A stretch of DNA of 64,000 nt from Bacteroides sp. AN502(2024) (GTDB lineage Bacteria > Bacteroidota > Bacteroidia > Bacteroidales > Bacteroidaceae). Where the stretch lies: contig NZ_JBGFSP010000003.1 of assembly GCF_041227145.1 (NCBI RefSeq), positions 372,001 to 436,000 of the forward strand. The letters are read 5' to 3'. A program made the position numbers and the translations under genes. Shown one piece after another: positions 1 through 64,000 of this stretch; positions within the stretch are counted from its first letter, which is position 1, and every line of letters starts with the position of its first letter. The notes beneath the pieces are model-generated. The model saw nothing but the letters and a program-made list of their open reading frames with translations, did not search any database and had not been told where the DNA came from.

Positions 1-1
1 C

Positions 2-31
2 GGGAACATCAAATTTGAACTGAACGTATGA
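2..31 (+). CDS. C-terminal tail of a phage gene (partial)
   Basis: Frame 2 is open from the window edge and ends in TGA at 29-31, reading GNIKFELNV then stop. The stop overlaps the ATG of the methylase at 28-30 in an ATGA arrangement, the same translational coupling seen throughout this prophage. This suggests the methylase is the last gene of a rightward operon that starts outside the window. Nine residues are too few to name the product. Confidence 0.4.
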   Translation, partial: GNIKFELNV

Positions 32-870
32 GCAGAAAGATGTATATGTCCGCACCGCTTCCTTTCGTGGGGCAGAAACGAATGTTCGCCAAGGAGTTTA
101 TAAAGGTGTTGGAGCAGTTCCCGAAAAACACGGTGTTCGTGGACCTGTTCGGCGGTTCAGGCCTGCTATCGCACATTGCAAAATGCCAAAAGCCAGACGC
201 TACCGTGGTGTACAACGATTTCGACAACTACCGCCGCAGGTTGGCACATATACCACAGACAAACGACCTTATCGCCGACATCCGCAACATGGTGGGAGAT
301 GCTGTACCGCGACACAAGCCAATTATCGGGGAACTTCGGGAGCGTATCTTCAGACGCATCGAACAGGAGGAACGGACGGTCGGATACGTTGATTTTATCA
401 CGCTCTCCTCATCGCTCATGTTCTCCATGAAGTACAAACTGTGCGTCACGGAGATGCGAAAGGAAGCCCTCTACAATAATATCAGGAAAGCGGACTACCC
501 GGAATGCACAGATTATCTGGACGGGCTGGAAATCGTGTCGTGCGACTACAAGGAGATATTCGAGAAGTACAAGGATACGCCGGGCGTGGTATTCCTCGTC
601 GACCCGCCATACCTGTCCACTGATGTAGGGACTTACAATATGTATTGGCGTATGTCGGATTATCTCGACGTGCTGAACGTGCTTGCCGGACACTCTTTCG
701 TCTATTTCACCTCGAACAAGTCATCCATCCTCGAGCTGTGTGAATGGATAGGCAAAAACCGGAACATCGGAAACCCCTTCGAGAAATGCATACGTGTGGA
801 ATTCAACGCGCACATGAACTACAACGCGTCATACACAGACATGATGCTTTACAAGAAAGAGGCTGTCTGA
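28..870 (+). CDS. D12-class DNA adenine N6-methyltransferase (phage)
   Basis: This 280-residue protein should transfer a methyl group from S-adenosylmethionine to adenine N6 in DNA. Its motifs match the Dam/D12 class: PFVGQKR near residues 12-18, the SAM-binding DLFGGSG near residues 39-45, and the catalytic DPPY at residues 192-195. The length is normal for the family. The ATG at 28 is chosen because it overlaps the stop of the preceding reading frame; in-frame ATGs follow at codons 5 and 7. The gene is the only rightward phage gene seen at this end and converges on the early operon at a strong terminator. Such orphan phage methylases usually protect phage DNA from host restriction. The target site cannot be read from the sequence. 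Confidence 0.9.
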   Translation: MSRKMYMSAPLPFVGQKRMFAKEFIKVLEQFPKNTVFVDLFGGSGLLSHIAKCQKPDATVVYNDFDNYRRRLAHIPQTNDLIADIRNMVGDAVPRHKPIIGELRERIFRRIEQEERTVGYVDFITLSSSLMFSMKYKLCVTEMRKEALYNNIRKADYPECTDYLDGLEIVSCDYKEIFEKYKDTPGVVFLVDPPYLSTDVGTYNMYWRMSDYLDVLNVLAGHSFVYFTSNKSSILELCEWIGKNRNIGNPFEKCIRVEFNAHMNYNASYTDMMLYKKEAV

Positions 871-882
871 CGGCGTTTCTTT

Positions 883-952
883 GCCCCCTGTTGGAACGGA
901 AAGCCCCCGGCGGTAACTTGTCCGCCGGGGGCTTTCCGTTCCAACAGGGGGC
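883..952. terminator. Perfect 31-bp inverted repeat, bidirectional terminator
   Basis: Arms 883-913 and 922-952 are exact reverse complements around an 8-nt loop. The repeat fills the gap between the convergent methylase (ends 870) and the last early gene (ends 955), so it can stop transcription from both sides. Confidence 0.85.
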
Positions 953-954
953 TA

Positions 955-1395
955 TTATTGAAGCCGCTTGATTGCCACGCACGAATAGACCTCGATGTTC
1001 TCCACGATGTCCTCATGGTTGTGGTTCGTCTGGCTCTCCACCAAGTCAAACACCTTGAAGGTGTCGCCCTCCATGCAGGACAGCCGTTCATGTATCAACT
1101 CCGGCAGGTCGAAGACTTCCAACGCCTCTTCTCGGAACGGGCTGCTCTCGCTTGCCGCGCCTTTCCAGTCCGTAACGATATGCAACTTCACTTCAGGCTC
1201 GGCACGGTATTCCACACCGTTCACTATCGCTTTCCAACGTATCGGACAGAACTCCACGAACACCGCCGGGCGTTCCCAGTTCTCCTCCTGCTCGATGAAC
1301 TCCACGTTGTGGTTCCACAGGTCGATGTGCCTGATGATGCCACCGCCTACCTCCTTCAACTCCTTGCAGAGCAAATTGTACAGTTCCTTTCTCAT
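955..1395 (-). CDS. Phage protein, possible tail-terminator-like
   Basis: A 146-residue protein that I do not recognise with certainty. It begins with an amphipathic helix, then has PAVFVEF and EVKLHIVTD strands, a VFDLPELIHERL helix and a C-terminal strand. This alternation resembles small tail-completion or terminator proteins. It is the last gene of the leftward operon. Its ATG at 1395 overlaps the stop of the gpG-like gene (1392) by four bases, so the two are translationally coupled. Placement beside a virion-morphogenesis gene supports a structural role. The name is an inference from fold and context only. Confidence 0.45.
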   Translation of the reverse strand: MRKELYNLLCKELKEVGGGIIRHIDLWNHNVEFIEQEENWERPAVFVEFCPIRWKAIVNGVEYRAEPEVKLHIVTDWKGAASESSPFREEALEVFDLPELIHERLSCMEGDTFKVFDLVESQTNHNHEDIVENIEVYSCVAIKRLQ

Positions 1396-1949
1396 TTTCG
1401 TTTGATGTCAAATTCCACATTAAAATATTCCGTTATGTTCTCCTCGATGATTTCCCTGACCGCCTGCTCCACTTCGGGAGATGTGCCAAGGAACTGCCGC
1501 CGGGGGATCTTTATCGTACTGCCTTCCTTCTTCAATGCCATGAACTTCCAAAACTCCGCCTCAGTGGTCAGCTGCACGGTGTGCTTGTCCTTGCGCAACG
1601 TCCCGTCCTTCCTGCGCCCGAAAGAGCCGGTAGCTTCGTAGTACTTGTGCCAGAAGTACCGCTTCATCTTCTTCGTCACCTTGATTTCACCGCCCTCGTT
1701 ATGAATGGCGGCGTAGGGCAAGGTGGTGTAAAAGATGATGCTGTCCTCCGTTGTCCGGCTGCCGATGCTCTTGCGAAGGTTACCAGTATCTATCAGGATG
1801 GAACCACCCGGACGGGTCGGACTTTTATGCCGCGCCCACGCCTCGCTGAAAAACGCCTGCCGCTCGAAGTTCCGGTCGAACTCATCGCCCATCTCCACCC
1901 TGATGTCCTTCAGTATCCTCCGGATGATTTTCCGCACGTCGTCATTCAT
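1392..1949 (-). CDS. Mu gpG-like virion morphogenesis protein
   Basis: The protein carries the hallmarks of the phage virion-morphogenesis family (Mu gpG / tail completion): a basic N-terminal helix, LIDTGNLRKSI in the middle, PYAAIHNEGG, and near the C-terminus IPRRQFLGTS. In Mu the protein is involved in head-tail assembly. The frame is open to an ATG at 1991, but that start would overlap the upstream gene by 50 bases. The ATG at 1949 overlaps its stop (1942) by only eight bases and has a GAGG-like ribosome site just upstream, so I use 1949 (185 residues). The ATG at 1961 is also possible. Confidence 0.8.
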   Translation of the reverse strand: MNDDVRKIIRRILKDIRVEMGDEFDRNFERQAFFSEAWARHKSPTRPGGSILIDTGNLRKSIGSRTTEDSIIFYTTLPYAAIHNEGGEIKVTKKMKRYFWHKYYEATGSFGRRKDGTLRKDKHTVQLTTEAEFWKFMALKKEGSTIKIPRRQFLGTSPEVEQAVREIIEENITEYFNVEFDIKRK

Positions 1950-2187
1950 AATCCTCGTCATTAAAGAGTAAAAGCTGGCGGATGTCATCATCGTCAGCTA
2001 TCTTGTTCTTCTCCTCGGCGCTCGCATTAAGGATGTTGTAGAAGGTACGCTCAGTAATGCCGTAAGCAGGATATATGAACCGGCGCCATATCTCGCGGTT
2101 GGGTATCCCGCGCCTGACTTCCCGGTCATATATCCTGTTTATCTCCTCCACACGTTTCTTGTAACTTACTCCGCGCCGTTTTGCCAT
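1942..2187 (-). CDS. Small phage protein with a helix-turn-helix-like segment
   Basis: An 81-residue protein with a very basic N-terminus and an acidic C-terminus. The middle section, including GITERTFYNIL, looks like a helix-turn-helix, so DNA binding is possible. The gene starts three bases after the zinc-finger gene upstream ends and overlaps the gpG-like gene downstream, which marks it as a real operon member. I do not recognise the family. Confidence 0.6.
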   Translation of the reverse strand: MAKRRGVSYKKRVEEINRIYDREVRRGIPNREIWRRFIYPAYGITERTFYNILNASAEEKNKIADDDDIRQLLLFNDEDYE

Positions 2188-2190
2188 CTG

Positions 2191-2418
2191 TTATTCCTCC
2201 TGTACCTTGGGGTTGTAGGGCCGGATGTCCAGCTCTATGTTCGCGCTCACCGTCACCCGTCCGCTGCCACCGCACTGCGGGCAGGTTTCCACCGCCGTTT
2301 CCGTCTTCCTCCTGCCGAAGAACCGGGAGATGGTCTCCACCTCCTTTTGCACGGAGCCTGTGCCGTGACAGGCACGGCACAGGGCTATCTTCGGGGACTT
2401 TGTCACGTTCCGCTTCAT
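2191..2418 (-). CDS. DnaJ-type zinc-finger small phage protein
   Basis: A 75-residue protein with two CxxCxGxG motifs, CRACHGTG near residue 14 and CPQCGGSG near residue 46. This is the zinc-binding pattern of DnaJ central domains, and the pair could coordinate one zinc ion. The start at 2418 overlaps the Gam stop in an ATGA junction, so a longer in-frame extension upstream is rejected. The role is unknown; similar small CxxC proteins are common in phage early operons. Confidence 0.7.
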   Translation of the reverse strand: MKRNVTKSPKIALCRACHGTGSVQKEVETISRFFGRRKTETAVETCPQCGGSGRVTVSANIELDIRPYNPKVQEE

Positions 2419-2933
2419 GCCGCATCCTCCTTTTTCGGTTCGACATAGAAGGTTTCGTCCTGCGATACTTGGATGCCGCACTTGGCCATCTGCGGAACCA
2501 TATCTTCGGTGTCGCGGTCGGCAAGCAGCTTGTCCTTGGCTATCTCCTCCGTCTGGCGGATATAGCCGGGCAAGAATTCCTTCACCAACTGCAACGCACT
2601 TGCCCATGTGAAACCTTTCAGGGTTTTCAGCTTCGGAGTGCCGGTACGGAAACCTATGACACCATGCGCCATCTCAAGGCTCTTCTTCTTGGTGAACAGC
2701 TCCGTCTGGTTCTCTGTGGCGTATGCCTGCAGGGTATCAAAGGCTTTTTCCTTCTCGCCCTCTAATTCGGCCAGTTTGTTGGCATACTTCTCGCGAACCT
2801 TCGCGCACTGCAGCTCAATGTCCGCCGTGATTTTCGCACTCTGCGCGTCTGCTTTAGCGTAAACTGCAAACGCTTCATCGGCGGCCTCTCTGGTCACGCC
2901 GGTGATGATAACTTTCTTTTCTCTTTTTGCCAT
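2415..2933 (-). CDS. gam: Gam-like host-nuclease inhibitor / DNA-end protector
   Basis: A 172-residue protein related to Mu Gam, a relative of eukaryotic Ku that binds double-strand DNA ends and protects linear phage DNA from RecBCD-type exonuclease. Supporting features are the long charged coiled-coil helix (about residues 30-75) typical of Gam, the central AHGVIGFRTGTPKLKTLKG segment and the length. It starts at an ATG preceded by the leader pattern found before other early genes. Its stop overlaps the following zinc-finger gene. Position after transposition genes and before late genes fits the Mu gene order loosely. Confidence 0.85.
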   Translation of the reverse strand: MAKREKKVIITGVTREAADEAFAVYAKADAQSAKITADIELQCAKVREKYANKLAELEGEKEKAFDTLQAYATENQTELFTKKKSLEMAHGVIGFRTGTPKLKTLKGFTWASALQLVKEFLPGYIRQTEEIAKDKLLADRDTEDMVPQMAKCGIQVSQDETFYVEPKKEDAA

Positions 2934-2968
2934 TGTGATAAATTTTTGATGGTTATTACTCGGGTTGA

Positions 2969-3127
2969 TTATTCGTCTTCGTATTCTTCTGGCCAGCGGC
3001 CTTCTTCAATCTCATGCTCAATCTCGTATTCCAGTTCCTCAAGAAACTCTATACAATGACCGTCATGCAACTCGTTGTCCTGTATCTCATGGATTAAGTC
3101 CATTACTCTCTTGACTTTGCTTTTCAT
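2969..3127 (-). CDS. Small acidic phage protein (52 aa)
   Basis: A short frame from ATG 3127 to TAA 2969, with a basic start (MKSKVKR) and a strongly acidic second half ending EEYEDE. It overlaps the end of the upstream gene in an ATGA junction (3124-3127), which strongly supports translation. No family is recognised. The acidic profile resembles DNA-mimic or anti-host proteins of phages, but that is only a possibility. Confidence 0.6.
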   Translation of the reverse strand: MKSKVKRVMDLIHEIQDNELHDGHCIEFLEELEYEIEHEIEEGRWPEEYEDE

Positions 3128-3618
3128 GCCTCGCCTCCCTGCCCAAAGTTCAACAACATGCAGCCGACCTCCGGACGCGGAGCGGGTTCTGATATTTTCT
3201 TCGGCTTCAAGCCACCCTTGCGCTGTATGCTCCGCAACTTCACGGCCAGCTGCTCCAGTTCCTCCGTGGTGATCCGAGCGAAAGGCTTGCCCGCTATCCG
3301 GGGATGGCGGCAGAAATCGTTGACGCGCGCCCAGTCGGAGGTGTCGACGCCGAGCTTCTGCATCAGCTTCAGGCAGACACTACGCTGCCGACGCAGTTCA
3401 TCACGCAACTTCTGCCGCCATTCGTCTTGTCCGGACAGTTTCTCCAACATGGCGCAACACGTTTCATATTCTTTCCGTGTCATCTCCCGGAGGCTGTCGG
3501 TGCGGTTCCACGTGTACTGTAACACGATGGACTTCTTGAACTCTTCCCGGTCTCCCTCATAAGGCAACTTATTAAACGAGGTATAAAACCGACCGAAATT
3601 GGTTATTTCCTGTGCCAT
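3124..3618 (-). CDS. Phage regulatory protein, GemA/gp16-like (tentative)
   Basis: A 164-residue basic protein with the segment LMQKLGVDTSDWARVNDFC and ARITTEELEQLAVKLRSI. This helical C-terminal arrangement recalls the Mu gp16/GemA family (DUF1018), whose Mu member modulates host gene expression and DNA supercoiling. I am not certain of the family. The gene sits in the middle of the early operon, which fits. The start at 3618 is preceded by an A-rich leader similar to that before other uncoupled genes of this operon. Confidence 0.5.
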   Translation of the reverse strand: MAQEITNFGRFYTSFNKLPYEGDREEFKKSIVLQYTWNRTDSLREMTRKEYETCCAMLEKLSGQDEWRQKLRDELRRQRSVCLKLMQKLGVDTSDWARVNDFCRHPRIAGKPFARITTEELEQLAVKLRSIQRKGGLKPKKISEPAPRPEVGCMLLNFGQGGEA

Positions 3619-3635
3619 AATCGTTCGTTTTTATA

Positions 3636-3932
3636 TTATTCGAACAACACTTTGATGCCGCATGAACTGGCCACGTCAAGCTCCAGCTTCGCACCCTTGC
3701 TCAATTCCCAGTCTCGCAGCATATAGATATACTGGCAATCCAGCAGCAAGGCGATATCCGCCCTCATGTGCTCTCTCCAGTGCGCGTCGTCCGGCAATCC
3801 GTTCTTGAACGGGTTGACCGGCTCGAACCCCTTTATGCTTAAGTATCGCTCCGCGTTCAGAAACGCATTCCTGCGCTCCTCCAAATCATAGTGGGCTATC
3901 GCCCCGCTGATGTAAACCTTGTCCTTTCCCAT
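3636..3932 (-). CDS. DUF4406-type protein, nucleoside deoxyribosyltransferase-like
   Basis: A 98-residue protein beginning with VYISGAIAHYDLEERRNAF, followed by a helix, VNPF, HWREHMRADIALLLDCQYIYML and a C-terminal EL(D)VA helix. This is the pattern of DUF4406, a compact relative of nucleoside 2-deoxyribosyltransferases. The conserved acidic positions expected for nucleotide binding (D in MRADIALLLDC and E in LELD) are present. Members are frequent in phages and may modify nucleotide pools; activity here is unproven. Its ATG overlaps the stop of the small cysteine-rich gene upstream by one base. Confidence 0.75.
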   Translation of the reverse strand: MGKDKVYISGAIAHYDLEERRNAFLNAERYLSIKGFEPVNPFKNGLPDDAHWREHMRADIALLLDCQYIYMLRDWELSKGAKLELDVASSCGIKVLFE

Positions 3933-4105
3933 TATCCTTTCGTTTTTTGGTATTCTAAATGTCTCCTGTATCGTTCGGGCACCACCACCTCATAATTGCA
4001 CCGGCGGCAGCATTGCCCATCTTCTTTCACGGGATACGGGTTATAACCGTAGCCTTTTATTTCATTGCCGCAGATGCAGCAGGTCTTTGTCTCACTGTTT
4101 TCCAT
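3932..4105 (-). CDS. Small cysteine-rich zinc-ribbon-like phage protein (57 aa)
   Basis: A short frame from ATG 4105 to TAA 3932 whose stop overlaps the ATG of the next gene (TAATG). It carries CCICGNEI near residue 9 and CCRRCNYEVV near residue 32, two CxxC pairs that together look like a zinc ribbon. The overlap and the conserved spacing argue that this is a real gene despite its length. Function unknown. Confidence 0.65.
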   Translation of the reverse strand: MENSETKTCCICGNEIKGYGYNPYPVKEDGQCCRRCNYEVVVPERYRRHLEYQKTKG

Positions 4106-4109
4106 ATCG

Positions 4110-4289
4110 TCACACTATTTCAAATTGTACCTTGAAGCCATACTCCTCGCAAAGCCGCCGTATCTGCACCACGTTCAACGGAACGCCACCGTAAGGATAG
4201 AATATTATCCGCTCCTTGGTGGAGCACCGCACACCTTTCCGGCGTAGCTTGTACAGAATGTTCTTGCGTCTCATCTTCCATTTGTTCAT
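4110..4289 (-). CDS. Small basic phage protein (59 aa)
   Basis: A basic protein (MNKWKMRRKNILYKLRRKG at the start) with a C-terminal YPYGGVPLNVVQIRRLCEEYGF segment. The frame is open further upstream to 4397, but that would run deep into the ATPase gene. The ATG at 4289 begins one base after that gene stops, so I use it. No family recognised; a nucleic-acid-binding role is plausible from the charge. Confidence 0.55.
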   Translation of the reverse strand: MNKWKMRRKNILYKLRRKGVRCSTKERIIFYPYGGVPLNVVQIRRLCEEYGFKVQFEIV

Positions 4290-4290
4290 A

Positions 4291-4914
4291 TCACAGATTG
4301 TTGCTCGTTTGAATGATTCCTTCTTCCCATACCACATAATAGCTTCCTGCCTCACCGATGGCACGTCCTTGACAGTATGCCTTGTAACCCACCACACGTA
4401 CCTTCATGTCCGCAAGATACTTTGTCTTCATCGCAGGCTTTCCCATCGGCTGGCTCTTATACTCCATACTCACGAAGATGAAGCACTTTTTCGGAAACAG
4501 AACCGTCACGAGATCCTCTATCTGTTTGTAGTCCCATTCAGCACGTTGGACAGAATCCACTACCACGAACTTGGGACTTTTCGGACGCTTCAACCGTGCT
4601 ATCACCTCCTCGTAGGTTTCACCCGCCACCACGCGGAACCGGCCTTGTACCTCGTTCATCTTCAGGTAGCCCATACGACGCTGGAAACTCTGGCTCACGC
4701 CTTCCTCGTAGCTCAGGTATAGTACTGTCCCATAGTTACAGAGTTCTTTGCCTAACTGCATCACGAAGCTGCTCTTGCCACTGGCACTGGCCCCGCTGAT
4801 GAACCACGAGGCGTTATCCGCTGGGAAGCCGAACGGCTTGCTCCATTTCTCACCCCAAGGCAGGGTTTTCCATTTCTTGGCCGCAATATCGCGTGGTGTT
4901 AATGCCCGTTTCAT
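4291..4914 (-). CDS. RecA/DnaB-fold P-loop ATPase (phage)
   Basis: A 207-residue protein with a Walker A loop, SGASASGKSS, near residues 40-49 and a Walker B-like strand, KFVVVDSVQ, near residues 115-123. GTVLYLSYEE follows the P-loop as in RecA-fold recombination or helicase-loader ATPases. It lacks a separate DNA-binding domain, so a single-domain accessory ATPase for phage replication is likely. It is the second ATPase of the early operon besides the MuB-like protein, and overlaps the upstream gene in an ATGA junction (4911-4914). Confidence 0.75.
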   Translation of the reverse strand: MKRALTPRDIAAKKWKTLPWGEKWSKPFGFPADNASWFISGASASGKSSFVMQLGKELCNYGTVLYLSYEEGVSQSFQRRMGYLKMNEVQGRFRVVAGETYEEVIARLKRPKSPKFVVVDSVQRAEWDYKQIEDLVTVLFPKKCFIFVSMEYKSQPMGKPAMKTKYLADMKVRVVGYKAYCQGRAIGEAGSYYVVWEEGIIQTSNNL

Positions 4915-5159
4915 AGCTTTTCCTTTTGAAGTTCAGCAATAAGCATATCCGCAAGTTCTACCGCAGCCTCTGCAATGTCATTATAACCTACAGACCCTCC
5001 TCGGAGAAGAATATTTCGCGACTCTTTATATGCAACCGGCATCATTTCTTTTGCAATCTCATACCTCCGTTGTTTCCAATCTATCTCATTGGCCTTTTTC
5101 ATTTCTCGGTGAATACCGATAACGGCATCCATCGCCTGCATTTCTATCTTTGTCATCAT
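4911..5159 (-). CDS. Small helical phage protein (82 aa)
   Basis: An 82-residue, mostly helical, charged protein (WKQRRYEIAKEMM, AVELADMLIAEL). It is coupled on both sides: its start overlaps the MuB-like gene's stop and its stop overlaps the ATPase start. Similar small proteins sit at this place in other Bacteroides Mu-like elements as far as I recall, but I do not know a function. Confidence 0.6.
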   Translation of the reverse strand: MMTKIEMQAMDAVIGIHREMKKANEIDWKQRRYEIAKEMMPVAYKESRNILLRGGSVGYNDIAEAAVELADMLIAELQKEKL

Positions 5160-6034
5160 TGCGCTGTCATTTTTAGTTTCTCAATCTCGGTATATACTCT
5201 TCTCAGCCCGCCGCGTGTCTTGCGCACGATCTGTGCAATGTCCGTCCCTTCCGGGGCGTTGGCCTTGGCAACGATACGCGCCTGCGTGTTTTGAAAAGCC
5301 TCACGTTCCCTGCCGTCATCCGGAGTAACCTTGCTGTAGCGGTCACCGTAGCGGCTCAGCATCTCGGTGTAACCCACCTTCTTGCACTCGATGGAGCGGT
5401 TTATCTTCTCCTTCAGACCGTCCGCGCCCATCATGTACCATGCACAGCAACGCTCCGTGGCGTTCCACAAGGCTTTCAGCTCAAGGAACGCCTCGTACTG
5501 CAGGTCGCCGGCCTCATCGAGAATAATAAGCGGAGTATCCATCGAGCGAAGGTAATAAACAAGGTCATCGTACACATCGTTATACCGGCCACGGCTGTTC
5601 ACGCCGAATTCGGCGGCGATTTTCCGTACCAGCTTCAACTTGGTCTTCACTTGCGAGCAGTCGATATACACGGCATTCCTGTGGTTCTGCACGTAGTACC
5701 GTGCCGTAAATGTCTTGCCGATGTTCGGGATGTCGCACAGGATAGCCGAGAGGCTCGACTGCTGCGAGAACTCCAACTGGGCGGTGATATACTCGAACGT
5801 GGCGGTCTTGGCGGCCTTCCACTCCATGTCGGCACGGAGGCTCACGCCCAATCTCCGCGCAATGCTTATCCACGCCCCCTCGCTCAGGGCCTTGTCCGTC
5901 TGCCCGTTCTTCACGGCACTGTACACCGAGGTGCTGATGCCAAGGGAGGCGGCGTGTTTCGCATCGCTCGGATAGTTCGCCCGGTTGGCTGCTACCGCCC
6001 CCAAAATCTTCTGTTTCTGCGCTTCTGTAATCAT
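5156..6034 (-). CDS. MuB-like transposition target-selection ATPase
   Basis: In Mu, MuB is an AAA+ ATPase that coats target DNA, stimulates the transposase and confers target immunity. This 292-residue protein has an N-terminal helix-turn-helix (about residues 20-65, SLGISTSVYSAVKNGQ), a Walker A loop DIPNIGKTF near residue 104, and a Walker B LIILDEAGD near residue 154. The first glycine of the P-loop is replaced by Asp, which I believe is shared by Bacteroides relatives. The C-terminal LRRVYTEIEKLK helix matches the family. It lies directly after the transposase gene, as in Mu. Confidence 0.88.
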   Translation of the reverse strand: MITEAQKQKILGAVAANRANYPSDAKHAASLGISTSVYSAVKNGQTDKALSEGAWISIARRLGVSLRADMEWKAAKTATFEYITAQLEFSQQSSLSAILCDIPNIGKTFTARYYVQNHRNAVYIDCSQVKTKLKLVRKIAAEFGVNSRGRYNDVYDDLVYYLRSMDTPLIILDEAGDLQYEAFLELKALWNATERCCAWYMMGADGLKEKINRSIECKKVGYTEMLSRYGDRYSKVTPDDGREREAFQNTQARIVAKANAPEGTDIAQIVRKTRGGLRRVYTEIEKLKMTAQ

Positions 6035-6072
6035 AATTCTAACGCTGTTTTAATGTTATTCTAATCGTGTCC

Positions 6073-8085
6073 TTACATATCCGCGATGCCCCGAAAAGCC
6101 TCGCTCACCATAGGTTTCCACTCGTAGGTCTCATCCAGATCATCCTGTTTCGCCACCGGGGGCAATACGAGGCTTTCTGCGGCCTCTTTCTCCGCCGGTT
6201 GTATGATTGCCGTACCGACCCTGTCGATGGCGTTGTCGCGGACATATTTGCCGAAACGGCTTATCTTTTTCTGTTGCTCAATATAGTTCACCAAGTCCTC
6301 CTCGGTCTGTTCGGCCAGCACCCTGTTATAGGTTTCCACCTTCTCCACCTTGTCGATGAAGCGGTCGCCTTGGAATATGTACACGTCCGTGGGCTTCCCT
6401 TCCTCGTCAGGCAAGTAATAGGCTGTCACCTTGTAGTCTCCCGGTTGCAAACGCTCCAGCACTGACGTGTCGCTCAGCCACCAATCCTCGTAATCCACGC
6501 GCACCGTCGAGTTGCGCCGTATGCTGGTTTCCACACGCTCGCCGATGAAGCGGCTAAGCGTGAGTTTGTCGTACTTGCGCAGGGTCGGGTTGATGTTTGC
6601 CATCAGCACCTGCCAGCGGGTCATGCCCGGATATTTCTTCTGGTTGGGATGCAGGGTGTTGTTCCATTCCGCGTTGTCCCGGCGGTCATCGGCCACCAAC
6701 TGGTCGTAGCTGAAATACTCCCGGTCTTCGTATGTATCGTTGGACTCGTCGCTGACTTTCCGGTATTCCGTGCGCCACTTGCCCTTGCCGTAGAAACGTC
6801 CGATGCCGACATGGTTCTTGTGGATGACGCTTCGCTTCTTCGCGCCGTTCAAGGGCTCGGCATATTTCTCCTGTGAATTCTGAGGAGCGCAGAAGTGGAC
6901 GAAGTTGAAAGCGACCCCGGCTTGCAGGAAGCCCTCCTTGTACTCGCTCATCAGGTGGTTTTCCACCTCTATGCCCGCAGGAATGCCCCAACCGTTTCGC
7001 TCGATGAGCCGGAACATGTCGCGGAAACAGTCCACGACAAGCATCTGGTCTTTCTTGCGCCCGTAGCTCGCGCCGACCACGCACTGGCTCACCACATCGT
7101 AGGCATAATAGGCGTGTACCCGCTGCTTGGTGTCCTTCAGCTTGCGTGTCAAGTCCACGTCGTCCATCGTGATCTGCGACAGGGAGAATTCCCCGTTATG
7201 GCGGTGGACGTGCGGCATCTGCTCGTGCATGAACGTGGTATAGCTCATCAGAGCGTGCTCGATAAGTAGCTTGTTGCTCGGTTTGTTCAGCACGTTGTTG
7301 ATGGTGCTCTCGCTCAGTTCCTTCGGAACACCGTTCTTGTCGGTAAAGTCATCCGGATTGAAAATCTCGCCGGTGCTCAAGTCCCATGCCTCGCGTTCGC
7401 CGCAGACAAAGGCGATGTACATCTCATGCACGTTGCTGTTGTACGGCTTGTTTTCCTGCGCCGCGAGGCTCAGGATAAGCCGCTCGGTCTTGTAGTCCAC
7501 CTTCCTCGCGCTTTGGTTGCCGAACTTTCCGCTGATAAGGCATTCATAGCCATACTGCTTGTACTCGTTCACCTTCTTGCGGAAGCGCAAGGTGCTCGCA
7601 GGCAGGTCGTGCCCGAACTCCTCGCGCAATGTCTCGATGGTCGTCGCCATCATGTCCCAGTTGTATTTCTCACCCATCAGCTTGCGGTAGTCGCGGCTGC
7701 GGCCGTACAGCCTGATGCAGGTGTTCAGCACGGAGGCGTTCACGGCATACTTCCTCGCGAGTTCGGAGGTGGCCTTGTCGCTGTGCTGACGGACAGCCCA
7801 GTCCATGAAATAAGCGACCGCAGACTGGTCAAGCTCGTAGTTCGACAATATCCAGCCGCGAAGGAGCACGGCGTTACCGCCGGGATAGGTCTCTTCAACT
7901 TTTTCCTTGTAAGCGGAAGGCAGGCTGTCAACAGCAACCAAGGCATATCGTCCAAGCCCTTTGCCTGAACGCACCACATCGATGCGCCCGCGGGCGGACA
8001 GCTGCTTGTAATTCGGCAGGGTCATAATGCCGCCGTCCACAAGCTCACGTGCTGATATGCAAAGTTTGTTGCCGTAATACTCCAT
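6073..8085 (-). CDS. MuA-like DDE transposase
   Basis: The transposase cuts and joins phage ends to target DNA. At 670 residues it matches MuA (663). It has an N-terminal winged-helix DNA-binding part (ISARELVDGGIMTLPNYKQL), a middle Ibeta/gamma-like part, and an RNase H-fold core. The first catalytic Asp is in TMDDVDL, the second position is a Glu in IEVENHL about 67 residues on, and the last Glu is in QEKYAEPLNG. A C-terminal ATP-ase partner-binding tail follows. The frame is open to an ATG at 8148, but the ATG at 8085 has a perfect AAGGAGG ribosome site six bases upstream and avoids overlap with the previous gene, so it is preferred. Confidence 0.92.
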   Translation of the reverse strand: MEYYGNKLCISARELVDGGIMTLPNYKQLSARGRIDVVRSGKGLGRYALVAVDSLPSAYKEKVEETYPGGNAVLLRGWILSNYELDQSAVAYFMDWAVRQHSDKATSELARKYAVNASVLNTCIRLYGRSRDYRKLMGEKYNWDMMATTIETLREEFGHDLPASTLRFRKKVNEYKQYGYECLISGKFGNQSARKVDYKTERLILSLAAQENKPYNSNVHEMYIAFVCGEREAWDLSTGEIFNPDDFTDKNGVPKELSESTINNVLNKPSNKLLIEHALMSYTTFMHEQMPHVHRHNGEFSLSQITMDDVDLTRKLKDTKQRVHAYYAYDVVSQCVVGASYGRKKDQMLVVDCFRDMFRLIERNGWGIPAGIEVENHLMSEYKEGFLQAGVAFNFVHFCAPQNSQEKYAEPLNGAKKRSVIHKNHVGIGRFYGKGKWRTEYRKVSDESNDTYEDREYFSYDQLVADDRRDNAEWNNTLHPNQKKYPGMTRWQVLMANINPTLRKYDKLTLSRFIGERVETSIRRNSTVRVDYEDWWLSDTSVLERLQPGDYKVTAYYLPDEEGKPTDVYIFQGDRFIDKVEKVETYNRVLAEQTEEDLVNYIEQQKKISRFGKYVRDNAIDRVGTAIIQPAEKEAAESLVLPPVAKQDDLDETYEWKPMVSEAFRGIADM

Positions 8086-8096
8086 CACACGCCTCC

Positions 8097-8468
8097 TTAT
8101 CTCAATGCCGATGCCCAGTTTTGAATGCTTGGAATTTCTTTTACACAAACATTCTCATAACGACGAACTTTCTTTCCCTTGTGGTAAACATCGCAGCCGC
8201 CGTCCTCGCGTGAGAATTCCAGCAACGTGTCGTTGGGCAGATACTGCCGCATGTAACCGTCAGCGTCATGCAGCGTCTCTATTTCTGGTATCTCCACCAT
8301 GACGATGCCGCCACGGTCCATCGCCAACTTACGGATTTTCTTTGCCAAGTCGGTACCGCCACGGCGGTCATCGAATCTGATGGCGTTGAACACACTCTTC
8401 TCGCTAATCCCGAAAGCTTTCATGATGAATTCCCGGTCTTCTTTCGTAATGTGGATGTACTTTTTCAT
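8097..8468 (-). CDS. Early phage protein upstream of the transposase (123 aa)
   Basis: A 123-residue protein with an N-terminal helical part (ITKEDREFIMKAFGISEKSVFNAI) that resembles a DNA-binding helix-turn-helix, and a beta-rich C-terminal half ending DVYHKGKKVRRYENV. Immediate position before the transposase is where Mu carries the small DNA-binding regulator ner, so a regulatory role is possible. I do not recognise the family, and the protein is longer than Ner. It ends 11 bases before the transposase ATG. Confidence 0.6.
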   Translation of the reverse strand: MKKYIHITKEDREFIMKAFGISEKSVFNAIRFDDRRGGTDLAKKIRKLAMDRGGIVMVEIPEIETLHDADGYMRQYLPNDTLLEFSREDGGCDVYHKGKKVRRYENVCVKEIPSIQNWASALR

Positions 8469-8496
8469 TGCTCACTCATTTTAATGTTAATACTTG

Positions 8497-8521
8497 TGGA
8501 GTGCTGGGAGTCGAACCCAGA
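8497..8521 (-). other. tRNA T-arm-like fragment in an early-operon gap
   Basis: On the minus strand the segment reads CTGGG-TTCGACT-CCCAG followed by CACTCCA. This is a perfect 5-bp T-stem with a consensus T-loop and acceptor-like 3' end. No matching 5' acceptor, D-arm or anticodon stem is present upstream, so it is not a complete tRNA. It lies between the stop of the 144-residue gene (8559) and the leader of the 123-residue gene (8468). It may be a relic of a tRNA 3' end or a chance match. Confidence 0.45.
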
Positions 8522-8558
8522 TGGCCGCAGCCACGCAGTCCGTGCCGCCCCTGTCATA

Positions 8559-8993
8559 TCACTTTGATGCCTCGACTGCTGATATGATGTATTTCTTGTC
8601 CTCTTCCCAAAGCGGCAGATCCATGCGCAGCTTCATCAGCGTCACCTCACGCTGCCCGATGAGTTTCACCGCTTCCCTATAAAAATCGGTATCCTCGTAA
8701 GCGCAAGCCTTACCGATAAGAAACTCGGCGAGTTCCCACTTTTCATCTTTCACTGTCTTCTTCAGTAAGCTAAGTTCGGCATCCTGTACGCCGACATGCC
8801 GCCCGATCTCCTTCAGGCATTGACGCAACTCTATATGGTCGTTGGCACCATCGTAGGCGCACATCGACCGCACTTCCTTGCAGAACTCAGCCTTGCCCAT
8901 ATTCCCGGCTGCCATGTAGAGGTTCTCCACAAACCTGTAATCTTCGTCTGTAATCAATCGCCGTGTAAGCTCTTCAAATTCTTTCTTTGTCAT
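8559..8993 (-). CDS. Early phage protein (144 aa), all-helical
   Basis: A helical protein with repeated short helices (YRFVENLYMAAGNMGKAEFC, ELRQCLKEIGRHVG, WELAEFLIGKACAYED), suggestive of an alpha-solenoid-like fold. The frame extends to 9065 but the ATG at 8993 follows a leader shared with neighbouring early genes (GAGTAAT...AAAATAAGTGAG), so I place the start there. No family recognised. Position in the early operon suggests a regulatory or host-takeover function. Confidence 0.6.
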   Translation of the reverse strand: MTKKEFEELTRRLITDEDYRFVENLYMAAGNMGKAEFCKEVRSMCAYDGANDHIELRQCLKEIGRHVGVQDAELSLLKKTVKDEKWELAEFLIGKACAYEDTDFYREAVKLIGQREVTLMKLRMDLPLWEEDKKYIISAVEASK

Positions 8994-9015
8994 GATCTCA
9001 CTTATTTTATGGCTA

Positions 9016-9231
9016 TTACTCTGCATTTTCCACTCTGAAAGGAAAGTTCCTATCTGTAAGCACACGCTTTACAAACCCCAAATCGTATCTATCGGCCGGA
9101 AAAAACACCGCTTGACAGTCCACTCATGGATAAGCTGTGATGGCTGTTGTCTCTGTTATTTTTCTGACCAGCCCGTTAAGGGATTCCACGGTTCCAGTTG
9201 TAGCTTGCGCTATAATCACTTTTGCCTTCAT
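9016..9231 (-). pseudogene. Small early phage gene interrupted by an in-frame TGA
   Basis: The frame starts at ATG 9231 and reads 35 codons (beginning MKAKVIIAQATTG, ending ITAYP) to a TGA at 9124-9126. It then continues in the same frame for 35 more codons (VDCQAVFFPADRYDLGF to RVENAE) and ends in TAA at 9016. Changing the TGA to TGG would give one 71-residue protein. The ATG has the same leader as its operon neighbours. A nonsense mutation is the simplest reading, although re-initiation at the GTG directly after the stop is possible. Confidence 0.55.
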
Positions 9232-9253
9232 TGTCTCACTTGTTTTATTGTTG

Positions 9254-9457
9254 TTAATACTCTTTGATTATCGGTTTCAGGCTGCAACCGTAGCAGGTCA
9301 TCAGACGGTAGATCATGTTCTTCACGTAGGATTCAGGTGCGCTGAACACGATGCCGTCCTCCTCATTGTAGTGGAATGAAACACCGTCCGACATCAGCAC
9401 GAACGCAACTTTGTGTTTCACGCTCTGGGTTTTCCACTCTTTAATCTCGTCGTTCAT
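9254..9457 (-). CDS. First gene of the leftward early operon (67 aa)
   Basis: A 67-residue protein (KHKVAFVLMSDGVSFHYNEEDGIVF) that I do not recognise. It contains two Cys in MTCYGCS near the C-terminus. It is the first gene downstream of the predicted early promoter at 9535-9565, so it would be the first expressed after derepression. The stop codon is embedded in the leader of the next gene. Confidence 0.6.
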   Translation of the reverse strand: MNDEIKEWKTQSVKHKVAFVLMSDGVSFHYNEEDGIVFSAPESYVKNMIYRLMTCYGCSLKPIIKEY

Positions 9458-9475
9458 TTTCTTTAAGTGCTAAAA

Positions 9476-9507
9476 TTCGTTATTCTCGCGGCTTTTTTGT
9501 ATCTTTG
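9476..9507 (+). promoter_or_regulatory. Candidate repressor promoter
   Basis: TATCTTTG at 9500-9507 matches the Bacteroides -7 box TAnnTTTG. TTCG at 9476-9479 lies 20 bases upstream as a weak -33 element. It would start a transcript near 9515 leading to the repressor ATG at 9591. Confidence 0.5.
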
Positions 9508-9534
9508 GCCGCTTGTTCTTTATTGAACACGTTG

Positions 9535-9565
9535 CAAAGATAGTGATAATTTTCAACCGGTCAAA
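9535..9565 (-). promoter_or_regulatory. Candidate early lytic promoter
   Basis: On the minus strand TTTG (9565-9562), a 19-base spacer and TATCTTTG (9542-9535) match the Bacteroides sigma-70 consensus. Transcription would begin near 9527 and run leftward into the early operon. Confidence 0.65.
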
Positions 9566-9586
9566 ATATTCGGGGATTATTTTCAA
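9545..9586. promoter_or_regulatory. Candidate repressor operators (direct repeat)
   Basis: GATAATTTTCAA at 9545-9556 and GATTATTTTCAA at 9575-9586 are direct repeats with starts 30 bp apart. The first overlaps the spacer of the early promoter and the second lies between it and the repressor start, so repressor bound here could block early transcription. Confidence 0.5.
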
Positions 9587-9590
9587 TTTT

Positions 9591-10280
9591 ATGGGAACAA
9601 TTTTATCAAGAATACAAGAAATAGCCACAGAAGAAGGGATAACTATCGGAGCCCTTGAACGCCAAATAGGGGCAAGCAAGGGAGTTTTGTCACGTGCCAT
9701 AAACAATGGTACAGACATCCAGTCTAAATGGATACAAACAATAGTTGAAAATTATCCCCGTTATTCCCCAAGATGGTTAATGACGGGTAGGGGAGAGATG
9801 TTTGATAAAGAACCGACAGCACCCACTAAACAGCAACCGACTATCGCCGATGAACGACCGGTAGCTTCCCCCGCTACAAAGCCGGGCGATGGCATTCCTC
9901 TTATTCCCATAGAAGCTATGGCCGGAGCCCTTACAAGTGAGCAGACTGTCCTTGAATATGAATGTGAGCGTTATGTCGTTCCGATGTTTAAGGGCGCAGA
10001 CTTTCTCATACCTGTAAAGGGATCCAGTATGTACCCCAAATACAGCTCCGGGGACATTGTAGCCTGCCAACGTGTACCAATGTCAGACTTGTTTTTCCAA
10101 TGGAATAAAGTATATGTCATCGATACAAATCAAGGAGCACTCATTAAACGCATCAAACCGGGAAGCGACAAAGACCACGTTTTAATCGTCTCCGATAACG
10201 AGAAATATGACCCATTTGAATTGCCATACTCAGCCATCCATGCCGTCGCGTTAGTTATTGGTGTCATCAGATTAGAATAA
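9591..10280 (+). CDS. LexA/CI-type prophage repressor with S24 peptidase domain
   Basis: A 229-residue repressor. Residues 1-60 form a helix-turn-helix (GALERQIGASKGVLSRAI). The C-terminal half is an S24 autoprotease with the nucleophile Ser in GSSMYP and the general-base Lys in ALIKRIKPG. An Ala-Gly in IEAMAGALTSE upstream of the catalytic domain is the probable self-cleavage site, as in LexA and lambda CI. This implies SOS-triggered inactivation and prophage induction. The open frame begins at 9513 but the ATG at 9591 starts the recognisable domain. It is transcribed opposite to the early operon, as expected for a lysis-lysogeny switch. Confidence 0.9.
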   Translation: MGTILSRIQEIATEEGITIGALERQIGASKGVLSRAINNGTDIQSKWIQTIVENYPRYSPRWLMTGRGEMFDKEPTAPTKQQPTIADERPVASPATKPGDGIPLIPIEAMAGALTSEQTVLEYECERYVVPMFKGADFLIPVKGSSMYPKYSSGDIVACQRVPMSDLFFQWNKVYVIDTNQGALIKRIKPGSDKDHVLIVSDNEKYDPFELPYSAIHAVALVIGVIRLE

Positions 10281-10513
10281 AGGCTATCGATTCGTATCCC
10301 TTTTCCTCCCCCGAATTATCCCATTTATCGGGTGTTCCCTCCCTCTAAAGCCGAACAAGCCACAAAACCGCCCCATCTACAGGCATTCACAGTGGTTTTT
10401 CTCAAAAATATGGCAGTTTTAGAGGGGAGGGGTAAAGCAATGTTTTTTTAATCCATTCCTAAAAAACGGGTGTTATACCCCACAAGCTATTTGTATAGCT
10501 CAAAACCAACTCT

Positions 10514-10571
10514 TGTAACCCTAAACTAAAAAAGATGTATCCCTAAACTGTAACCCTTAATGTAACCCTAA
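10514..10571 (+). repeat. Four TGTAACCCTAA-type direct repeats
   Basis: Copies begin at 10514, 10536, 10549 and 10561 (TGTAACCCTAA, TGTATCCCTAA, TGTAACCCTTAA, TGTAACCCTAA). They lie in the 396-bp non-coding segment after the repressor gene. The clustering suggests binding sites for a protein such as the transposase or repressor. Confidence 0.6.
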
Positions 10572-10596
10572 TCCCAAAATTGACCATTTTAGGCAC

Positions 10597-10623
10597 AAAA
10601 AAAGGGAGGCACAACAACCTCCC
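10597..10623 (-). terminator. Rho-independent terminator of the 79-aa gene
   Basis: Read on the minus strand, GGGAGG and CCTCCC form a stem with an 8-base loop, followed by a run of seven T. It lies downstream of the leftward gene ending at 10677. Confidence 0.7.
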
Positions 10624-10676
10624 GTAAAGACATCGGCAAAACGCCGTTTATATTGCGTTCTAAGCCCGTTGAAACA

Positions 10677-10916
10677 TCAGCCTTCAGAATGGCCGCAGGA
10701 ACCGCAGGAAATAAGCGTAGATTGCTTTATTATAGCCCTTTTCGTGCATACCGTACCATTGCCGGACAGCCCTGCGTGTAGCAGGTAATTCTTCGTTGCG
10801 CCAACCTGTTCAGCCGTCAAAACAGTATAAACCGCTGAAATACTACTGAAATACCAGTCTTTTCGCTTTGTCCCGTCTATTGCGTGCGTCAGATGCACAT
10901 GTATAACCTTTGCCAT
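10677..10916 (-). CDS. Small phage protein near the prophage end (79 aa)
   Basis: A 79-residue protein (MAKVIHVHLTHAIDGTKRKDW at the start) with AEQVGATKNYLLHAGLSG in the middle and a CGSCGHSEG tail. The CxxC-H tail could bind zinc. I recall similar small proteins in Bacteroides mobile elements but not a function. It is monocistronic, with its own terminator at 10597-10623 and an AT-rich upstream region. Lying between the repressor and the phage end, it may be expressed in the lysogen. Confidence 0.6.
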   Translation of the reverse strand: MAKVIHVHLTHAIDGTKRKDWYFSSISAVYTVLTAEQVGATKNYLLHAGLSGNGTVCTKRAIIKQSTLISCGSCGHSEG

Positions 10917-11000
10917 ATCTTTACCGTTTTATACCGCAAATATACTAAATAATCATTATATAGAATATATTTAGACTTTATTATTTTAAATCGAACAATA

Positions 11001-11021
11001 AAAAAAGCGGCTCAAACCGCT
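11001..11021 (-). terminator. Terminator shielding the prophage from host transcription
   Basis: On the minus strand AGCGG-TTTGAG-CCGCT is followed by seven T. It would stop leftward read-through from the RES operon before it enters the prophage. Confidence 0.6.
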
Positions 11022-11052
11022 CCCACTCCCCTACTCTGCCCCATCAGCAAAC

Positions 11053-11148
11053 CACGTAAACCCGATGTAAGCCGAAATAAACAGATCTGCAAACTCTCAC
11101 AGCCTCAACAAGCCTCACACGTAAACCAAAATTAAACCCACGTAAACA
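11053..11148 (+). repeat. Three CACGTAAAC repeats near the inferred phage end
   Basis: CACGTAAACC occurs at 11053-11062 and 11118-11127, and CACGTAAACA at 11139-11148. They lie 105-200 bp inside the inferred terminus, where Mu-type phages carry transposase-binding sites. No gene is seen between 10917 and 11284. Confidence 0.5.
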
Positions 11149-11284
11149 TTTCGTTTTGCGCCGCCACTTTTCCAAAATGCGCACAACCATTTGAACATCA
11201 AAGGTTTTCGCCACATTACACCCCACCCTACTTTATACGCTTCGTTCTGTGCCCCATACATAATATTAATCATTATGAATATTC

Positions 11285-12388
11285 TTAATATTTTATTCGT
11301 GGATTTACTTTACATAATGACAACTTATCGAGTTCAAGCTCCAATTGCCGGAAATAGTCATCTGTAACAGAAGAAAGATTCATTGGAGAGTGATTTGACG
11401 ATTTTATAGAGTCTGTTATCTTAAATTCCTTGCATAATGTATCACAATAACCGTGTTCCTTACTTCTTTTAATCGGCATAATTATATTTTCACTCATTGA
11501 TATTTTACCTTGATATAACGACTTGTGAAAACGCGTAGAATTATATACTATACCTTCATATCGCCCCTCGTATAATCTATTATCTTTTTCCTTAATGATT
11601 GAGTGTAACATCATTTGAGGTATTATATACTCTGGCTTAAAAGTATCCAGATTGTCTTTTTTACGAATATAACATGCTATAATGATAGGAAGCAACCTCA
11701 GATATTCTTTCGCACTTGTTTCATCTTTACAGTTTCTCCATAATCGTAAATCCATAAGATTGATCGATTGTTCAGCTTCAATTTTGGAAACGCAAAAATC
11801 ATCAAACGATGGCCTGTCCAACTCTTCCCAACAAGTATATATTGAACGGCACATATATAATGCTGGGAATCCCGGTAAACTGAATCTTCCAGTATTTGCT
11901 TTATTTCTTGACTGAAAAGGGACGTGGAACATTTCAAAAGCGAGGAAAGGATTTTTACCATTTACACCAGTTCTCATTCTGTAGTATTTATAGCCTTTCC
12001 GAATTTGATAACAACCAAAAATGCAAGTTCGCGCACCGAGTTTTCTTCTTTCTCCGTTCCACCATTTACTAATGGAATAATAGCTGGTAGCCATTGCCCC
12101 ATTCAGATAATGATTGAGTGCTCTTTTAATGCAGTCGATACAGTTTTTAGTATCTTCAAGAATATCCCTGCTCCATATTGAATAGCCACCTTCTCGAGAG
12201 TAGATTGCTTGATTATTTTCTAATAACGCGACATAACAATCAAACAGAGAATAGAGTTCTTTTTGATAATCATCCTCTTTCCTATCCCTTAGCCATCCAT
12301 CAATCTTTTCCGGTAAAGATTCAATATAAAGTTTGTATGCTTCATCTTGTGGCAATTCATCAAGATTTATTTTACCAATTATTTCCAT
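11285..12388 (-). CDS. RES-domain protein (putative NAD-degrading toxin or effector)
   Basis: A 367-residue cytoplasmic protein whose central part matches the RES domain: YYRMRTG near residue 135, then GRFSLPGFPALYMCRSIYTC with a following WEEL, and a later GIVYNSTRF. These carry the conserved Arg, Tyr, Glu and Ser of the NAD-hydrolysing RES fold. Known RES toxins are about 150-230 residues and pair with an Xre-type antitoxin; here about 125 N-terminal residues are extra and no antitoxin gene is adjacent. It is the last gene of a three-gene leftward operon, eight bases after the DUF4384 gene, and ends about 30 bp from the prophage. Enzymatic activity is inferred, not shown. Confidence 0.72.
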   Translation of the reverse strand: MEIIGKINLDELPQDEAYKLYIESLPEKIDGWLRDRKEDDYQKELYSLFDCYVALLENNQAIYSREGGYSIWSRDILEDTKNCIDCIKRALNHYLNGAMATSYYSISKWWNGERRKLGARTCIFGCYQIRKGYKYYRMRTGVNGKNPFLAFEMFHVPFQSRNKANTGRFSLPGFPALYMCRSIYTCWEELDRPSFDDFCVSKIEAEQSINLMDLRLWRNCKDETSAKEYLRLLPIIIACYIRKKDNLDTFKPEYIIPQMMLHSIIKEKDNRLYEGRYEGIVYNSTRFHKSLYQGKISMSENIIMPIKRSKEHGYCDTLCKEFKITDSIKSSNHSPMNLSSVTDDYFRQLELELDKLSLCKVNPRIKY

Positions 12389-12396
12389 ATTACTCT

Positions 12397-13272
12397 TTAC
12401 TCTTTTATCATTATCGTTTTAGCAACAACCCTCATCTCCTTATCCCTACCCCTTCCTTTAGCCAGCCATTTCTGGAAATCAGTCCATTCAAGTTGTCGTG
12501 GACGAAGTTCTTCGACAGACTCACTATTTGCTTTCACAAATGTGTTGGGCGAAAAAATGATATAAAGGTCATTACGCTCCTGTCCGACGGAACAAGTCAT
12601 CACATATTCGTCCACATCGTTGCGCTCTTTGGCAGGAGCATTGCTCTTCGAGAAAAACACATAAGGCGTATCTCGCCGAATACGACATGCAACTTCATCA
12701 CTCGCCCGATAAGGGAGCAGGCAATAAGCTGTTTGGGCAACGGCATCTACAAGATATACAGTGAGATAACCATCAACAGGGGATTGGAACCGAAGATACA
12801 GGTCGTCACCGTCCTTAAATTCGCTGCGCTCACATTGTTCTGTAGTGCCATTGCATAGCACCTGGGCGATTAAGTCTATTTGTGAAGCTGTGATTTCCCG
12901 GATTTTACCGTTCACTGTCACCGTCACAACAAGATGATTCTCCTCATAATCTATCTGATACTTTGGCTCGCCGATGGTCTCAATCCACTCACCTTTCACA
13001 TCAGAGCCTCCAATGGATTGAAAATCCACAACCGAATTTCCATTCTCAGTCCTGATAAAAGTAGTGTTGCTTTGTGAAACGAGCGTGCCAAACTCATCGG
13101 CAATGGCTTGTATCTTCGCCCGGTCTAATGCAACCAATTTGGCTTGTTCGACAGTGATATTCTCAGGCGCATGGTAGATGTATTCAGCACACACCCTGAC
13201 TGTCCGTTGGGCAAGACATCCCACAGACAGCCCTATAAACAGAGCGATAGACAAAAGGCGTCTGGTTCCCAT
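12397..13272 (-). CDS. Exported DUF4384-containing protein
   Basis: A 291-residue protein with a signal peptide (about residues 1-21, ending CLAQ) and thus periplasmic or outer-membrane location. Residues about 140-245 look like DUF4384 (GDDLYLRFQSPVDGYLTVYLVD, then RNDLYIIFSPN), a beta-sandwich found beside LPP20-type or caspase-like proteins. The N-terminal half (QAKLVALDRAKIQAIADEFGTLV) resembles the LPP20/FlgO-like repeat in which an Ala-rich helix precedes strands. It starts three bases after the LPP20-like gene stops, so the two are one transcript. Function is unknown; surface-lipoprotein assembly or stress sensing are possibilities. Confidence 0.7.
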   Translation of the reverse strand: MGTRRLLSIALFIGLSVGCLAQRTVRVCAEYIYHAPENITVEQAKLVALDRAKIQAIADEFGTLVSQSNTTFIRTENGNSVVDFQSIGGSDVKGEWIETIGEPKYQIDYEENHLVVTVTVNGKIREITASQIDLIAQVLCNGTTEQCERSEFKDGDDLYLRFQSPVDGYLTVYLVDAVAQTAYCLLPYRASDEVACRIRRDTPYVFFSKSNAPAKERNDVDEYVMTCSVGQERNDLYIIFSPNTFVKANSESVEELRPRQLEWTDFQKWLAKGRGRDKEMRVVAKTIMIKE

Positions 13273-13275
13273 GAC

Positions 13276-13947
13276 CTACCATCCTAAAAGTTCATCCAGC
13301 TTATTGTGTAAATCATCTCCTCTTTTCTCCAAATCCTCTTTTACTGCTTTTTTGGCAGCCTTCATTGCCATATCGCTATTATAGGCAATGCGGATTAAGA
13401 CCTCCTTGTTTTTATTGGAGAGGGTTCGATAGACCTCCATTACGGTAATGGTCCGCCCGATGCTTTGGGAGATAAAGTTTTTCGATGCCATGATGCTACG
13501 GGTGACAGACTCCGCTTGTTCCTGCGAAAGCTGTTCATTGGCTACCGTGTTTTCAATCAATGCGGTGACTTCTGTCTGGATTTGCCCGGCAAGATTCTGT
13601 TTTGCCAACTCCAAAGCCTGCATTTTGGCCGCATCGTAATTGCTACCTATGCTCATCGCCTCACCCATGATGTATTTGGGCAACATATTTTCATCATACT
13701 CATATTGCATCAGATAAGACTTATCAAGTTGTTTCTCTATAGGGAGTGCCCCCGGAACTGTGGTCCATCCTGACTTCTTTAACTGTTTAGCTTCTTTACG
13801 GGCGGCTTTTGTCGCCTTGTCGTTTAAAGCGGATTTAGACATTTTTGCTATAGCCTCACGTTCTTTCTTCAAATCTTTGACTGATTGAGAATAAGTAATT
13901 CCGCTTGCGAATAAGAAAGCGGTCAATAAGAGTATAAAATTCTTCAT
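13276..13947 (-). CDS. Exported LPP20-like protein
   Basis: A 223-residue protein with a signal peptide (about residues 1-20, ITYSQ). It continues with a charged helical segment and an LPP20-like domain around residues 85-200 (YDAAKMQALELAKQNLAGQIQTEV, then VMEVYRTLSNKNKEVLIRIAY). LPP20 proteins are periplasmic or outer-membrane associated and of unclear role. It is the first gene of the operon continuing with DUF4384 and RES genes. The only good promoter upstream lies in the putative invertible segment and currently points away. Confidence 0.7.
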   Translation of the reverse strand: MKNFILLLTAFLFASGITYSQSVKDLKKEREAIAKMSKSALNDKATKAARKEAKQLKKSGWTTVPGALPIEKQLDKSYLMQYEYDENMLPKYIMGEAMSIGSNYDAAKMQALELAKQNLAGQIQTEVTALIENTVANEQLSQEQAESVTRSIMASKNFISQSIGRTITVMEVYRTLSNKNKEVLIRIAYNSDMAMKAAKKAVKEDLEKRGDDLHNKLDELLGW

Positions 13948-14012
13948 AATGTTATATATTTATGTTTATTCTTACCAAGTTGATTTCGACATTTATTATT
14001 CACTCTCAATCC

Positions 14013-14202
14013 ATCTCTTAACAGGAGAGGGATTGAATTTGGAATATGTTTAAAATCAGGGTGTGAATTTTCATACAGCAAGTGTTTTCGCTAAACATTT
14101 TGTGCTTTTAGACATAATCCGTAAATTTCCTCGTAAAGATTTACTTCTATTTGCAACATTTTACTTATCTTTGTACCATAAATATCTCTCCTGTTAAGAG
14201 AT
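14013..14202. promoter_or_regulatory. Putative invertible promoter flanked by perfect 17-bp inverted repeats
   Basis: ATCTCTTAACAGGAGAG at 14013-14029 is the exact reverse complement of 14186-14202. The 156-bp interval contains TATCTTTG at 14166-14173, a Bacteroides -7 box 12 bases before the right repeat, now reading rightward. Inversion would point it at the LPP20-DUF4384-RES operon starting at 13947. This is the layout of Bacteroides phase-variable promoters. No invertase gene is in the window. Confidence 0.6.
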
Positions 14203-14273
14203 ACCGTATTTTGCTAAACATATTTCTTACAGATTTTTCAATATCATCTCGTTCTTTGAAGATTTATCTAAAT

Positions 14274-14308
14274 CGTTGGACTTTTCCGTGGCTTCCAAAA
14301 GTCCAACG
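14274..14308. terminator. 12-bp hairpin, possible terminator or element end
   Basis: CGTTGGACTTTT (14274-14285) and AAAAGTCCAACG (14297-14308) are perfect reverse complements around an 11-base loop. The symmetric A/T run allows termination either way. It may stop transcription from the invertible promoter in its present orientation, or be part of a decayed mobile element. Confidence 0.45.
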
Positions 14309-14437
14309 GATAAACTGGTGGCAACTACCATATTTCGCAGCATTTTGCTACGCCCACCGGATACAAACAAAGAGGGCTCACCGGTAAAATCATGTGGTCT
14401 TCTTCTCTCCTATTCTTATCTTTGCCTTCAAAAAACT

Positions 14438-14629
14438 CTTATAACTAGTTACGATACTCTTTTAGTTCTTGCTCGCTTCATACTCCCAGCTGACCTATTG
14501 GAGTGTTTTGATATTGTTAAAATAGAGAACACAGCTGAAATGATAACCATTCATTTAGATGAGCTGTGCCTTGAAACACAGCGTTTACGCCTTAAAAGTG
14601 TTTTTACGCCTTGTCTTATACGGATTTAG
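14438..14629 (+). pseudogene. ISAon1-family transposase N-terminal remnant
   Basis: A frame encoding LLVLARFILPADLLECFDIV, then TIHLDEL, matches the start of the ISAon1-family transposase N-terminal protein, in which LPADLLEYF and HLDE are typical. The match runs about 45 residues and stops at a TAG (14627-14629), exactly where the IS3 element begins. No clear ATG precedes it and no remainder is recognisable to the right of the IS. This looks like an IS-truncated relic. Confidence 0.55.
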
Positions 14630-14666
14630 GTTGACACCTTTTTAGAGACATAAAAAAAGAAAAATT

Positions 14667-15044
14667 ATGTCTAAATTATCTCGTAAGATTTATTCTGAGA
14701 CTTTCAAATTGGAAGTTCTCCGTGATTACTTCAGTAGCGGTTTGTCAATGTTTGCTACTGCCAAGAAATGGGGTTTACCCAACCATACTTATATTCTGCG
14801 TTGGCAAAAGTGTTATGCAATTGATTCGGATTCCTTATCTTTGTCCCCCGAACTTCTGTCAGATCTTCAAATGAAAAAGAATCCAAAATCAAAATCTAAA
14901 GAAGAACTTCTTGAAGCGGAAAATTTGCGTCTGAGAAAGGCTTTGGAACTTGAAAAACTTCGTTCCCATGCCTTTGAAAGACTGATTGAACTCACAGAAA
15001 GAGAAGAAGGGATTTCCATCTTAAAAAAAGATGGTGCCAAATAG
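14667..15044 (+). CDS. IS3-family transposase OrfA
   Basis: A 125-residue protein with an N-terminal helix-turn-helix (YSETFKLEVLRDYF, FATAKKWGLPNHTYILRW) and a C-terminal leucine-rich coiled coil (ELLEAENLRLRKALELEKLR), the standard OrfA layout for end recognition and multimerisation. Near its 3' end is an A7 tract (15023-15029) in phase A_AAA_AAA, which allows a -1 ribosomal frameshift into OrfB to make the OrfAB transposase. Confidence 0.85.
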   Translation: MSKLSRKIYSETFKLEVLRDYFSSGLSMFATAKKWGLPNHTYILRWQKCYAIDSDSLSLSPELLSDLQMKKNPKSKSKEELLEAENLRLRKALELEKLRSHAFERLIELTEREEGISILKKDGAK

Positions 15045-15922
15045 TCACCGGCCTTCGTGAAGAGTTTCCTCACATCAGTGTGAAAACCCTTTGCGGACTG
15101 TTTGGCATGTCTTCCCAGGCCTATTACAAAAAGAAAAAAAATCTTTTGTCGCGTCATCAGATCAGAACAGCCATCTTGGATGCCGTCTTCTTCTACCGCT
15201 CAAAGGCTCCGGGCATCGGTGGTTTGAAATTATACCATGAGCTCCGCTCCCTTTATGGAAGCGAGATAACCGGAGGGCGGGATGCCTTCCTTCATCTGCT
15301 GCGTTCGGAACGCCTTATGCTGCCCCCGAAGAAACCCAGGCATACGACGGACTCCCACCATCTTTACAAGAAGTATCCGAATCTGATCAAGGGGGTAACG
15401 GCACAATACCCGAACCATATCTGGGTATGTGACATCACTTACATCTGGATTGAAGGTGGCGTATGCTACCTCCATCTTGTAACGGACATGTACTCACATG
15501 CCGTTTTAGGATGGGTGCTCTCTCCCAGTTTGCATGCCGAATATACGCTACAGGCACTGGAACAGGCCATCAATGAGGCTGGAGGTGGCAATCTTTGCGG
15601 CACAATCCACCATTCCGACCGGGGGGTACAGTATGCCTGCGATGCCTATATCGACACACTGGTCACTCATCATATACGTGTGAGCATGACTGAAGATTAC
15701 AACCCGACGGACAATGCGGTAGCAGAAAGGATGAATGGCATCCTGAAAACGGAATGGATATACGGCATGTCGCTGTTCAGGGATAAAGAGATGGCACGGG
15801 AGCAGATTACGCGAATGATTGACTTCTATAATAATGGACGACCGCATATGAGCATAGGTATGAAAAAACCCATGGACGTATATCATGGAGAGGTGCCGGG
15901 AAAATCATTGTGGAAAAAATAA
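15023..15922 (+). CDS. IS3-family transposase OrfB (DDE integrase core), made by -1 frameshifting
   Basis: This frame is entered by -1 slippage at the A7 tract and continues without stop as RWCQIVTGLREEFPHISV into the catalytic part. An alternative GTG start at 15080 gives 280 residues. The rve-type core carries the DDE triad: Asp in VCDITYI, Asp in HHSDRGVQY and Glu in DNAVAERMNG, with the usual spacing. The HTH_21-like segment and the C-terminal YNNGRPHMSIG are typical of IS3. All catalytic residues are present. Confidence 0.88.
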   Translation, partial: KKRWCQIVTGLREEFPHISVKTLCGLFGMSSQAYYKKKKNLLSRHQIRTAILDAVFFYRSKAPGIGGLKLYHELRSLYGSEITGGRDAFLHLLRSERLMLPPKKPRHTTDSHHLYKKYPNLIKGVTAQYPNHIWVCDITYIWIEGGVCYLHLVTDMYSHAVLGWVLSPSLHAEYTLQALEQAINEAGGGNLCGTIHHSDRGVQYACDAYIDTLVTHHIRVSMTEDYNPTDNAVAERMNGILKTEWIYGMSLFRDKEMAREQITRMIDFYNNGRPHMSIGMKKPMDVYHGEVPGKSLWKK

Positions 15923-16078
15923 GGTTCCATATGATAAATAAATACTATATTTGCGATACCGAGAACCCGGGACATGACGGTTTAAGCCATTGTCTCACAA
16001 AAGCCAATAGGGTGTCGAACCCTATTGACTTTTACCGAGAGCCCGAGCACACTCAGATTTGTCCATTGTTTTTACGTA

Positions 16079-16191
16079 TGACAACTATCTTAGGAGCAAA
16101 GGGAAGAAACTAACAACTGTTTTAGTTATGAATAACAGAATGTGACAACTTATTTAGTAACTAGCCTCTAAAAGTGACAACCATTTCTAGT
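16079..16191 (+). repeat. Four 17-bp sites at an exact 32-bp period
   Basis: TGACAACTATCTTAGGA (16079), TAACAACTGTTTTAGTT (16111), TGACAACTTATTTAGTA (16143) and TGACAACCATTTCTAGT (16175) start exactly 32 bp apart while the DNA between them differs. Regular spacing near three helical turns suggests protein-binding sites on one DNA face. No gene is seen between 16023 and 16444. Confidence 0.55.
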
Positions 16192-16223
16192 ATAAGTCAT
16201 TTCAAGATGTTTCAATTGCTTGA

Positions 16224-16352
16224 AACACTTTGTTTCAAGGCGCTGAACACTTTGTTTCAAGGCGCTGAACACTTTGTTCCAAGGCACGAAAACACTTTGT
16301 TCCAAGCCGCAAAACACTTTGTTTCAAGCCGCAAAACACTTTGTTTCAAGGC
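16224..16352 (+). repeat. 22-bp tandem repeat, six copies
   Basis: Units of the form AACACTTTGTTTCAAGGCGC begin at 16224, 16246, 16268, 16291, 16313 and 16335. Each has partial dyad symmetry (for example TTGAAAC...GTTTCAA in the first). They lie upstream of the LRR lipoprotein promoter. Confidence 0.8.
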
Positions 16353-16382
16353 ATGTACTGATAAATATACCCATTTTTAGGT

Positions 16383-16414
16383 ATTGTTCTAAGAAAACAC
16401 CTGTTGTACCTTTA
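16383..16414 (+). promoter_or_regulatory. Candidate promoter of the HmuY-type operon
   Basis: ATTG at 16383-16386, a 20-base spacer and TACCTTTA at 16407-16414 approximate the Bacteroides -33/-7 boxes. The start would be near 16421, 24 bases before the lipoprotein ATG. Confidence 0.4.
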
Positions 16415-16444
16415 CACCTGAAAATAATAAAATTCTTAAAGAAA

Positions 16445-17866
16445 ATGAAAAGAAACAATTTACATGTCGGTTTGATGGTATTCGCAATACTGCTGGCAGG
16501 GGTATCGTGCAGCGATGAAGACAACACCCCTTCATACAGCACGGGTGCCGTGCAGAATACAGAATTGAAAACCATTCTTATTCAAAGAGGTTACACATTT
16601 AATGAGAACGGCAATCTGTTGCTTGATGATTTGGCTAACAATACAACAACGCTTGACCTCTCCGGAACGCAGATTTCCACAGATGCACTGGCAGCACTTT
16701 CCATGTTCCCCAACCTGACTGATGTGGATTTGTCGGATAACGGATATGGACCAATAATAGACCTGTCCCTCCTGCCCAAACAGATTACAGGTATTGACCT
16801 GCGAGGTAACAAGATATACGATTTTGACGGTTTGGTGAACGCTTCCGTTGTAAACGATGAAGTGCAAACTACTATACTGCATAACTTCACCAAACTCTAC
16901 TTGCCGGAAACAGCCAAATGGAATGTGGAAGACCTAATGCCTTTTTATACCAAAAATCAAGCGAACGGTACGAACGTAGATATGCAAATGGTAGATAAAG
17001 ACGGAAACTTGCAGGTATATAATACTTTGAGAGAAATCCCTGACAAAGCTTTCCGTGACTATTTGAAGTCACTGTACAGTAGCTTATTCCCGAATGATGG
17101 TACTCAAATAGATATTAGCAGACCAATGCAAATTAGCGAGGGAGGAAGTCCTATAGATCTTTATTGGGGTAATGCTAATATTGTGTCAGCAGAAGGTATT
17201 GAATATTTTATTAATAATCCTTATTATAAAGATTTTGCGGTATCCATAACGATGATGACGGAAACTCCATATAGTGTGGGGTATTTAATGCCTGGTGCTA
17301 ATATTAAAGGATTGGTTTTAGTCAATATAAATACGCCGGAGGGGATAAACTTATCAAAAGCTTCAAAATTGGCCTATATAGGGTTCGTCGGAAATCAAAG
17401 TTTGACTTCATTAGACCTGTCTAACACACTGTTCATGCAGCAAAATATAGAAGATTTTGACCAAACATATATGAATGCTTTCATGTGTATAAGTTGTAAA
17501 TCGCTAACACAAGTCAAATTACCTTCTAATAATAAGGGGCTTACTGTGCTATTGCAACTTACAGACCTCCCTGCATTAGAAAGTGTAGATTTAAGCAGTT
17601 TAGTAGGAGTTCAAAATTTGGCTTTACTGAATCTTCCTAAGTGTTCCATTATTTATCCTAAAAATTTGCAGTATGCAGTTAATGCAGCGTATAAAAAATC
17701 GGATGCTTTTACTGAAGGCGGTCAAGTAGAATTAGCTGTATCACAGGATATCCTTGATATGGATGAAACGGTATCGTTTATCAAAAAATATAGAGATTAT
17801 TTGACAGACGGCTTTATTTCATACTCAGATTATGGTGCCATACGTTGGAGCAAAAAGATTAAATAA
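16445..17866 (+). CDS. Leucine-rich-repeat surface lipoprotein
   Basis: A 473-residue lipoprotein; signal peptide with lipobox LLAGVSC (about residues 16-22) followed by SDED, a charge pattern compatible with surface export in Bacteroides. Leucine-rich repeats appear around residues 65-125 (LTDVDLSDN, ITGIDLRGNKIYD) and again near residues 320-420 (TSLDLSNT, ALESVDLSSL). The start at 16445 is chosen because the frame further upstream runs through tandem repeats. It is the first gene of the HmuY-type operon. LRR proteins of this kind can bind host proteins or capture haemoproteins; the ligand is unknown. Confidence 0.78.
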   Translation: MKRNNLHVGLMVFAILLAGVSCSDEDNTPSYSTGAVQNTELKTILIQRGYTFNENGNLLLDDLANNTTTLDLSGTQISTDALAALSMFPNLTDVDLSDNGYGPIIDLSLLPKQITGIDLRGNKIYDFDGLVNASVVNDEVQTTILHNFTKLYLPETAKWNVEDLMPFYTKNQANGTNVDMQMVDKDGNLQVYNTLREIPDKAFRDYLKSLYSSLFPNDGTQIDISRPMQISEGGSPIDLYWGNANIVSAEGIEYFINNPYYKDFAVSITMMTETPYSVGYLMPGANIKGLVLVNINTPEGINLSKASKLAYIGFVGNQSLTSLDLSNTLFMQQNIEDFDQTYMNAFMCISCKSLTQVKLPSNNKGLTVLLQLTDLPALESVDLSSLVGVQNLALLNLPKCSIIYPKNLQYAVNAAYKKSDAFTEGGQVELAVSQDILDMDETVSFIKKYRDYLTDGFISYSDYGAIRWSKKIK

Positions 17867-17887
17867 ATATTCATTTGATTTAAAAGT

Positions 17888-18397
17888 ATGAGAAAACAAA
17901 TTATTCTTGGAATCGCATTGCTGGGAATGGGAGCCTTTTCAAACAGTGTAAGTGCTAATAGCTTTGTTGAAAACAACATATTTAAAACATCTCTCTATGC
18001 AGAAAATTTGGCGGGATATTATGAGGGTTCGTTAACTTATGTCTATATGAACGGTGAGAAAGACCCTGTTTCAAACATTACATCTAATGTAACGGACAAC
18101 GGTAACGGCACAGTGAACATTCATATTGATGGATTTAAAATAGGTTCGATGCCGGGCAGTATTACTGTAGATGCAATGGACATAACTGTTCCTGCGAATG
18201 GTAATTTCAATGAAACTTGCAGAAAAGCAGTAAAATTGAAAATTGGTTTTATTCCTTTGACATATAATGCCTTAGTCAGTGGTAGTTTCTCTGGTGACCA
18301 TTTGAACTATACCATAACGGTTAATGCAAAATATTCAAGTGCACCGTTCACCGCTATTGTGACATTTGATGGAGACAAAGTTTCAACTGGTCTCTAA
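17888..18397 (+). CDS. Calycin-like exported protein
   Basis: A 169-residue protein with a signal peptide (about residues 1-23, SVSAN) and a beta-rich body (GYYEGSLTYVYMNG, SNVTDNGNGTVNIHIDGF, HLNYTITVNAKY). This strand pattern matches the calycin-like domain family common next to HmuY and LRR proteins in Bacteroidetes. A calycin beta-barrel could bind a small hydrophobic ligand such as haem; this is inference from context. It follows the LRR gene by 21 bases, and a strong hairpin follows it. Confidence 0.72.
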   Translation: MRKQIILGIALLGMGAFSNSVSANSFVENNIFKTSLYAENLAGYYEGSLTYVYMNGEKDPVSNITSNVTDNGNGTVNIHIDGFKIGSMPGSITVDAMDITVPANGNFNETCRKAVKLKIGFIPLTYNALVSGSFSGDHLNYTITVNAKYSSAPFTAIVTFDGDKVSTGL

Positions 18398-18406
18398 ATA
18401 TTAATT

Positions 18407-18456
18407 AAAGAACTCTCTCATATCCATCTTCGGTTGAAGATGTGAGAGGGTTCTTT
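18407..18456 (+). terminator. Intercistronic hairpin, terminator or attenuator
   Basis: A long stem pairs 18407-18420 with 18443-18456 (one G-U wobble) and CATCTTC with GAAGATG above a 4-base bulge, around a GGTT loop. It lies between the calycin-like gene and the next lipoprotein and could lower expression of the distal receptor genes. Confidence 0.65.
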
Positions 18457-18473
18457 GTCTATTATCAATTAAA

Positions 18474-19109
18474 ATGAAAAAGAGTTTAGGAAAATATATA
18501 ACAGCTATTTGTTTTCTTATTTTGATAGGTGTAATCTCTTGTACGAGTGATGAGGAAATCACCAAAGACCCCGCATCCGAGGAATTGGTAACTGAAGCGA
18601 AGAAATTTTTAAACGGAAATATAGTTCTAAATACTCATGCCACTTTGAATGGTGTAAACAAAACGCTATTGAAAAGCGGTTGTCCTACCAAATTTAACTT
18701 TGAGTGGAGTGAAACAGATGATAACACATTTACCGTATCACTGCTCAATTTCACGGTGGGTAAAATGGGAATGATTATAAGTTTTAAATGCGATGTGCAG
18801 ACCATGCAGTTGAATACTTGGGAGAAAGACGAATATAAAGGTTCGGGCTGGTTTAAATTCTATGGAGAGAATGGTTCCACATGGAGTGAAGATGAAGGAA
18901 AGAGTTCAAGCTCCAAAGGGAGTAACGTGAAAGGCTATTATAACGTGTACACGCACGAGATAAACTTCATTGTGGACTACAACATGATGAATGTCCGTTC
19001 CGAATGCTTCCTGCAGACCATCGACAAAGGACGTATAAACAATTATGAGGAAGAATTTGCTCAATTCGAGAAAGATTTGGCCAAATACAAAGAAGACCAC
19101 GGTCTGTAG
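18474..19109 (+). CDS. Lipoprotein of a haem-type locus (possibly DUF4903)
   Basis: A 211-residue lipoprotein; lipobox GVISC near residue 23 followed by TSDEE. The body is beta-rich (TKFNFEWSETDDNTFTVSLL) with a charged helical C-terminus (EEEFAQFEKDLAKYKEDHG). It resembles the DUF4903 group found in the same setting, but I am not certain. It ends 20 bases before the TonB receptor gene, so the two are co-transcribed. Confidence 0.6.
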   Translation: MKKSLGKYITAICFLILIGVISCTSDEEITKDPASEELVTEAKKFLNGNIVLNTHATLNGVNKTLLKSGCPTKFNFEWSETDDNTFTVSLLNFTVGKMGMIISFKCDVQTMQLNTWEKDEYKGSGWFKFYGENGSTWSEDEGKSSSSKGSNVKGYYNVYTHEINFIVDYNMMNVRSECFLQTIDKGRINNYEEEFAQFEKDLAKYKEDHGL

Positions 19110-19129
19110 TTCATAGTGGAGAGGAGCGA

Positions 19130-21487
19130 ATGAGACATAATGCAATAAAAATGTTGACGATCGGCTTGTTCCTGCTTCTATGCCTGCCCGTTACAGCACA
19201 GAAAATCAAGCTGACCATACAGGAAAAAGGGACGGAACAGTCAATGATTGCTGCGAACGTGGCAGTTGCGGACAACGAGAAGATGGAAAATCCGACTTAT
19301 GCCATCACCGACATAGACGGTGTGGTGCTGATAAACCGCCCCAAGACGAGTAAATGCTACTACTGCATCACATCGACAGGATTCAAAACACTGACGGGCA
19401 TACTGCCACCGGGAGAAAATGACGTGAAACTGTATATGGAGGAAGATGCGCTCGGTCTGGATGAGGTGGTAGTCACCGGGTCGAGGACCACCAGACCGGT
19501 CAAACTCTCGCCCGTAACCACGCAGGTATTGGGTGGAAAGGCACTGGTGGAAGCCGGTTACACCAACCTGCAACAGGCACTCCAGCAGGAAACTCCCGGT
19601 TTGAACATTCAAAAAGTGGGATTTGGCAACGAGATTTCCATGCAGGGTTTGGATGCCCGGCATGTGCTGTTTCTGATGGACGGCGAGCGTATGACAGGTG
19701 ACATGGCGGGTAACTTGGACTACGAACGCTTTAACCTGCACGCCATCGACCGCATCGAAATCGTAAAAGGTGCAAGTTCCACCCTCTACGGAAGCCGTGC
19801 GGCGGGGGCGGTAATCAACCTGATAACCAAGAAGACGACCCAACCTCTTTCGATTGATGTGGGTGTACGTTACGGACAGATGAACGAGCGCAACTACAAG
19901 AACCCGCAGCCGAGCGACTTCCTGTACATGTTCGAGCAGAACGCTGACCGACCCAACTTGCAAAGCTGGGGGTCGGCAGGCTTCAAGAAGGGCAAAGTGA
20001 CGTCACAAACAGACGTGTGGTACAGTGAGAGTGATGGTTTTTACATGTACCAAGCAGAAAACGACAAGAAGGTGTACACGCAGGAGGCCAATCCCTTCCT
20101 TCCCCATGACATTGCCATAGTGAACAGTGCGAAACGCCCTCCCATGGGCATTGAAGGAGCGGAACACGTATCAATCTCACAGAAAGTGTACTACGACCCG
20201 TTCAAGAACCTCTCCATACTGGTTTACGGTAGTGCGTTTTTCATGAACACCTACGACCTGATACAGGATATGACTTTCAGCCAATCACGCGACTGGACAG
20301 CGGGAGCCAAACTGACCTACCGAATGAAGGACTGGTTCAGTGTAACGGCGAGCATACACAACGACTTTTACGACCGTTTCAAAAGGCATGAGCGTATCGA
20401 TACCCGCGATAAGGTATATGAGAGCCGTATCTTACAGCCACGGTTGACCATTACCAGCGATTATTTCGATGGACACAACCTGATATTCGGTGTGGAGCAT
20501 ATTACCGATGACCTGACCTCTGACCGTTTCGTAAACCGCCAAATGACCACCCGTTCATTGAAAGAAACGGAGTATTTCCTACAGGACGAGTGGACGCTCA
20601 ACCCGCAGTGGATGGTGTCCGCCGGGCTACGCACCAATTTTTCCAAGGTGTTCGGCCTTATGGCGATGCCCAAGGTAGCGGCCAAATATTCGCCCAATGA
20701 ACGGTGGGCTATCCGTGCCAACTACTCGATGGGCTACCGTTCACCCAGTATCAAGGAGCTGTTTTTCAATTGGGACCATTTGGGAATGTTCAAGATTATA
20801 GGAAATGAGAACTTGCAGCCGGAGAAAAACGACTATTTCTCGTTAGGTGCGGAATATAGTGATGACCGCCTTTTTATCTCCGGCACAGCTTACGGGAACT
20901 ACTTCCGCGATAAGATAGAGGGTGTGTGGCGCATCTACGACATGCAATACAACTTTGAGTATGAGAATCTAAGCAAACAACGCCTATTGGGTGTGGAAAT
21001 GATAGCCAAGTGGCGCATGTTTGATTTCTTGACATTGAACGGTACGTACAGTTACGTGGACGTGAGTAAGAACGAGGGCGTGCAGGTGAACACAACCTCG
21101 CCTCATGCAGCTACAGCCAGTCTGGACTATCGTTATAACCGCAAGAACTACCGCCTTGGCGTAGTGTTCAGCGCATCATACATGGGACGAAAGAGGTTCG
21201 ACGTACAAGACCGTGTGTTCGTGGAAGAAGACAACAAGAGCTACGATGCCTACTTCCGTTGCGACCTGCCACAGTATGTGCTGTGCAACTTCTCGGTTTC
21301 TCAAACATTCTGGAACAAGGTGAAGCTTACCCTCGGCGTGGATAACATGTTCAACTACGTGCCGAAAACGCTGGGTTCGGGAATTACCATGTTTAATGTG
21401 CCCGCCACACCGGGATCGCGCGGTTGGGTGCAGTTAGAGTTCATACTGGACAATGTAATCAACTCATTAAAGAAGAAGAAACGATGA
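19130..21487 (+). CDS. TonB-dependent outer-membrane receptor (haem-type)
   Basis: A 785-residue receptor with a signal peptide (to TAQ, residue 24), an N-terminal carboxypeptidase-regulatory-like domain (residues about 25-105), a TonB-box-like LDEVVVTG, a plug (RIEIVKGASSTLYGSRAAGAVINLITKK) and a C-terminal barrel ending in an aromatic-rich strand. Placement directly before an HmuY-family gene suggests it is the HmuR-like partner importing haem or a related porphyrin. There is a GGAG-type ribosome site before the ATG. The stop overlaps the HmuY ATG (ATGA). The substrate is inferred from context. Confidence 0.82.
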   Translation: MRHNAIKMLTIGLFLLLCLPVTAQKIKLTIQEKGTEQSMIAANVAVADNEKMENPTYAITDIDGVVLINRPKTSKCYYCITSTGFKTLTGILPPGENDVKLYMEEDALGLDEVVVTGSRTTRPVKLSPVTTQVLGGKALVEAGYTNLQQALQQETPGLNIQKVGFGNEISMQGLDARHVLFLMDGERMTGDMAGNLDYERFNLHAIDRIEIVKGASSTLYGSRAAGAVINLITKKTTQPLSIDVGVRYGQMNERNYKNPQPSDFLYMFEQNADRPNLQSWGSAGFKKGKVTSQTDVWYSESDGFYMYQAENDKKVYTQEANPFLPHDIAIVNSAKRPPMGIEGAEHVSISQKVYYDPFKNLSILVYGSAFFMNTYDLIQDMTFSQSRDWTAGAKLTYRMKDWFSVTASIHNDFYDRFKRHERIDTRDKVYESRILQPRLTITSDYFDGHNLIFGVEHITDDLTSDRFVNRQMTTRSLKETEYFLQDEWTLNPQWMVSAGLRTNFSKVFGLMAMPKVAAKYSPNERWAIRANYSMGYRSPSIKELFFNWDHLGMFKIIGNENLQPEKNDYFSLGAEYSDDRLFISGTAYGNYFRDKIEGVWRIYDMQYNFEYENLSKQRLLGVEMIAKWRMFDFLTLNGTYSYVDVSKNEGVQVNTTSPHAATASLDYRYNRKNYRLGVVFSASYMGRKRFDVQDRVFVEEDNKSYDAYFRCDLPQYVLCNFSVSQTFWNKVKLTLGVDNMFNYVPKTLGSGITMFNVPATPGSRGWVQLEFILDNVINSLKKKKR

Positions 21488-22197
21488 AGAAAGGAATATT
21501 ACTCAATGCAACCATTCTGGTATTTGGGCTGTTGGCCTTTTCTTCCTGTGTGAAATATGACGCTTTGCCTTTTACTGGCAAAACGTTGCCCCGCAAGTCC
21601 GGTTATAGCACACGTGTAACAAATGACTGGTTGTACTTTAATTTGCGGACAGGGGAGATTTTCAATCTGGAAGGCCCGAACAAGGATATCACTGAAGGCG
21701 AGCAATACAACCGGACGGATTGGGATTTGGCTTTCTGTGGCTATGTGCTACGCACCAATAGCGGTACGAGCGGTATCGGGCAAAGCGGTGTCATCGATTT
21801 GGGCGATGGAGGCTATGAAAGCTGGACGAGCGTAGCTCAGCTTCCGTCCGATGTGGAATGGGTGGTGGACGATGACCAGAGTGTTTACGTCACTATGTCG
21901 AAGGATGATTGGAACAAATATCTGATAGAAAATAATTTGGATTTCGATTCTAATCCTTGGTTTGACCCCAACAACGGTCCTGCAAAGACCCTGACAAGCG
22001 CGAACCCACTTTTGGCTGAAGCAATAACTTTTGCCGGACCTCCGCCCGTGTATACCCCTTCATTTCATACTTACGTGATACGTACGGCTGACGGACAACG
22101 ATACTTTAAGTTTCAGATAATAAGCTGGTACGATGCCAACATAAAGATAGGCGATGAAGGTGGAAGAATCAGTTACTATTGTGACGAACTGAAATGA
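21484..22197 (+). CDS. HmuY-family haem-binding lipoprotein
   Basis: A 237-residue lipoprotein; lipobox FSSC near residue 20. HmuY-family features are WLYFNLRTGE, TDWDLAFCGY, and the C-terminal HTYVIRTADGQRYFKFQII followed by GGRISYYC. In Porphyromonas gingivalis HmuY captures haem from host haemoproteins at the surface and hands it to the receptor. Ligand residues vary among Bacteroides homologues. The start at 21484 overlaps the receptor stop and is preferred over an upstream in-frame codon. Confidence 0.82.
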   Translation: MKKGILLNATILVFGLLAFSSCVKYDALPFTGKTLPRKSGYSTRVTNDWLYFNLRTGEIFNLEGPNKDITEGEQYNRTDWDLAFCGYVLRTNSGTSGIGQSGVIDLGDGGYESWTSVAQLPSDVEWVVDDDQSVYVTMSKDDWNKYLIENNLDFDSNPWFDPNNGPAKTLTSANPLLAEAITFAGPPPVYTPSFHTYVIRTADGQRYFKFQIISWYDANIKIGDEGGRISYYCDELK

Positions 22198-22308
22198 CAG
22201 GAAGAATGATGAAACTGCTTGTACGCTTGCTCCCACGTGTGAATCTACGGTCACGCTACACGCTGCCATGCTGGTTGTCTCGCTACTGACGGTGGTATTT
22301 TAGAAGAA

Positions 22309-23298
22309 ATGTATCAAACGTTACATAAAAATGGAATAATGGAAAAAATGACTGACACAACGACAATAGGCAAGCAACGCCACTGGTGGAGGGCCATCGC
22401 TGCCTTCCTGATGGTGCTGTTCACCATGCCGCTGGGCCATGCCCTAATGATAATCATGGAGCACACCATGAGCGAGACCGCGCTGCACTACTCCGCTTTC
22501 GCGATGGGAGCCGTGGGCATGATAATGGTAATTATAGGCGTATTCGCCAAAGGTGACACGCAGCAAACGCTGTGGGGTTTCTTCGGTGGCCTGCTGTTCT
22601 GGACGGGCTGGGTGGAATTCCTCTTCATGTACTTCGCTAACCGCTTCGGCACGCAACCGGAACTCGATCCCGTGACGGACGAGATTGTTACTCGCCCCGA
22701 ATATCTCATTCTGCCCGCCTCGTTCGGATTCTGGATGATGATAATGGTAATGTACCTCTTTAGCACGAAGAACGGCTGCAATTTCATCAACTGGTGGCAA
22801 CAGCTACTGTTCCGTAGTAAGAAGAACGAGATAGCCGCCCGACCCATGACGCGCCACACCAGTATCGTTACCTTTATGGAACTGATGATGCTTCTGTGGA
22901 GTAGCTACCTACTCTTGATGTTCTGCTACGACGACGTATTCCTGGGTGAACACCATCCCGTGACGCTATTAGTAGGTGTAGGATGCTTTATCGGCTCATT
23001 TTTTATTTTTGCCAAACAGTTGCGCCTCTCCGCTTGGGGAGCCAACATCCGCATGGCGATTGCTACCGTTATTGTGTTCTGGACACCCATCGAGATTATG
23101 GGGCGCATGAACTTATTCAGCGAGATATGGGTGGACCCCATGGGGCACAAAACAGAGATGATTATCATTCTCGCGGCCTTTATCGCTTTGGCTGTCTATC
23201 TCTGGAACATGAGCTCCAAGAAAATCGAGAGACGGATGCAAAAGATGAGCATACCTCGTACCCACATAAGAAAAATCCACAATGACAAAAATAAATAG
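22309..23298 (+). CDS. Polytopic membrane protein of the HmuY-type operon
   Basis: A protein of up to 329 residues with about eight hydrophobic segments (AAFLMVLFTMPLGHALMIIM, GAVGMIMVIIGVFA, LMLLWSSYLLLMF and others) and a basic C-terminal tail. Histidines occur near membrane edges (GHALMIIMEH, HHPVT), which could be metal or haem ligands. The ATG could be 22309, 22339 or 22348. It follows the HmuY gene after 111 bases and is probably in the same operon. Homologues accompany HmuY loci, but I know no assigned function; an inner-membrane step in iron or haem handling is plausible. Confidence 0.65.
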   Translation: MYQTLHKNGIMEKMTDTTTIGKQRHWWRAIAAFLMVLFTMPLGHALMIIMEHTMSETALHYSAFAMGAVGMIMVIIGVFAKGDTQQTLWGFFGGLLFWTGWVEFLFMYFANRFGTQPELDPVTDEIVTRPEYLILPASFGFWMMIMVMYLFSTKNGCNFINWWQQLLFRSKKNEIAARPMTRHTSIVTFMELMMLLWSSYLLLMFCYDDVFLGEHHPVTLLVGVGCFIGSFFIFAKQLRLSAWGANIRMAIATVIVFWTPIEIMGRMNLFSEIWVDPMGHKTEMIIILAAFIALAVYLWNMSSKKIERRMQKMSIPRTHIRKIHNDKNK

Positions 23299-23302
23299 CC
23301 GG

Positions 23303-24151
23303 TCACTGAGGTAGTGATATTTCCGTGTCTTCCCATTTTCCACCATGCCACTCTACTACCGAAGTGAAGCCTGCTTTCTTCAAAGCAGCCAGAGCTTCGG
23401 GACGGGCATTATTAATCCTTTCCGGATAGTGAGCGTCACTATTAACCTGCACCCGGACACCTAATTCTTTCAAGAAAGTGAAATATCGTTCATTGGGATA
23501 GAATGTTCCCAGCTCATGATAAGCCTTGGTATTGATTTCTACGATATAGCCACGTTTGGCAATGGCCGTGAAGTATCCGCGAACCAATGTATCATACCAC
23601 GGTTCGTCCAGTAGTCCCGGACGATAGCAAGAAGCATTATAATGCATCTTGTCCGCATGACCGACAATATCAAATCCTCCCAGTTCTACCATGCGAAGCA
23701 GATTCTTATAATAAAGGCGGACTACATAATCCAGGTCACCGTCAAAATGCTTGTCCACCAATTGACAAAAAGTATCTGCCGGAGTATCAATATCCACAAT
23801 TTTCCCTTCCGGGGAATAGAGCATATGCACAGAACCTATCCGATAATCAAGCGGCAATTCCTGAAATCGGAAGAAAGCGGGATTGCTATCTTCGTTCAAG
23901 AAATCAATCTCAAGACCGACAGCAAGTTCTATTTTATCTGCAAACTTTTCTTTGAGACGGGCAAATTCGGAAAGATAATCTTCCATTCTGTCCCACTCCA
24001 TCGTCCATGCAGTAGGGAATGGCAACGGGGCATGGGAAGAGATACCATAGGAAGTGAATCCTTTGCTGATAGCAAAACGGATAAAATCTTCCATATTGGC
24101 ACGCCCGTCACAATACAGGCAGTGGCTATGATAATTGGTAAGGTTTGTCAT
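23303..24151 (-). CDS. PHP-family histidinol-phosphatase-like enzyme
   Basis: A 282-residue PHP-domain phosphoesterase. Metal-binding motifs are present in order: HSHCLYCDG near residue 8, SSHAPLPFP near residue 39, a Glu in GLEIDF, GSVHML, DIVGHADK, and NSDAHYPERI at the end. This is the HisJ-type trinuclear metal centre that hydrolyses L-histidinol phosphate; broader phosphatase use is possible because no other his gene is near. It converges with the membrane-protein gene four bases away and follows the ABC-F gene with the four-palindrome element between. Confidence 0.85.
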   Translation of the reverse strand: MTNLTNYHSHCLYCDGRANMEDFIRFAISKGFTSYGISSHAPLPFPTAWTMEWDRMEDYLSEFARLKEKFADKIELAVGLEIDFLNEDSNPAFFRFQELPLDYRIGSVHMLYSPEGKIVDIDTPADTFCQLVDKHFDGDLDYVVRLYYKNLLRMVELGGFDIVGHADKMHYNASCYRPGLLDEPWYDTLVRGYFTAIAKRGYIVEINTKAYHELGTFYPNERYFTFLKELGVRVQVNSDAHYPERINNARPEALAALKKAGFTSVVEWHGGKWEDTEISLPQ

Positions 24152-24218
24152 ACTGGGTTATGTTGTCCGGAATATATGATCATTATATGGTTAGTCAAGT
24201 AATATAATAGCTATATTT

Positions 24219-24302
24219 GTGCCACTTCGATGGCACAACTGTGCCAGTACGTTGGCACCACGATGCCACCGAAGTGGCACAACTGTGCCAACGTACTGGC
24301 AC
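24219..24302. repeat. Four 22-bp-spaced palindromes with complementary loops
   Basis: Four units start at 24219, 24241, 24263 and 24285, each an 18-bp imperfect palindrome of the form GTGCCA-N6-TGGCAC with a 4-base linker. Loops are CTTCGA, GTACGT, CCGAAG and ACGTAC. Loop 2 is the exact complement of loop 4, and loop 1 nearly that of loop 3. The element separates the ABC-F stop (24306) from the PHP gene start (24151). Confidence 0.85.
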
Positions 24303-24305
24303 GAC

Positions 24306-26174
24306 TCAGTCTTCTATTTCGCTAAGTTCCAACCAACGCATTGTTTTTTCGTCAATCAAGTCATTGACTTCAGGCAATCGTTTCGATTTCTCGGTCAGTT
24401 CATCAACGGAAAGCGTACCGCTGCAAAGAAGTTCTTCAATCTGTGCCTTTTCAGTTTCCAGGTCGGCAATATCCTTTTCCAGTTGTTCGAACTCACGTTT
24501 TTCCTTGAAACTCATTTTCCGCTTATCGTTCAGGCGGACGCGGGCGGTCTTTTCCTCCTGCAGCTTCTCTGCCTCTTTCTCCTTTTGCGCTTTCGCCTCC
24601 TTCCAGTCGCGGTAATCGCTATAATTGCCGGGGAAGTCGCGGATATCGCCCTGTCCGTTGAATACCATCAGGTGATCTACTACCTTATCCATAAAGTAAC
24701 GGTCGTGCGAGACGACAATCACACAACCTTTGAAGCTCTGAAGATATTCCTCAAGCACATTCAATGTGATAATATCAAGGTCGTTGGTAGGCTCATCCAG
24801 CACGAGGAAGTTAGGGTTACGCATCAGGATAGTGCACAAGTAAAGACGCCGGCGCTCTCCCCCACTCAACTTATAGACATAACTATGCTGCGTTTCGGGA
24901 GTAAACAAGAAATGCTGCAAAAATTGCGAAGCAGTCAGTTTCTTTCCATTCCCCAGTTCGATGACTTCAGCAATATCCTGCACTACATCGATGACCTTCA
25001 TTTGTTCATCAAACTGAAGACCCTCCTGCGAATAATAACCGAAACGAACCGTCTCGCCGATATCCACCGTACCGCTATCCGGTTGCACTTCCCCCATAAG
25101 TATCTTGATAAATGTAGACTTCCCCGTTCCGTTGTTACCTACGATCCCCATCTTCTCGTAGCGGGCAAAGACATAAGAGAAATCATCCAAAATCTTCAAG
25201 TCACCGAAACTCTTATAAAGATGATCGGCTTCAAATATCTTACTGCCAATATAGGAGGCTTTTACTTCCAGCTTTACATGATCATTGCGGATATGTTGCT
25301 TCGCCACCTTTTCAAGCTCATAAAAAGCATTTTCCCGGTAACGGGCTTTATGTCCGCGTGCCTGCGGCATCCGGCGCATCCAATCAAGTTCGGTACGATA
25401 GAGGTTATTGGCACGTTCTATCTCCACACTTTTTGCGTCGATGCGTTCCTGACGTTTTTCGAGGTAATAACTATAATTCCCTTTATATTGATAAAGTTGG
25501 CGGTTGTCTATTTCGATAATCTCCGAGCAAACGCGATCGAGGAAATAACGGTCGTGCGTCACCATAAGCAGGCTGAGATTGGTACGGCGGAGATAGTCTT
25601 CGAGCCATTCGGTCATATCCAGATCGAGGTGGTTGGTAGGCTCATCAAGGATGAGCAGATCCGGTTCGGTAATCAAGGCGTTTGCCAAAGCGACACGTTT
25701 CAGCTGCCCGCCGGAAAGTTGTTTCACCTGCTGGTCGAAGTTACGGATTTTGAGTTGTGAAAGAATTTGTTTGGCTTTTTGTTCATATTCCCATGCCTTT
25801 TCCTGATCCATACGTACCAAGAGATCTGCCAGTCCCGGATGCCCTTCCGTCTCCATGCAACGTTCGTACTCTTTTATGAGTTCTACAGTGCTGTTGCCGT
25901 GATGGAAACAGGCTTCGAGTACGGTCAGCTCTTCGGGATATTGCGGGTCCTGCTCCAGATAATCGACACGGAGGTCGCGACGAAAAACAATATTGCCGCT
26001 ATCATACCCTTCCTTTCCGGCAATGATATTCAGTAAGGTCGTTTTTCCGCTACCGTTCTTTGCTATCAGTCCCACACGCTGGCTTTCGGCAATGCCAAAA
26101 GATATATTCTCAAAAAGAACCAAGTCGCCGAAGGACTTGGTCAGGTTATCTATCTGTAAATAAGGTACTGCCAT
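24306..26174 (-). CDS. ABC-F ATPase (Uup-like)
   Basis: A soluble 622-residue protein with two ABC domains. Domain 1 has Walker A NGSGKTT near residue 40, signature LSGGQLKR and Walker B LLILDEPTNHLD; domain 2 has NGTGKST near residue 349, LSGGERRR and FLVLDEPTNDLD. An ABC-F linker (YRTELDWMRRMPQARGHKAR) joins them and a C-terminal coiled coil (about residues 540-620) marks the Uup branch. ABC-F proteins act on ribosomes or, for Uup, influence DNA intermediates. There are no membrane segments, so it is not a transporter. It begins one base after the stop of the frameshifted DUF3805-type gene. Confidence 0.88.
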   Translation of the reverse strand: MAVPYLQIDNLTKSFGDLVLFENISFGIAESQRVGLIAKNGSGKTTLLNIIAGKEGYDSGNIVFRRDLRVDYLEQDPQYPEELTVLEACFHHGNSTVELIKEYERCMETEGHPGLADLLVRMDQEKAWEYEQKAKQILSQLKIRNFDQQVKQLSGGQLKRVALANALITEPDLLILDEPTNHLDLDMTEWLEDYLRRTNLSLLMVTHDRYFLDRVCSEIIEIDNRQLYQYKGNYSYYLEKRQERIDAKSVEIERANNLYRTELDWMRRMPQARGHKARYRENAFYELEKVAKQHIRNDHVKLEVKASYIGSKIFEADHLYKSFGDLKILDDFSYVFARYEKMGIVGNNGTGKSTFIKILMGEVQPDSGTVDIGETVRFGYYSQEGLQFDEQMKVIDVVQDIAEVIELGNGKKLTASQFLQHFLFTPETQHSYVYKLSGGERRRLYLCTILMRNPNFLVLDEPTNDLDIITLNVLEEYLQSFKGCVIVVSHDRYFMDKVVDHLMVFNGQGDIRDFPGNYSDYRDWKEAKAQKEKEAEKLQEEKTARVRLNDKRKMSFKEKREFEQLEKDIADLETEKAQIEELLCSGTLSVDELTEKSKRLPEVNDLIDEKTMRWLELSEIED

Positions 26175-26175
26175 T

Positions 26176-26975
26176 TTAATCCAAACACTTCTTGTATTCT
26201 TCTATTACATTACAAGGCTCTCCGGCCTTTATTTTGCTCCATGAGAGTTTCATCGGGTCCATGATCCGGTTGCAATATTGAATGACAGGCGCTTCACGGT
26301 TGCCGTCAATCAATGTCTTCCACTCCATGCCGTCCACTTCGTTAGCAAGAATCGAACAGACCGTGATACCGACAGCCAGCCATTCCTCTTCTTCTTCGCA
26401 CCTATCTTGCCGCTGTCAATCACTTGCTGGAGTTTCTCCAAATCTTCCTCTATGCCCTGAAAATCTTTTTTCAGTTCCTGCTTCACGGTAGACACTACCC
26501 ATTCGTACCCTTCATTAATCAAATAGATTTCAGAAAGACGGATCGGAATCAGTTCAGCAGGATACTTCTTTCCTTCTTTGCGTATCTCCAAAGTAGCGAT
26601 TACCTCTTCCGCCTCCTTCACAGCTCCACCTTTAGGCACGGTAAAGGAACATTCGAAAGCCATATCATCAGCACCTGTAATCCACAAATGGGAAGTATAA
26701 TAAGTCCCCTCCTCCTGAAACATTTCTTTGCTATACGCACATTCCCACGCTCCGACTTGCACCAATGAAGCCGAATCGTTCTCTTTCAGTTCCTGCCGGA
26801 TAGCGTCTTTACCATAACCGGCTTTCCCTTTAAATGCAGATATACGAAAATTCCCCGTCCATACATCGGGATTATAGAAAAGAAAAGAGCCTTCGCCATC
26901 TTCAAACTCGTTCCAGTCCGACGGATAACTCATAGAAAACCATGCTCCGGGAGAGATAAATTTCTTGCCTTTCAT
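26176..26975 (-). pseudogene. DUF3805/DUF3806-type gene with a frameshift
   Basis: The first frame encodes a DUF3805-like domain (SPGAWFSMSYPSDWNEFEDG, later SEIYLINEGYEWV). After GKIGAKK it slips into a nonsense tail. The other frame resumes immediately as EEEEWLAVGITVCSILANEV and continues through EWKTLIDGN and YCNRIMDP to a TAA at 26176, two bases before the ABC-F ATG. The total of 800 bases is one short of whole codons, so a single base was lost in the GAA/GAG-rich stretch near 26383-26399. Deletion, sequencing error or slippage could explain it. Confidence 0.7.
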
Positions 26976-27025
26976 TCTTTTTCATTCAATGATTACTTGG
27001 CAAAAGTACGAATTAAATACGAATT

Positions 27026-28225
27026 TCATTTACCTATCGGCTGTATTTTCCTGCGCACCTCTTTAGAAATCTCCAGAAACATATAGTTCAACTTTCCGGA
27101 ATGGATACCTTCTTCATTCTCCTTATACTTTTTATTGGCATACTGCTTTGATTTCTCGAAAGTCAGCAATGACATTTCATTCTGCGATTTGCCTACCATC
27201 GTAGAGTCCAGCTGTTCATCCGGAAAAAAATCATCCAGATCGATGTCACCAATCATGGTTGTTTCCAGAAAATTCTTGTCCGTGTGCGAATTGTCCGTAT
27301 AATACCCCACAAACATATGCCCCGGTGTACGTACCAAGATCGGATCGATATTGATGGCACGGAGCAAGGAAGCGAACAGTACGCTACCATCCACACAATT
27401 AATCTGTGAAGATTCCAGCGCATCATCAAACGTACGGACACGCTGGGAGAAAACGACATTGCTCGAAAGGCTCGTATTGGAAACGGAGCTATAACGAAAT
27501 TTACGTTTCTGCAAGATATTCCATAGGGCATACACCTGCTTGTCCACCGCACCTTTCGCCTTACTTTGATAACCGAGGAAGCGGTTGACGATGCGAGTAT
27601 TCAGCGCCTCGCGAAGCAACCGGTCGATCATCGGATTCTCTTCATTGACATAAGCCGCAAAGAAAATGCTGGTATCATGGAATTGGGTCCCGTCAGCCAC
27701 ATACCCCAACAAACATTCATTGATGCTACGCACGGAAAAAGTACGTACCCGCTGTCCCCAATCTTTTCCGTTCATTTCCACCGTGACGACTACACTTACC
27801 GGTTCCGCCTGCGCCTCATTCTTCAAGGCTTCATAATTCCAGATGATATCAGGATAAATCGTATACTCCGTCCGGGGCTTGTTTAGCACAAATTCCGATA
27901 CCGACCGGGAGAAAAAAGGCGTTTCGGCCACTTCAATCCGCACACGGCTATAGGCCGTCTTCGATTTCACCCGAATGGCAATGCACGACTTCGGATTTCC
28001 CAAATAAGTCGAATCCGACGGAACAATCACTTGTGCATCAGTAGTGGCAACAGACAGAATCGCCGAAGGGAATATATTCCCTCCCAAGTCGTCTACAATC
28101 TCAAAGCCGGAATTAAACGAAGTATATTTAAATACAGATATGCCGCCAAAAAGGAGGAGTACTACCACAGAGCCTATTATTTCGCGCCGATGTCTTTTCA
28201 AATCTAATTTTATCATTATTTGCAA
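27026..28225 (-). CDS. Membrane-anchored transglutaminase-like protein
   Basis: A 399-residue protein with one N-terminal transmembrane helix (about residues 17-33, GSVVVLLLFGGISVF) and an extracytoplasmic body. The C-terminal half carries a transglutaminase-like catalytic arrangement: Cys in SSQINCVDGSVLFASLLR and His in TPGHMFVGYY, with a downstream Asp-rich GDIDLDDFF. Such proteins are cysteine peptidase-like or binding modules in the envelope. An alternative ATG at 28216 is equally good. A -7-like TATCTTTG lies on the minus strand at 28269-28262. Function is otherwise unknown. Confidence 0.7.
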   Translation of the reverse strand: MQIMIKLDLKRHRREIIGSVVVLLLFGGISVFKYTSFNSGFEIVDDLGGNIFPSAILSVATTDAQVIVPSDSTYLGNPKSCIAIRVKSKTAYSRVRIEVAETPFFSRSVSEFVLNKPRTEYTIYPDIIWNYEALKNEAQAEPVSVVVTVEMNGKDWGQRVRTFSVRSINECLLGYVADGTQFHDTSIFFAAYVNEENPMIDRLLREALNTRIVNRFLGYQSKAKGAVDKQVYALWNILQKRKFRYSSVSNTSLSSNVVFSQRVRTFDDALESSQINCVDGSVLFASLLRAINIDPILVRTPGHMFVGYYTDNSHTDKNFLETTMIGDIDLDDFFPDEQLDSTMVGKSQNEMSLLTFEKSKQYANKKYKENEEGIHSGKLNYMFLEISKEVRRKIQPIGK

Positions 28226-28399
28226 TTACTATAATCAAACATTTCCATTGTTTCTCGCTAACAAAGATAACAAATAGCAAACGTTTTTTCCTTTTACAAT
28301 CAGCAAAAACTTTCATATTCCACATCCTCCTCCTCTATTTCCGGAATGTAACATGATTGTAACATCTGTTTCATCTGCCCGTAACAAAGTCTCCTCATC

Positions 28400-28432
28400 T
28401 TTGCCAAGGATAAAATAAAAAACGTAACTTTG
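28400..28432 (+). promoter_or_regulatory. Promoter of the two-component operon
   Basis: TTTG at 28400-28403, a 21-base spacer and TAACTTTG at 28425-28432 match the Bacteroides consensus. The start would be near 28440, about 20 bases before the regulator ATG. Confidence 0.6.
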
Positions 28433-28458
28433 TCATATCATCTTAATACATATATCTT

Positions 28459-29148
28459 ATGAACGATTACCGTATTCTAGTTGTCGACGATGAAGAAGAT
28501 CTCTGCGAGATTCTGAAATTCAATCTTGAGAACGAAGGTTATGAGGTGGATACTGCAAACTCTGCCGAAGAAGCAATGAAGATGGAGATCAGCAGCTACC
28601 ATTTAATTCTCCTCGATGTGATGATGGGAGAAATCTCCGGATTCAGAATGGCGAACATGCTGAAAAAAGATAAAAAGACAGCCCAAGTGCCTATTATCTT
28701 CATTACAGCAAAAGATACCGAAAATGATACCGTGACCGGATTCAACCTCGGTGCGGACGATTACATCTCGAAACCGTTCTCCCTGCGTGAAGTCATTGCT
28801 CGTGTGAAAGCGGTGTTGAGACGAACGGCGACAACGGAAACGGGAAAAGCCCTCGAACGCCTTACTTACCAGTCGCTCGTCATTGACATCACCAAGAAGA
28901 AGGTCAGTATCGACGGTGAAGAGGTGTCATTGACCAAAAAAGAATTTGAGATACTGCTTCTGCTGGTACAGAATAAGGGACGCGTGTTCTCACGTGAAGA
29001 TATTCTATCCCACATCTGGAGTGATGAGGTGTACGTGCTCGACCGTACCATCGACGTAAACATCACCCGTCTGCGTAAAAAGATGGGGGTATACGGCAAA
29101 TGCATCGTCACCCGTCTCGGATACGGATACTGTTTTGAAGCTGAATAA
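28459..29148 (+). CDS. OmpR/PhoB-family response regulator
   Basis: A 229-residue regulator. The receiver domain (residues 1-120) has the acidic pair in VVDDEED, the phospho-acceptor Asp in LILLDVMMG near residue 54, Thr in IFITAK and Lys in YISKPF. The C-terminal winged helix (about residues 135-228) ends with DVNITRLRKKM and GYGYCFEAE. It is followed 27 bases later by its histidine kinase. The genes it controls cannot be told from the sequence. Confidence 0.9.
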   Translation: MNDYRILVVDDEEDLCEILKFNLENEGYEVDTANSAEEAMKMEISSYHLILLDVMMGEISGFRMANMLKKDKKTAQVPIIFITAKDTENDTVTGFNLGADDYISKPFSLREVIARVKAVLRRTATTETGKALERLTYQSLVIDITKKKVSIDGEEVSLTKKEFEILLLLVQNKGRVFSREDILSHIWSDEVYVLDRTIDVNITRLRKKMGVYGKCIVTRLGYGYCFEAE

Positions 29149-29175
29149 ATAATGATGCCGAATTAAATAGTTAGT

Positions 29176-30957
29176 ATGAACCTGCCTGTAACTCAAAAGC
29201 ATTTTCTTTCTTTCAGCCGGAAGCTTTTCCTTTCGGTTATCTCACTGTTTCTGGTATTTGCCATTTGTTTCATAGCCTACCAGTATCAACGCGAACGGGA
29301 ATATAAGATAGAACTGCTGAATACAAAACTGCAAGATTACAACAGCAGGTTCTACGAACAGCTGGATGAACAACCCATTGACCGTGAAAAGATCAACGGA
29401 TATGTCAACAACCATATCCTGAAGGATTTACGCGTAACCCTTATCGACCTGGAAGGGAATGTCGTTTACGACAGTTACCCGAAGCATAACAGACAGATAG
29501 AAAACCATCAGAACCGACCGGAAGTACAAAAAGCAATAAAGCAGGGCAACGGATATGACGTACGCCGTACTTCCGAAACAACCGGACTCCCCTATTTCTA
29601 TTCGGCCACCCGTTATAAAGATTATATCGTGCGCTCGGCTTTGCCCTACAACGTCAGCCTCATCCACAACCTGCAAGCAGATCCTCATTATCTATGGTTT
29701 ACCATCATCGTGACATCACTGCTAATGATTATCTTCTACAAATTCACCAACAAACTGGGGACTTCCATCAACCAGCTCCGTGAATTTGCCATGCGTGCCG
29801 ACCGGAACAAACCCATCGAAATGGCCATGCAATCGGCTTTCCCGCACAATGAACTGGGGGAAATCTCCCAACATATCATTCAAATCTACAAACGGCTGCA
29901 CGAAACCAAAGAGGCACTCTATATCGAACGTGAAAAACTGATTACCCACCTTCAGATCTCGCACGAAGGACTGGGAATATTCACAAAAGACAAGAAAGAA
30001 ATTCTTGTCAACAACCTCTTTACCCAATACAGCAACCTGATCTCGGATTCGAATCTGGAAACGACAGAAGAAGTCTTTGCCATCAGTGAACTGAAAGAGA
30101 TTATTCATTTCATCAATGAGAACCAGCAAAAACGTTCGAGAGGAAAAGGCGAGAAACGTATGTCGGTCACCATCAACAAAAACGGACGGACATTCATCGT
30201 AGAATGTATCATCTTCCAGGATGCCAGTTTTGAAATCTCCATCAATGACGTCACTCAGGAAGAAGAACAAGTAAGGCTCAAACGCCAACTGACCCAGAAT
30301 ATCGCCCATGAACTGAAAACTCCAGTCAGCAGCATTCAGGGGTATCTGGAAACCATTGTCAGCAATGAAAACATCCCACGTGAGAAGATCAACGTATTCC
30401 TCGAACGTTGTTACGCACAAAGCAACCGCCTGAGCCGGCTGCTACGCGACATCTCCGTACTCACCCGCATGGACGAAGCCGCCAACATGATCGACATGGA
30501 ACAAGTGGACATCAGCGTACTGGTGGAAAACATGATCAACGAAGTGTCACTGGAGCTGGACGAAAAGCATATAACAGTAGTCAACTCCCTGAAAAAGAGC
30601 ATACCGATCAAAGGCAATTACTCACTGCTCTATTCCATCTTCCGCAACCTGACGGACAATGCCATTGCATACGCCGGAACCCATATTCAAATAAAGATCA
30701 ACTGCTTCCGCGAAGATGAGAATTTCTACTACTTCAGCTTTGCCGACACAGGTGTAGGCGTATCTCCCGAACATCTGAACCGCCTCTTCGAACGCTTCTA
30801 CCGAGTAGACAAAGGCCGTTCACGCAAACTGGGCGGAACTGGGTTGGGACTGGCTATCGTGAAGAACGCCGTCATCATTCACGGCGGCAACATCTCCGCC
30901 AAAAACAATCAGAATGGCGGATTGGAATTTGTATTTACGTTGGCAAAGGAGAAATAA
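29176..30957 (+). CDS. PhoR-type membrane sensor histidine kinase
   Basis: A 593-residue kinase with two transmembrane helices (about residues 16-36 and 175-195) enclosing a periplasmic sensor of roughly 140 residues. The cytoplasmic part has a HAMP/PAS-like linker, an H-box IAHELKTPVSSIQGY with His near residue 377, an N-box (NLTDNAIAYAG), G1 DTGVGV and G2 GTGLGLAIVK. All catalytic residues are present. It forms an operon with the regulator just upstream. The kinase resembles the PhoR group, but the signal is unknown. Confidence 0.9.
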   Translation: MNLPVTQKHFLSFSRKLFLSVISLFLVFAICFIAYQYQREREYKIELLNTKLQDYNSRFYEQLDEQPIDREKINGYVNNHILKDLRVTLIDLEGNVVYDSYPKHNRQIENHQNRPEVQKAIKQGNGYDVRRTSETTGLPYFYSATRYKDYIVRSALPYNVSLIHNLQADPHYLWFTIIVTSLLMIIFYKFTNKLGTSINQLREFAMRADRNKPIEMAMQSAFPHNELGEISQHIIQIYKRLHETKEALYIEREKLITHLQISHEGLGIFTKDKKEILVNNLFTQYSNLISDSNLETTEEVFAISELKEIIHFINENQQKRSRGKGEKRMSVTINKNGRTFIVECIIFQDASFEISINDVTQEEEQVRLKRQLTQNIAHELKTPVSSIQGYLETIVSNENIPREKINVFLERCYAQSNRLSRLLRDISVLTRMDEAANMIDMEQVDISVLVENMINEVSLELDEKHITVVNSLKKSIPIKGNYSLLYSIFRNLTDNAIAYAGTHIQIKINCFREDENFYYFSFADTGVGVSPEHLNRLFERFYRVDKGRSRKLGGTGLGLAIVKNAVIIHGGNISAKNNQNGGLEFVFTLAKEK

Positions 30958-31733
30958 GGAGTAATCCTCCCCTGACGAATTCGCATCAGTTGTCCAAGCT
31001 CTCACTAACACACCTCGGCTTCCGAAACCGAAAATGAAAGAAAGACCACTCTGCCTACTTCCTTCAAAAAGGAATATTAAAACACACGAGGATACAATAG
31101 ATCGGGTCACCGTTCGGAAGATTCACTAAATGCGCACCATTTTCCTTCAGCGGAATCCTATATTTTACATTTTAGAACGTTTTTCTTTCAGCATAGAAGT
31201 AAATCGTCACCATACGGTTCTTTTTGGAAGACAAACCATCGGTATACACTCTTTTTGCCATTTTCCTTTTATCATCCGGCGAAGACCAACCAGCTCCCCA
31301 AAGTCCCTTTTTATGCCTTTACAGCTTTCTCATCGGGAAACCAACGCTCTATCGGTGAGAAACAGAGGCTTTATGATGGATAAACCAACGCTCTATCTGC
31401 AAGAAATAGAGGCTTTATTTACTCTCTAAAATGCATATTTCCTGCTAAAACATACAGAACAAACCGGTATTTCTGCATATTCTTGCATTTACCGATGCGA
31501 TTTGCTTCCGGTTTAATCATATTGAAGTATTCTTTTCCGACGGGAATCTTAAAAACAGAACATACTCCTCTTTCCCAATCATCCTTTATCAGACTTCCCC
31601 TATTCACCATTTGAAACTCAGGCAACTGAAATCAAGATGTTTTTTTGGATAAATATAAAAAGAAAGTTATCTTTGTCTTCCATACATGTATACTTCCATG
31701 CACATACATAAGTTAAACGAAATACAGCAAGTC
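30958..31733. other. Gene-free interval
   Basis: No convincing coding frame is seen. Open frames here lack protein-like composition. The only structure noted is a 44-bp direct repeat at 31338-31418. Confidence 0.6.
31338..31418 (+). repeat. 44-bp-spaced direct repeat carrying small hairpins
   Basis: Copies 31338-31374 and 31382-31418 share AAACCAACGCTCTATC at the start and AGAGGCTTTAT at the end. The second can form CTCTAT...ATAGAG. Confidence 0.6.
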
Positions 31734-32678
31734 ATGAAAACAAATATGAATATCCTAGTTATTGGGTGCATCCTTCTTCTTTGTGCCTGTAAAAGTGGAA
31801 ACGCTTCCAATCACTGTAAAAATGAAGTTCCCCGAGATACCATTACCACCTTCGCCCTGCCCGCCATCCCCGCCATGATGACAGCTCCGGAGCAACGTGC
31901 AGAGTTTCTCGTAAAACACTATTGGGATCATGTAAACTTCGCCGACACCAATTACATCCACCATCCCGAAATAACCGAACAAGCCTGGGTGGACTATTGT
32001 GACATACTGAATCACGTCCCGTTGAAAACCGCACAAGAAGCCATGCGGAAAACAATCGAGCAGACAAACGCAGACAAAAAGGTATTCACCTACATCACCG
32101 ATCTGGCCGATAAATATCTCTACGATCCCAACTCGCCCATGCGTAACGAAGAATTCTACATCCCCGTATTAGACGCCATGTTAGCTTCTCCCCTACTGGA
32201 GGAAATAGAAAAAGTACGCCCCAAAGCCCGCCGGGAGTTAGCTCAGAAAAACCGCATCGGCACCAAAGCCCTGAACTTCAACTACACACTTGCCTCCGGT
32301 GCCCAAGGCTCTCTCTACCAACAGCAAACGGACTACATCCTACTATTCATCAATAACCCCGGTTGCCATGCTTGTACAGAAACGATAGACGCCCTGAAAA
32401 ACGCCCCTATCATCCACCGACTCGTGGAACAAAAGAGACTAACCGTCCTCTCCATCTACCCCGACGAAGAGCTTGACGAATGGCGCAAACATCTGAACGA
32501 ATTTCCTAAAGAATGGATCAACGGATACGATAAGAGATTCGCCATCAAGGAACAACAATTATACGACTTGAAAGCCATCCCTACCCTCTACCTTTTAAAT
32601 AAGGAAAAAACCGTACTCCTAAAAGACGCTCCGGCACGAGCCATCGAAGAATACCTACTGATGAGAAGCGAACTATAA
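31734..32678 (+). CDS. DUF5106-type thioredoxin-fold lipoprotein
   Basis: A 314-residue lipoprotein; lipobox LLCAC near residue 19. The N-terminal part (APEQRAEFLVKHYWDHVNF) matches DUF5106. The C-terminal half is thioredoxin-like with YILLFINNPGCHAC, in which CHAC is the redox CxxC, and a cis-Pro in LKAIPTLYLL. The start at 31734 gives a proper signal peptide; the frame extends 48 bases further upstream. It probably acts as an envelope thiol-disulphide oxidoreductase. It stands alone, upstream of the cobalamin riboswitch. Confidence 0.75.
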   Translation: MKTNMNILVIGCILLLCACKSGNASNHCKNEVPRDTITTFALPAIPAMMTAPEQRAEFLVKHYWDHVNFADTNYIHHPEITEQAWVDYCDILNHVPLKTAQEAMRKTIEQTNADKKVFTYITDLADKYLYDPNSPMRNEEFYIPVLDAMLASPLLEEIEKVRPKARRELAQKNRIGTKALNFNYTLASGAQGSLYQQQTDYILLFINNPGCHACTETIDALKNAPIIHRLVEQKRLTVLSIYPDEELDEWRKHLNEFPKEWINGYDKRFAIKEQQLYDLKAIPTLYLLNKEKTVLLKDAPARAIEEYLLMRSEL

Positions 32679-32737
32679 ATAAGAAAACAAGTTCTTTTCC
32701 TTTCGTCTTGATACGAAAGAAAAAGAACACTCTCCCC

Positions 32738-32769
32738 CTTGCAAAAGCGAAATAAACTCCCTATCTTTG
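32738..32769 (+). promoter_or_regulatory. Promoter of the cobalamin-uptake operon
   Basis: TATCTTTG at 32762-32769 is a Bacteroides -7 box, with CTTG at 32738-32741 as a weak -33 element. A start near 32777 coincides with the beginning of the riboswitch. Confidence 0.55.
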
Positions 32770-32776
32770 CAGCGCA

Positions 32777-32953
32777 TTGGTTTGCTCCTCCCGTGCGGAT
32801 GGAGCAATTAAAAGGGAATCAGGTGCAAGTCCTGAACAGTCCCGCTGCTGTAAGTTCCATCTATGTTACAAGCAACTCACTCATTGCCACTGGGTACAAA
32901 TCCGGGAAGGCGTTTGTAACAGGAACAAGTCAGAAGACCTACCATGCAACTAT
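32777..32953 (+). ncRNA. Cobalamin (AdoCbl/B12) riboswitch
   Basis: The leader contains the conserved blocks of B12 riboswitches in order: GGGAATCAGGTGCAAGTCC, then AACAGTCCCGCTGCTGT, GCCACTGGG, GGGAAGGCG and GTCAGAAGACCTACC. It precedes a BtuB-type receptor gene. Cobalamin binding should reduce expression of the operon, probably through the terminator hairpin just before the coding region. Confidence 0.93.
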
Positions 32954-33079
32954 GTTTCACTGCTTTCGAGGAAAAAGCGTTGAGTCTAATGAACCGGACA
33001 ATCCGTCTATCATTTCATTCATCACTCTGCTTCAGAGAAAGTGTGTTAAAAGAATAAACTCTGCCAAGTTTATTTATGC

Positions 33080-33114
33080 GTGTCCGGCCGAAGGGATTTC
33101 GCCCGGACACTTTT
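33080..33114 (+). terminator. Riboswitch-associated terminator
   Basis: GTGTCCGG (33080-33087) pairs with CCGGACAC (33103-33110) and is followed by TTTT. It lies between the riboswitch and the receptor ATG at 33143 and is the likely expression platform. Confidence 0.7.
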
Positions 33115-33142
33115 CAATAGCAACAGACCGAGAAAGAAATCG

Positions 33143-35185
33143 ATGAAAAAGAGAACATTCAATAAAGTGATCTTTGCAGCATTCGGCTGCCAGCTCCTGT
33201 CCGTACCACTTTTCGCACAACAGCAGAAAGTAGATACGGCACACACATATTCCATTCCCGAAATAACCGTATCAGACATCTACCAGACCCGTGAGACACG
33301 ATCAACCGCCCCCTTACAAACCTTCTCCCGAGAAGCCCTGAAAAACCTGCATGCCCTGCAAGTCTCCGATGCAGTGAAACACTTTGCAGGAGTGACCGTA
33401 AAAGACTACGGAGGTATCGGCGGACTGAAAACCGTATCCATACGTAGCCTGGGCGCACAGCATACCGCCGTAGGTTATGACGGCATTACCGTAACCGACT
33501 GCCAAACCGGACAAATCGACATCGGACGTTTCTCGCTCGACAACGTAGACCGTCTTTCTCTGAACAACGGACAAAGCGATAACATCTTCCAACCTGCCCG
33601 CTTCTTCGCGTCAGCAGGCATATTGAACATACAGACACTCACGCCACGGTTCACTAAAGGGGAAAAGACCCATATATCCGGAGCTTTCAAGTCCGGCTCC
33701 TGGGGATTAATCAACCCCTCCGTTCTACTGGAACAACAGTTCAATAAGAGATGGAGCATGTCAGCCAATGGCGAATGGATGTCATCAGACGGACAGTATC
33801 CATACACCCTGCACTACGGAAACAGGGAAGGCGACCTGACATCACGGGAGAAGCGGAAGAACACCGATGTGCAAACCCTTCGTGCCGAAGCAGGACTCTA
33901 CGGCAACTTCTCCGACAAAGAGCAATGGCGGTTGAAAGCTTATTACTTTCAATCCTCCCGGGGACTGCCCAAAGCCACCACTTTCTACAACGACCATTCT
34001 ACCCAACACCTATGGGATAAAAACGCATTCGTACAAAGCCAATACAAGAAAGAATTCAGCCGGCAATGGGTATTCCAGACTTCCGCCAAGTGGAACTGGA
34101 GCTATCAGCGTTACCTGGACCCCGACACCCAAAACTCTTTAGGGAAAACGGAGAACAGTTATTACCAACAGGAATATTATCTTTCCGCATCGGTATTATA
34201 CAGATTATTGAACAATCTTTCATTTTCCCTTTCAACGGATGGGAGTATCAACACAATGGATACTAATCTTACCCATTTTGCGCAACCCACCCGCTATTCA
34301 TGGCTGACGGCTCTTGCCGGGAAATACGTGAATGACTGGCTGACAATCTCCGCATCCGCATTGGCAACCGTTATCAACGAAGATGTCAAAGAAGGTGGCA
34401 GCGCGGGCAGTCACCGCAAATTGACCCCTTATGTAAGCGCCACATTCAAGCTGTTCCGTAACGAAGAGTTTCGCATCCGTATCTTCTATAAAGACATCTT
34501 CCGCCTACCCAGCTTCAATGACTTGTATTATCAGGAAGTGGGAAACACCAAACTCAAACCTGAAAATGCAAAGCAATATAATATCGGTCTGACATATAGC
34601 AAGAATGTATGTACATTCATTCCTTATCTTTCGGCAACCGTTGATGCATACTATAACAAAGTGACGGATAAAATCATCGCTTATCCTACCAAGAACCTTG
34701 CGATATGGAGCATGAGAAATTTGGGAAGTGTAGACATTAAAGGTATCGACGTCACCGGAAACTTATCTCTTCAGCCTTGGGAGAAAATCCGTATCAACCT
34801 CTCCGGCAATTATACGTATCAACGGGCATTGGATGTCACCAGCCCTGATTTGAGTCAGGATAAATCGACTTACAAGCATCAGATAGCCTACACTCCCCGC
34901 GTCTCCGCTTCGGGACAGGCAGGTATCGAGACACCATGGTTCAATCTGTCTTACTCATTCCTATTTTCAGGAAAGCGCTACGCGTTGGGACAAAACATTG
35001 CCGAAAACAGGTTGGATAGTTATAGCGACCACAGTATTTCGGCCAGCCGCGACTTTCAGATAAAGAGAGTCACCACCTCTTTCAGCGTGGAAGTACTGAA
35101 CCTGATGGACAAGAATTACGAAATCGTGAAATACTTTCCAATGCCGGGACGATCTGTAAGAGCGACACTAAAGATTAGGTATTAA
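33143..35185 (+). CDS. btuB: BtuB-type TonB-dependent cobalamin receptor
   Basis: A 680-residue outer-membrane receptor with a signal peptide (to LFAQ, about residue 22), a TonB-box region (IPEITVSDIY), a plug (VSDAVKHFAGVTVKDYGGIGG, VSIRSLGAQHTAVGYDGI) and a barrel ending RATLKIRY. The start at 33143 gives a normal signal peptide; the frame upstream runs into the terminator. The riboswitch in front and the BtuG-like lipoprotein behind identify the substrate as cobalamin or corrinoids. It lacks an N-terminal carboxypeptidase-like extension, as usual for BtuB. Confidence 0.9.
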   Translation: MKKRTFNKVIFAAFGCQLLSVPLFAQQQKVDTAHTYSIPEITVSDIYQTRETRSTAPLQTFSREALKNLHALQVSDAVKHFAGVTVKDYGGIGGLKTVSIRSLGAQHTAVGYDGITVTDCQTGQIDIGRFSLDNVDRLSLNNGQSDNIFQPARFFASAGILNIQTLTPRFTKGEKTHISGAFKSGSWGLINPSVLLEQQFNKRWSMSANGEWMSSDGQYPYTLHYGNREGDLTSREKRKNTDVQTLRAEAGLYGNFSDKEQWRLKAYYFQSSRGLPKATTFYNDHSTQHLWDKNAFVQSQYKKEFSRQWVFQTSAKWNWSYQRYLDPDTQNSLGKTENSYYQQEYYLSASVLYRLLNNLSFSLSTDGSINTMDTNLTHFAQPTRYSWLTALAGKYVNDWLTISASALATVINEDVKEGGSAGSHRKLTPYVSATFKLFRNEEFRIRIFYKDIFRLPSFNDLYYQEVGNTKLKPENAKQYNIGLTYSKNVCTFIPYLSATVDAYYNKVTDKIIAYPTKNLAIWSMRNLGSVDIKGIDVTGNLSLQPWEKIRINLSGNYTYQRALDVTSPDLSQDKSTYKHQIAYTPRVSASGQAGIETPWFNLSYSFLFSGKRYALGQNIAENRLDSYSDHSISASRDFQIKRVTTSFSVEVLNLMDKNYEIVKYFPMPGRSVRATLKIRY

Positions 35186-35202
35186 ATATTAAAAAGTAGG
35201 AT

Positions 35203-37182
35203 ATGGTCGTGAAAAGGAAATTAGTATATATATTCTGGTGCTGGCTGTCATTGATAACCTTATCCGTGGCTTGTGATGATATGGAGGATAAACCCTTCAC
35301 GTCGGGTATTATAGGCGATCCGGAAGAGACGGGTACCGCCGAATTATATGTATTATGCGAAGGACTGTTCAATCAGAACAATAGTTCTTTGGCACGTTTC
35401 TCTTTCGGCAATCAGCAAATGGTTCGAGATTACTTCCAGACCGTCAACCACCGGGGATTAGGAGATACAGCCAACGACATGGCTATGTATGGAAGTAAGA
35501 TATATGTTATAGTCAATATCTCCAGTACGGTAGAAGTGATAGACTTCCGCACGGGAACCTCATTGAAACAGATTCAGATGCAGGCAGAAAACGGAAGTTC
35601 CCGCCAACCGCGCTATATCGCTTTTCATAAAGAAAAGGCATACGTATGTTCCTATGACGGAACCGTTGCGCGTATAGACACTACTTCCCTTGCCATAGAA
35701 GCCATCACCTCAGTGGGACGCAACCCCGACGGCATTTGTGTACAAAACGAGAAATTATATATTTCCAATTCCGGCGGATTGGATCATTCATCAGGGCTGG
35801 GTGTAGATCATACAGTGTCTGTTGTCGACATTACCACATTCAAAGAAATCCATCAAATAACAGTCGGCCCGAATCCCGGTAAAATTGTTGCGGGTCCGGA
35901 TGAAACTGTCTATGTAGTTACCCGAGGTGAAGATGTAGAAACCGGAGACTATGATTTTATCAAGATAGATTGCCGGACGAACAAGGTCACTCATTCTAAC
36001 GAGAAAGCGCAAAACTTCGCCATCGACGGAGACATAGCCTATCTATACAATTACAACTATACCACACAGACTTCTTCTATCAAGATGTTCAATCTGAAAA
36101 CAGAAGAGACAATCCGTGAGAATTTCATAACCGATGGAACTGTGATAAAGACACCTTACGGTATCAGCATCAACCCTTACAGCAACAATGTATATATCAC
36201 CGAAGCACGCGATTACACCACTTACGGCGACTTACTTTGTTTCAACCAACAAGGACAACTCATATTCCGCCTGAACAATATCGGGCTGAACCCGAATACA
36301 ATTGTATTCAGCGATAAGGCTTCACAAAGCAACATGGATGGTAACACCGAAGCGACTGAAAACTCATTGGCTTTCGCCAATAAGGTATGGGAATACCGCC
36401 CTGCTCCCGGACAGTTTATCAATACGAGTACGTCGGCTTATGAAAATGGATTTACTACCGCACAAGTTTTAGATCGTGCCACAGAAAAGCTAAAGAAAAA
36501 ATCAGTTATCTCATTAGGCGGATTCGGTGGAACAATAACAGTAGGATTCCCTCAACCAATCCCTAATATCGAAGGGGAATATGATTTCAAGATATGGGGA
36601 AATGCCACTTACAACAAGAATACTGGAACGGGAGCACTCGGTGGAAGCGCTGAACCGGGAATAGTATTAGTCTCGAAAGATATAAACAATAATGGGATGC
36701 CTGACGATGAATGGTATGAGTTGGCTGGTAGTGAGTACGGAAAAGATACAGAAATACGTAATTACGAAATCACCTATTATCGCCCCCAACCGGTCAATGG
36801 TGATGTCCGCTGGAAAGATAATCTAGGAAAAGAGGGATTCGTCAAACGTAACACATTCCATCAACAAGATTCTTATTATCCGAACTGGATAGAAGAAAAT
36901 GAAATAACTTTCCATGGGACACGTCTAAAAGACAATGCCGTAGAAGAAGATAATGTCTGGGTAGGCTATTGTTATCCTTGGGGATATGCAGATAATCATC
37001 CCAACAAAACCGGATACTGTCAATTTAAAATAGACTGGGCAGTAGACCCAAACGGACAACCTGTGTTATTAGACAAAATAGACTTCGTTAGAATCTATAC
37101 TGCCGTCAACCAAGATACAGGTTGGACAGGAGAAATATCTACCGAAGTTGTCACTGTAGAGAACTTACATTACGAAAAATAA
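35203..37182 (+). CDS. btuG: BtuG-like surface lipoprotein with an extra C-terminal domain
   Basis: A 659-residue lipoprotein; lipobox LSVACDD near residue 24. Residues about 45-375 form a YncE-like seven-bladed propeller (AELYVLCEGLFNQNNSSLARF, GRNPDGICV, GPNPGKIVAG, PYGISINPYSNNVYITE), the fold of BtuG, which lids BtuB and binds B12 with very high affinity in B. thetaiotaomicron. Residues about 380-659 are a second beta-rich domain with an acidic DINNNGMPDDEWYE site, probably Ca-binding. BtuG proteins I know are about half this length, so this looks like a fusion. It begins 17 bases after btuB and shares its riboswitch. Confidence 0.82.
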   Translation: MVVKRKLVYIFWCWLSLITLSVACDDMEDKPFTSGIIGDPEETGTAELYVLCEGLFNQNNSSLARFSFGNQQMVRDYFQTVNHRGLGDTANDMAMYGSKIYVIVNISSTVEVIDFRTGTSLKQIQMQAENGSSRQPRYIAFHKEKAYVCSYDGTVARIDTTSLAIEAITSVGRNPDGICVQNEKLYISNSGGLDHSSGLGVDHTVSVVDITTFKEIHQITVGPNPGKIVAGPDETVYVVTRGEDVETGDYDFIKIDCRTNKVTHSNEKAQNFAIDGDIAYLYNYNYTTQTSSIKMFNLKTEETIRENFITDGTVIKTPYGISINPYSNNVYITEARDYTTYGDLLCFNQQGQLIFRLNNIGLNPNTIVFSDKASQSNMDGNTEATENSLAFANKVWEYRPAPGQFINTSTSAYENGFTTAQVLDRATEKLKKKSVISLGGFGGTITVGFPQPIPNIEGEYDFKIWGNATYNKNTGTGALGGSAEPGIVLVSKDINNNGMPDDEWYELAGSEYGKDTEIRNYEITYYRPQPVNGDVRWKDNLGKEGFVKRNTFHQQDSYYPNWIEENEITFHGTRLKDNAVEEDNVWVGYCYPWGYADNHPNKTGYCQFKIDWAVDPNGQPVLLDKIDFVRIYTAVNQDTGWTGEISTEVVTVENLHYEK

Positions 37183-37216
37183 TCAAACAATTAATAATTA
37201 AAATTAGAGCAAAAAC

Positions 37217-38002
37217 ATGAAAAAGTTATCTTTATTCTTATTAGTGTCTGTGTTCGCTTTTTGCGGATGTAGTGATGATGACGAAACAAAAGGAGGTGAT
37301 GAAAAAAAAGAGATTGTCGTTAGCCTCGAGAATCTATTAACTGAAGCAGAAACACTTTATTTAGGGGATATAGAGAACCCTGCAGAAAGTTGGGAACTGG
37401 GAAATACTCCTTATTATTTAACTTATTTACAGGATAATACAAAGGTATTTGAGTTTGACTGTGTATCATCTTCATATGGATTTGGCATGGATGCTTTCGG
37501 TTTTACTAATCTCACATCCGGAAACTACAGTGCTGTCCCTAAAAAAGGCGTAAAGAACAATACGTATATTATTGTAGGATCTTCTGGCTATAAAATTGGC
37601 GCTAATAACGACAAAGAAGCTGCCATACGCTTCAAAGACAACAATCATTCCAATAATCTAAAAGCGTATCAAGTAAAAGGCTTATTTATAACTAATTGTA
37701 TATATGCCTATAATAGTATGAAAGAAGGAACTGACTATTTTCATGAACATGGTGAAGAAGATAAATTCGATAGCAATGATTCATTCAAGGTAATTATTTA
37801 CAATATAGATAAAACAAAAAAAGTAGAATACTACTTAGCACAAGGAACTAATCTAGTAGATGAATGGAAGTGGGTAAATCTCACCTCTTTAGGAAAAACT
37901 GAAGGATTAAAATTTGAATTACAGACAACTAAGAATAACGATTGGGGTGCAATGACTCCGACCTATTTCTGTCTTGACGGGATTACTCTGATCGAAGAAT
38001 AA
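37217..38002 (+). CDS. DUF4465-like surface lipoprotein of the cobalamin operon
   Basis: A 261-residue lipoprotein; lipobox FAFCGC near residue 18 followed by SDDDE, consistent with surface export. The beta-rich body (GMDAFGFTNLTSGNYSAV, KAYQVKGLFITNCIYAYNSM, TYFCLDGITL) matches DUF4465. Its place 34 bases after the BtuG-like gene suggests it is an accessory corrinoid-binding lipoprotein, like other non-BtuG B12 binders reported in Bacteroides. That role is inference. It is noticeably more AT-rich than btuB. Confidence 0.65.
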   Translation: MKKLSLFLLVSVFAFCGCSDDDETKGGDEKKEIVVSLENLLTEAETLYLGDIENPAESWELGNTPYYLTYLQDNTKVFEFDCVSSSYGFGMDAFGFTNLTSGNYSAVPKKGVKNNTYIIVGSSGYKIGANNDKEAAIRFKDNNHSNNLKAYQVKGLFITNCIYAYNSMKEGTDYFHEHGEEDKFDSNDSFKVIIYNIDKTKKVEYYLAQGTNLVDEWKWVNLTSLGKTEGLKFELQTTKNNDWGAMTPTYFCLDGITLIEE

Positions 38003-38310
38003 AGACTCGTAAACATCGCAGATACACATATATAAGTTTTTATTCTTTTTCCTTGAGAATCATAATTAGAACAATGAGTGGTTTTATTGTTCTGATATAC
38101 AGATTTTCAGCAGGATTAGAAAACTAATAGGGATATTCTCAAAATAGAAGACAGCTACTTCATTGCGAAGGGTATTCAGTAAATGTCCCTAAAGAGACGG
38201 TGAATAATAGAGGAGACTTGCCACTGATTATTCATCGTTTCTTAGTTTACATACCCGCAGGCTCTTCGGATTGCACTGTCATTTTAGATTCAATTTTATT
38301 CTAATTCAGT
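38003..38310. other. Gene-free interval with an operon-end hairpin
   Basis: No coding frame is supported. AGAACAAT (38068-38075) and ATTGTTCT (38086-38093) form an 8-bp hairpin that may end the cobalamin operon. Confidence 0.5.
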
Positions 38311-38943
38311 TCAGTTGAGCGTCCACGTCAATACAAAGTCCGGATGGATACGATAACCGACTACATAGAGCTTTTGCTGTCCCGTCACAAACTCCTGAAC
38401 TTGGAACATTCCTTCTTCCTGAGGTACAAAATACGTCAGACGAAGCTTGCGGAGATCAGCGTCGGCATCTTCCATACGTTTAAAAACCGCCTCCTTGGCA
38501 GACCAATGCAATAACAGCCCCCAAGTCACGTCACCCAGATAAGCCTCCGCTTGTTCGTCAGGGCGGACATAACGGCCGGACACCCGATGAACCCGTTGAC
38601 CATATTGCTCGATATCAATACCCACAGAAGTCTGAGAGCTAAGTATCACAGCCACATATCCTTTGGTATGAGAAATACTGATAAAGAAAGAATGATCGGT
38701 GAGATAAGGTTTTCCCTCGGAAGAATAACCGATTTCCTTATCCTCCCGCAACATGGAATATAACAGAACACGAACAGACAACCATTCCATCTTACGACGT
38801 TCGGAGACAAAGCTGTTCAGCTCCTGTTTGCAGGATATTCTTCGCGCATCGGGCAGAAGAGCCAATAATACCTCCAACGGCTCTTCTATCTTCCAAACAG
38901 CCCATTGTATATTATTCGTCTTATGTTGTAGGAATAATGCCAT
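38311..38943 (-). CDS. 4'-phosphopantetheinyl transferase (Sfp type)
   Basis: The enzyme moves the phosphopantetheine arm of CoA to carrier-protein serines. This protein of about 210 residues has the core motifs SVGIDIEQYG near residue 110 and LLHWSAKEAVFKRM near residue 150, with the Mg ligands Asp and Glu present, plus SISHTKGYVAV before them. The ATG at 38943 overlaps the end of gldE by 23 bases; an ATG at 38952 is also possible. It is coupled to gldE, the usual arrangement in Bacteroides. Confidence 0.85.
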   Translation of the reverse strand: MALFLQHKTNNIQWAVWKIEEPLEVLLALLPDARRISCKQELNSFVSERRKMEWLSVRVLLYSMLREDKEIGYSSEGKPYLTDHSFFISISHTKGYVAVILSSQTSVGIDIEQYGQRVHRVSGRYVRPDEQAEAYLGDVTWGLLLHWSAKEAVFKRMEDADADLRKLRLTYFVPQEEGMFQVQEFVTGQQKLYVVGYRIHPDFVLTWTLN

Positions 38944-40276
38944 CTTCCACATCCTTCGGCAGAATCGTAAACTTAACTTTCAATATACGGCGGCTATCCA
39001 TCTCCAATACTTCAAACTCGTAATTGTGATAAGTCACTTTCTCGTGCAATGCCGGAAATTCACCTTTAATCTCAAGCAACATACCCGCCAATGTATCCGC
39101 ATCTCCCACCATCTTTTCAAATTCATCTTCGTCTACTTTCGCTATTTTATAGAAATCCGTCAACTGCGTCTTTGCTTCAAATATCCAGGTATGGTCATTC
39201 AACACAACGTATGTACGTTCTTCATCATCGTATTCATCGTGAATCTCACCTACAATCTCTTCGATAATATCCTCCATCGTTACCAGTCCGGAAGTTCCTC
39301 CAAACTCATCTACAACGATGGCTATATGAATCTTATTCGCCTGAAAGTCACGCAGCAAATCATCAATCATCTTCGTTTCCGGCACAAAATAAGCCGGACG
39401 GATCAATGACTGCCAACGGAAATTATCCCCCTTGCTGACATGAGGCAGAAGATCTTTAATATACAGCACTCCCTTGATATTATCCCGCGAACCGGAATAG
39501 ATAGGAATACGCGAATAAGCATTTTCAATGATACATTGCATCACCTCCTTGAAAGAGGTACGGATATCCAAATCGACCATATCCAAGCGTGATGTCATCA
39601 CCTCCTTCACGGTTTCCCCACCGAAACGGATAATTCCCTCCAAAATATTGTTCTCTTCAGAAAGCTCCGCCTTATCCGTCAGTTCCAGTGCATGAGACAG
39701 TTCATCAACGGAAATATTATGGTTCTTCTTAGCAAAATGCTTGTTTAGGAAAGTTGTCGAACGCACAAGCACAGTAGCTATCGGACGGAATACCTTCTCC
39801 AGGAAATAAATTCCCGGTGCCGAAAAACGGCAAAAGGCTAATGTTTTCTGTGCCGAATAGATCTTTGGCATAATTTCACCGAACAACAACAGCAGGAAAG
39901 TCAGGATGACAGTCAGTATCAGGAACTCTGCCAACGGAGAATGAAAGACAAACACATTCATAAAGAAGAAGTTGCAGAGCATGATAATGGTCACATTCAC
40001 AAAATTGTTCGTAATCAGTATTGTTGCCAGCAAACGTTCTGAATCCTGCAACAAGGCACTTATTTTTTCATCGGAAGGATGATTGTGTTCATCAATATCA
40101 TTCCGGTCGGAAGGAGTAAGTGAGAAAAAAGCTATTTCAGAGGCCGAAGCAAAGCCGGAAGCAAGCAGGAGTACACCTGCCAGTACTATGGCAATAATAG
40201 CAGAAATAGAAGGAGTGTTTACGGTAATACCGTTGAAAATGTCAGCCAATTGGCTTAAATAACCATCTGAGTCCAA
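38921..40276 (-). CDS. gldE: GldE-like CNNM/CBS-domain membrane protein
   Basis: A 451-residue protein with an N-terminal CNNM (DUF21) region of about four membrane segments (IIAIVLAGVLLLASGFASAS, IIMLCNFFF, ILTVILTFLLLLF), a tandem CBS pair (about residues 215-330, SRIPIYSGSRDNIKGVLYIKD and VVDEFGGTSGLVTMEDIIEE) and a C-terminal CorC/HlyC domain. In gliding Bacteroidetes the homologue is called GldE; Bacteroides does not glide, so an ion-transport or envelope role is likely. It is part of the mutY-ssb-gldE-PPTase block. Confidence 0.85.
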   Translation of the reverse strand: MDSDGYLSQLADIFNGITVNTPSISAIIAIVLAGVLLLASGFASASEIAFFSLTPSDRNDIDEHNHPSDEKISALLQDSERLLATILITNNFVNVTIIMLCNFFFMNVFVFHSPLAEFLILTVILTFLLLLFGEIMPKIYSAQKTLAFCRFSAPGIYFLEKVFRPIATVLVRSTTFLNKHFAKKNHNISVDELSHALELTDKAELSEENNILEGIIRFGGETVKEVMTSRLDMVDLDIRTSFKEVMQCIIENAYSRIPIYSGSRDNIKGVLYIKDLLPHVSKGDNFRWQSLIRPAYFVPETKMIDDLLRDFQANKIHIAIVVDEFGGTSGLVTMEDIIEEIVGEIHDEYDDEERTYVVLNDHTWIFEAKTQLTDFYKIAKVDEDEFEKMVGDADTLAGMLLEIKGEFPALHEKVTYHNYEFEVLEMDSRRILKVKFTILPKDVEDGIIPTT

Positions 40277-40308
40277 AGAGTCTATATTTTAGTTAAACAA
40301 AAGATAAC

Positions 40309-40338
40309 GTGCCAATGAGCTAGAAAAACGATTGGCAC
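40309..40338. terminator. Intercistronic hairpin between ssb and gldE
   Basis: GTGCCAAT (40309-40316) pairs with ATTGGCAC (40331-40338). No clear T run follows on the minus strand, so it may be a weak terminator or an mRNA-stability element. Confidence 0.4.
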
Positions 40339-40351
40339 ACTATCACATTAT

Positions 40352-40828
40352 TTAGAACGGCAAATCATCTGCCGGATTATCTTGTACGAGTTGTGCCTGC
40401 GACTGCTGTGTTTGTTGTGACTGACCGGCAACCGGTTGTTGTTGCTGTCCCGCAGGCTGTCCGGAAACAGAAGCTCCCGCACCCGGATTAGCTCCTTTCG
40501 GAGACAGCATTTCCATATTATCCACATAAATTTCAGTGATATAACGCATAGCACCCGATTGGTCACTGTAAGAACGCGTCCTTATCTTCCCTTCCAGATA
40601 CAATTTGTCACCTTTGTGCACATATTTATCTACAATCTCCGCCAAACGGTTAGATGTAACGATATTATGCCACTCTGTTCTTTCAGGAATCTGGGTTCCA
40701 TTAGCCAACGTATATCCACGATCCGTCGTAGCCAATGGGAAAGTTGCCACTGCGGAACCTGTATCGAAGTATTTCACCCGAGGATCTTGTCCTACGTTTC
40801 CTATCAATATCACTCTATTTACTGACAT
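40352..40828 (-). CDS. ssb: Single-stranded DNA-binding protein
   Basis: A 158-residue SSB. The OB fold occupies residues 1-110 (VNRVILIGNVGQDPRVKYFD, ERTEWHNIV, YLEGKIRTRSY), followed by a flexible Gln/Pro/Gly-rich linker and the acidic tip DDLPF that recruits repair proteins. The ATG at 40828 fits the family start (MSVNRV); the open frame upstream is not conserved in SSB. It lies 92 bases after mutY, a natural repair pairing. Confidence 0.92.
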   Translation of the reverse strand: MSVNRVILIGNVGQDPRVKYFDTGSAVATFPLATTDRGYTLANGTQIPERTEWHNIVTSNRLAEIVDKYVHKGDKLYLEGKIRTRSYSDQSGAMRYITEIYVDNMEMLSPKGANPGAGASVSGQPAGQQQQPVAGQSQQTQQSQAQLVQDNPADDLPF

Positions 40829-40920
40829 ACCTGTATCAAGTTTATGATTCTTAAAATTAAATCTGCTGCCAAAATTAAACAGAATAACAATAGGATGCAA
40901 GAATTTTTAAGTATTAAAAC

Positions 40921-41970
40921 TTAATACTTGACATTTAGTGCTTGCAACAGAGTTTGCACCAGCCTTGAAGTAGCGTACTGTTCCAGTTCCTCTACTTTTA
41001 TTTTCTGGAAATCACCGAAAGAAGTCAAATGATCAGAGATTGTTACTTCATACAGATTAGCATAAATCACCCGGTGAGACAACACATGCTTCACGTCCCT
41101 GCAAACAGAACGCACCACCGGTACTTCCCCCGATGCAAAGAATGCACGGAATTCCGGCAAAGCAAGAAACTCTTCCTCCGAAAGAGCCGTCGGAGTTTCT
41201 ATCAATGGCAATTCGAACAAATTCTTCCAAATATCATTTCCTGTCCGTTTATTAATAAAGGTATACGCGCCCGCACGTACATAAATATAATTGAAGTAGC
41301 GGTTAGTGGTTTTTGTTTTGTGCTGTTTCACCGGAAGCTTTGTCACCAACCCCTTCGAAAGTGCCGAGCAACCGCCTGCCAACGGACAGAACAAACAGTT
41401 GGGCGACTGCGGAGTACACTGAATTGCTCCGAAATCCATTATCCCCTGATTATAAACAGCCGGATGCTTCTTATCCAACATCTCATCTGCCAATGCTGCA
41501 AAAAGTTTCTTTCCCTCCGTCGAATCAATCGGAGTATCTATACCGAAATAACGCGAAAGCACCCGATACACATTACCGTCTACCACCGCATAAGGCATGC
41601 CGTAAGCAAACGAACAGATAGCCGCCGCCGTGTATTCCCCCACTCCTTTCAGAGCCAGCACTTCCGGATATGTTTTCGGAAAAACACCATTCATGCTTTT
41701 GGCAGCGGCATGAAGATTACGGGCACGCGAATAATACCCCAATCCCTGCCAATATTTCATCACCTCATCCTCATCCGCTGAAGCTAAAGTCTGCACATCG
41801 GGAAAACGTTTGATAAAGCGAAGAAAATAATCATACCCCTGCGCCACCCGCGTCTGTTGAAGAATAATCTCCGAAATCCAGATCAAATACGGATCAGCTG
41901 ACTCTCTCCATGGCAATTCACGTTTATTCTCTCCATACCATTCTACAATCTTTTTCGTAAACTCATTCAT
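40921..41970 (-). CDS. mutY: A/G-specific adenine glycosylase MutY
   Basis: MutY removes adenine mispaired with 8-oxoguanine. The catalytic Glu lies in WISEIILQQTRV near residue 35. The helix-hairpin-helix and Asp are in LKGVGEYTAAAICSF and VVDGNVYRVL. A 4Fe-4S cluster motif C-x6-C-x2-C-x5-C is present in CTPQSPNCLFCPLAGGC. The C-terminal NUDIX-like 8-oxoG reader follows (about residues 225-345). Start ATG 41970 (MNEF) is preferred; 41979 is in frame. It diverges from the HU gene. Confidence 0.92.
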   Translation of the reverse strand: MNEFTKKIVEWYGENKRELPWRESADPYLIWISEIILQQTRVAQGYDYFLRFIKRFPDVQTLASADEDEVMKYWQGLGYYSRARNLHAAAKSMNGVFPKTYPEVLALKGVGEYTAAAICSFAYGMPYAVVDGNVYRVLSRYFGIDTPIDSTEGKKLFAALADEMLDKKHPAVYNQGIMDFGAIQCTPQSPNCLFCPLAGGCSALSKGLVTKLPVKQHKTKTTNRYFNYIYVRAGAYTFINKRTGNDIWKNLFELPLIETPTALSEEEFLALPEFRAFFASGEVPVVRSVCRDVKHVLSHRVIYANLYEVTISDHLTSFGDFQKIKVEELEQYATSRLVQTLLQALNVKY

Positions 41971-42092
41971 ACAATGCATTATCTAACATTTATTCTGTAT
42001 ATCCTACTCAAAAGGCACACAAAAATAACACTTTTAGCTCTAAGAAACCCCTATGCCACTATTTTTTTAGAAAAATGTGTAGAATATATTTT

Positions 42093-42120
42093 TTTGGGAG
42101 CTTAAAAAGCTATATATTTG
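42093..42120 (+). promoter_or_regulatory. Candidate promoter of the HU gene
   Basis: TATATTTG at 42113-42120 matches the -7 box and TTTG at 42093-42096 may be the -33 box, although the 16-base spacer is short. The start would be near 42128, about 45 bases before the ATG. Confidence 0.45.
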
Positions 42121-42171
42121 CAATCCAAAAAATTAGCAATAACATAGTAATAATATTTTTTTTAAGGAAAA

Positions 42172-42447
42172 ATGACTAAAGCAGATATTGTAAACGAAAT
42201 TACAAAGAAAACTGGTATTGACAAGCAGACAGTTCTTACAACAGTTGAAGCATTTATGAATGCAGTAAAAGATTCGCTGTCTAACGATGAGAATGTATAC
42301 CTGCGTGGGTTTGGAAGTTTCGTAGTAAAGAAAAGAGCACAGAAGACTGCTCGTAACATTTCTAAAAACACTACGATCATTATTCCGGAACACAACATTC
42401 CGGCTTTCAAACCGGCTAAGACATTTACAATTTCAGTAAAGAAATAA
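42172..42447 (+). CDS. HU-family histone-like DNA-binding protein
   Basis: A 91-residue nucleoid protein. It has the HU helical base (MTKADIVNEITKKTGIDKQT), the RGFGSF turn near residues 45-50 and a beta-arm carrying KKRAQKTARNISKNT with the Pro at the tip region (IIIPEHNIPAFKPAKTF). It bends and compacts DNA as a dimer. The length and sequence are standard for the family. Confidence 0.92.
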   Translation: MTKADIVNEITKKTGIDKQTVLTTVEAFMNAVKDSLSNDENVYLRGFGSFVVKKRAQKTARNISKNTTIIIPEHNIPAFKPAKTFTISVKK

Positions 42448-42481
42448 TAAACAAGAGTATTAACCCATAAAATGTGAAGCT

Positions 42482-42574
42482 ATGCCAAGCGGAAAAAAGA
42501 AAAAAAGACATAAAATGTCTACGCACAAGCGTAAAAAAAGACTAAGAAAGAACAGACATAAAAGCAAAAAATAA
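42482..42574 (+). CDS. COX24/mS38-like 30-residue ribosomal-type protein
   Basis: A very basic 30-residue protein that reads MPSGKKKKRHK at the start and KKRLRKNRHKSKK at the end. It matches the AURKAIP1/COX24 C-terminal motif, whose mitochondrial member is the small-subunit ribosomal protein mS38. It sits 34 bases after the HU gene and before a strong terminator. A ribosome-bound role is likely by homology; not shown here. It is easy to miss in automatic annotation because of its length. Confidence 0.8.
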   Translation: MPSGKKKKRHKMSTHKRKKRLRKNRHKSKK

Positions 42575-42601
42575 TTTTTAAGTCTGGATCACACAGAAAT
42601 T

Positions 42602-42645
42602 AAAGAACAAACTTGTGAAGCCAATGTCTTTCAAGTTTGTTCTTT
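42602..42645 (+). terminator. Terminator after the COX24-like gene
   Basis: AAAGAACAAACTTG (42602-42615) pairs perfectly with CAAGTTTGTTCTTT (42632-42645) over 14 bp, closing the HU operon before ribonuclease E/G. Confidence 0.8.
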
Positions 42646-42731
42646 GTTTAAGTAGCTAACCCCAGAATGAACATTTTGTAAAAAAAGTTGTTCATATAAA
42701 TGAGATTCAATCAATAATAAGGAAACAAACA

Positions 42732-44306
42732 GTGACAAGTGAACTAGTAGTTGACGTACAGCCCAAAGAGGTCTCCATCGCCCTTCTCGAAGATAAGAGT
42801 CTGGTGGAACTTCAAAGCGAAGGAAGAAATATTTCTTTTTCTGTGGGCAACATGTATTTGGGACGTATCAAGAAATTGATGCCGGGACTAAATGCATGCT
42901 TTGTAGACGTTGGTTACGAGAAAGACGCTTTCCTTCATTATCTAGACTTGGGTCCTCAATTTAACTCACTCGAAAAGTTTGTAAAGCAGACTTTAAGCGA
43001 CAAAAAAAAGCTGACCTCCATCAGCAAAGCAACCCTACTTCCCGACCTTGACAAGGATGGAACTGTATCCAACACACTCAAAGTAGGACAAGAAGTAGTG
43101 GTGCAAATCGTTAAGGAACCTATCTCCACTAAGGGACCACGACTGACGTCCGAAATTTCGTTTGCCGGACGCTATCTCGTACTGATTCCTTTCAATGATA
43201 AGGTTTCTGTTTCACAAAAAATTAAATCGAGCGAAGAACGCGCCCGCCTAAAACAACTGCTGATGAGTATCAAGCCGAAGAACTTCGGTGTCATTGTCCG
43301 CACAGTAGCCGAAGGCAAACGTGTAGCCGAACTCGACGGAGAGCTTAAAGTCCTGATTAAGCATTGGGAAGATGCGATGGTAAAAGTACAGAAAGCCACC
43401 AAGTACCCGACGTTGATTTATGAAGAAACCAGCCGCGCCGTGGGTTTGTTGCGCGACCTCTTCAACCCATCTTTTGAGAACATTCACGTCAACGATGAGG
43501 CTGTGTACAATGAAATTAAAGACTATGTATCGCTGATTGCGCCCGACCGGGCCAATATCGTGAAACTGTACAAAGGCCAACTTCCCATTTACGACAATTT
43601 CAGTATCACCAAGCAGATTAAATCTTCGTTTGGTAAAACAGTCTCTTACAAGAGTGGTGCCTATCTGATTATTGAGCACACTGAGGCGCTTCACGTAGTA
43701 GACGTGAACAGCGGTAACCGCACCAAGAATGCCAACGGGCAGGAAGGTAACGCACTCGAAGTAAATCTGGGAGCCGCCGACGAGCTGGCTCGCCAACTGC
43801 GATTAAGAGATATGGGTGGTATCATTGTCGTCGATTTCATCGATATGAATGAAGCCGAAAACCGTCAGAAGCTTTATGAACGAATGTGTGCCAATATGCA
43901 GAAAGACAGGGCACGGCATAATATTCTGCCGCTTAGCAAATTCGGCCTAATGCAGATTACACGCCAACGTGTACGTCCGGCAATGGACATCAACACGACC
44001 GAAATCTGTCCTACTTGCTTCGGCAAAGGCACCATCAAATCGTCCATTCTTTTTACGGACACATTGGAGAGTAAAATTGATTACCTGGTCAACAAACTGA
44101 AGGTTAAGAAATTCTCGTTACACGTCCATCCGTATGTTGCCGCCTACATTAATCAGGGGATCGTTTCCCTGAAACGGAAGTGGCAAATGAAATATGGATT
44201 CGGTATTAAAATTATTCCAAGTCAGAAACTCGCATTCCTGCAATATGTGTTCTATGATACACATGGAGAAGAAATCGATATGAAGGAAGAAATAGAAATC
44301 AAATAG
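42732..44306 (+). CDS. rng: Ribonuclease E/G family endoribonuclease
   Basis: A 524-residue RNase G-type enzyme that cuts AU-rich single-stranded RNA and matures rRNA. The S1 domain occupies about residues 35-125 (GNMYLGRIKKLMPGLNACFVDVG). The catalytic DNase I-like part has HVVDVNSGNRT and IIVVDFIDM with the Mg-binding Asp pair. The zinc-link CPTCFGKG lies near residues 425-432. The gene starts with GTG at 42732 preceded by AAGGA. It has no RNase E scaffold tail. Confidence 0.9.
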   Translation: MTSELVVDVQPKEVSIALLEDKSLVELQSEGRNISFSVGNMYLGRIKKLMPGLNACFVDVGYEKDAFLHYLDLGPQFNSLEKFVKQTLSDKKKLTSISKATLLPDLDKDGTVSNTLKVGQEVVVQIVKEPISTKGPRLTSEISFAGRYLVLIPFNDKVSVSQKIKSSEERARLKQLLMSIKPKNFGVIVRTVAEGKRVAELDGELKVLIKHWEDAMVKVQKATKYPTLIYEETSRAVGLLRDLFNPSFENIHVNDEAVYNEIKDYVSLIAPDRANIVKLYKGQLPIYDNFSITKQIKSSFGKTVSYKSGAYLIIEHTEALHVVDVNSGNRTKNANGQEGNALEVNLGAADELARQLRLRDMGGIIVVDFIDMNEAENRQKLYERMCANMQKDRARHNILPLSKFGLMQITRQRVRPAMDINTTEICPTCFGKGTIKSSILFTDTLESKIDYLVNKLKVKKFSLHVHPYVAAYINQGIVSLKRKWQMKYGFGIKIIPSQKLAFLQYVFYDTHGEEIDMKEEIEIK

Positions 44307-44310
44307 ACAG

Positions 44311-44343
44311 AAAAGGCGGCTCGTTAGGTACGGGTCGCCTTTT
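44311..44343. terminator. Bidirectional terminator
   Basis: AAAAGGCG (44311-44318) pairs with CGCCTTTT (44336-44343) between the convergent ribonuclease and fimbrillin-like genes. Confidence 0.75.
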
Positions 44344-44356
44344 GTTTAATTATATA

Positions 44357-45328
44357 TTATTCGATACCGGCAATATCTTTCATATTCAGGTTATTATCTG
44401 TTGACCAGAAACCTGTTTTAGGTTTACCTAAAGTCGTATATTCCTGTCCGCCGATTGTCAGCGCAAATTTATAGGTATAATTCATTCCCTCTTTAAAAGG
44501 AACGGCAACCATCATGTAAGCAGTTCCAAGTGAGGCTGGACGTCCGTAAGCCGGAACTCCTGCATTTACCACCAGCCCGTCGGGAATGTTATAAGTGATG
44601 CTATTCAAAGGAGTGCCACTGATTTCACCGGTAGCCAGATTAACGGTAGCTCCATCTGCATAAGACAGGGGATGTTCATCGCAGGTTACCACAATTTTAG
44701 TACAGGTTTTGCCAGCCAAGGCATCGGGACATTTCAGTGCAGGCAAAGTGAGCTGTGAAAACAGAGATTTGAATTCTCCCAAAGCAACCGTCGCTGCCGA
44801 ATAACTGGAAGTGGTGGCCGAAGCATACGCAAAACCATATTTACGATTAGGCATAAATTCAGATGCATAGTATTCCTGCACTGAAATGTTTGGCAAGGCT
44901 ACCGTTTTGTAATCTTTCGAAGCTGCACTATAAGGGGTATACGCATAAATCGTATGATCGCCACTTTTAAATCCCGCAGACAGTTCGGAAGAGGGATTCA
45001 AAGTCACCTCATCGGTCACATAATTCTCTTTGTTATAAGTGATGTAAGTCTTGCCCTTATATTCCTTTGCTGTAGCTTTGGCTACTTCCGATGGAGCATA
45101 CGGCAAGTTTTCCTGCGGTTTGCCGTCAGACAATACGTATATTCCTATCTTATCCGCTTCAATCCATCCCTGTCCTCCATGAGAGTACACATTATAAGCA
45201 CCGGAAACAGCTATTTTTCCTACTACAGGAAAGTCCACATCTTCTTCACCACCATCATCACTACTGCAACTTACTGAAGACAACGTCAAAGCCACACAAG
45301 CGGCAAAATAAAACAGTCTATTTTTCAT
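44357..45328 (-). CDS. Fimbrillin-like surface lipoprotein
   Basis: A 323-residue lipoprotein; lipobox LSSVSC near residue 21 followed by SSDDGGEEDVD, a likely surface-export signal. The beta-rich body (KIGIYVLSDG, HTIYAYTPYSAAS, SLFSQLTLPAL) matches the fimbrillin/Mfa-like family, whose members build pili or decorate the surface. It is the last gene of the SusC/SusD locus, 53 bases after the PKD-like gene. Whether it polymerises cannot be told. Confidence 0.65.
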   Translation of the reverse strand: MKNRLFYFAACVALTLSSVSCSSDDGGEEDVDFPVVGKIAVSGAYNVYSHGGQGWIEADKIGIYVLSDGKPQENLPYAPSEVAKATAKEYKGKTYITYNKENYVTDEVTLNPSSELSAGFKSGDHTIYAYTPYSAASKDYKTVALPNISVQEYYASEFMPNRKYGFAYASATTSSYSAATVALGEFKSLFSQLTLPALKCPDALAGKTCTKIVVTCDEHPLSYADGATVNLATGEISGTPLNSITYNIPDGLVVNAGVPAYGRPASLGTAYMMVAVPFKEGMNYTYKFALTIGGQEYTTLGKPKTGFWSTDNNLNMKDIAGIE

Positions 45329-45380
45329 ACTTTTCTCGTTTTAAATGGTTAATTATTTACTGATGAATTATTTTCTTTTT

Positions 45381-47021
45381 CTAATATTCTCCTTTATAAT
45401 TCGTGCACCACACCATCCCCTTCACATTGCCAAAACCTGTGAAAGTCTGTAACTTCAGATCGGGTGAAAAACCTTCAAAAAGGCGTACCATCTGGCTCAT
45501 GTTTACGTCAATGACAGTGATATTTCCATTCTCCTGCGAAAGAGCCAGTCGAAAGTTAGGCTCAGTGCTATTCCCTCCATAACCATAAAACACACAAACG
45601 ACAGGGCTTCCGCTGATACCGGTGATACGGCTGTCCGCTGTGTAAGCCAATACATGATTGCGCATCTGCATACTGTACACATAGAGATTCTTATCTCCAT
45701 CGGTAAAGTAGAAATAGGGATTCTTCTCAAAGTTGGAAGACATCTTGATAATGCTTTGTGGAGTCAATAAAGAGCCGCCACTGAATCTGTATTGGTCTGT
45801 ATCGGTAATGAGGTGAGAGTTATTATCCATTCCTCTCACAGCAAACTCATGCAGATTATAATTCCCGGTTCCCTGCACGTCAATCAATGAAACATAGTTT
45901 GCCCAGTAAGTCAATCCGCCATTGGAGTCAACATCTATTTTTTCATAAGCACCTATGGCAAGGCAGCGGGTTCCCGCCCCCATATTGTCCACCCGTAACA
46001 CTCCAGAGGGGACTTCCAAATCCTGATCATACGTTTTGAAATAGACAATGGCGGGAGTATAAACTGCTCCCCATTGTGGATAATGTGCAATACCGATGAA
46101 ACGGGCATTCTGTTCATCATACAAGATGCAACGTTCTTCATCGGCACATCTATAAGTGACATTGTGGAAGGGTGCGAAGCAAGTGATGCGACTGCCTCCC
46201 TCAAACTCATACGGCATGGCACCATATTTCCCGTAATATGGAATCGCTTTATTGTCACTTCCTACGGTACGGACATATACCTCTCCCTGTTCGGAACAAA
46301 TCACGTAATATTCTTCCTTGAAAGCAAAGCCCATTAACTTCAAGTCTTCCGGTTCTTTACGGTTCTCAAATTCGTCGGCAAGCCACACATCCTTTTGCAA
46401 TGAATTACCATCGAGCGTAACACTTCCACTGCCCTGATTAATCAGAATTTTCGGTAAGCCCGAAACATAGGAACCGGAAATAGAACCTAATACATAATAG
46501 TAGTAAATTCCGTGCGGATCTGTACCTAAGCCTCCTTCGATGATACGTTCCACATTTTGCGTCACCCGAAAGGCTGGATTAATGAAAGACAAGGCAGATT
46601 TTCCGTCTCCCTTATCGGAAAGAACCATCCACCCCCAGTCGAAACTATTCTTTCCCGTCAGGGTGTATTTATTGCTGATATACGTCTCGTTCGTTTCATT
46701 ATTAATGACTTTCAGTATCAATTCGTATGTCCCACCCTTCTCAAACTGATATTTCAGATGATAGCCAGTGTAGATCAGTTCACGGTTCAAGAACCATTGG
46801 ACGGTGAAAAGTTCGTCAACATTTCCGATATCCGTCGAGAAGTTGATGGGAGCATCCATCTCGAAAAGGTCGCCTACCATAAACGTGTAGTCTGACGAAG
46901 CGGAGTTCACAAAAGAGACTTTGATAGAGTTTGTATAGTCATAGTTTCCCAAATTGTCATAACAGCCGGTTATCACGAGAAACTGCAGAATTGAAATGAA
47001 TAGTACCTTTTTTCGCTTCAT
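45381..47021 (-). CDS. PKD-like surface lipoprotein of the Sus locus
   Basis: A 546-residue lipoprotein; lipobox LVITGC near residue 20. An N-terminal PKD-like Ig domain (FTVQWFLNRELIYTGYHLKYQF, GTYELILKVIN) is followed by a propeller-like region with repeated aromatic strands. Such proteins follow SusD and DUF4843 genes in many Bacteroides loci and probably bind the substrate at the surface. It is separated from the DUF4843-like gene by nine bases. Confidence 0.7.
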   Translation of the reverse strand: MKRKKVLFISILQFLVITGCYDNLGNYDYTNSIKVSFVNSASSDYTFMVGDLFEMDAPINFSTDIGNVDELFTVQWFLNRELIYTGYHLKYQFEKGGTYELILKVINNETNETYISNKYTLTGKNSFDWGWMVLSDKGDGKSALSFINPAFRVTQNVERIIEGGLGTDPHGIYYYYVLGSISGSYVSGLPKILINQGSGSVTLDGNSLQKDVWLADEFENRKEPEDLKLMGFAFKEEYYVICSEQGEVYVRTVGSDNKAIPYYGKYGAMPYEFEGGSRITCFAPFHNVTYRCADEERCILYDEQNARFIGIAHYPQWGAVYTPAIVYFKTYDQDLEVPSGVLRVDNMGAGTRCLAIGAYEKIDVDSNGGLTYWANYVSLIDVQGTGNYNLHEFAVRGMDNNSHLITDTDQYRFSGGSLLTPQSIIKMSSNFEKNPYFYFTDGDKNLYVYSMQMRNHVLAYTADSRITGISGSPVVCVFYGYGGNSTEPNFRLALSQENGNITVIDVNMSQMVRLFEGFSPDLKLQTFTGFGNVKGMVWCTNYKGEY

Positions 47022-47030
47022 AGTTTATTG

Positions 47031-47756
47031 TCAGTTATCGAGAATGGTTTCATACAGTGGTGTCACTCCGTCTGTATCATAATATCGGTAATTGCCTTGC
47101 TGCCACTGGTCCTTCCACCAAGCCTTGAAGTCGGCTATCAGATTGACAAGCTCAATTCCGGTGTATTTATCCAATGATTCGAGTATCTCACCATCCATGA
47201 AAATGATAAAAACGCGGTATTTCATATCCGAGTATACCCCCAGATTGGCTGCAAAACTCTGGCTCCACCACACAGGGCAAGAAATCCGGTCGATCACTTG
47301 AATCGTGACGTATTGATATCTTGCCGGACCTATCAGACAGCCTTCCACTGCATCCAATGAAAGGGTAAGTGTATATTCTGTGTTGAGCAGTGCTTCATTG
47401 CGATAAACGGTGACTCCGTAGGTATCTTCCGCCAGTCCGCTATGGAAGACGCCGGAAGTCAAAGGGGCATAGTCGATACCGGAACGAGCGGTGCTCTTCT
47501 CTCCCACTGCGGAAATATTACAGGCGACATTCTTTTCGAGCGGGTAGCCAAGAAGTGTCATCTTCACTTTCACGGTTCCTTCCCGGAGCAAGGGTGCATC
47601 CGTAGCAAAGTTGAATGTTATTTTCTGGGGAGACTTATCATCCATATAAGTAAAATAGACGTAGTTGTCTCCATGATAAACGTCCAGTTGCTCTTCACTG
47701 CAAGAGGCGAAAACGAGCAGCAGGCAGAAGGTGGTACATGTCAATATTCGTTTCAT
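47031..47756 (-). CDS. DUF4843-like lipoprotein
   Basis: A 241-residue lipoprotein; lipobox LVFASC near residue 19. The body begins with YVYFTYMDDKSPQKITFNF and contains paired strands with conserved YTLTLSLD, then a C-terminal helical part (LIADFKAWWKDQW). This is the layout of DUF4843, found almost only beside SusC/SusD pairs. Role presumed: substrate capture. It begins 12 bases after the SusD gene. Confidence 0.7.
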   Translation of the reverse strand: MKRILTCTTFCLLLVFASCSEEQLDVYHGDNYVYFTYMDDKSPQKITFNFATDAPLLREGTVKVKMTLLGYPLEKNVACNISAVGEKSTARSGIDYAPLTSGVFHSGLAEDTYGVTVYRNEALLNTEYTLTLSLDAVEGCLIGPARYQYVTIQVIDRISCPVWWSQSFAANLGVYSDMKYRVFIIFMDGEILESLDKYTGIELVNLIADFKAWWKDQWQQGNYRYYDTDGVTPLYETILDN

Positions 47757-47768
47757 CTTATACCGGCA

Positions 47769-49328
47769 TTAGTTGGTTGTTTCACTGGTAGGCAATGGAA
47801 GTACATAAGAACCTGTCATATTGATTTCTCCTTCCTCGTCTGAGTCGGGCACAGCAGAGAGGTTCATCCTTTTGTAGGTGTAGAAGGTTCCGCCTTCGCC
47901 TATCATTTCTTTCCGTATATCAAGCAATATTTCGGCATCCAGTTGTTCACGGGTACTGACCGTCAGACTAAGGGTACGTTCAGCTCCACGAGCTTTTCGA
48001 ACAGTTTCGAGGTAGTTGATTCCTTCGGTTATCTTACCATTATAGCTGCTGATCTCCGCCAGGATATGACAGATTTCACTGAAGCGGATCACCGGTATCA
48101 TCGGATTCTCCATTGCCTCTACTACTGACTCTACGGAAGGGTTATACTTCAGCGTGTAATACCTCGACTGGGTTTCATTGGTAGTCCCGATCAGGTAGGT
48201 CAGCCGATAGTCGGTATATACGCCCGTGTTGTCTGAAGCAAACAGAGAAGGGATGTTTGCCAACGGCAAACGGACGGTTGCCGAAGATGACGAAGAGCCC
48301 CACACAGCCATTTCATAATCCGTTGCCAACTGTTTTTTATGCAAGCCGAACAAGATGTCGTGAGAGACTTTTGTATACCTGGATTTGAGATTACCGGTGA
48401 TTTTTTCTCCTCCTGTAAAACCTATCCATCGTTTCTGCCGATAATAAATGTTGTAAAGTTCTTTGGCGGCTGTCTCGGCATTCTTGTAGTAGGCAGGGCC
48501 GGCATAGATACAGACACGGGCTTTCAACCCCAGCAATGCCAGATAGTTAAATCTAATGCCACGATACCAGAAGAATGCTCCCATATCATCTATATGGGAA
48601 GTGGAGTTGAAACGATAGCGGGCATTCCATTCGGGAGTAGGCTCATACATTTGTGAAGCATACATCGCTTCGGGATGATACTCGGTATCAAACTTACGCA
48701 GCAGATCTTCTGCTTCAAGCAGATCTTTCAAGACTTTCTCGATAAAATCGGTAACGGTGCATTTTTCTACCACCGCGGCTTCGTACTTATCACGGTAAGG
48801 AAGATAGGTACCCGAAGGATGGGTCGACGTTGCAGGGGCAAACAAGCGGAGCAGGTCAAAATGCATCATCGCTCTTAATGACAAGGCTTCAGCATAAATG
48901 AGGTTTTTCTCTTCTTCCCCGTATTCGAACAAAGAGATGTCCGTAGCTCGGATGTTCTCGATAAGCTTGTTCAGGTTGGCTATCACTTTATAGCCTTTTT
49001 CCCAGATAGCTGTCACAACGGGTTCAGTGTCGACCGTGTTATAGATAAGTTCGGAAGCATCGGCATACATCGGAGAGAGAGTTCCCGCCTTTTGATTGTA
49101 TTGCTGGGAGATCGCACTAAGAAATCCCCAGCTCAGTTGCTTACCATACAGTTCGTCGGACGCCAGACTGGTGTAGATACCATTCAAGGCATTCCGGTAG
49201 CCGAAACCGGTAGAAAACAACTCGTCGTCGGCAATCGCATTTTCAGGTGTTACGTCCAGCCAAGCATTGCAGGAAACAGCTAACATTCCTGTCAGGACTA
49301 TTCGTATATAGCTGATTAGTTTCTTCAT
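47769..49328 (-). CDS. SusD/RagB-family nutrient-binding lipoprotein
   Basis: A lipoprotein of about 519 residues that forms the lid over a SusC receptor. Lipobox LAVSCNAW near residue 18; helical TPR-like core (ALSLRAMMHFDLLRLFAP near residue 160), and the C-terminal FSEICHILAEISSYNGKITEG segment, typical of SusD. The ATG at 49328 gives a clean signal peptide; 49334 is in frame. No glycoside hydrolase, kinase or sensor is in the locus, so the substrate is not evident; peptides or host glycoproteins are possible. Confidence 0.88.
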   Translation of the reverse strand: MKKLISYIRIVLTGMLAVSCNAWLDVTPENAIADDELFSTGFGYRNALNGIYTSLASDELYGKQLSWGFLSAISQQYNQKAGTLSPMYADASELIYNTVDTEPVVTAIWEKGYKVIANLNKLIENIRATDISLFEYGEEEKNLIYAEALSLRAMMHFDLLRLFAPATSTHPSGTYLPYRDKYEAAVVEKCTVTDFIEKVLKDLLEAEDLLRKFDTEYHPEAMYASQMYEPTPEWNARYRFNSTSHIDDMGAFFWYRGIRFNYLALLGLKARVCIYAGPAYYKNAETAAKELYNIYYRQKRWIGFTGGEKITGNLKSRYTKVSHDILFGLHKKQLATDYEMAVWGSSSSSATVRLPLANIPSLFASDNTGVYTDYRLTYLIGTTNETQSRYYTLKYNPSVESVVEAMENPMIPVIRFSEICHILAEISSYNGKITEGINYLETVRKARGAERTLSLTVSTREQLDAEILLDIRKEMIGEGGTFYTYKRMNLSAVPDSDEEGEINMTGSYVLPLPTSETTN

Positions 49329-49336
49329 TGGCATGA

Positions 49337-52300
49337 TTAGAATATGATGTTAGTAGTCAGATTGAATGAACGCGAATAAGGATAATCCAGTCCCCGCTCC
49401 TGACGAATGGTAGACCCATAAAAGAGGTCGTTCATCGTGAACGAAAGACGCAGGCCGGACAGATGGAGTTTCTTTAATTGTTCGGGACGAAAATTATAGC
49501 TCATCGTCAATGAACTCCATTGCAAGGTATTGTTTTTCTGTACAAAACGCGAAGATGCGCCAGTGGTGACATTCCGGTCACGAATATCTTTCATGGTGGT
49601 TACATCTCCCGGTTTCTGCCAACGGTCGAGCAATACCCGCTTGTCTACATTGCCATTCTTAATATCGGCATTCTCTACATAAGAAACGAGGGTATTGTTG
49701 TAGGCATCTCCACCAAAGGTATAGAGGAAAGAAGTAAACATGGATAACTGTTTATAGGACAAGGTATAACCGAACGTGCCTTGTCCCTTGGGAGCTGTAT
49801 CGCCAATGATGTTCCATTCGTCCGCAGACCATACATCGGTAACGTCACCATCCCGGCGAAGGTAGATTTCTTTACCGTTTGTAGGGCTGATTCCCAATGA
49901 CTTCATTCCGTAGATGGAGGTTAGAGAGGCTCCTTCGTAATATTTCAGGTATGTTTTGGCATATTTCGAGTCGGAGCTGCTTTCGGGGTTATATGCTCTG
50001 AACAGTTCTTCCACTCTTTTATTATAGTCGCGCATTGCCTGGGAGATTTCAACAATCGTGTTTTTGTTTCTTGCAAAGCTGCCATAGAGCTGAAAGAGCC
50101 AGTTCCTGTCGCTGTAAAGTCGCGCCCGCAGTTCCAGTTCGACACCGGTGTTTTTCACCTTCCCCATGTTTTCTTTGTAGGAGGTGAATCCGGTAGAAGA
50201 AGGAATGGTATAATCGGTTATCAGGTCGATGGTACGCTCGTCGTAGGCAGAGGCTTTCAGATAGATTTTATCGTGCCACAGTCCGATTTCAACTCCATAG
50301 TCGAGAGTGTACTTGCGTTCCCACTTCAAGTCCGGGTTTCCCATCTGATAGAGGAATACTCCGTAGCCTGTGGGATACCAGCTGTCTGTATGCAGCTGAT
50401 ACATATCTTTGGCCGAATAGAGAGGGAAGTTGGTCTTTCCGGTCAGTCCGTAAGAAGCACGGAACTTCAGCATGGAAAAGAGCTCGTCCGACTTCATAAA
50501 ATCATAATGATGAAGGTTGATTCCCGCACCTGTTGACCAAAACATGGACCATCTCTTATCGGAACCGAATTCGGAAGAACCGTCGATACGCCCTGTAAGG
50601 TCGACAAGATAGATATTGCGATAGGTATAGTTGGAAGTGAGCAAGAATCCTACCAAGCGGGTGGTATTGTCGGAGCTGCCGGGCTTTCCGTATACTTCTG
50701 CCGCATAGTTTGAAGAGACAAGGTCACCACCCGGGAATCCCCGGTAACGTGTTTCGGAAGCAGTGCTCTGCATTTGTCTCATGTTGGAGGAGAAGCAGAC
50801 ATTGAGGTGGTGTCCCTTGAAGGTATTGTTGTATATGAGCGACAGGCTTCCGTCTATCACTTTTCTCTTCTGTGTGGATTCCGTTTTTTCACCATTGATG
50901 TTGCCTGTACCGGCTGAATAACTGGCCGATGCTGGATCTTTGTACAAATCATCGGCAGAATTTCTCATCAGAACGGAGAACAGACCCCGCAGACGCAGAC
51001 CGTCGGTGATGCGCCAATTCAGACTAAGATCATCGGTCACTTCATCATAACCGGAACGGTCGAAGCTGTTGTAGAAGTTGATTTCGTACAGTGGATTTAC
51101 CGGTGTGCCACTCCCCCCGTCGAACTTTTCGAGACGACGGACATAATCGCCATTCTCATCGTACAGACGCATATAAGGAAGCAAATGGGAGTAATCACTG
51201 AATGAATTGAAGGGAACATCCGTACTTTTGTTATAAGTGTAGGTCACTTTGTTCTTTATTTATAACCCGCCAATACGGTAGTCGACATAAAACACGGCAT
51301 CGGCATTCTTACGGGAAGAGTGTTTCATCACTCCTTCTGTTCCTCTGAATCCCAGTTCCACTCCCCAGCGCACGTCATTTTCTCCCCCATCGATGAAGAC
51401 GGAGTGTTTATGATTCAAAGCTGTGCGCAGTCCTTGAGAAAGCCAATAGGTATCGACACCTGTCAGTACATTATTGAGTCGTTGGTAATATCCGTTGGTA
51501 TAGGGATCTACTTCCGGTGTGTGGCTATCATATAGTCCTGCCAGACGTTCGGTCTCCAACTTCTCACGGGCGTTCATCAGATGATAGGAGGATAAATCCG
51601 GCAATTCGGCAGAAAGTACTCCGGAATACTGTACACGAAACCTTCCGGCTTCGGGTGCACGCCGTTCAATGACAATTACTCCGTTGGCCGCACGCGAACC
51701 ATACATGGAAGTAGCCGCAGCATCTTTCAGGATATTGATGCTATGGATGCTATTCATATCGAGGTCGTATATTTTCTTCACATCGACTTCAAAACCATCC
51801 AAGATAAAGATAGGCAGGTTGGAATGACCGCTGAGCACTTCCCGCGAAATAGAGGAGACAGAGGTCTGCCCGAGTGTCGTTTCTCCGATACCGGTCTGCC
51901 CACGCAAGACGAATCGGGGCAGGCTATTAGGGTCAGAACCCGCTGCCAGATTCTCTTGTATCCTGAAAGAGGGATCGAAAGTCTGAATGGCTGAAATCAG
52001 GTTGTTCGGGTTGACTTTTAACAGCTCTTCTCTCTCTATCTTGGTGGTATTTCCCGTAAAACTCTCTTTCTGTATGGAGTTATAGCCGGTCACAATCACT
52101 TCCTGAAGACTTTCGGTAGCTTCTACCATCTGCACATCGACTTTCTGACGGGAAGTGACTTTGATTTTACGGGTTTCGAAACCGATGTAGGAATAGATAA
52201 CCCAACCGCCCTTTTCGGGTAGGGTCAATACATAGCAACCGTTTATATCGGTAATTACACCGGTAGAATGACCCTCCAAACGAATCGTCACTCCTACCAT

Positions 52301-52474
52301 CGGTTCTTTAGAAAGTTTCTCCATCACCCGGCCATACACATAATTTCCGTATGGAGAAAGAAGAGCTGTCTCTTTCGAATTATTTTTGTTTTGGGCTATG
52401 GCATTAGCAGATAGTGATAAAATGTATACCAACAGTAAGATTCTATTCAAAGCCCCGGAGTTTAGCTTTTGCAT
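49337..52474 (-). pseudogene. SusC/RagA-family TonB receptor interrupted by an in-frame TAA
   Basis: Read as one frame of 1046 codons, this is a complete SusC receptor: signal peptide (to AIAQ), carboxypeptidase-like regulatory domain (YVYGRVMEKLSKEPMVGVTI), TonB box region (LQEVIVTGY), plug (INILKDAAATSMYGSRAANGV) and barrel. A single TAA at 51260-51262 splits it after residue 404 (VDYRIGGL), and the same frame continues as IKNKVTYTYNKS. A CAA (Gln) codon there would restore it, so a C-to-T nonsense mutation is the simplest cause. Re-initiation at the GTG 51247 would lack the plug. The SusD partner is intact. Confidence 0.8.
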
Positions 52475-52630
52475 AACGAATATATATAGTTGTTACGTCT
52501 GCAAAATTATCCTTGTGGAACAGATGGGGCAATCACAAAATTTAGGTATTTTACGCAACTATTATACCCATACATGATGAAAATGGAGGAAAAACACTTC
52601 CGTTCAGGTATTAATCAGGGGCAAGAACCA

Positions 52631-52738
52631 GAGAGGCTGTCTAACAGGTCTCAGTAATTAGAAGTCGAGGGTATGTCAAAATTCCCTTTTTGACACACCC
52701 TCGAAATCGTTCAAGCAGGACTTGTCAGACAGCCTCTC
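52631..52738. repeat. Nested palindromic repeat, copy A
   Basis: Outer arms GAGAGGCTGTCTAACAGGTC (52631-52650) and the near complement at 52717-52738 enclose a second hairpin (52666-52703, CGAGGGTATGTCAAAA with its complement). It belongs to a family also found at 54905, 57916 and 61288. Nothing else is seen in 52475-52754. Confidence 0.8.
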
Positions 52739-52754
52739 CGGTTATCTGTTTTTC

Positions 52755-53927
52755 TTATAATGCCAGACGGTAAATCTCTTTGCTGTCCTGTTTCGCTAAT
52801 TTGACATAGTTGCCTACCCATTCGCCTTTATTCCGGTGCAGACTATCTGCCAGTCGGTCGATGTCGGGATTCTCAATACCCAGTTCTTTGAAGGTTACAG
52901 GCAGACCGATGGAAGTAAAGAAGGATTTCAGACGGGAGATTCCTTCCAGGGCTACCGCCTTTTTATCGGCCGACTCTGCTACTCCCCACACACGGACAGC
53001 GTATTGGGCTATCTTATCCACATTGTGCTCTGTCATCCATGTCATCCAGGCAGGGAAGATTACGGAAAGGCCGGCACCATGAGTCACGTTATAAATGGCA
53101 CTGATTTCATGTTCGAGGAAGTGAGAAGCCCAGTCCTCTTCACAACCTACGCCACAGGTTCCGTTGTGGGCAATGGTTCCACACCACATCAGATTGGCAC
53201 GGGCTCCATAGTTTTCAGGTTCTTTGATGACGGTGGTTGCCTCTTTGATGATGGCAAGCAATGCACCTTCGCACAGGCGGTCGCTTATTTCTACCTCTTT
53301 CGTATTGGTAAAATAACGTTCCATGATGTGTGCCATCATATCAGCAATGCCGCAGGCTGTCTGGAAAGGAGGAAGTGTGTAGGTCAGTTCCGGATTCATC
53401 ACGGCGAAAACCGGACGCAGCAGGCCGGGAGTGCGGAGGCTTAATTTCTGCAAGCCATCGACTTTCGTGATGACCGTGTTACCGGAACCTTCGCTTCCGG
53501 CAGCGGGAATCGTCAACACAACGGCCACCTTCAATGCTTTCGTCACAATGGTTTTTCCGATATAAAAATCCCAGAAATCTCCGTCGTAAGGAACTCCGGC
53601 TGCAATGGCTTTCGCCGTGTCAATCACGGAGCCTCCACCCACGGCGAGCATCATGTCCACCTTTTCTTTCCGGCAGAGATCGATTCCTTCATATACCTTC
53701 GTGTCAATCGGGTTAGGTTGTACACCGCCCAGCATACAATAAGGTATGCCTGCTTCCTGCAATGATTTCTCAATACGAGCCAATAATCCGCTGCGTATCA
53801 CAGAACCACCGCCATAAACAATCATTACTTTGCGTGCACCGTATTTCTGCACCAATGCTCCGGTCCGCATTTCCGTATCCCGTCCGAATACAAATTCGGT
53901 AGGGCTGTAAAAGATAAAATCATTCAT
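52755..53927 (-). CDS. Iron-containing alcohol dehydrogenase (BDH/YqhD-like)
   Basis: A 390-residue NAD(P)-dependent dehydrogenase. The dinucleotide motif AVGGGSVIDTAKAIA is near residue 95. The metal ligands are in CGIADMMAHIMERYF (Asp, His) and HEISAIYNVTHGAGLSV (two His). The length and the FYSPTEFVFGRDTE start match the butanol dehydrogenase/YqhD subgroup, which reduces aldehydes. It is monocistronic and bounded by repeat elements on both sides. Substrate unknown. Confidence 0.87.
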   Translation of the reverse strand: MNDFIFYSPTEFVFGRDTEMRTGALVQKYGARKVMIVYGGGSVIRSGLLARIEKSLQEAGIPYCMLGGVQPNPIDTKVYEGIDLCRKEKVDMMLAVGGGSVIDTAKAIAAGVPYDGDFWDFYIGKTIVTKALKVAVVLTIPAAGSEGSGNTVITKVDGLQKLSLRTPGLLRPVFAVMNPELTYTLPPFQTACGIADMMAHIMERYFTNTKEVEISDRLCEGALLAIIKEATTVIKEPENYGARANLMWCGTIAHNGTCGVGCEEDWASHFLEHEISAIYNVTHGAGLSVIFPAWMTWMTEHNVDKIAQYAVRVWGVAESADKKAVALEGISRLKSFFTSIGLPVTFKELGIENPDIDRLADSLHRNKGEWVGNYVKLAKQDSKEIYRLAL

Positions 53928-54137
53928 TGTCGCTTTCTTGATAAGTCTATTATAAATCCTTTTATATGCCTTTATAGGGCGTTTTATAGGTCCTTTATAG
54001 GTCCGGACAAAGTTATAAAATTAAGCAGAATATTTTTCTTCCGACTGTTTAAAATTTCCGACTTTCATCAGTGCAATTCCGATAACAATCCAAACTATTT
54101 CACGCGCCTGTCTAACGTGAATTCTAAGATTTCACGC

Positions 54138-54890
54138 TATTTAAGAAGCCGACGAAGAAAAACAAGCTAATGTTAGTGTTTCTAAGAAGCCGATGAAGAA
54201 AAACAAACTAGTGGCAACGTTTCTAAGAAGCCGACGAAGAAAAACAAGCTAGTTACAGCGTTTCTAAGAAACCGATGAAGAAAAACAAGCTAGTGGCAGC
54301 GTTTCTAAGAAGCCGACGAAGAAAAACAAGCTAATGTTAGTGTTTCTAAGAAGCCGATGAAGAAAAACAAACTAGTGGCAACGTTTCTAAGAAGCCGACG
54401 AAGAAAAACAAGCTAGTTACAGCGTTTCCAAGAAGCCGATGAAGAAAAACAAACTAGTGGCAACGTTTCTAAGAAGCCGATGAAGAAAAACAAGCTAATG
54501 TTAGTGTTTCTAAGAAGCCGACGAAGAAAAACAAGCTAGTGGCAACGTTTCTAAGAAGCCGATGAAGAAAAACAAGCTAGTGGCAGCGTTTCTAAGAAGC
54601 CGACGAAGAAAAACAAGCTAGTGGAAGCGTTTCTAAGAAACCGATGAAGAAAAACAAGCTAGTGGCAGCGTTTCTAAGAAGCCGACGAAGAAAAACAAGC
54701 CGGTGGAAGCGTTTCTAAGAAGCCGACGAAGAAAAACAAGCTAGTGGAAGCGTTTCTAAGAAGCCGACGAAGAAAAACAAGCCGGTGGAAGCGTTTCTAA
54801 GAAGCCGATGAAGAAAAACAAGCTAGTGGAAGCGTTTCTAAGAAGCCGATGAAGAAAAACAAGCCGGTGGCAGCGTTTCTAATGTAAATT
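54138..54890 (+). repeat. 41-bp minisatellite, 18 copies
   Basis: Units of the type TTTCTAAGAAGCCGAYGAAG followed by AAAAACAAGCTAGTGGCAGCG repeat with an exact 41-bp period from 54138 to 54875, plus a partial copy. There are no indels, only substitutions. Copies 1-4 closely resemble 5-8, showing a 164-bp higher-order duplication. The period is not a multiple of three and no frame stays open. The rest of 53928-55066 has no gene. Confidence 0.92.
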
Positions 54891-54904
54891 CAATAATTCT
54901 TTTC

Positions 54905-55004
54905 GAGAGGCTGTCTAACAAGTCCTATCTTAACGATTTCACCCCTGCCAGAATATGCTTTGGCAGGGGTGAAATCTAATTACCGGGACCTGTTAGACAG
55001 CCTC
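54905..55004. repeat. Nested palindromic repeat, copy B
   Basis: Outer arms GAGGCTGTCTAACAAGTCC and GGGACCTGTTAGACAGCCTC enclose a perfect 16-bp inner hairpin (54935-54950 with 54961-54976, containing ACCCCTGCCA). It may also terminate the inositol-lipid operon ending at 55067. Confidence 0.85.
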
Positions 55005-55066
55005 ATAGCTGCAACCTTTCCTTTGTATATACGCTTAGTAAGATTTATTCCAGTACGGGAATAGCC

Positions 55067-56002
55067 CTACTGTATATATGCATAATATCTTTCGAAGAAT
55101 CTTTTGAATACCGGAATTCTCATCCATACATATTCGAACACCAGCCAGCCGATCAACGCACAAGAGATACCAAGTAATACATCGATCATATAATGATGGC
55201 ATGAATAAATGGCCGTGCCCCAAATGCCTACCATAATAATAGAGAAAAGGGCTATCACATACCATCTGCATTTCCCGATAATGGCATACACCAATGCAAC
55301 CACCATATAAGCAGCGTGCAATGAAGGTACTGCTGCAAAAACATTTGCATTGCGCCCATAGATCGAATCGAAGACGGTCACTCCGAAGAAAGCATCAAAG
55401 CGACCCAATCCTGCCACATTGCCGGGCGTGTTCAGTATCGGTTCAAAACCGTAATTGATGGCATACCAAGGCGGAGCAGCCGGATGGATATAATAACCGG
55501 CAAAGCCGATCAGGTTGACGAATAAAAATACCAGTGCAAAGCGAAGGTAGGTCTTTCTTTCCTTCTTGAAATACAGGCAAAGCCCGAACAGGATAGGAAC
55601 AGGAACCCAGCAAAGGTAGAAGATTCCGGCAAAGACGTCCGCTATCGGCCAGTTGTGTGCCGCGAAGTATTCGCAAGGGGTAACCAGAAGACCATTATCC
55701 ATCACTCCGAAGAGAGACTTCTCCAGATTATACAGTCCGGCTACATCAATCGGGTTCACTTCGTAGTTGGGGCAAATGCGCATCCAATCATACGAGATTC
55801 CAAAAAGGGCGAAAGGCAACAGAGCGACTGCCAACTTACGAGTAGGCAATCCGGCAAAAAATAAAACCCCATAGAGTACCACCATTAACAGGTGCTCGGA
55901 ACGAAGTCCGATGAAGATACCCGTCAGCAACAGGAAAAGAGCCATCATGACCGTCACAGTCAAGGCCTCTCTCTTCGATGGCATTTGAATATTCTTTATC
56001 AT
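55067..56002 (-). CDS. PAP2-fold inositolphosphotransferase (inositol phosphorylceramide synthase-like)
   Basis: A 311-residue membrane protein with about eight helices and PAP2-type catalytic motifs: AAVPSLHAAYMVVALVYA (motif 2 His) and YSCHHYMIDVLLGI (motif 3 His and Asp). In B. thetaiotaomicron the protein at this position of the same operon makes inositol phosphorylceramide by transferring phosphoinositol to ceramide or dihydroceramide. Gene order (MIPS, PgpA-like, GtrA-like, PIP synthase, this) supports that role. It starts 37 bases after the PIP synthase gene ends. Confidence 0.82.
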   Translation of the reverse strand: MIKNIQMPSKREALTVTVMMALFLLLTGIFIGLRSEHLLMVVLYGVLFFAGLPTRKLAVALLPFALFGISYDWMRICPNYEVNPIDVAGLYNLEKSLFGVMDNGLLVTPCEYFAAHNWPIADVFAGIFYLCWVPVPILFGLCLYFKKERKTYLRFALVFLFVNLIGFAGYYIHPAAPPWYAINYGFEPILNTPGNVAGLGRFDAFFGVTVFDSIYGRNANVFAAVPSLHAAYMVVALVYAIIGKCRWYVIALFSIIMVGIWGTAIYSCHHYMIDVLLGISCALIGWLVFEYVWMRIPVFKRFFERYYAYIQ

Positions 56003-56039
56003 ATCAGTAGTTGATCGGCGATGGTTGATAAATGGCAGA

Positions 56040-56690
56040 TTATTCTTTCATCGCTTTATAGCAATGTCTCACACGTGCAAAAGCCGTGATATTGGCAAAC
56101 ACGGCAACAAAGGCGAGAGGAACAATCATAATCAGAATCGGTTCGAAAGCGGTGATGTCTTTGAAAACGCCACAGAACAAAGCGCCGAGACTGGTCAGCA
56201 CGACACGCTCCGGACGTTGCATGAATCCCACTTTACATTCGATACCCAACCCTTCGGCACGGGCACGCACGTAGCTTACCATCAGTGAGCCGATTAATGC
56301 TACGAAGGCAATCAGTGCATAAAGGAAATAATCCTTCATCGACAAGTAGTAACAGATGCCGAAGAAGGTCATCAATTCACTGTAACGATCAAGTACAGAA
56401 TCGTAAAGTGCACCGAACTTGGAACTCATATTACCCAGACGGGCTACACGTCCGTCCATCATATCAAACAATCCGGCAAACAAAATCACACCGCCTGCCC
56501 AGCCGATAATGCCCAGCTCGTTTTGACCACCATAAATGCCGGCATATACAAACATTCCTGCCGCAACGACATTCAGGATAAATCCGGTAGTGGTGATAAA
56601 GTTAGGGGTAATCCCTATTTTAATCATTCCACGTATCAAGGGATTGATAATCTTATAAATCAACTGTTGTAAATAATCTCTGTAATTCAT
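56040..56690 (-). CDS. CDP-alcohol phosphatidyltransferase (phosphatidylinositol-phosphate synthase-like)
   Basis: A 216-residue integral membrane enzyme with the CDP-alcohol signature [30 protein letters not shown] reduced to DG-x2-AR-x8-G-x3-D-x3-D; the Asp residues bind Mg and CDP-diacylglycerol. In the inositol-lipid operon it should join CDP-diacylglycerol to inositol 3-phosphate. An upstream in-frame ATG at 56750 lies inside a 13-bp tandem repeat, so the ATG at 56690 ([10 protein letters not shown]) is preferred. The two starts differ by 20 residues of repeat-encoded sequence. Confidence 0.82.
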
Positions 56691-56734
56691 CTGTTTATTT
56701 ATATCTAATTTTTCTGTTTTATCAATCGATTTTT

Positions 56735-56903
56735 CAATCGGTCTTTCCATTCAGCCTTTTCAATTGACCTTTTCAATCGGTCTTTCCATTCGATCTTTTC
56801 AACCGGCCTTTCCAATCGATCTTTTCAACCGGTCTTTCCATTCGATCTTTCCAATCGGCCTTTTCAACCAGTCTTTCCAATTGTTCTTTTCAATCTGTTT
56901 TTT
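56735..56903 (-). repeat. 13-bp tandem repeat, 13 units, between GtrA and PIP synthase genes
   Basis: Plus-strand units such as CAATCGGTCTTTC, CATTCGATCTTTT and CAACCGGCCTTTC repeat without indels from 56735 to 56903. The last unit overlaps the GtrA stop codon. The array fills nearly all of the gap before the PIP synthase start. Confidence 0.88.
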
Positions 56904-57400
56904 CAGTTTCTTTTTCCAAATAAACTTCTTATATTAATACTTCGGTAGACAAAAAAGCGTTGCATATTATAATTCCAGAACAATGCGACGACAATTGCCA
57001 CCACCACTTTAGGAATAATGAAGAAATCTCCGAAATACAGGCTAAGCGTATCACGTACCCAGGGAATCTTCGCTAACGATTCTGTCAGTGCATACGTACC
57101 CCATGTGTTTAATCCAACGCTGCAAATCCATACAAAGACAAATTTTACGGCCACATTCGTTTTCTTTCCTTTCGATTTAAACGTCCATTTGTAGTTGATC
57201 ACACAATTGATGATTCCTCCATAGATAGCCCCCGCCAAGGTGGCATATACATAATAGACATCAAACAGCCTGACTAGAAGAATCGTAAGGAGAAAGTCTG
57301 CAATAGTTGCCATTTGAGCAGAAAGTTGCGCCCTCAAGAACATGAAGAAACCACCCTTCTGGGAAATCATCCGTGCAACTCTTTTCAGCCAATCGCCCAT
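56903..57400 (-). CDS. GtrA-family membrane protein
   Basis: A 165-residue protein with four membrane helices in the GtrA pattern (FLRAQLSAQMATIADFLLTILLV, ATLAGAIYGGIINCVINYKWTF, FVFVWICSVGLNTWGTYALT, KVVVAIVVALFWNYNMQRFFVY). GtrA proteins are thought to flip or present lipid-linked sugars or other headgroups. In this operon it may move an inositol-lipid intermediate; that is inference. Its start overlaps the PgpA-like gene by 16 bases. Confidence 0.78.
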   Translation of the reverse strand: MGDWLKRVARMISQKGGFFMFLRAQLSAQMATIADFLLTILLVRLFDVYYVYATLAGAIYGGIINCVINYKWTFKSKGKKTNVAVKFVFVWICSVGLNTWGTYALTESLAKIPWVRDTLSLYFGDFFIIPKVVVAIVVALFWNYNMQRFFVYRSINIRSLFGKRN

Positions 57401-57864
57401 CTCGCTCCCACTAACAAAACAAAGCTATACACTCCCGCCAGAACATCGTCCATCATCACACCTACTCCACCCTTCAGGTTTTCCATACAGCGTATGCCCA
57501 ACGGCTTGGCTATATCAAAGATACGGAAGAGGGCAAAAGCCGCAATCACGTACCCAAACCAATGGTCGTCATTGGGGACGGCCAATAACGGTATCCACAC
57601 TCCTACCATCTCGTCCACCACCACGCGCGAAGGATCTTCGCCCCAATATGTTTCCAGCTTATCGGCAGCCCAAATGCCGGCGAATGTAAAAACAACCACC
57701 AAAACGGCGGTCAGCCATAATACAACAGGGAAAGGAAGGAGAAAATAAAATGCAATCCAAATGATAGAAGCCAGTAACGCCCCAGCCGTACCGGGAGCAA
57801 AAGGAGAAAAACCGGAGCCAAAGCCCGTGCCTATAAAAACAGGTAGAAAGGGAGGACGCTTCAT
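57385..57864 (-). CDS. PgpA-family phosphatase (phosphatidylinositol-phosphate phosphatase-like)
   Basis: A 159-residue membrane phosphatase. PgpA motifs are present: GTGFGSGFSPFAPGTAGAL near residue 12, RVVVDEMVGVWIPLL near residue 85 and FRIFDIAKPLGI near residue 113. PgpA usually dephosphorylates phosphatidylglycerophosphate; in this operon the homologue removes phosphate from phosphatidylinositol phosphate, as reported for B. thetaiotaomicron. It overlaps the GtrA gene, supporting a joint role. Confidence 0.82.
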   Translation of the reverse strand: MKRPPFLPVFIGTGFGSGFSPFAPGTAGALLASIIWIAFYFLLPFPVVLWLTAVLVVVFTFAGIWAADKLETYWGEDPSRVVVDEMVGVWIPLLAVPNDDHWFGYVIAAFALFRIFDIAKPLGIRCMENLKGGVGVMMDDVLAGVYSFVLLVGARWAIG

Positions 57865-57915
57865 TTATTACTAAATTACTAATTACAAACTACAAGTCAG
57901 TTGTGCTACGAGAAG

Positions 57916-58009
57916 GATGTGTCAAAATTCCCCCTTTTGAGGAAATCACCCCTGCTATAGCTATCTGCGGCAGGGGTAAATCTTTATATTTAGGCATTAT
58001 GACACACTC
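57916..58009. repeat. Nested palindromic repeat, copy C
   Basis: Outer arms GATGTGTCA (57916) and TGACACACTC (58000-58009) enclose an inner ACCCCTGC...GGCAGGGGT hairpin like that of copy B. It lies between the inositol-phosphate synthase gene and the PgpA-like gene. Confidence 0.75.
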
Positions 58010-58106
58010 TCTTTGTACAATAAAAAAGTAAAAGTTGAGATTGAGCATCCACCACTCTTTATAGGATGGTACATCTCAATCTCAACTTATGATTCGAGGT
58101 CACTGA

Positions 58107-59396
58107 TTAAGCTAAATAATCAGGTTCTTTTTCACCAACCATGTTACGCAATGTCTGCTTTACCATTCTCCATTGTGTAAACAAATCGTGTTCGGGCTGA
58201 TGTTCGAAATCGTGCATCGGGCTCTTGCAGAAGAATGACAACCAGGTCTGGATGCCGCACATGCCTGCACGCATAGCCAAATCACTGAACAACACGAGGT
58301 CAAGAGCGATAGGAGCTGCAAGAATAGAGTCGCGGCAAAGGAAGTTCACCTTGATTTCCATCGGGTATCCCATCCATCCGAAGATGTCTATGTTGTCCCA
58401 CGCTTCTTTGTTGTCCTTGCGGGGAGGATAGTAGTTGATACGTACTTTATGATAAACGTCTCCGTAGAGATCCGGGAATTTTTCGGGTTCAAAGATCGTA
58501 TCGATTACAGACAGCTTGCTGACTTCTTTCGTCTTGAAGTTATCCGGATCATCGAGTACTTCACCGTCACGGTTACCGAGAATATTGGTAGAGAACCAAC
58601 CGTTCACACCCAGCATACGGGTTTTGAACATCGGAGCCAATACGGTTTTCATCAGTGTCTGACCACTCTTGAAGTCTTTACCGGCAATAGGCACATTCTT
58701 TTGTTTAGAGAATTCCCACATAGCAGGAGTATCTACACATAAGTTAGGAGCACCCATTACGAATGGAGCGCCTTCTGCAATCGCAGCATACGCATAACAC
58801 ATACTCGGAGAAACCACCTTGGTGTTGTTTTCCTTCATTGCTTTCTCTAAAGCAGCGAGTGACATGTGTTCATCAGACAACGGAATGTAGATTTCAGTAC
58901 TTGCAGCCCAAAGCACAACGATACGTTCGCAGTTGTTAGCAGCCTTGAAGTCGCGGATATCCTGACGAAGTTGTTCTACCATTTCCCAACGGGTAGCAGC
59001 CTTCTTAACATGCGTACCGTTCAGGCGTTTTGCCCAGTTATGATCGAAAGCAGCCGGCATCGGCTTGATAGCTTCCAACTCATCTTTCACTCCGTTCAAG
59101 TCTTTTTCTTTCAAAACCTCGGCATACATAGCAGCTTCGTATGCGTTGTCAGGGAAAATATCCCATCCTCCGAAAACAATGTCTTCCAAATTCGTCAAAG
59201 GTACAACGTCCTTGATGAGTTTTTCGTCGTTGTTCTCCATGCGCATTGTGGCTAACTGTGTAATAGATCCTATCGGTTTGGCCAGTCCCTTGCGAGAGGC
59301 TAGTGTACCTACAATCATCGTGGTAGCTACTGCACCACCCACTCCGACTACCAATACGCCAAGACGCCCGGTAGCAGGTTTAATTTCTTGTTTCAT
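58107..59396 (-). CDS. myo-Inositol-3-phosphate synthase
   Basis: A 429-residue NAD-dependent enzyme that converts glucose 6-phosphate to myo-inositol 3-phosphate, the first step of inositol-lipid synthesis. It has the N-terminal nucleotide loop LGVLVVGVGGAVATTM (residues 12-27), the central GAPNLCVDTPAM segment, GKDFKSGQTLMKTVLAP and the NFLCRDSILAAPIALDL block typical of MIPS. It is the first gene of the inositol-lipid operon, separated from the rest by 242 bases with a palindromic repeat. Confidence 0.9.
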   Translation of the reverse strand: MKQEIKPATGRLGVLVVGVGGAVATTMIVGTLASRKGLAKPIGSITQLATMRMENNDEKLIKDVVPLTNLEDIVFGGWDIFPDNAYEAAMYAEVLKEKDLNGVKDELEAIKPMPAAFDHNWAKRLNGTHVKKAATRWEMVEQLRQDIRDFKAANNCERIVVLWAASTEIYIPLSDEHMSLAALEKAMKENNTKVVSPSMCYAYAAIAEGAPFVMGAPNLCVDTPAMWEFSKQKNVPIAGKDFKSGQTLMKTVLAPMFKTRMLGVNGWFSTNILGNRDGEVLDDPDNFKTKEVSKLSVIDTIFEPEKFPDLYGDVYHKVRINYYPPRKDNKEAWDNIDIFGWMGYPMEIKVNFLCRDSILAAPIALDLVLFSDLAMRAGMCGIQTWLSFFCKSPMHDFEHQPEHDLFTQWRMVKQTLRNMVGEKEPDYLA

Positions 59397-59654
59397 TTCT
59401 ATTCTATTAAAATTAAACTAAAATTGATGCAAAAATAAAATTAATTAATCACTAATGCTGTCTTTATTTGTTATATAAACATTGCAATTAGCAGGATTTA
59501 ACTTTTAAAAAGTCATGTGAAGACTTATTCTCAAACAGGATTTGTCAATTCCGAGAAGAATCACGATGAGTGAGCCTCCAGACATAGTCAAAACGTAACA
59601 CCTTGAAACGGATTTATTCATCAGTGACGAACCAAAGGCCACTCTATATAGCCT
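59397..59654. other. Gene-free interval upstream of MIPS
   Basis: No coding frame is supported. A minus-strand TATTTTTG (59437-59430) could be the -7 box of the inositol-lipid operon, about 35 bases before the MIPS ATG; no clear -33 box is seen. Confidence 0.4.
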
Positions 59655-60560
59655 CTACCGCAGGCGCAATCGATCTCCGATTTCCGGAACATACTCACCG
59701 TCCTTACGATTCATCTTATAAAGATTTTTGAGGCGGATACCATATTTTTGAGAGATACCATGCATAGAATCTCCATCCTTCACAGTGTATACGGTATAAG
59801 ATTTGGAGGCTTTTTTCTTCTTGCTCTTCAAATAGATGATATCTCCCTCTACCAACGTATAATCGCGCTGCAAGTCATTGTATTTTACAAGTTTCTTCCA
59901 ACTAATGTCAAATTCCTTACCTAAGTTTTTAAAGGTATCACCGTTGCGGGCTACCACATAGGCTATACCATTGGCAATATACACCTGATGCGGATTCATC
60001 AGCCAAGGATTCTTTTTCAGTTTCCGTTCCGAGTATACACCTTTACGGTCGTATTTGTACAGATCATAATCTTCGATAATCGTAATCAAACGGTTGGCAT
60101 AGGAAGGGTCGGTAGCATAGCCTGCTTTTTTCAATCCACGCGCCCAAGCTTTATAATCGGTAATCTCCAACTTGAAAAGGAAAGCATAACGGGCGCCTCT
60201 TCTAAGGAAGTCGGAATGGTCTTCGTAAGAGTCGCGGGGATGCTTATAAGCACGAAAACATTCATTGCGAGCATCGTCGTCATGACGAACACTACGTCCC
60301 CGCCAACTGCCACCACACTTAATACCGAAATGATTGTTGCTCTTTCGTGCCAACTGACTGTATCCGGCACCGCTTTCCAGCAATCCTTGCGCCAACGTGA
60401 TACTGGCCGGAATCTTATGAAGTTTCATCTGTTCAACAGCCAAATCACTATACTTATTGATATATTCGATGTAACGGACATTCCGCCTCTGCGCCTGCAT
60501 TCCTACGGCAAAGAAGAAAACGACGATTAAAAAGATAAGTTTATGCAGTTTATTTTCCAT
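59655..60560 (-). CDS. LysM-containing N-acetylglucosaminidase (GH73-like)
   Basis: A 301-residue exported peptidoglycan hydrolase. A signal peptide (to MQAQ, about residue 23) is followed by a GH73/FlgJ-type domain: ASITLAQGLLESGAGYSQLA with the catalytic Glu near residue 62, SNNHFGIKC and YEDHSDFL. Two LysM modules follow (IAYVVARNGDTFKNLGKEF near residue 205 and YTVKDGDSMHGISQKYG near residue 255) that bind glycan chains. It likely acts in cell separation or wall turnover. Confidence 0.87.
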   Translation of the reverse strand: MENKLHKLIFLIVVFFFAVGMQAQRRNVRYIEYINKYSDLAVEQMKLHKIPASITLAQGLLESGAGYSQLARKSNNHFGIKCGGSWRGRSVRHDDDARNECFRAYKHPRDSYEDHSDFLRRGARYAFLFKLEITDYKAWARGLKKAGYATDPSYANRLITIIEDYDLYKYDRKGVYSERKLKKNPWLMNPHQVYIANGIAYVVARNGDTFKNLGKEFDISWKKLVKYNDLQRDYTLVEGDIIYLKSKKKKASKSYTVYTVKDGDSMHGISQKYGIRLKNLYKMNRKDGEYVPEIGDRLRLR

Positions 60561-60670
60561 TTTTAGTCAGATATAGATTAAGTAGCACAAAAATCCGAAA
60601 AATAATTGGGATTATCAATCTCTTTCCTAACTTTGTAACATTAATTGTAGAAACTAATACCTTGACGTAT

Positions 60671-61153
60671 ATGAAAGACCTCACAATTACCGCTATTATT
60701 AAAGTATATCAATATGATGAGTTGAATGAGGCCGATCGGGCACTTATAAAGACTGCCATGGAGGCAACAGCTCGTAGTTATTCTCCGTATTCCCATTTCT
60801 CCGTAGGCGCCGCTGCGCTATTAGGCAACGGAACGGTGGTGACAGGAACCAATCAGGAGAATGCCGCCTATCCGTCGGGACTTTGTGCGGAACGCACGAC
60901 CTTATTCTATGCCAATTCCCAATATCCCGACCAGCCGGTCATCACTCTTGCCATTGCGGCACGAACGGAAAAAGATTTCATCGACCGTCCGATTCCTCCC
61001 TGCGGTGCTTGCCGACAAGTGATTCTGGAAACGGAAAAGCGTTACAAACAACCCATCCGCATCCTATTATACGGCAAAGAATGTATCTACGAAGTAAAAA
61101 GTATAGGCGATCTACTGCCGCTATCATTTGACGCATCAGCCATGGAGGATTAG
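60671..61153 (+). CDS. cdd: Cytidine deaminase
   Basis: A 160-residue enzyme that deaminates cytidine and deoxycytidine in pyrimidine salvage. The zinc and catalytic motifs are CAERTTLFYA (Cys and the proton-shuttling Glu) and PPCGACRQ (two Cys), the three-Cys arrangement of tetrameric bacterial deaminases. YSPYSHFSVGAA precedes them as usual. The ATG at 60671 is used; a TTG three codons upstream is less likely. Confidence 0.92.
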   Translation: MKDLTITAIIKVYQYDELNEADRALIKTAMEATARSYSPYSHFSVGAAALLGNGTVVTGTNQENAAYPSGLCAERTTLFYANSQYPDQPVITLAIAARTEKDFIDRPIPPCGACRQVILETEKRYKQPIRILLYGKECIYEVKSIGDLLPLSFDASAMED

Positions 61154-61287
61154 TGATGTTGCAACACTATCACACATTTGAACGCGTGTGCACAATCTAT
61201 TCATGCCACCAATGATGAGATGTAAAAGATGGAGCACGCATGAGTCGGGGATTAAATCAATTGTTTGACGTATCAGATAAATAGACT

Positions 61288-61404
61288 GGGGTGTGTCATA
61301 AGCCTGAATATAAAGATTTAGAGGCTGTCTAACAAGTCCTATTTTAACGATTTTACCCCTGCCAGTATGCTTTGGCAGGGGTATTGATACCTGTTAGACA
61401 GTCT
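61288..61404. repeat. Nested palindromic repeat, copy D (mosaic of C and B types)
   Basis: Positions 61288-61320 match, inverted, the right half of copy C (GTGTGTCATAAGCCTGAATA). From 61321 a full B-type module follows: GAGGCTGTCTAACAAGTCC, inner ACCCCTGCCAG/CTTTGGCAGGGGT and CCTGTTAGACAG. The rest of 61154-61425 has no gene. Confidence 0.8.
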
Positions 61405-61425
61405 GCAATTTCAGAAAAGACAAAA

Positions 61426-63171
61426 TCAGATACCCAATGATTTCTTCACCGCTTCAATCTTTTCCGTGGCGGCAGACTCGGCAGAAGCATAACAGTGGCG
61501 GCATCCCATTGTACCCTGAACTTCCATATAGAACTTAATCTTCGGTTCTGTACCTGAAGGACGAACGGAAACTTTGCTACCGTCTTCTGTGAAATATTGA
61601 AGAACGTTAGAGGGTTCCGGCATATCAATTACAGTTACGTTCCCCTTATCATCTGTCTGTTTCAAAGTCTTATAATCTTTGCTCAAGACAACTCTGGATC
61701 CACCCAATTCTTTCGGAGGATTAGAGCGGAAGTTTTCCATCATTGCTTTGATCTCTTCAGCACCGCTCTTACCCGGCTTCACTACGTTCACAGTAAACTC
61801 TTTAGAGAATCCGTATTCTACATAGATATCGAGCAACAGCTGATACAAAGATTTGCCATTATCTTTTGCCCATGCAGCAACCTCAGCAATCAAACAGCAA
61901 GCGGATACAGCATCTTTATCACGAACGAAGTCTTCGGCAAGGAATCCGTAGCTTTCTTCCCCCCCACCGATATATTTCTGTTTGCCTTCACGCAGACGGA
62001 TCTCACGGGCAATCCATTTAAATCCGGTGTAGCAGTCAAGCATTTCGATATTGTTCTTATCAGCGATTTTCTTGATAAGTTCGGTAGTAACGATTGTCTT
62101 CACACAGAACTCGCCACCTTTAATCTTACCCAGTTGTTTGTACTGTGTCAGAATATAATACAGGTACATCATACAAGTCTGATTACCGTTAATCAATACC
62201 CATTCGCCTTTATCATCCTTACAAGCGATCCCCACACGGTCGGCATCCGGATCGGAAGCCATAACGAGTTCAGCATCAATTTCTTTGGCAAGGTTTACAG
62301 CCATGGAAAGAGCTTCCGCATTTTCCGGGTTCGGAGATACGACAGTCGGGAAGTTACCGTCCTTAATCATCTGTTCGGGCACCGTAAATATGTTTTCGAA
62401 TCCCCACATCTTCAATGCACGCGGAATCAACATCATACCTGTACCGTGAATCGGAGTATAGACAATTTTCATATCTTTGTGACGGGCAATGGCTGCCGGA
62501 TCGATAGAAACAGTTTTCACCTTATCCAGATAAACCTTATCAATGTCTTCACCGATAATCTGAATCAAATCAGGATTTCCCTGGAATTTAATGTCTGCAG
62601 CAGAAGCAATGGCGTTCACTTCGTCAATGATACCTTTATCATGCGGAGCCAACACCTGTGCACCATCATCCCAATATGCCTTGTAACCGTTGTATTCTTT
62701 CGGATTGTGAGAAGCAGTCAGAATGATACCGCTCTGGCAACCGAGGTGACGGATCGCAAAAGACATTTCCGGAGTCGGACGCATATCATCAAACAGATAT
62801 ACCTTAATGCCATTGGCAGAGAAGATATTAGCGGAAGTCTCTGCAAACAAACGGCTGTTGTTACGACAGTCGTGACCTACTACTACAGAAATCTGCGGCA
62901 GATCTTTGAAGTTCTTCTTCAGATAGTTGGAAAGTCCTTGAGTGGCAGCACCTACCGTATAGATATTCATACGATTGCTACCTACTCCCATGATACCACG
63001 CAGACCACCGGTACCAAACTCAAGGTCTTTATAGAAAGCTTCAATAAGCTCCGTTTTATCATTGTTTTCCAACATACGTCTCACTTCAGCCTGGGTTTCT
63101 GTATCATAAGCCGGGGTTAGCCACTTTTCGGCTTTTTCAGTGACCTGTTTAATAAGTTCCTGATTTTCCAT
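61426..63171 (-). CDS. Phosphoglucomutase/phosphomannomutase family enzyme
   Basis: A 581-residue alpha-D-phosphohexomutase. The phosphoserine loop is GIILTASHNPKEYNGYK near residue 150, the metal loop is SDPDADRVGI near residue 305, the sugar loop is GGGEESYGFLAEDF near residue 405 and the phosphate-binding loop is RPSGTEPKIKFY near residue 540. The length fits the PGM2-like bacterial subgroup that interconverts glucose 1- and 6-phosphate or mannose phosphates. It may indirectly supply glucose 6-phosphate to inositol synthesis. Confidence 0.9.
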   Translation of the reverse strand: MENQELIKQVTEKAEKWLTPAYDTETQAEVRRMLENNDKTELIEAFYKDLEFGTGGLRGIMGVGSNRMNIYTVGAATQGLSNYLKKNFKDLPQISVVVGHDCRNNSRLFAETSANIFSANGIKVYLFDDMRPTPEMSFAIRHLGCQSGIILTASHNPKEYNGYKAYWDDGAQVLAPHDKGIIDEVNAIASAADIKFQGNPDLIQIIGEDIDKVYLDKVKTVSIDPAAIARHKDMKIVYTPIHGTGMMLIPRALKMWGFENIFTVPEQMIKDGNFPTVVSPNPENAEALSMAVNLAKEIDAELVMASDPDADRVGIACKDDKGEWVLINGNQTCMMYLYYILTQYKQLGKIKGGEFCVKTIVTTELIKKIADKNNIEMLDCYTGFKWIAREIRLREGKQKYIGGGEESYGFLAEDFVRDKDAVSACCLIAEVAAWAKDNGKSLYQLLLDIYVEYGFSKEFTVNVVKPGKSGAEEIKAMMENFRSNPPKELGGSRVVLSKDYKTLKQTDDKGNVTVIDMPEPSNVLQYFTEDGSKVSVRPSGTEPKIKFYMEVQGTMGCRHCYASAESAATEKIEAVKKSLGI

Positions 63172-63225
63172 TTCGATTGTTATTTATTGGTTAATGAATT
63201 ATTTATTATCAATTTCTTGAGCATA

Positions 63226-63233
63226 CAAATATA
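63226..63233 (-). promoter_or_regulatory. Candidate -7 box of the phosphohexomutase gene
   Basis: TATATTTG on the minus strand (63233-63226) matches the Bacteroides -7 consensus and lies about 55 bases before the ATG at 63171. No well-spaced -33 box is seen. Confidence 0.4.
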
Positions 63234-63268
63234 AAATAATAAGTTTACAAATCCTATTTATTTAATTC

Positions 63269-64000
63269 TTATTTCACCAAATATCGATCACCGGTCTGTT
63301 TGACATATTCCTGCAAGAATTCTTTCGGATATCCGGGACGGATCACACCGGCAGGCTGTCCGATAGAATTACGCTCAAACTTACCATCTTTAACACGCTT
63401 CACTACTCCATCATTGTACTTCACAATCAAGAATGTACCTAATCGTTTCCAAGTATCGAAGGTGCTCTGTGCAGTCATATTTGTATAATTAGTCAAGAAA
63501 TCAACTGCCGCATTCTTATCTTTATCCAACAGTTTGGCTGCCATCTCTTCAATGCCTTCCTGTGCATTGTTGAAAGTCGTTTCCATTTCTTTCTGCGCTT
63601 CCCGTACATCACCGATCATCAAATCATAACGTGGATAGACCATATTAGACACCCAGTTGAAAATCCAGAAAGCTGAATTCCAAGAGAATGTTATATAATC
63701 GGCTCCATCCACACGGGTATAGCATACCGGAGCTTTCGTTGCACAACAATACACCGGGGTAAATACCGTCATGTTGGCATCATCCACCCCAAACCAAAGT
63801 ACACCACCTATCGGGTCCGGCTTATGAGCACGCATCTGTGCAACAAATACAAATCCGCTTTGTTGAGTGGAAATGGGACGTTCGTTGAAATACTCCTTGT
63901 CGTCTACCTTGAAGTTCAGAGGAGAGAGGCGATAAGGTGTTTTATAAGGACCTGCTCCGAAATCATTGGAAATATCGAGAGGAGTACCTTCATAATGGTC
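63269..64000 (-). CDS. C69-family dipeptidase, C-terminal part (runs off the window)
   Basis: The frame is open from the window edge (starting DHYEGTPLDISNDFGAGPYK on the minus strand) to a stop at 63269. The segment has the PepD/C69 features RPISTQQSGFVFVAQMR, IGGVLWFGVDDA and a helical tail with YPRYDLMIGDVREAQKEME. The catalytic N-terminal Cys lies outside the window. C69 enzymes are Ntn-hydrolases that cleave dipeptides. An internal Met at 63835 is not the start. Confidence 0.85.
   Translation of the reverse strand, partial: DHYEGTPLDISNDFGAGPYKTPYRLSPLNFKVDDKEYFNERPISTQQSGFVFVAQMRAHKPDPIGGVLWFGVDDANMTVFTPVYCCATKAPVCYTRVDGADYITFSWNSAFWIFNWVSNMVYPRYDLMIGDVREAQKEMETTFNNAQEGIEEMAAKLLDKDKNAAVDFLTNYTNMTAQSTFDTWKRLGTFLIVKYNDGVVKRVKDGKFERNSIGQPAGVIRPGYPKEFLQEYVKQTGDRYLVK

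Follow-up and report, generated by a model that had tools for sequence, protein, structure and literature searches.

The LPP-DUF4384-RES operon and the inverted repeat upstream of it

The window (the whole 64,000-nt stretch of Bacteroides sp. AN502(2024) DNA that was analysed) contains three open reading frames on the minus strand, at 13276-13947, 12397-13272, and 11285-12388, separated by 3 and 8 bp. The first gene (13276..13947, 223 aa), here called LPP, is conserved in Bacteroidales and has a start that by eye resembles a signal peptide. The label LPP20, given to it in the preliminary description, could not be retained, as LPP20 is missing from its Pfam hits up to an E of 10. The second gene (12397..13272) encodes a DUF4384 protein (E 3.8e-5, under the Pfam cut-off), again with a signal-peptide-like start by eye, and the third (11285..12388, 367 aa) a RES-domain protein (E 0.0023, also under the Pfam cut-off).

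Upstream of LPP lies a 190-bp segment (14013..14202, no strand assigned) bounded by an operon-proximal arm, ATCTCTTAACAGGAGAG (14013-14029, plus strand), and a recombinase-proximal arm, CTCTCCTGTTAAGAGAT (14186-14202, plus strand). The two are exact reverse complements over 17 bp with 156 bp between them, and the repeat can be extended to 22 nt at 91% identity (to 14034). It is the sole perfect 17-bp inverted repeat with a span of 100-400 in the window, and none was found in 20 first-order Markov sequences of 64 kb. Each arm is an imperfect TCTCTT-AAGAGA dyad able to fold as a small hairpin. No second exact copy of the arm was found in the genome itself, and no plasmid matched an inverted copy of the locus; the 17-mer arm occurs in six IMG/VR stretches, in one copy each, without the repeat pair.

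A -7 box, TATCTTTG, is located at 14166..14173 on the plus strand, 29 nt inside the recombinase-proximal arm, and at present it points away from the operon (OFF). Both the perfect repeat and the outward-pointing box, which the preliminary description had put forward, are thereby confirmed. TANNTTTG alone has no significance in the window (51 present versus 48.25 expected). On the minus strand of 13948-14260 the exact TANNTTTG is absent, and two one-mismatch sites are found, at 14222 and 14184. Inverting the segment in silico brings the box to 14049-14042(-), 95-102 bp upstream of the ATG at 13947, in line with the distance of about 90 bp first proposed. A TTTG is found 12 nt upstream of the -7 box, so that the usual -33 spacing is not matched; the consensus of the related elements described below is also T-rich (TTTnCA) near this position.

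Elsewhere in the window, a Mu-like prophage occupies 1-10600 (transposase 6073-8148(-), MuB-like gene 5156-6034(-), CI/S24 repressor 9513-10280(+)), with TGTAACCC repeats at 10512-10580 that, read by eye, likely mark the phage end. A cobalamin riboswitch is present at 32761-32960 (106 bits).

Origin of the operon genes

RES toxins act on NAD, an activity that the product of the third gene may share. Its assignment to the RES domain was made on conservation. PF08808 is carried by 9 of its 60 listed relatives, and R139, E189, and S284, the residues that give the RES domain its name (Arg, Glu, Ser), are invariant in 17 aligned sequences chosen from the 60. The RES label of the preliminary description is thus upheld by conservation in relatives while its own Pfam score stays under the curated cut-off; taken together, the alignment supports a real RES relative. 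The protein is close to phage family phrog_7835. Among solved structures, the alignment matched only designed chlorophyll-dimer proteins in its N-terminal part (best E 3e-4), which were taken as irrelevant.

The neighbourhood of LPP was counted anywhere in the stretch examined, as a rule up to 8 kb on each side. A DUF4384 relative shares the locus with LPP in 44 of 51 loci, caspase-like genes occur in 42 of 51, and genes for exported-looking proteins of ~490 aa in 30 of 51; neither of the latter two is found near the window LPP. The proximity of LPP-DUF4384 genes to caspase-like genes extends over many Bacteroidales (L071-L118, L059-L061). All 12 distinct loci with RES relatives (three with only 1.5 kb of flank) are devoid of LPP and DUF4384 in the stretch examined, and among the loci searched LPP/DUF4384 together with RES is seen only in the window. 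Because the 12 RES-relative loci lack LPP and DUF4384, the RES gene of the window operon looks like a local acquisition; here it follows an operon start of envelope type, which at other loci is often near caspase-like genes.

The right flank of the segment

Immediately to the right of the segment, 14227..14256 on the minus strand corresponds to the last codons (NEMILKNL) and the stop of a lost recombinase gene, with DNA homology to a related genome, G133, reaching 14254. The frame was read by eye against the end of the L062 recombinase (NETILKKL), the relic being too short for a tblastn report; searching the window by tblastn with four family recombinases gave chance-level matches only (best E 0.16).

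Further to the right follow a palindromic repeat (14268..14345, plus strand; also in G046 at 78%) and a fragment of a repeated element (14369..14564, plus strand), of which the same genome has three or more further copies at 96-97%, where 4 of 88 candidates were scored. Read by eye, this fragment is the 5' part of a transposase gene belonging to an IS. An IS3-family element occupies 14629..16182 on the plus strand (ORFs 14667-15044 and 15080-15922), its start possibly lying up to 17 bp earlier. This right-hand material seems to have arrived later. Palindromic CTTTGTTTCAAGGC units are repeated at 16200-16360, with a complementary copy at 14567-14586 across the IS3 element. A possible structured RNA spanning 14178-14460 (fold z -3.3) was rejected, as it gave weak hits only and no Rfam family at gathering score; part of its stem derives from the palindromic repeat, also present elsewhere.

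A family of recombinase-linked invertible promoters

A search of 158 genomes of the genus with the element and its flanks gave matches in 13, including the window's own, most of the hits being short promoter matches. The short DNA matches at the box (L009, L012-L015, L017) were discarded as ordinary promoters of unrelated genes. G133 matches the whole element at 70% identity and on through the recombinase 3' end, and shorter element matches were obtained in G063, G013, G004, and G141. In G133, G063, G013, and G004, the element is flanked on its right, at a distance of ~30-270 nt, by the 3' end of a gene for a ~400-aa tyrosine recombinase, and on its left by a co-directional operon. Arm sequences vary between loci and are complementary within each locus.

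A profile of 37 relatives, built without the window or L079 (see below), recognised the window at 14234-14140(-) with an E of 7.3e-13 and 44.1 bits, 4 of the 37 training loci having originally been found via the window's own DNA. The best window match outside the element reached 7.7 bits, and the reversed window gave none below E 0.95.

Relatives of the L063 recombinase at E<=1e-100 were found in 68 of 157 genomes, with 109 genes listed. For the survey, 72 of the 109 (those left out being mostly lower-scoring) were combined with the window and L079 into 74 loci, and the removal of L165, L173, L177, L178, L192, and L205, whose downstream DNA was shorter than 500 nt, left 68. Of the 68 loci, 48 have, near the recombinase stop, a perfect repeat that is 12 bp or longer with a span of 160-250; without the window and L079 the figure is 46 of 66, the remaining 20 recombinase genes having no qualifying repeat. 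Shuffled sequences gave 0-2 of 68 over 20 rounds, and the region further downstream 0 of the 66 loci that were long enough. The spans of the 48 repeats range from 169 to 240, and where a box is in place it lies 26-34 nt inside the arm (L218 has a second box at 37). By a strict rule, 40 of the 48 loci are OFF, including the window and L079, 2 are ON, and 6 have no box in place; the dropped loci L165 and L173 are ON-looking under a looser rule. In a set of viral contigs the same geometry was found in 7 of 9 loci, which amount to 5 distinct ones because L255-L257 are identical where compared.

Both orientations can be seen among close relatives. L182 and L184 have collinear flanks (99% and 88%) around a middle of 196 bp that is 99% identical and inverted; likewise, L164 and L165 have flanks of 81 and 83% around an inverted middle of 73% identity over 101 nt. 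Comparison of such loci shows that promoters of this family invert in nature. In L062-L065, a promoter pointing as it now does in the window reads into the recombinase gene in antisense, and another operon is situated on the far side. The first gene behind the L064 inverton is a NusG-domain gene, which we take to be upxY-like. At L062:4823-6919, two genes follow an inverton of this class, one of them zinc-ribbon-like (by eye) and the other of the kinase-FHA type.

A relative with the same operon start and its recombinase preserved

A search of genome contigs for the first operon gene yielded 48 LPP loci. One of them, L079 (JAFLRR010000005.1, with the MAG label Alistipes sp. HAN006), carries an intact recombinase gene at 6556-7752, followed by the repeat, LPP at 8001, and DUF4384 behind it. 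Its LPP is 67% identical to that of the window. The arms, CTCCTGATAAGAGA, have a span of 199, with the box 29 nt in and facing the recombinase, and they differ from the window arms at 1 of the 14 bases common to both L079 arms. The recombinase, the sole one scanned against Pfam, contains PF17293 Arm-DNA-bind_5 (E 3.6e-5), the SAM-like PF13102, and the catalytic PF00589.

None of the other 47 LPP loci (two with less than 200 bp upstream) has a recombinase of this class or a boxed repeat, and three have a 12-13-bp repeat without a box. Among 30 LPP loci of the genus, a set that overlaps the 48, a family-like repeat is present in the window only; one other has an AT-rich 12-bp repeat, and one has only 238 bp upstream. 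The link between the switch and the LPP operon, as judged from these loci, is sporadic and is found at least twice.

Orphan elements and possible recombinases in trans

Because the adjacent recombinase gene is lost, switching at the window would need a recombinase in trans. The own genome (G000) has 33 PF00589 matches, two of which are close members of the class, 61% and 57% identical to the L062 recombinase (G000:C3:1481417-1482622 and C12:60497-61699). The arm sequence adjoining the C3 recombinase is different from that of the window. Its own inverton (L239, G000:C3:1478000-1482700) is IS-interrupted, and the gene behind it resembles, by eye, the PLD/SNF2-helicase gene of L063, a locus classified by PADLOC as HKD+Snf2. 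The genome also contains another class of ~300-bp repeat-flanked segments (L122-L126, 5 of 9 loci looked at), with arms like CCGTTACTTNGTAGGTAACGG, which adjoin other tyrosine recombinases.

A second orphan element of the family, with a doubled distal arm (L261/L262), is found at G000:C3:709803 before an operon of OmpA-like and fimbrillin-like genes (named by eye). The TCTCTT/GGAGA half-sites that it has in common with the window were dismissed as a hint of a shared enzyme, such halves not being rare. Searching for the family pattern gave 62 sites in 44 of 157 genomes, compared with 2 for a backwards control. Of these, 35 are more than 1.5 kb from, or off the contig of, any listed class recombinase, which is an upper figure because of contig ends and weaker recombinases. 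For C3:709803 and seven of the 35, no class recombinase was found at E 1e-4 in any of the eight stretches of 2.9-14 kb. An exact 15-of-15 partner arm is present in 8 of 9 orphan loci, including the window, and missing in L269.

A class recombinase is present in 20 of the 24 orphan-bearing genomes versus 68 of 157 overall (Fisher p 1.8e-5, in a test that ignores phylogeny, genome size, and broken contigs). Action in trans fits this pattern, since the orphan-bearing genomes mostly hold such a recombinase.

Candidate accessory sites

In 26 of 48 loci, a 10-nt motif, TGTT[TGA][AT]G[CT][AG]A, is found beyond the recombinase-proximal arm at a distance of 15-22 nt, a candidate accessory (arm-type) site. 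The shuffle mean is 0.12, a control that is optimistic because these loci are also the ones from which the motif was derived; in the other 22 loci the outside match is missing. The window has a proposed outside site, TGTTTAGCAA (14211..14220, minus strand, 18 nt from the arm), and a proposed inside site, TGTTTAGCGA (14088..14097, minus strand), in the same direction, making up a putative pair of TGTTTAGC sites. Of the 7 viral-contig loci with a repeat, 4 have the outside site (2 of the 5 distinct ones).

Both sites are found in 21 of the 48 loci. The pair is direct in 14 OFF loci and inverted in 2, L064 and L065, which are exceptions in being OFF with the inside site inverted; the ON loci with both sites (2) are inverted, and among loci with no box 2 are direct and 1 inverted. 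In a looser comparison of the 40 OFF loci, 21 favour a direct pair, 3 an inverted one, and the others neither. Motif variants agree within a locus; L171, for example, has two copies of TGTTAAGCAA and L184 two of TGTTTTGCGAA.

We tentatively propose, as an idea to which we give appreciably less than an even chance, that the family is lambda-integrase-like, with the N-terminal arm-binding domain holding a pair of accessory sites, one fixed at the recombinase-proximal arm and one in the segment, mostly direct when OFF and inverted when ON. Such an arrangement could tilt switching towards OFF and allow a single enzyme to act on orphan switches at other chromosomal sites, the window included. The proposed sites would be a concrete candidate for the cause of the strong OFF bias. 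The literature searched, which mostly excluded subscription papers, yielded no description of accessory sites at Bacteroides invertible promoters, and covarying accessory sites in part of the family are possibly new.

Interpretation of the window element

Taken together, 14013-14202 is probably an invertible promoter of the Bacteroides tyrosine-recombinase family in the OFF orientation. By its kinship, the window element is to be regarded as a genuine family member, a known kind of switch that has been orphaned. The invertible-promoter architecture first suggested for it thus stands on kinship, geometry, inversion of the family in nature, and the matching operon start next to an intact recombinase in L079; the loss of the adjacent recombinase gene, which the preliminary description did not report, weighs against it, as does the fact that no inverted copy of the window locus was encountered. 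A recombinase would cut within both arms and flip the segment, after which the -7 box would face 13947 and transcribe LPP-DUF4384-RES through one arm. The flipping might be carried out in trans by the class recombinase at G000:C3:1481417-1482622 or C12:60497-61699.

The main competitor, to which we assign a probability not far short of even, is that of a dead relic, that is, a former invertible promoter locked OFF after recombinase loss, with the operon silent or read from another promoter. With its own recombinase gene lost, the switch may indeed be locked OFF: the gene is down to its last codons followed by repeat and IS debris, the genome contains no other exact arm copy, and no exact TANNTTTG box presently points towards the operon. 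Against this, the arms are perfect, the box is intact, both proposed accessory sites are present, and the three operon genes have open reading frames; orphan sites occur often, with a concentration in genomes that hold a class recombinase, and in B. fragilis a promoter at a distance is flipped by Tsr19/BF2766 (PMC4747536). Whether the window site can still be flipped in trans or is locked OFF, we consider about evenly balanced. A site still flippable in trans would be a phase switch that has survived the loss of its recombinase while remaining directed at its operon.

It is improbable that the promoter, though real, has its working target to the right (the IS3 element or the genes from ~16446), where its present reading direction takes it into IS DNA, since in L062-L065 the same direction is antisense into the recombinase with another operon on the far side, and the window's right-hand material looks later-arrived. 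Slightly less probable still is a transposon end pair (MITE), a terminator, or a chance palindrome: the hairpins of the arms and the adjacent IS elements would suit it, but the geometry 3' of recombinase genes (46/66 against 0-2/68 in shuffles), the arms that differ among loci and are complementary in each, and the natural inversions between collinear flanks speak against it, and on the recombinase-linked geometry and these inversions a MITE or IS-end identity was rejected.

Comparison with known systems

Gut invertons were reportedly found by Jiang et al. in 2019 with PhaseFinder. PMC11892184 describes gut invertons as promoters that lie between repeats in Bacteroidota and are sorted into groups by the sequence of their arms; the window has the repeat-flanked promoter in common with the PhaseFinder invertons and, with its TCTCTT-AAGAGA arms, is likened to them by architecture only. 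IntDOT-type tyrosine recombinases have an arm-binding domain (PMC8138268). The L079 recombinase is like them in containing PF17293 Arm-DNA-bind_5, PF13102, and PF00589, and unlike them in adjoining an invertible promoter, where the arm sites are only proposed.

In B. fragilis, the tyrosine recombinase Tsr19/BF2766 flips IVp-I, just downstream, and the distant IVp-II; both inversions were proven by a deletion mutant and IVp-I is mostly OFF in culture (PMC4747536, PMC3090145). The window, with a promoter far from a recombinase, may be likened to this system in its arrangement, and differs from it in that a trans-acting enzyme for the window is a guess.

The IP-ARG classes of Yan et al. 2022 (PMC8748976) have an invertible promoter directly 3' of the invertase gene and frequently upxY or glycan genes first in the operon, and they are mainly OFF in 92 of 96 metagenome cases. 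Unlike these, the window is without an invertase gene and its operon is LPP-DUF4384-RES. The family described here nevertheless resembles them by architecture, in the succession of invertase gene, repeat-flanked TANNTTTG promoter, and operon, and in both systems OFF prevails, here at 40 of 48 family loci.
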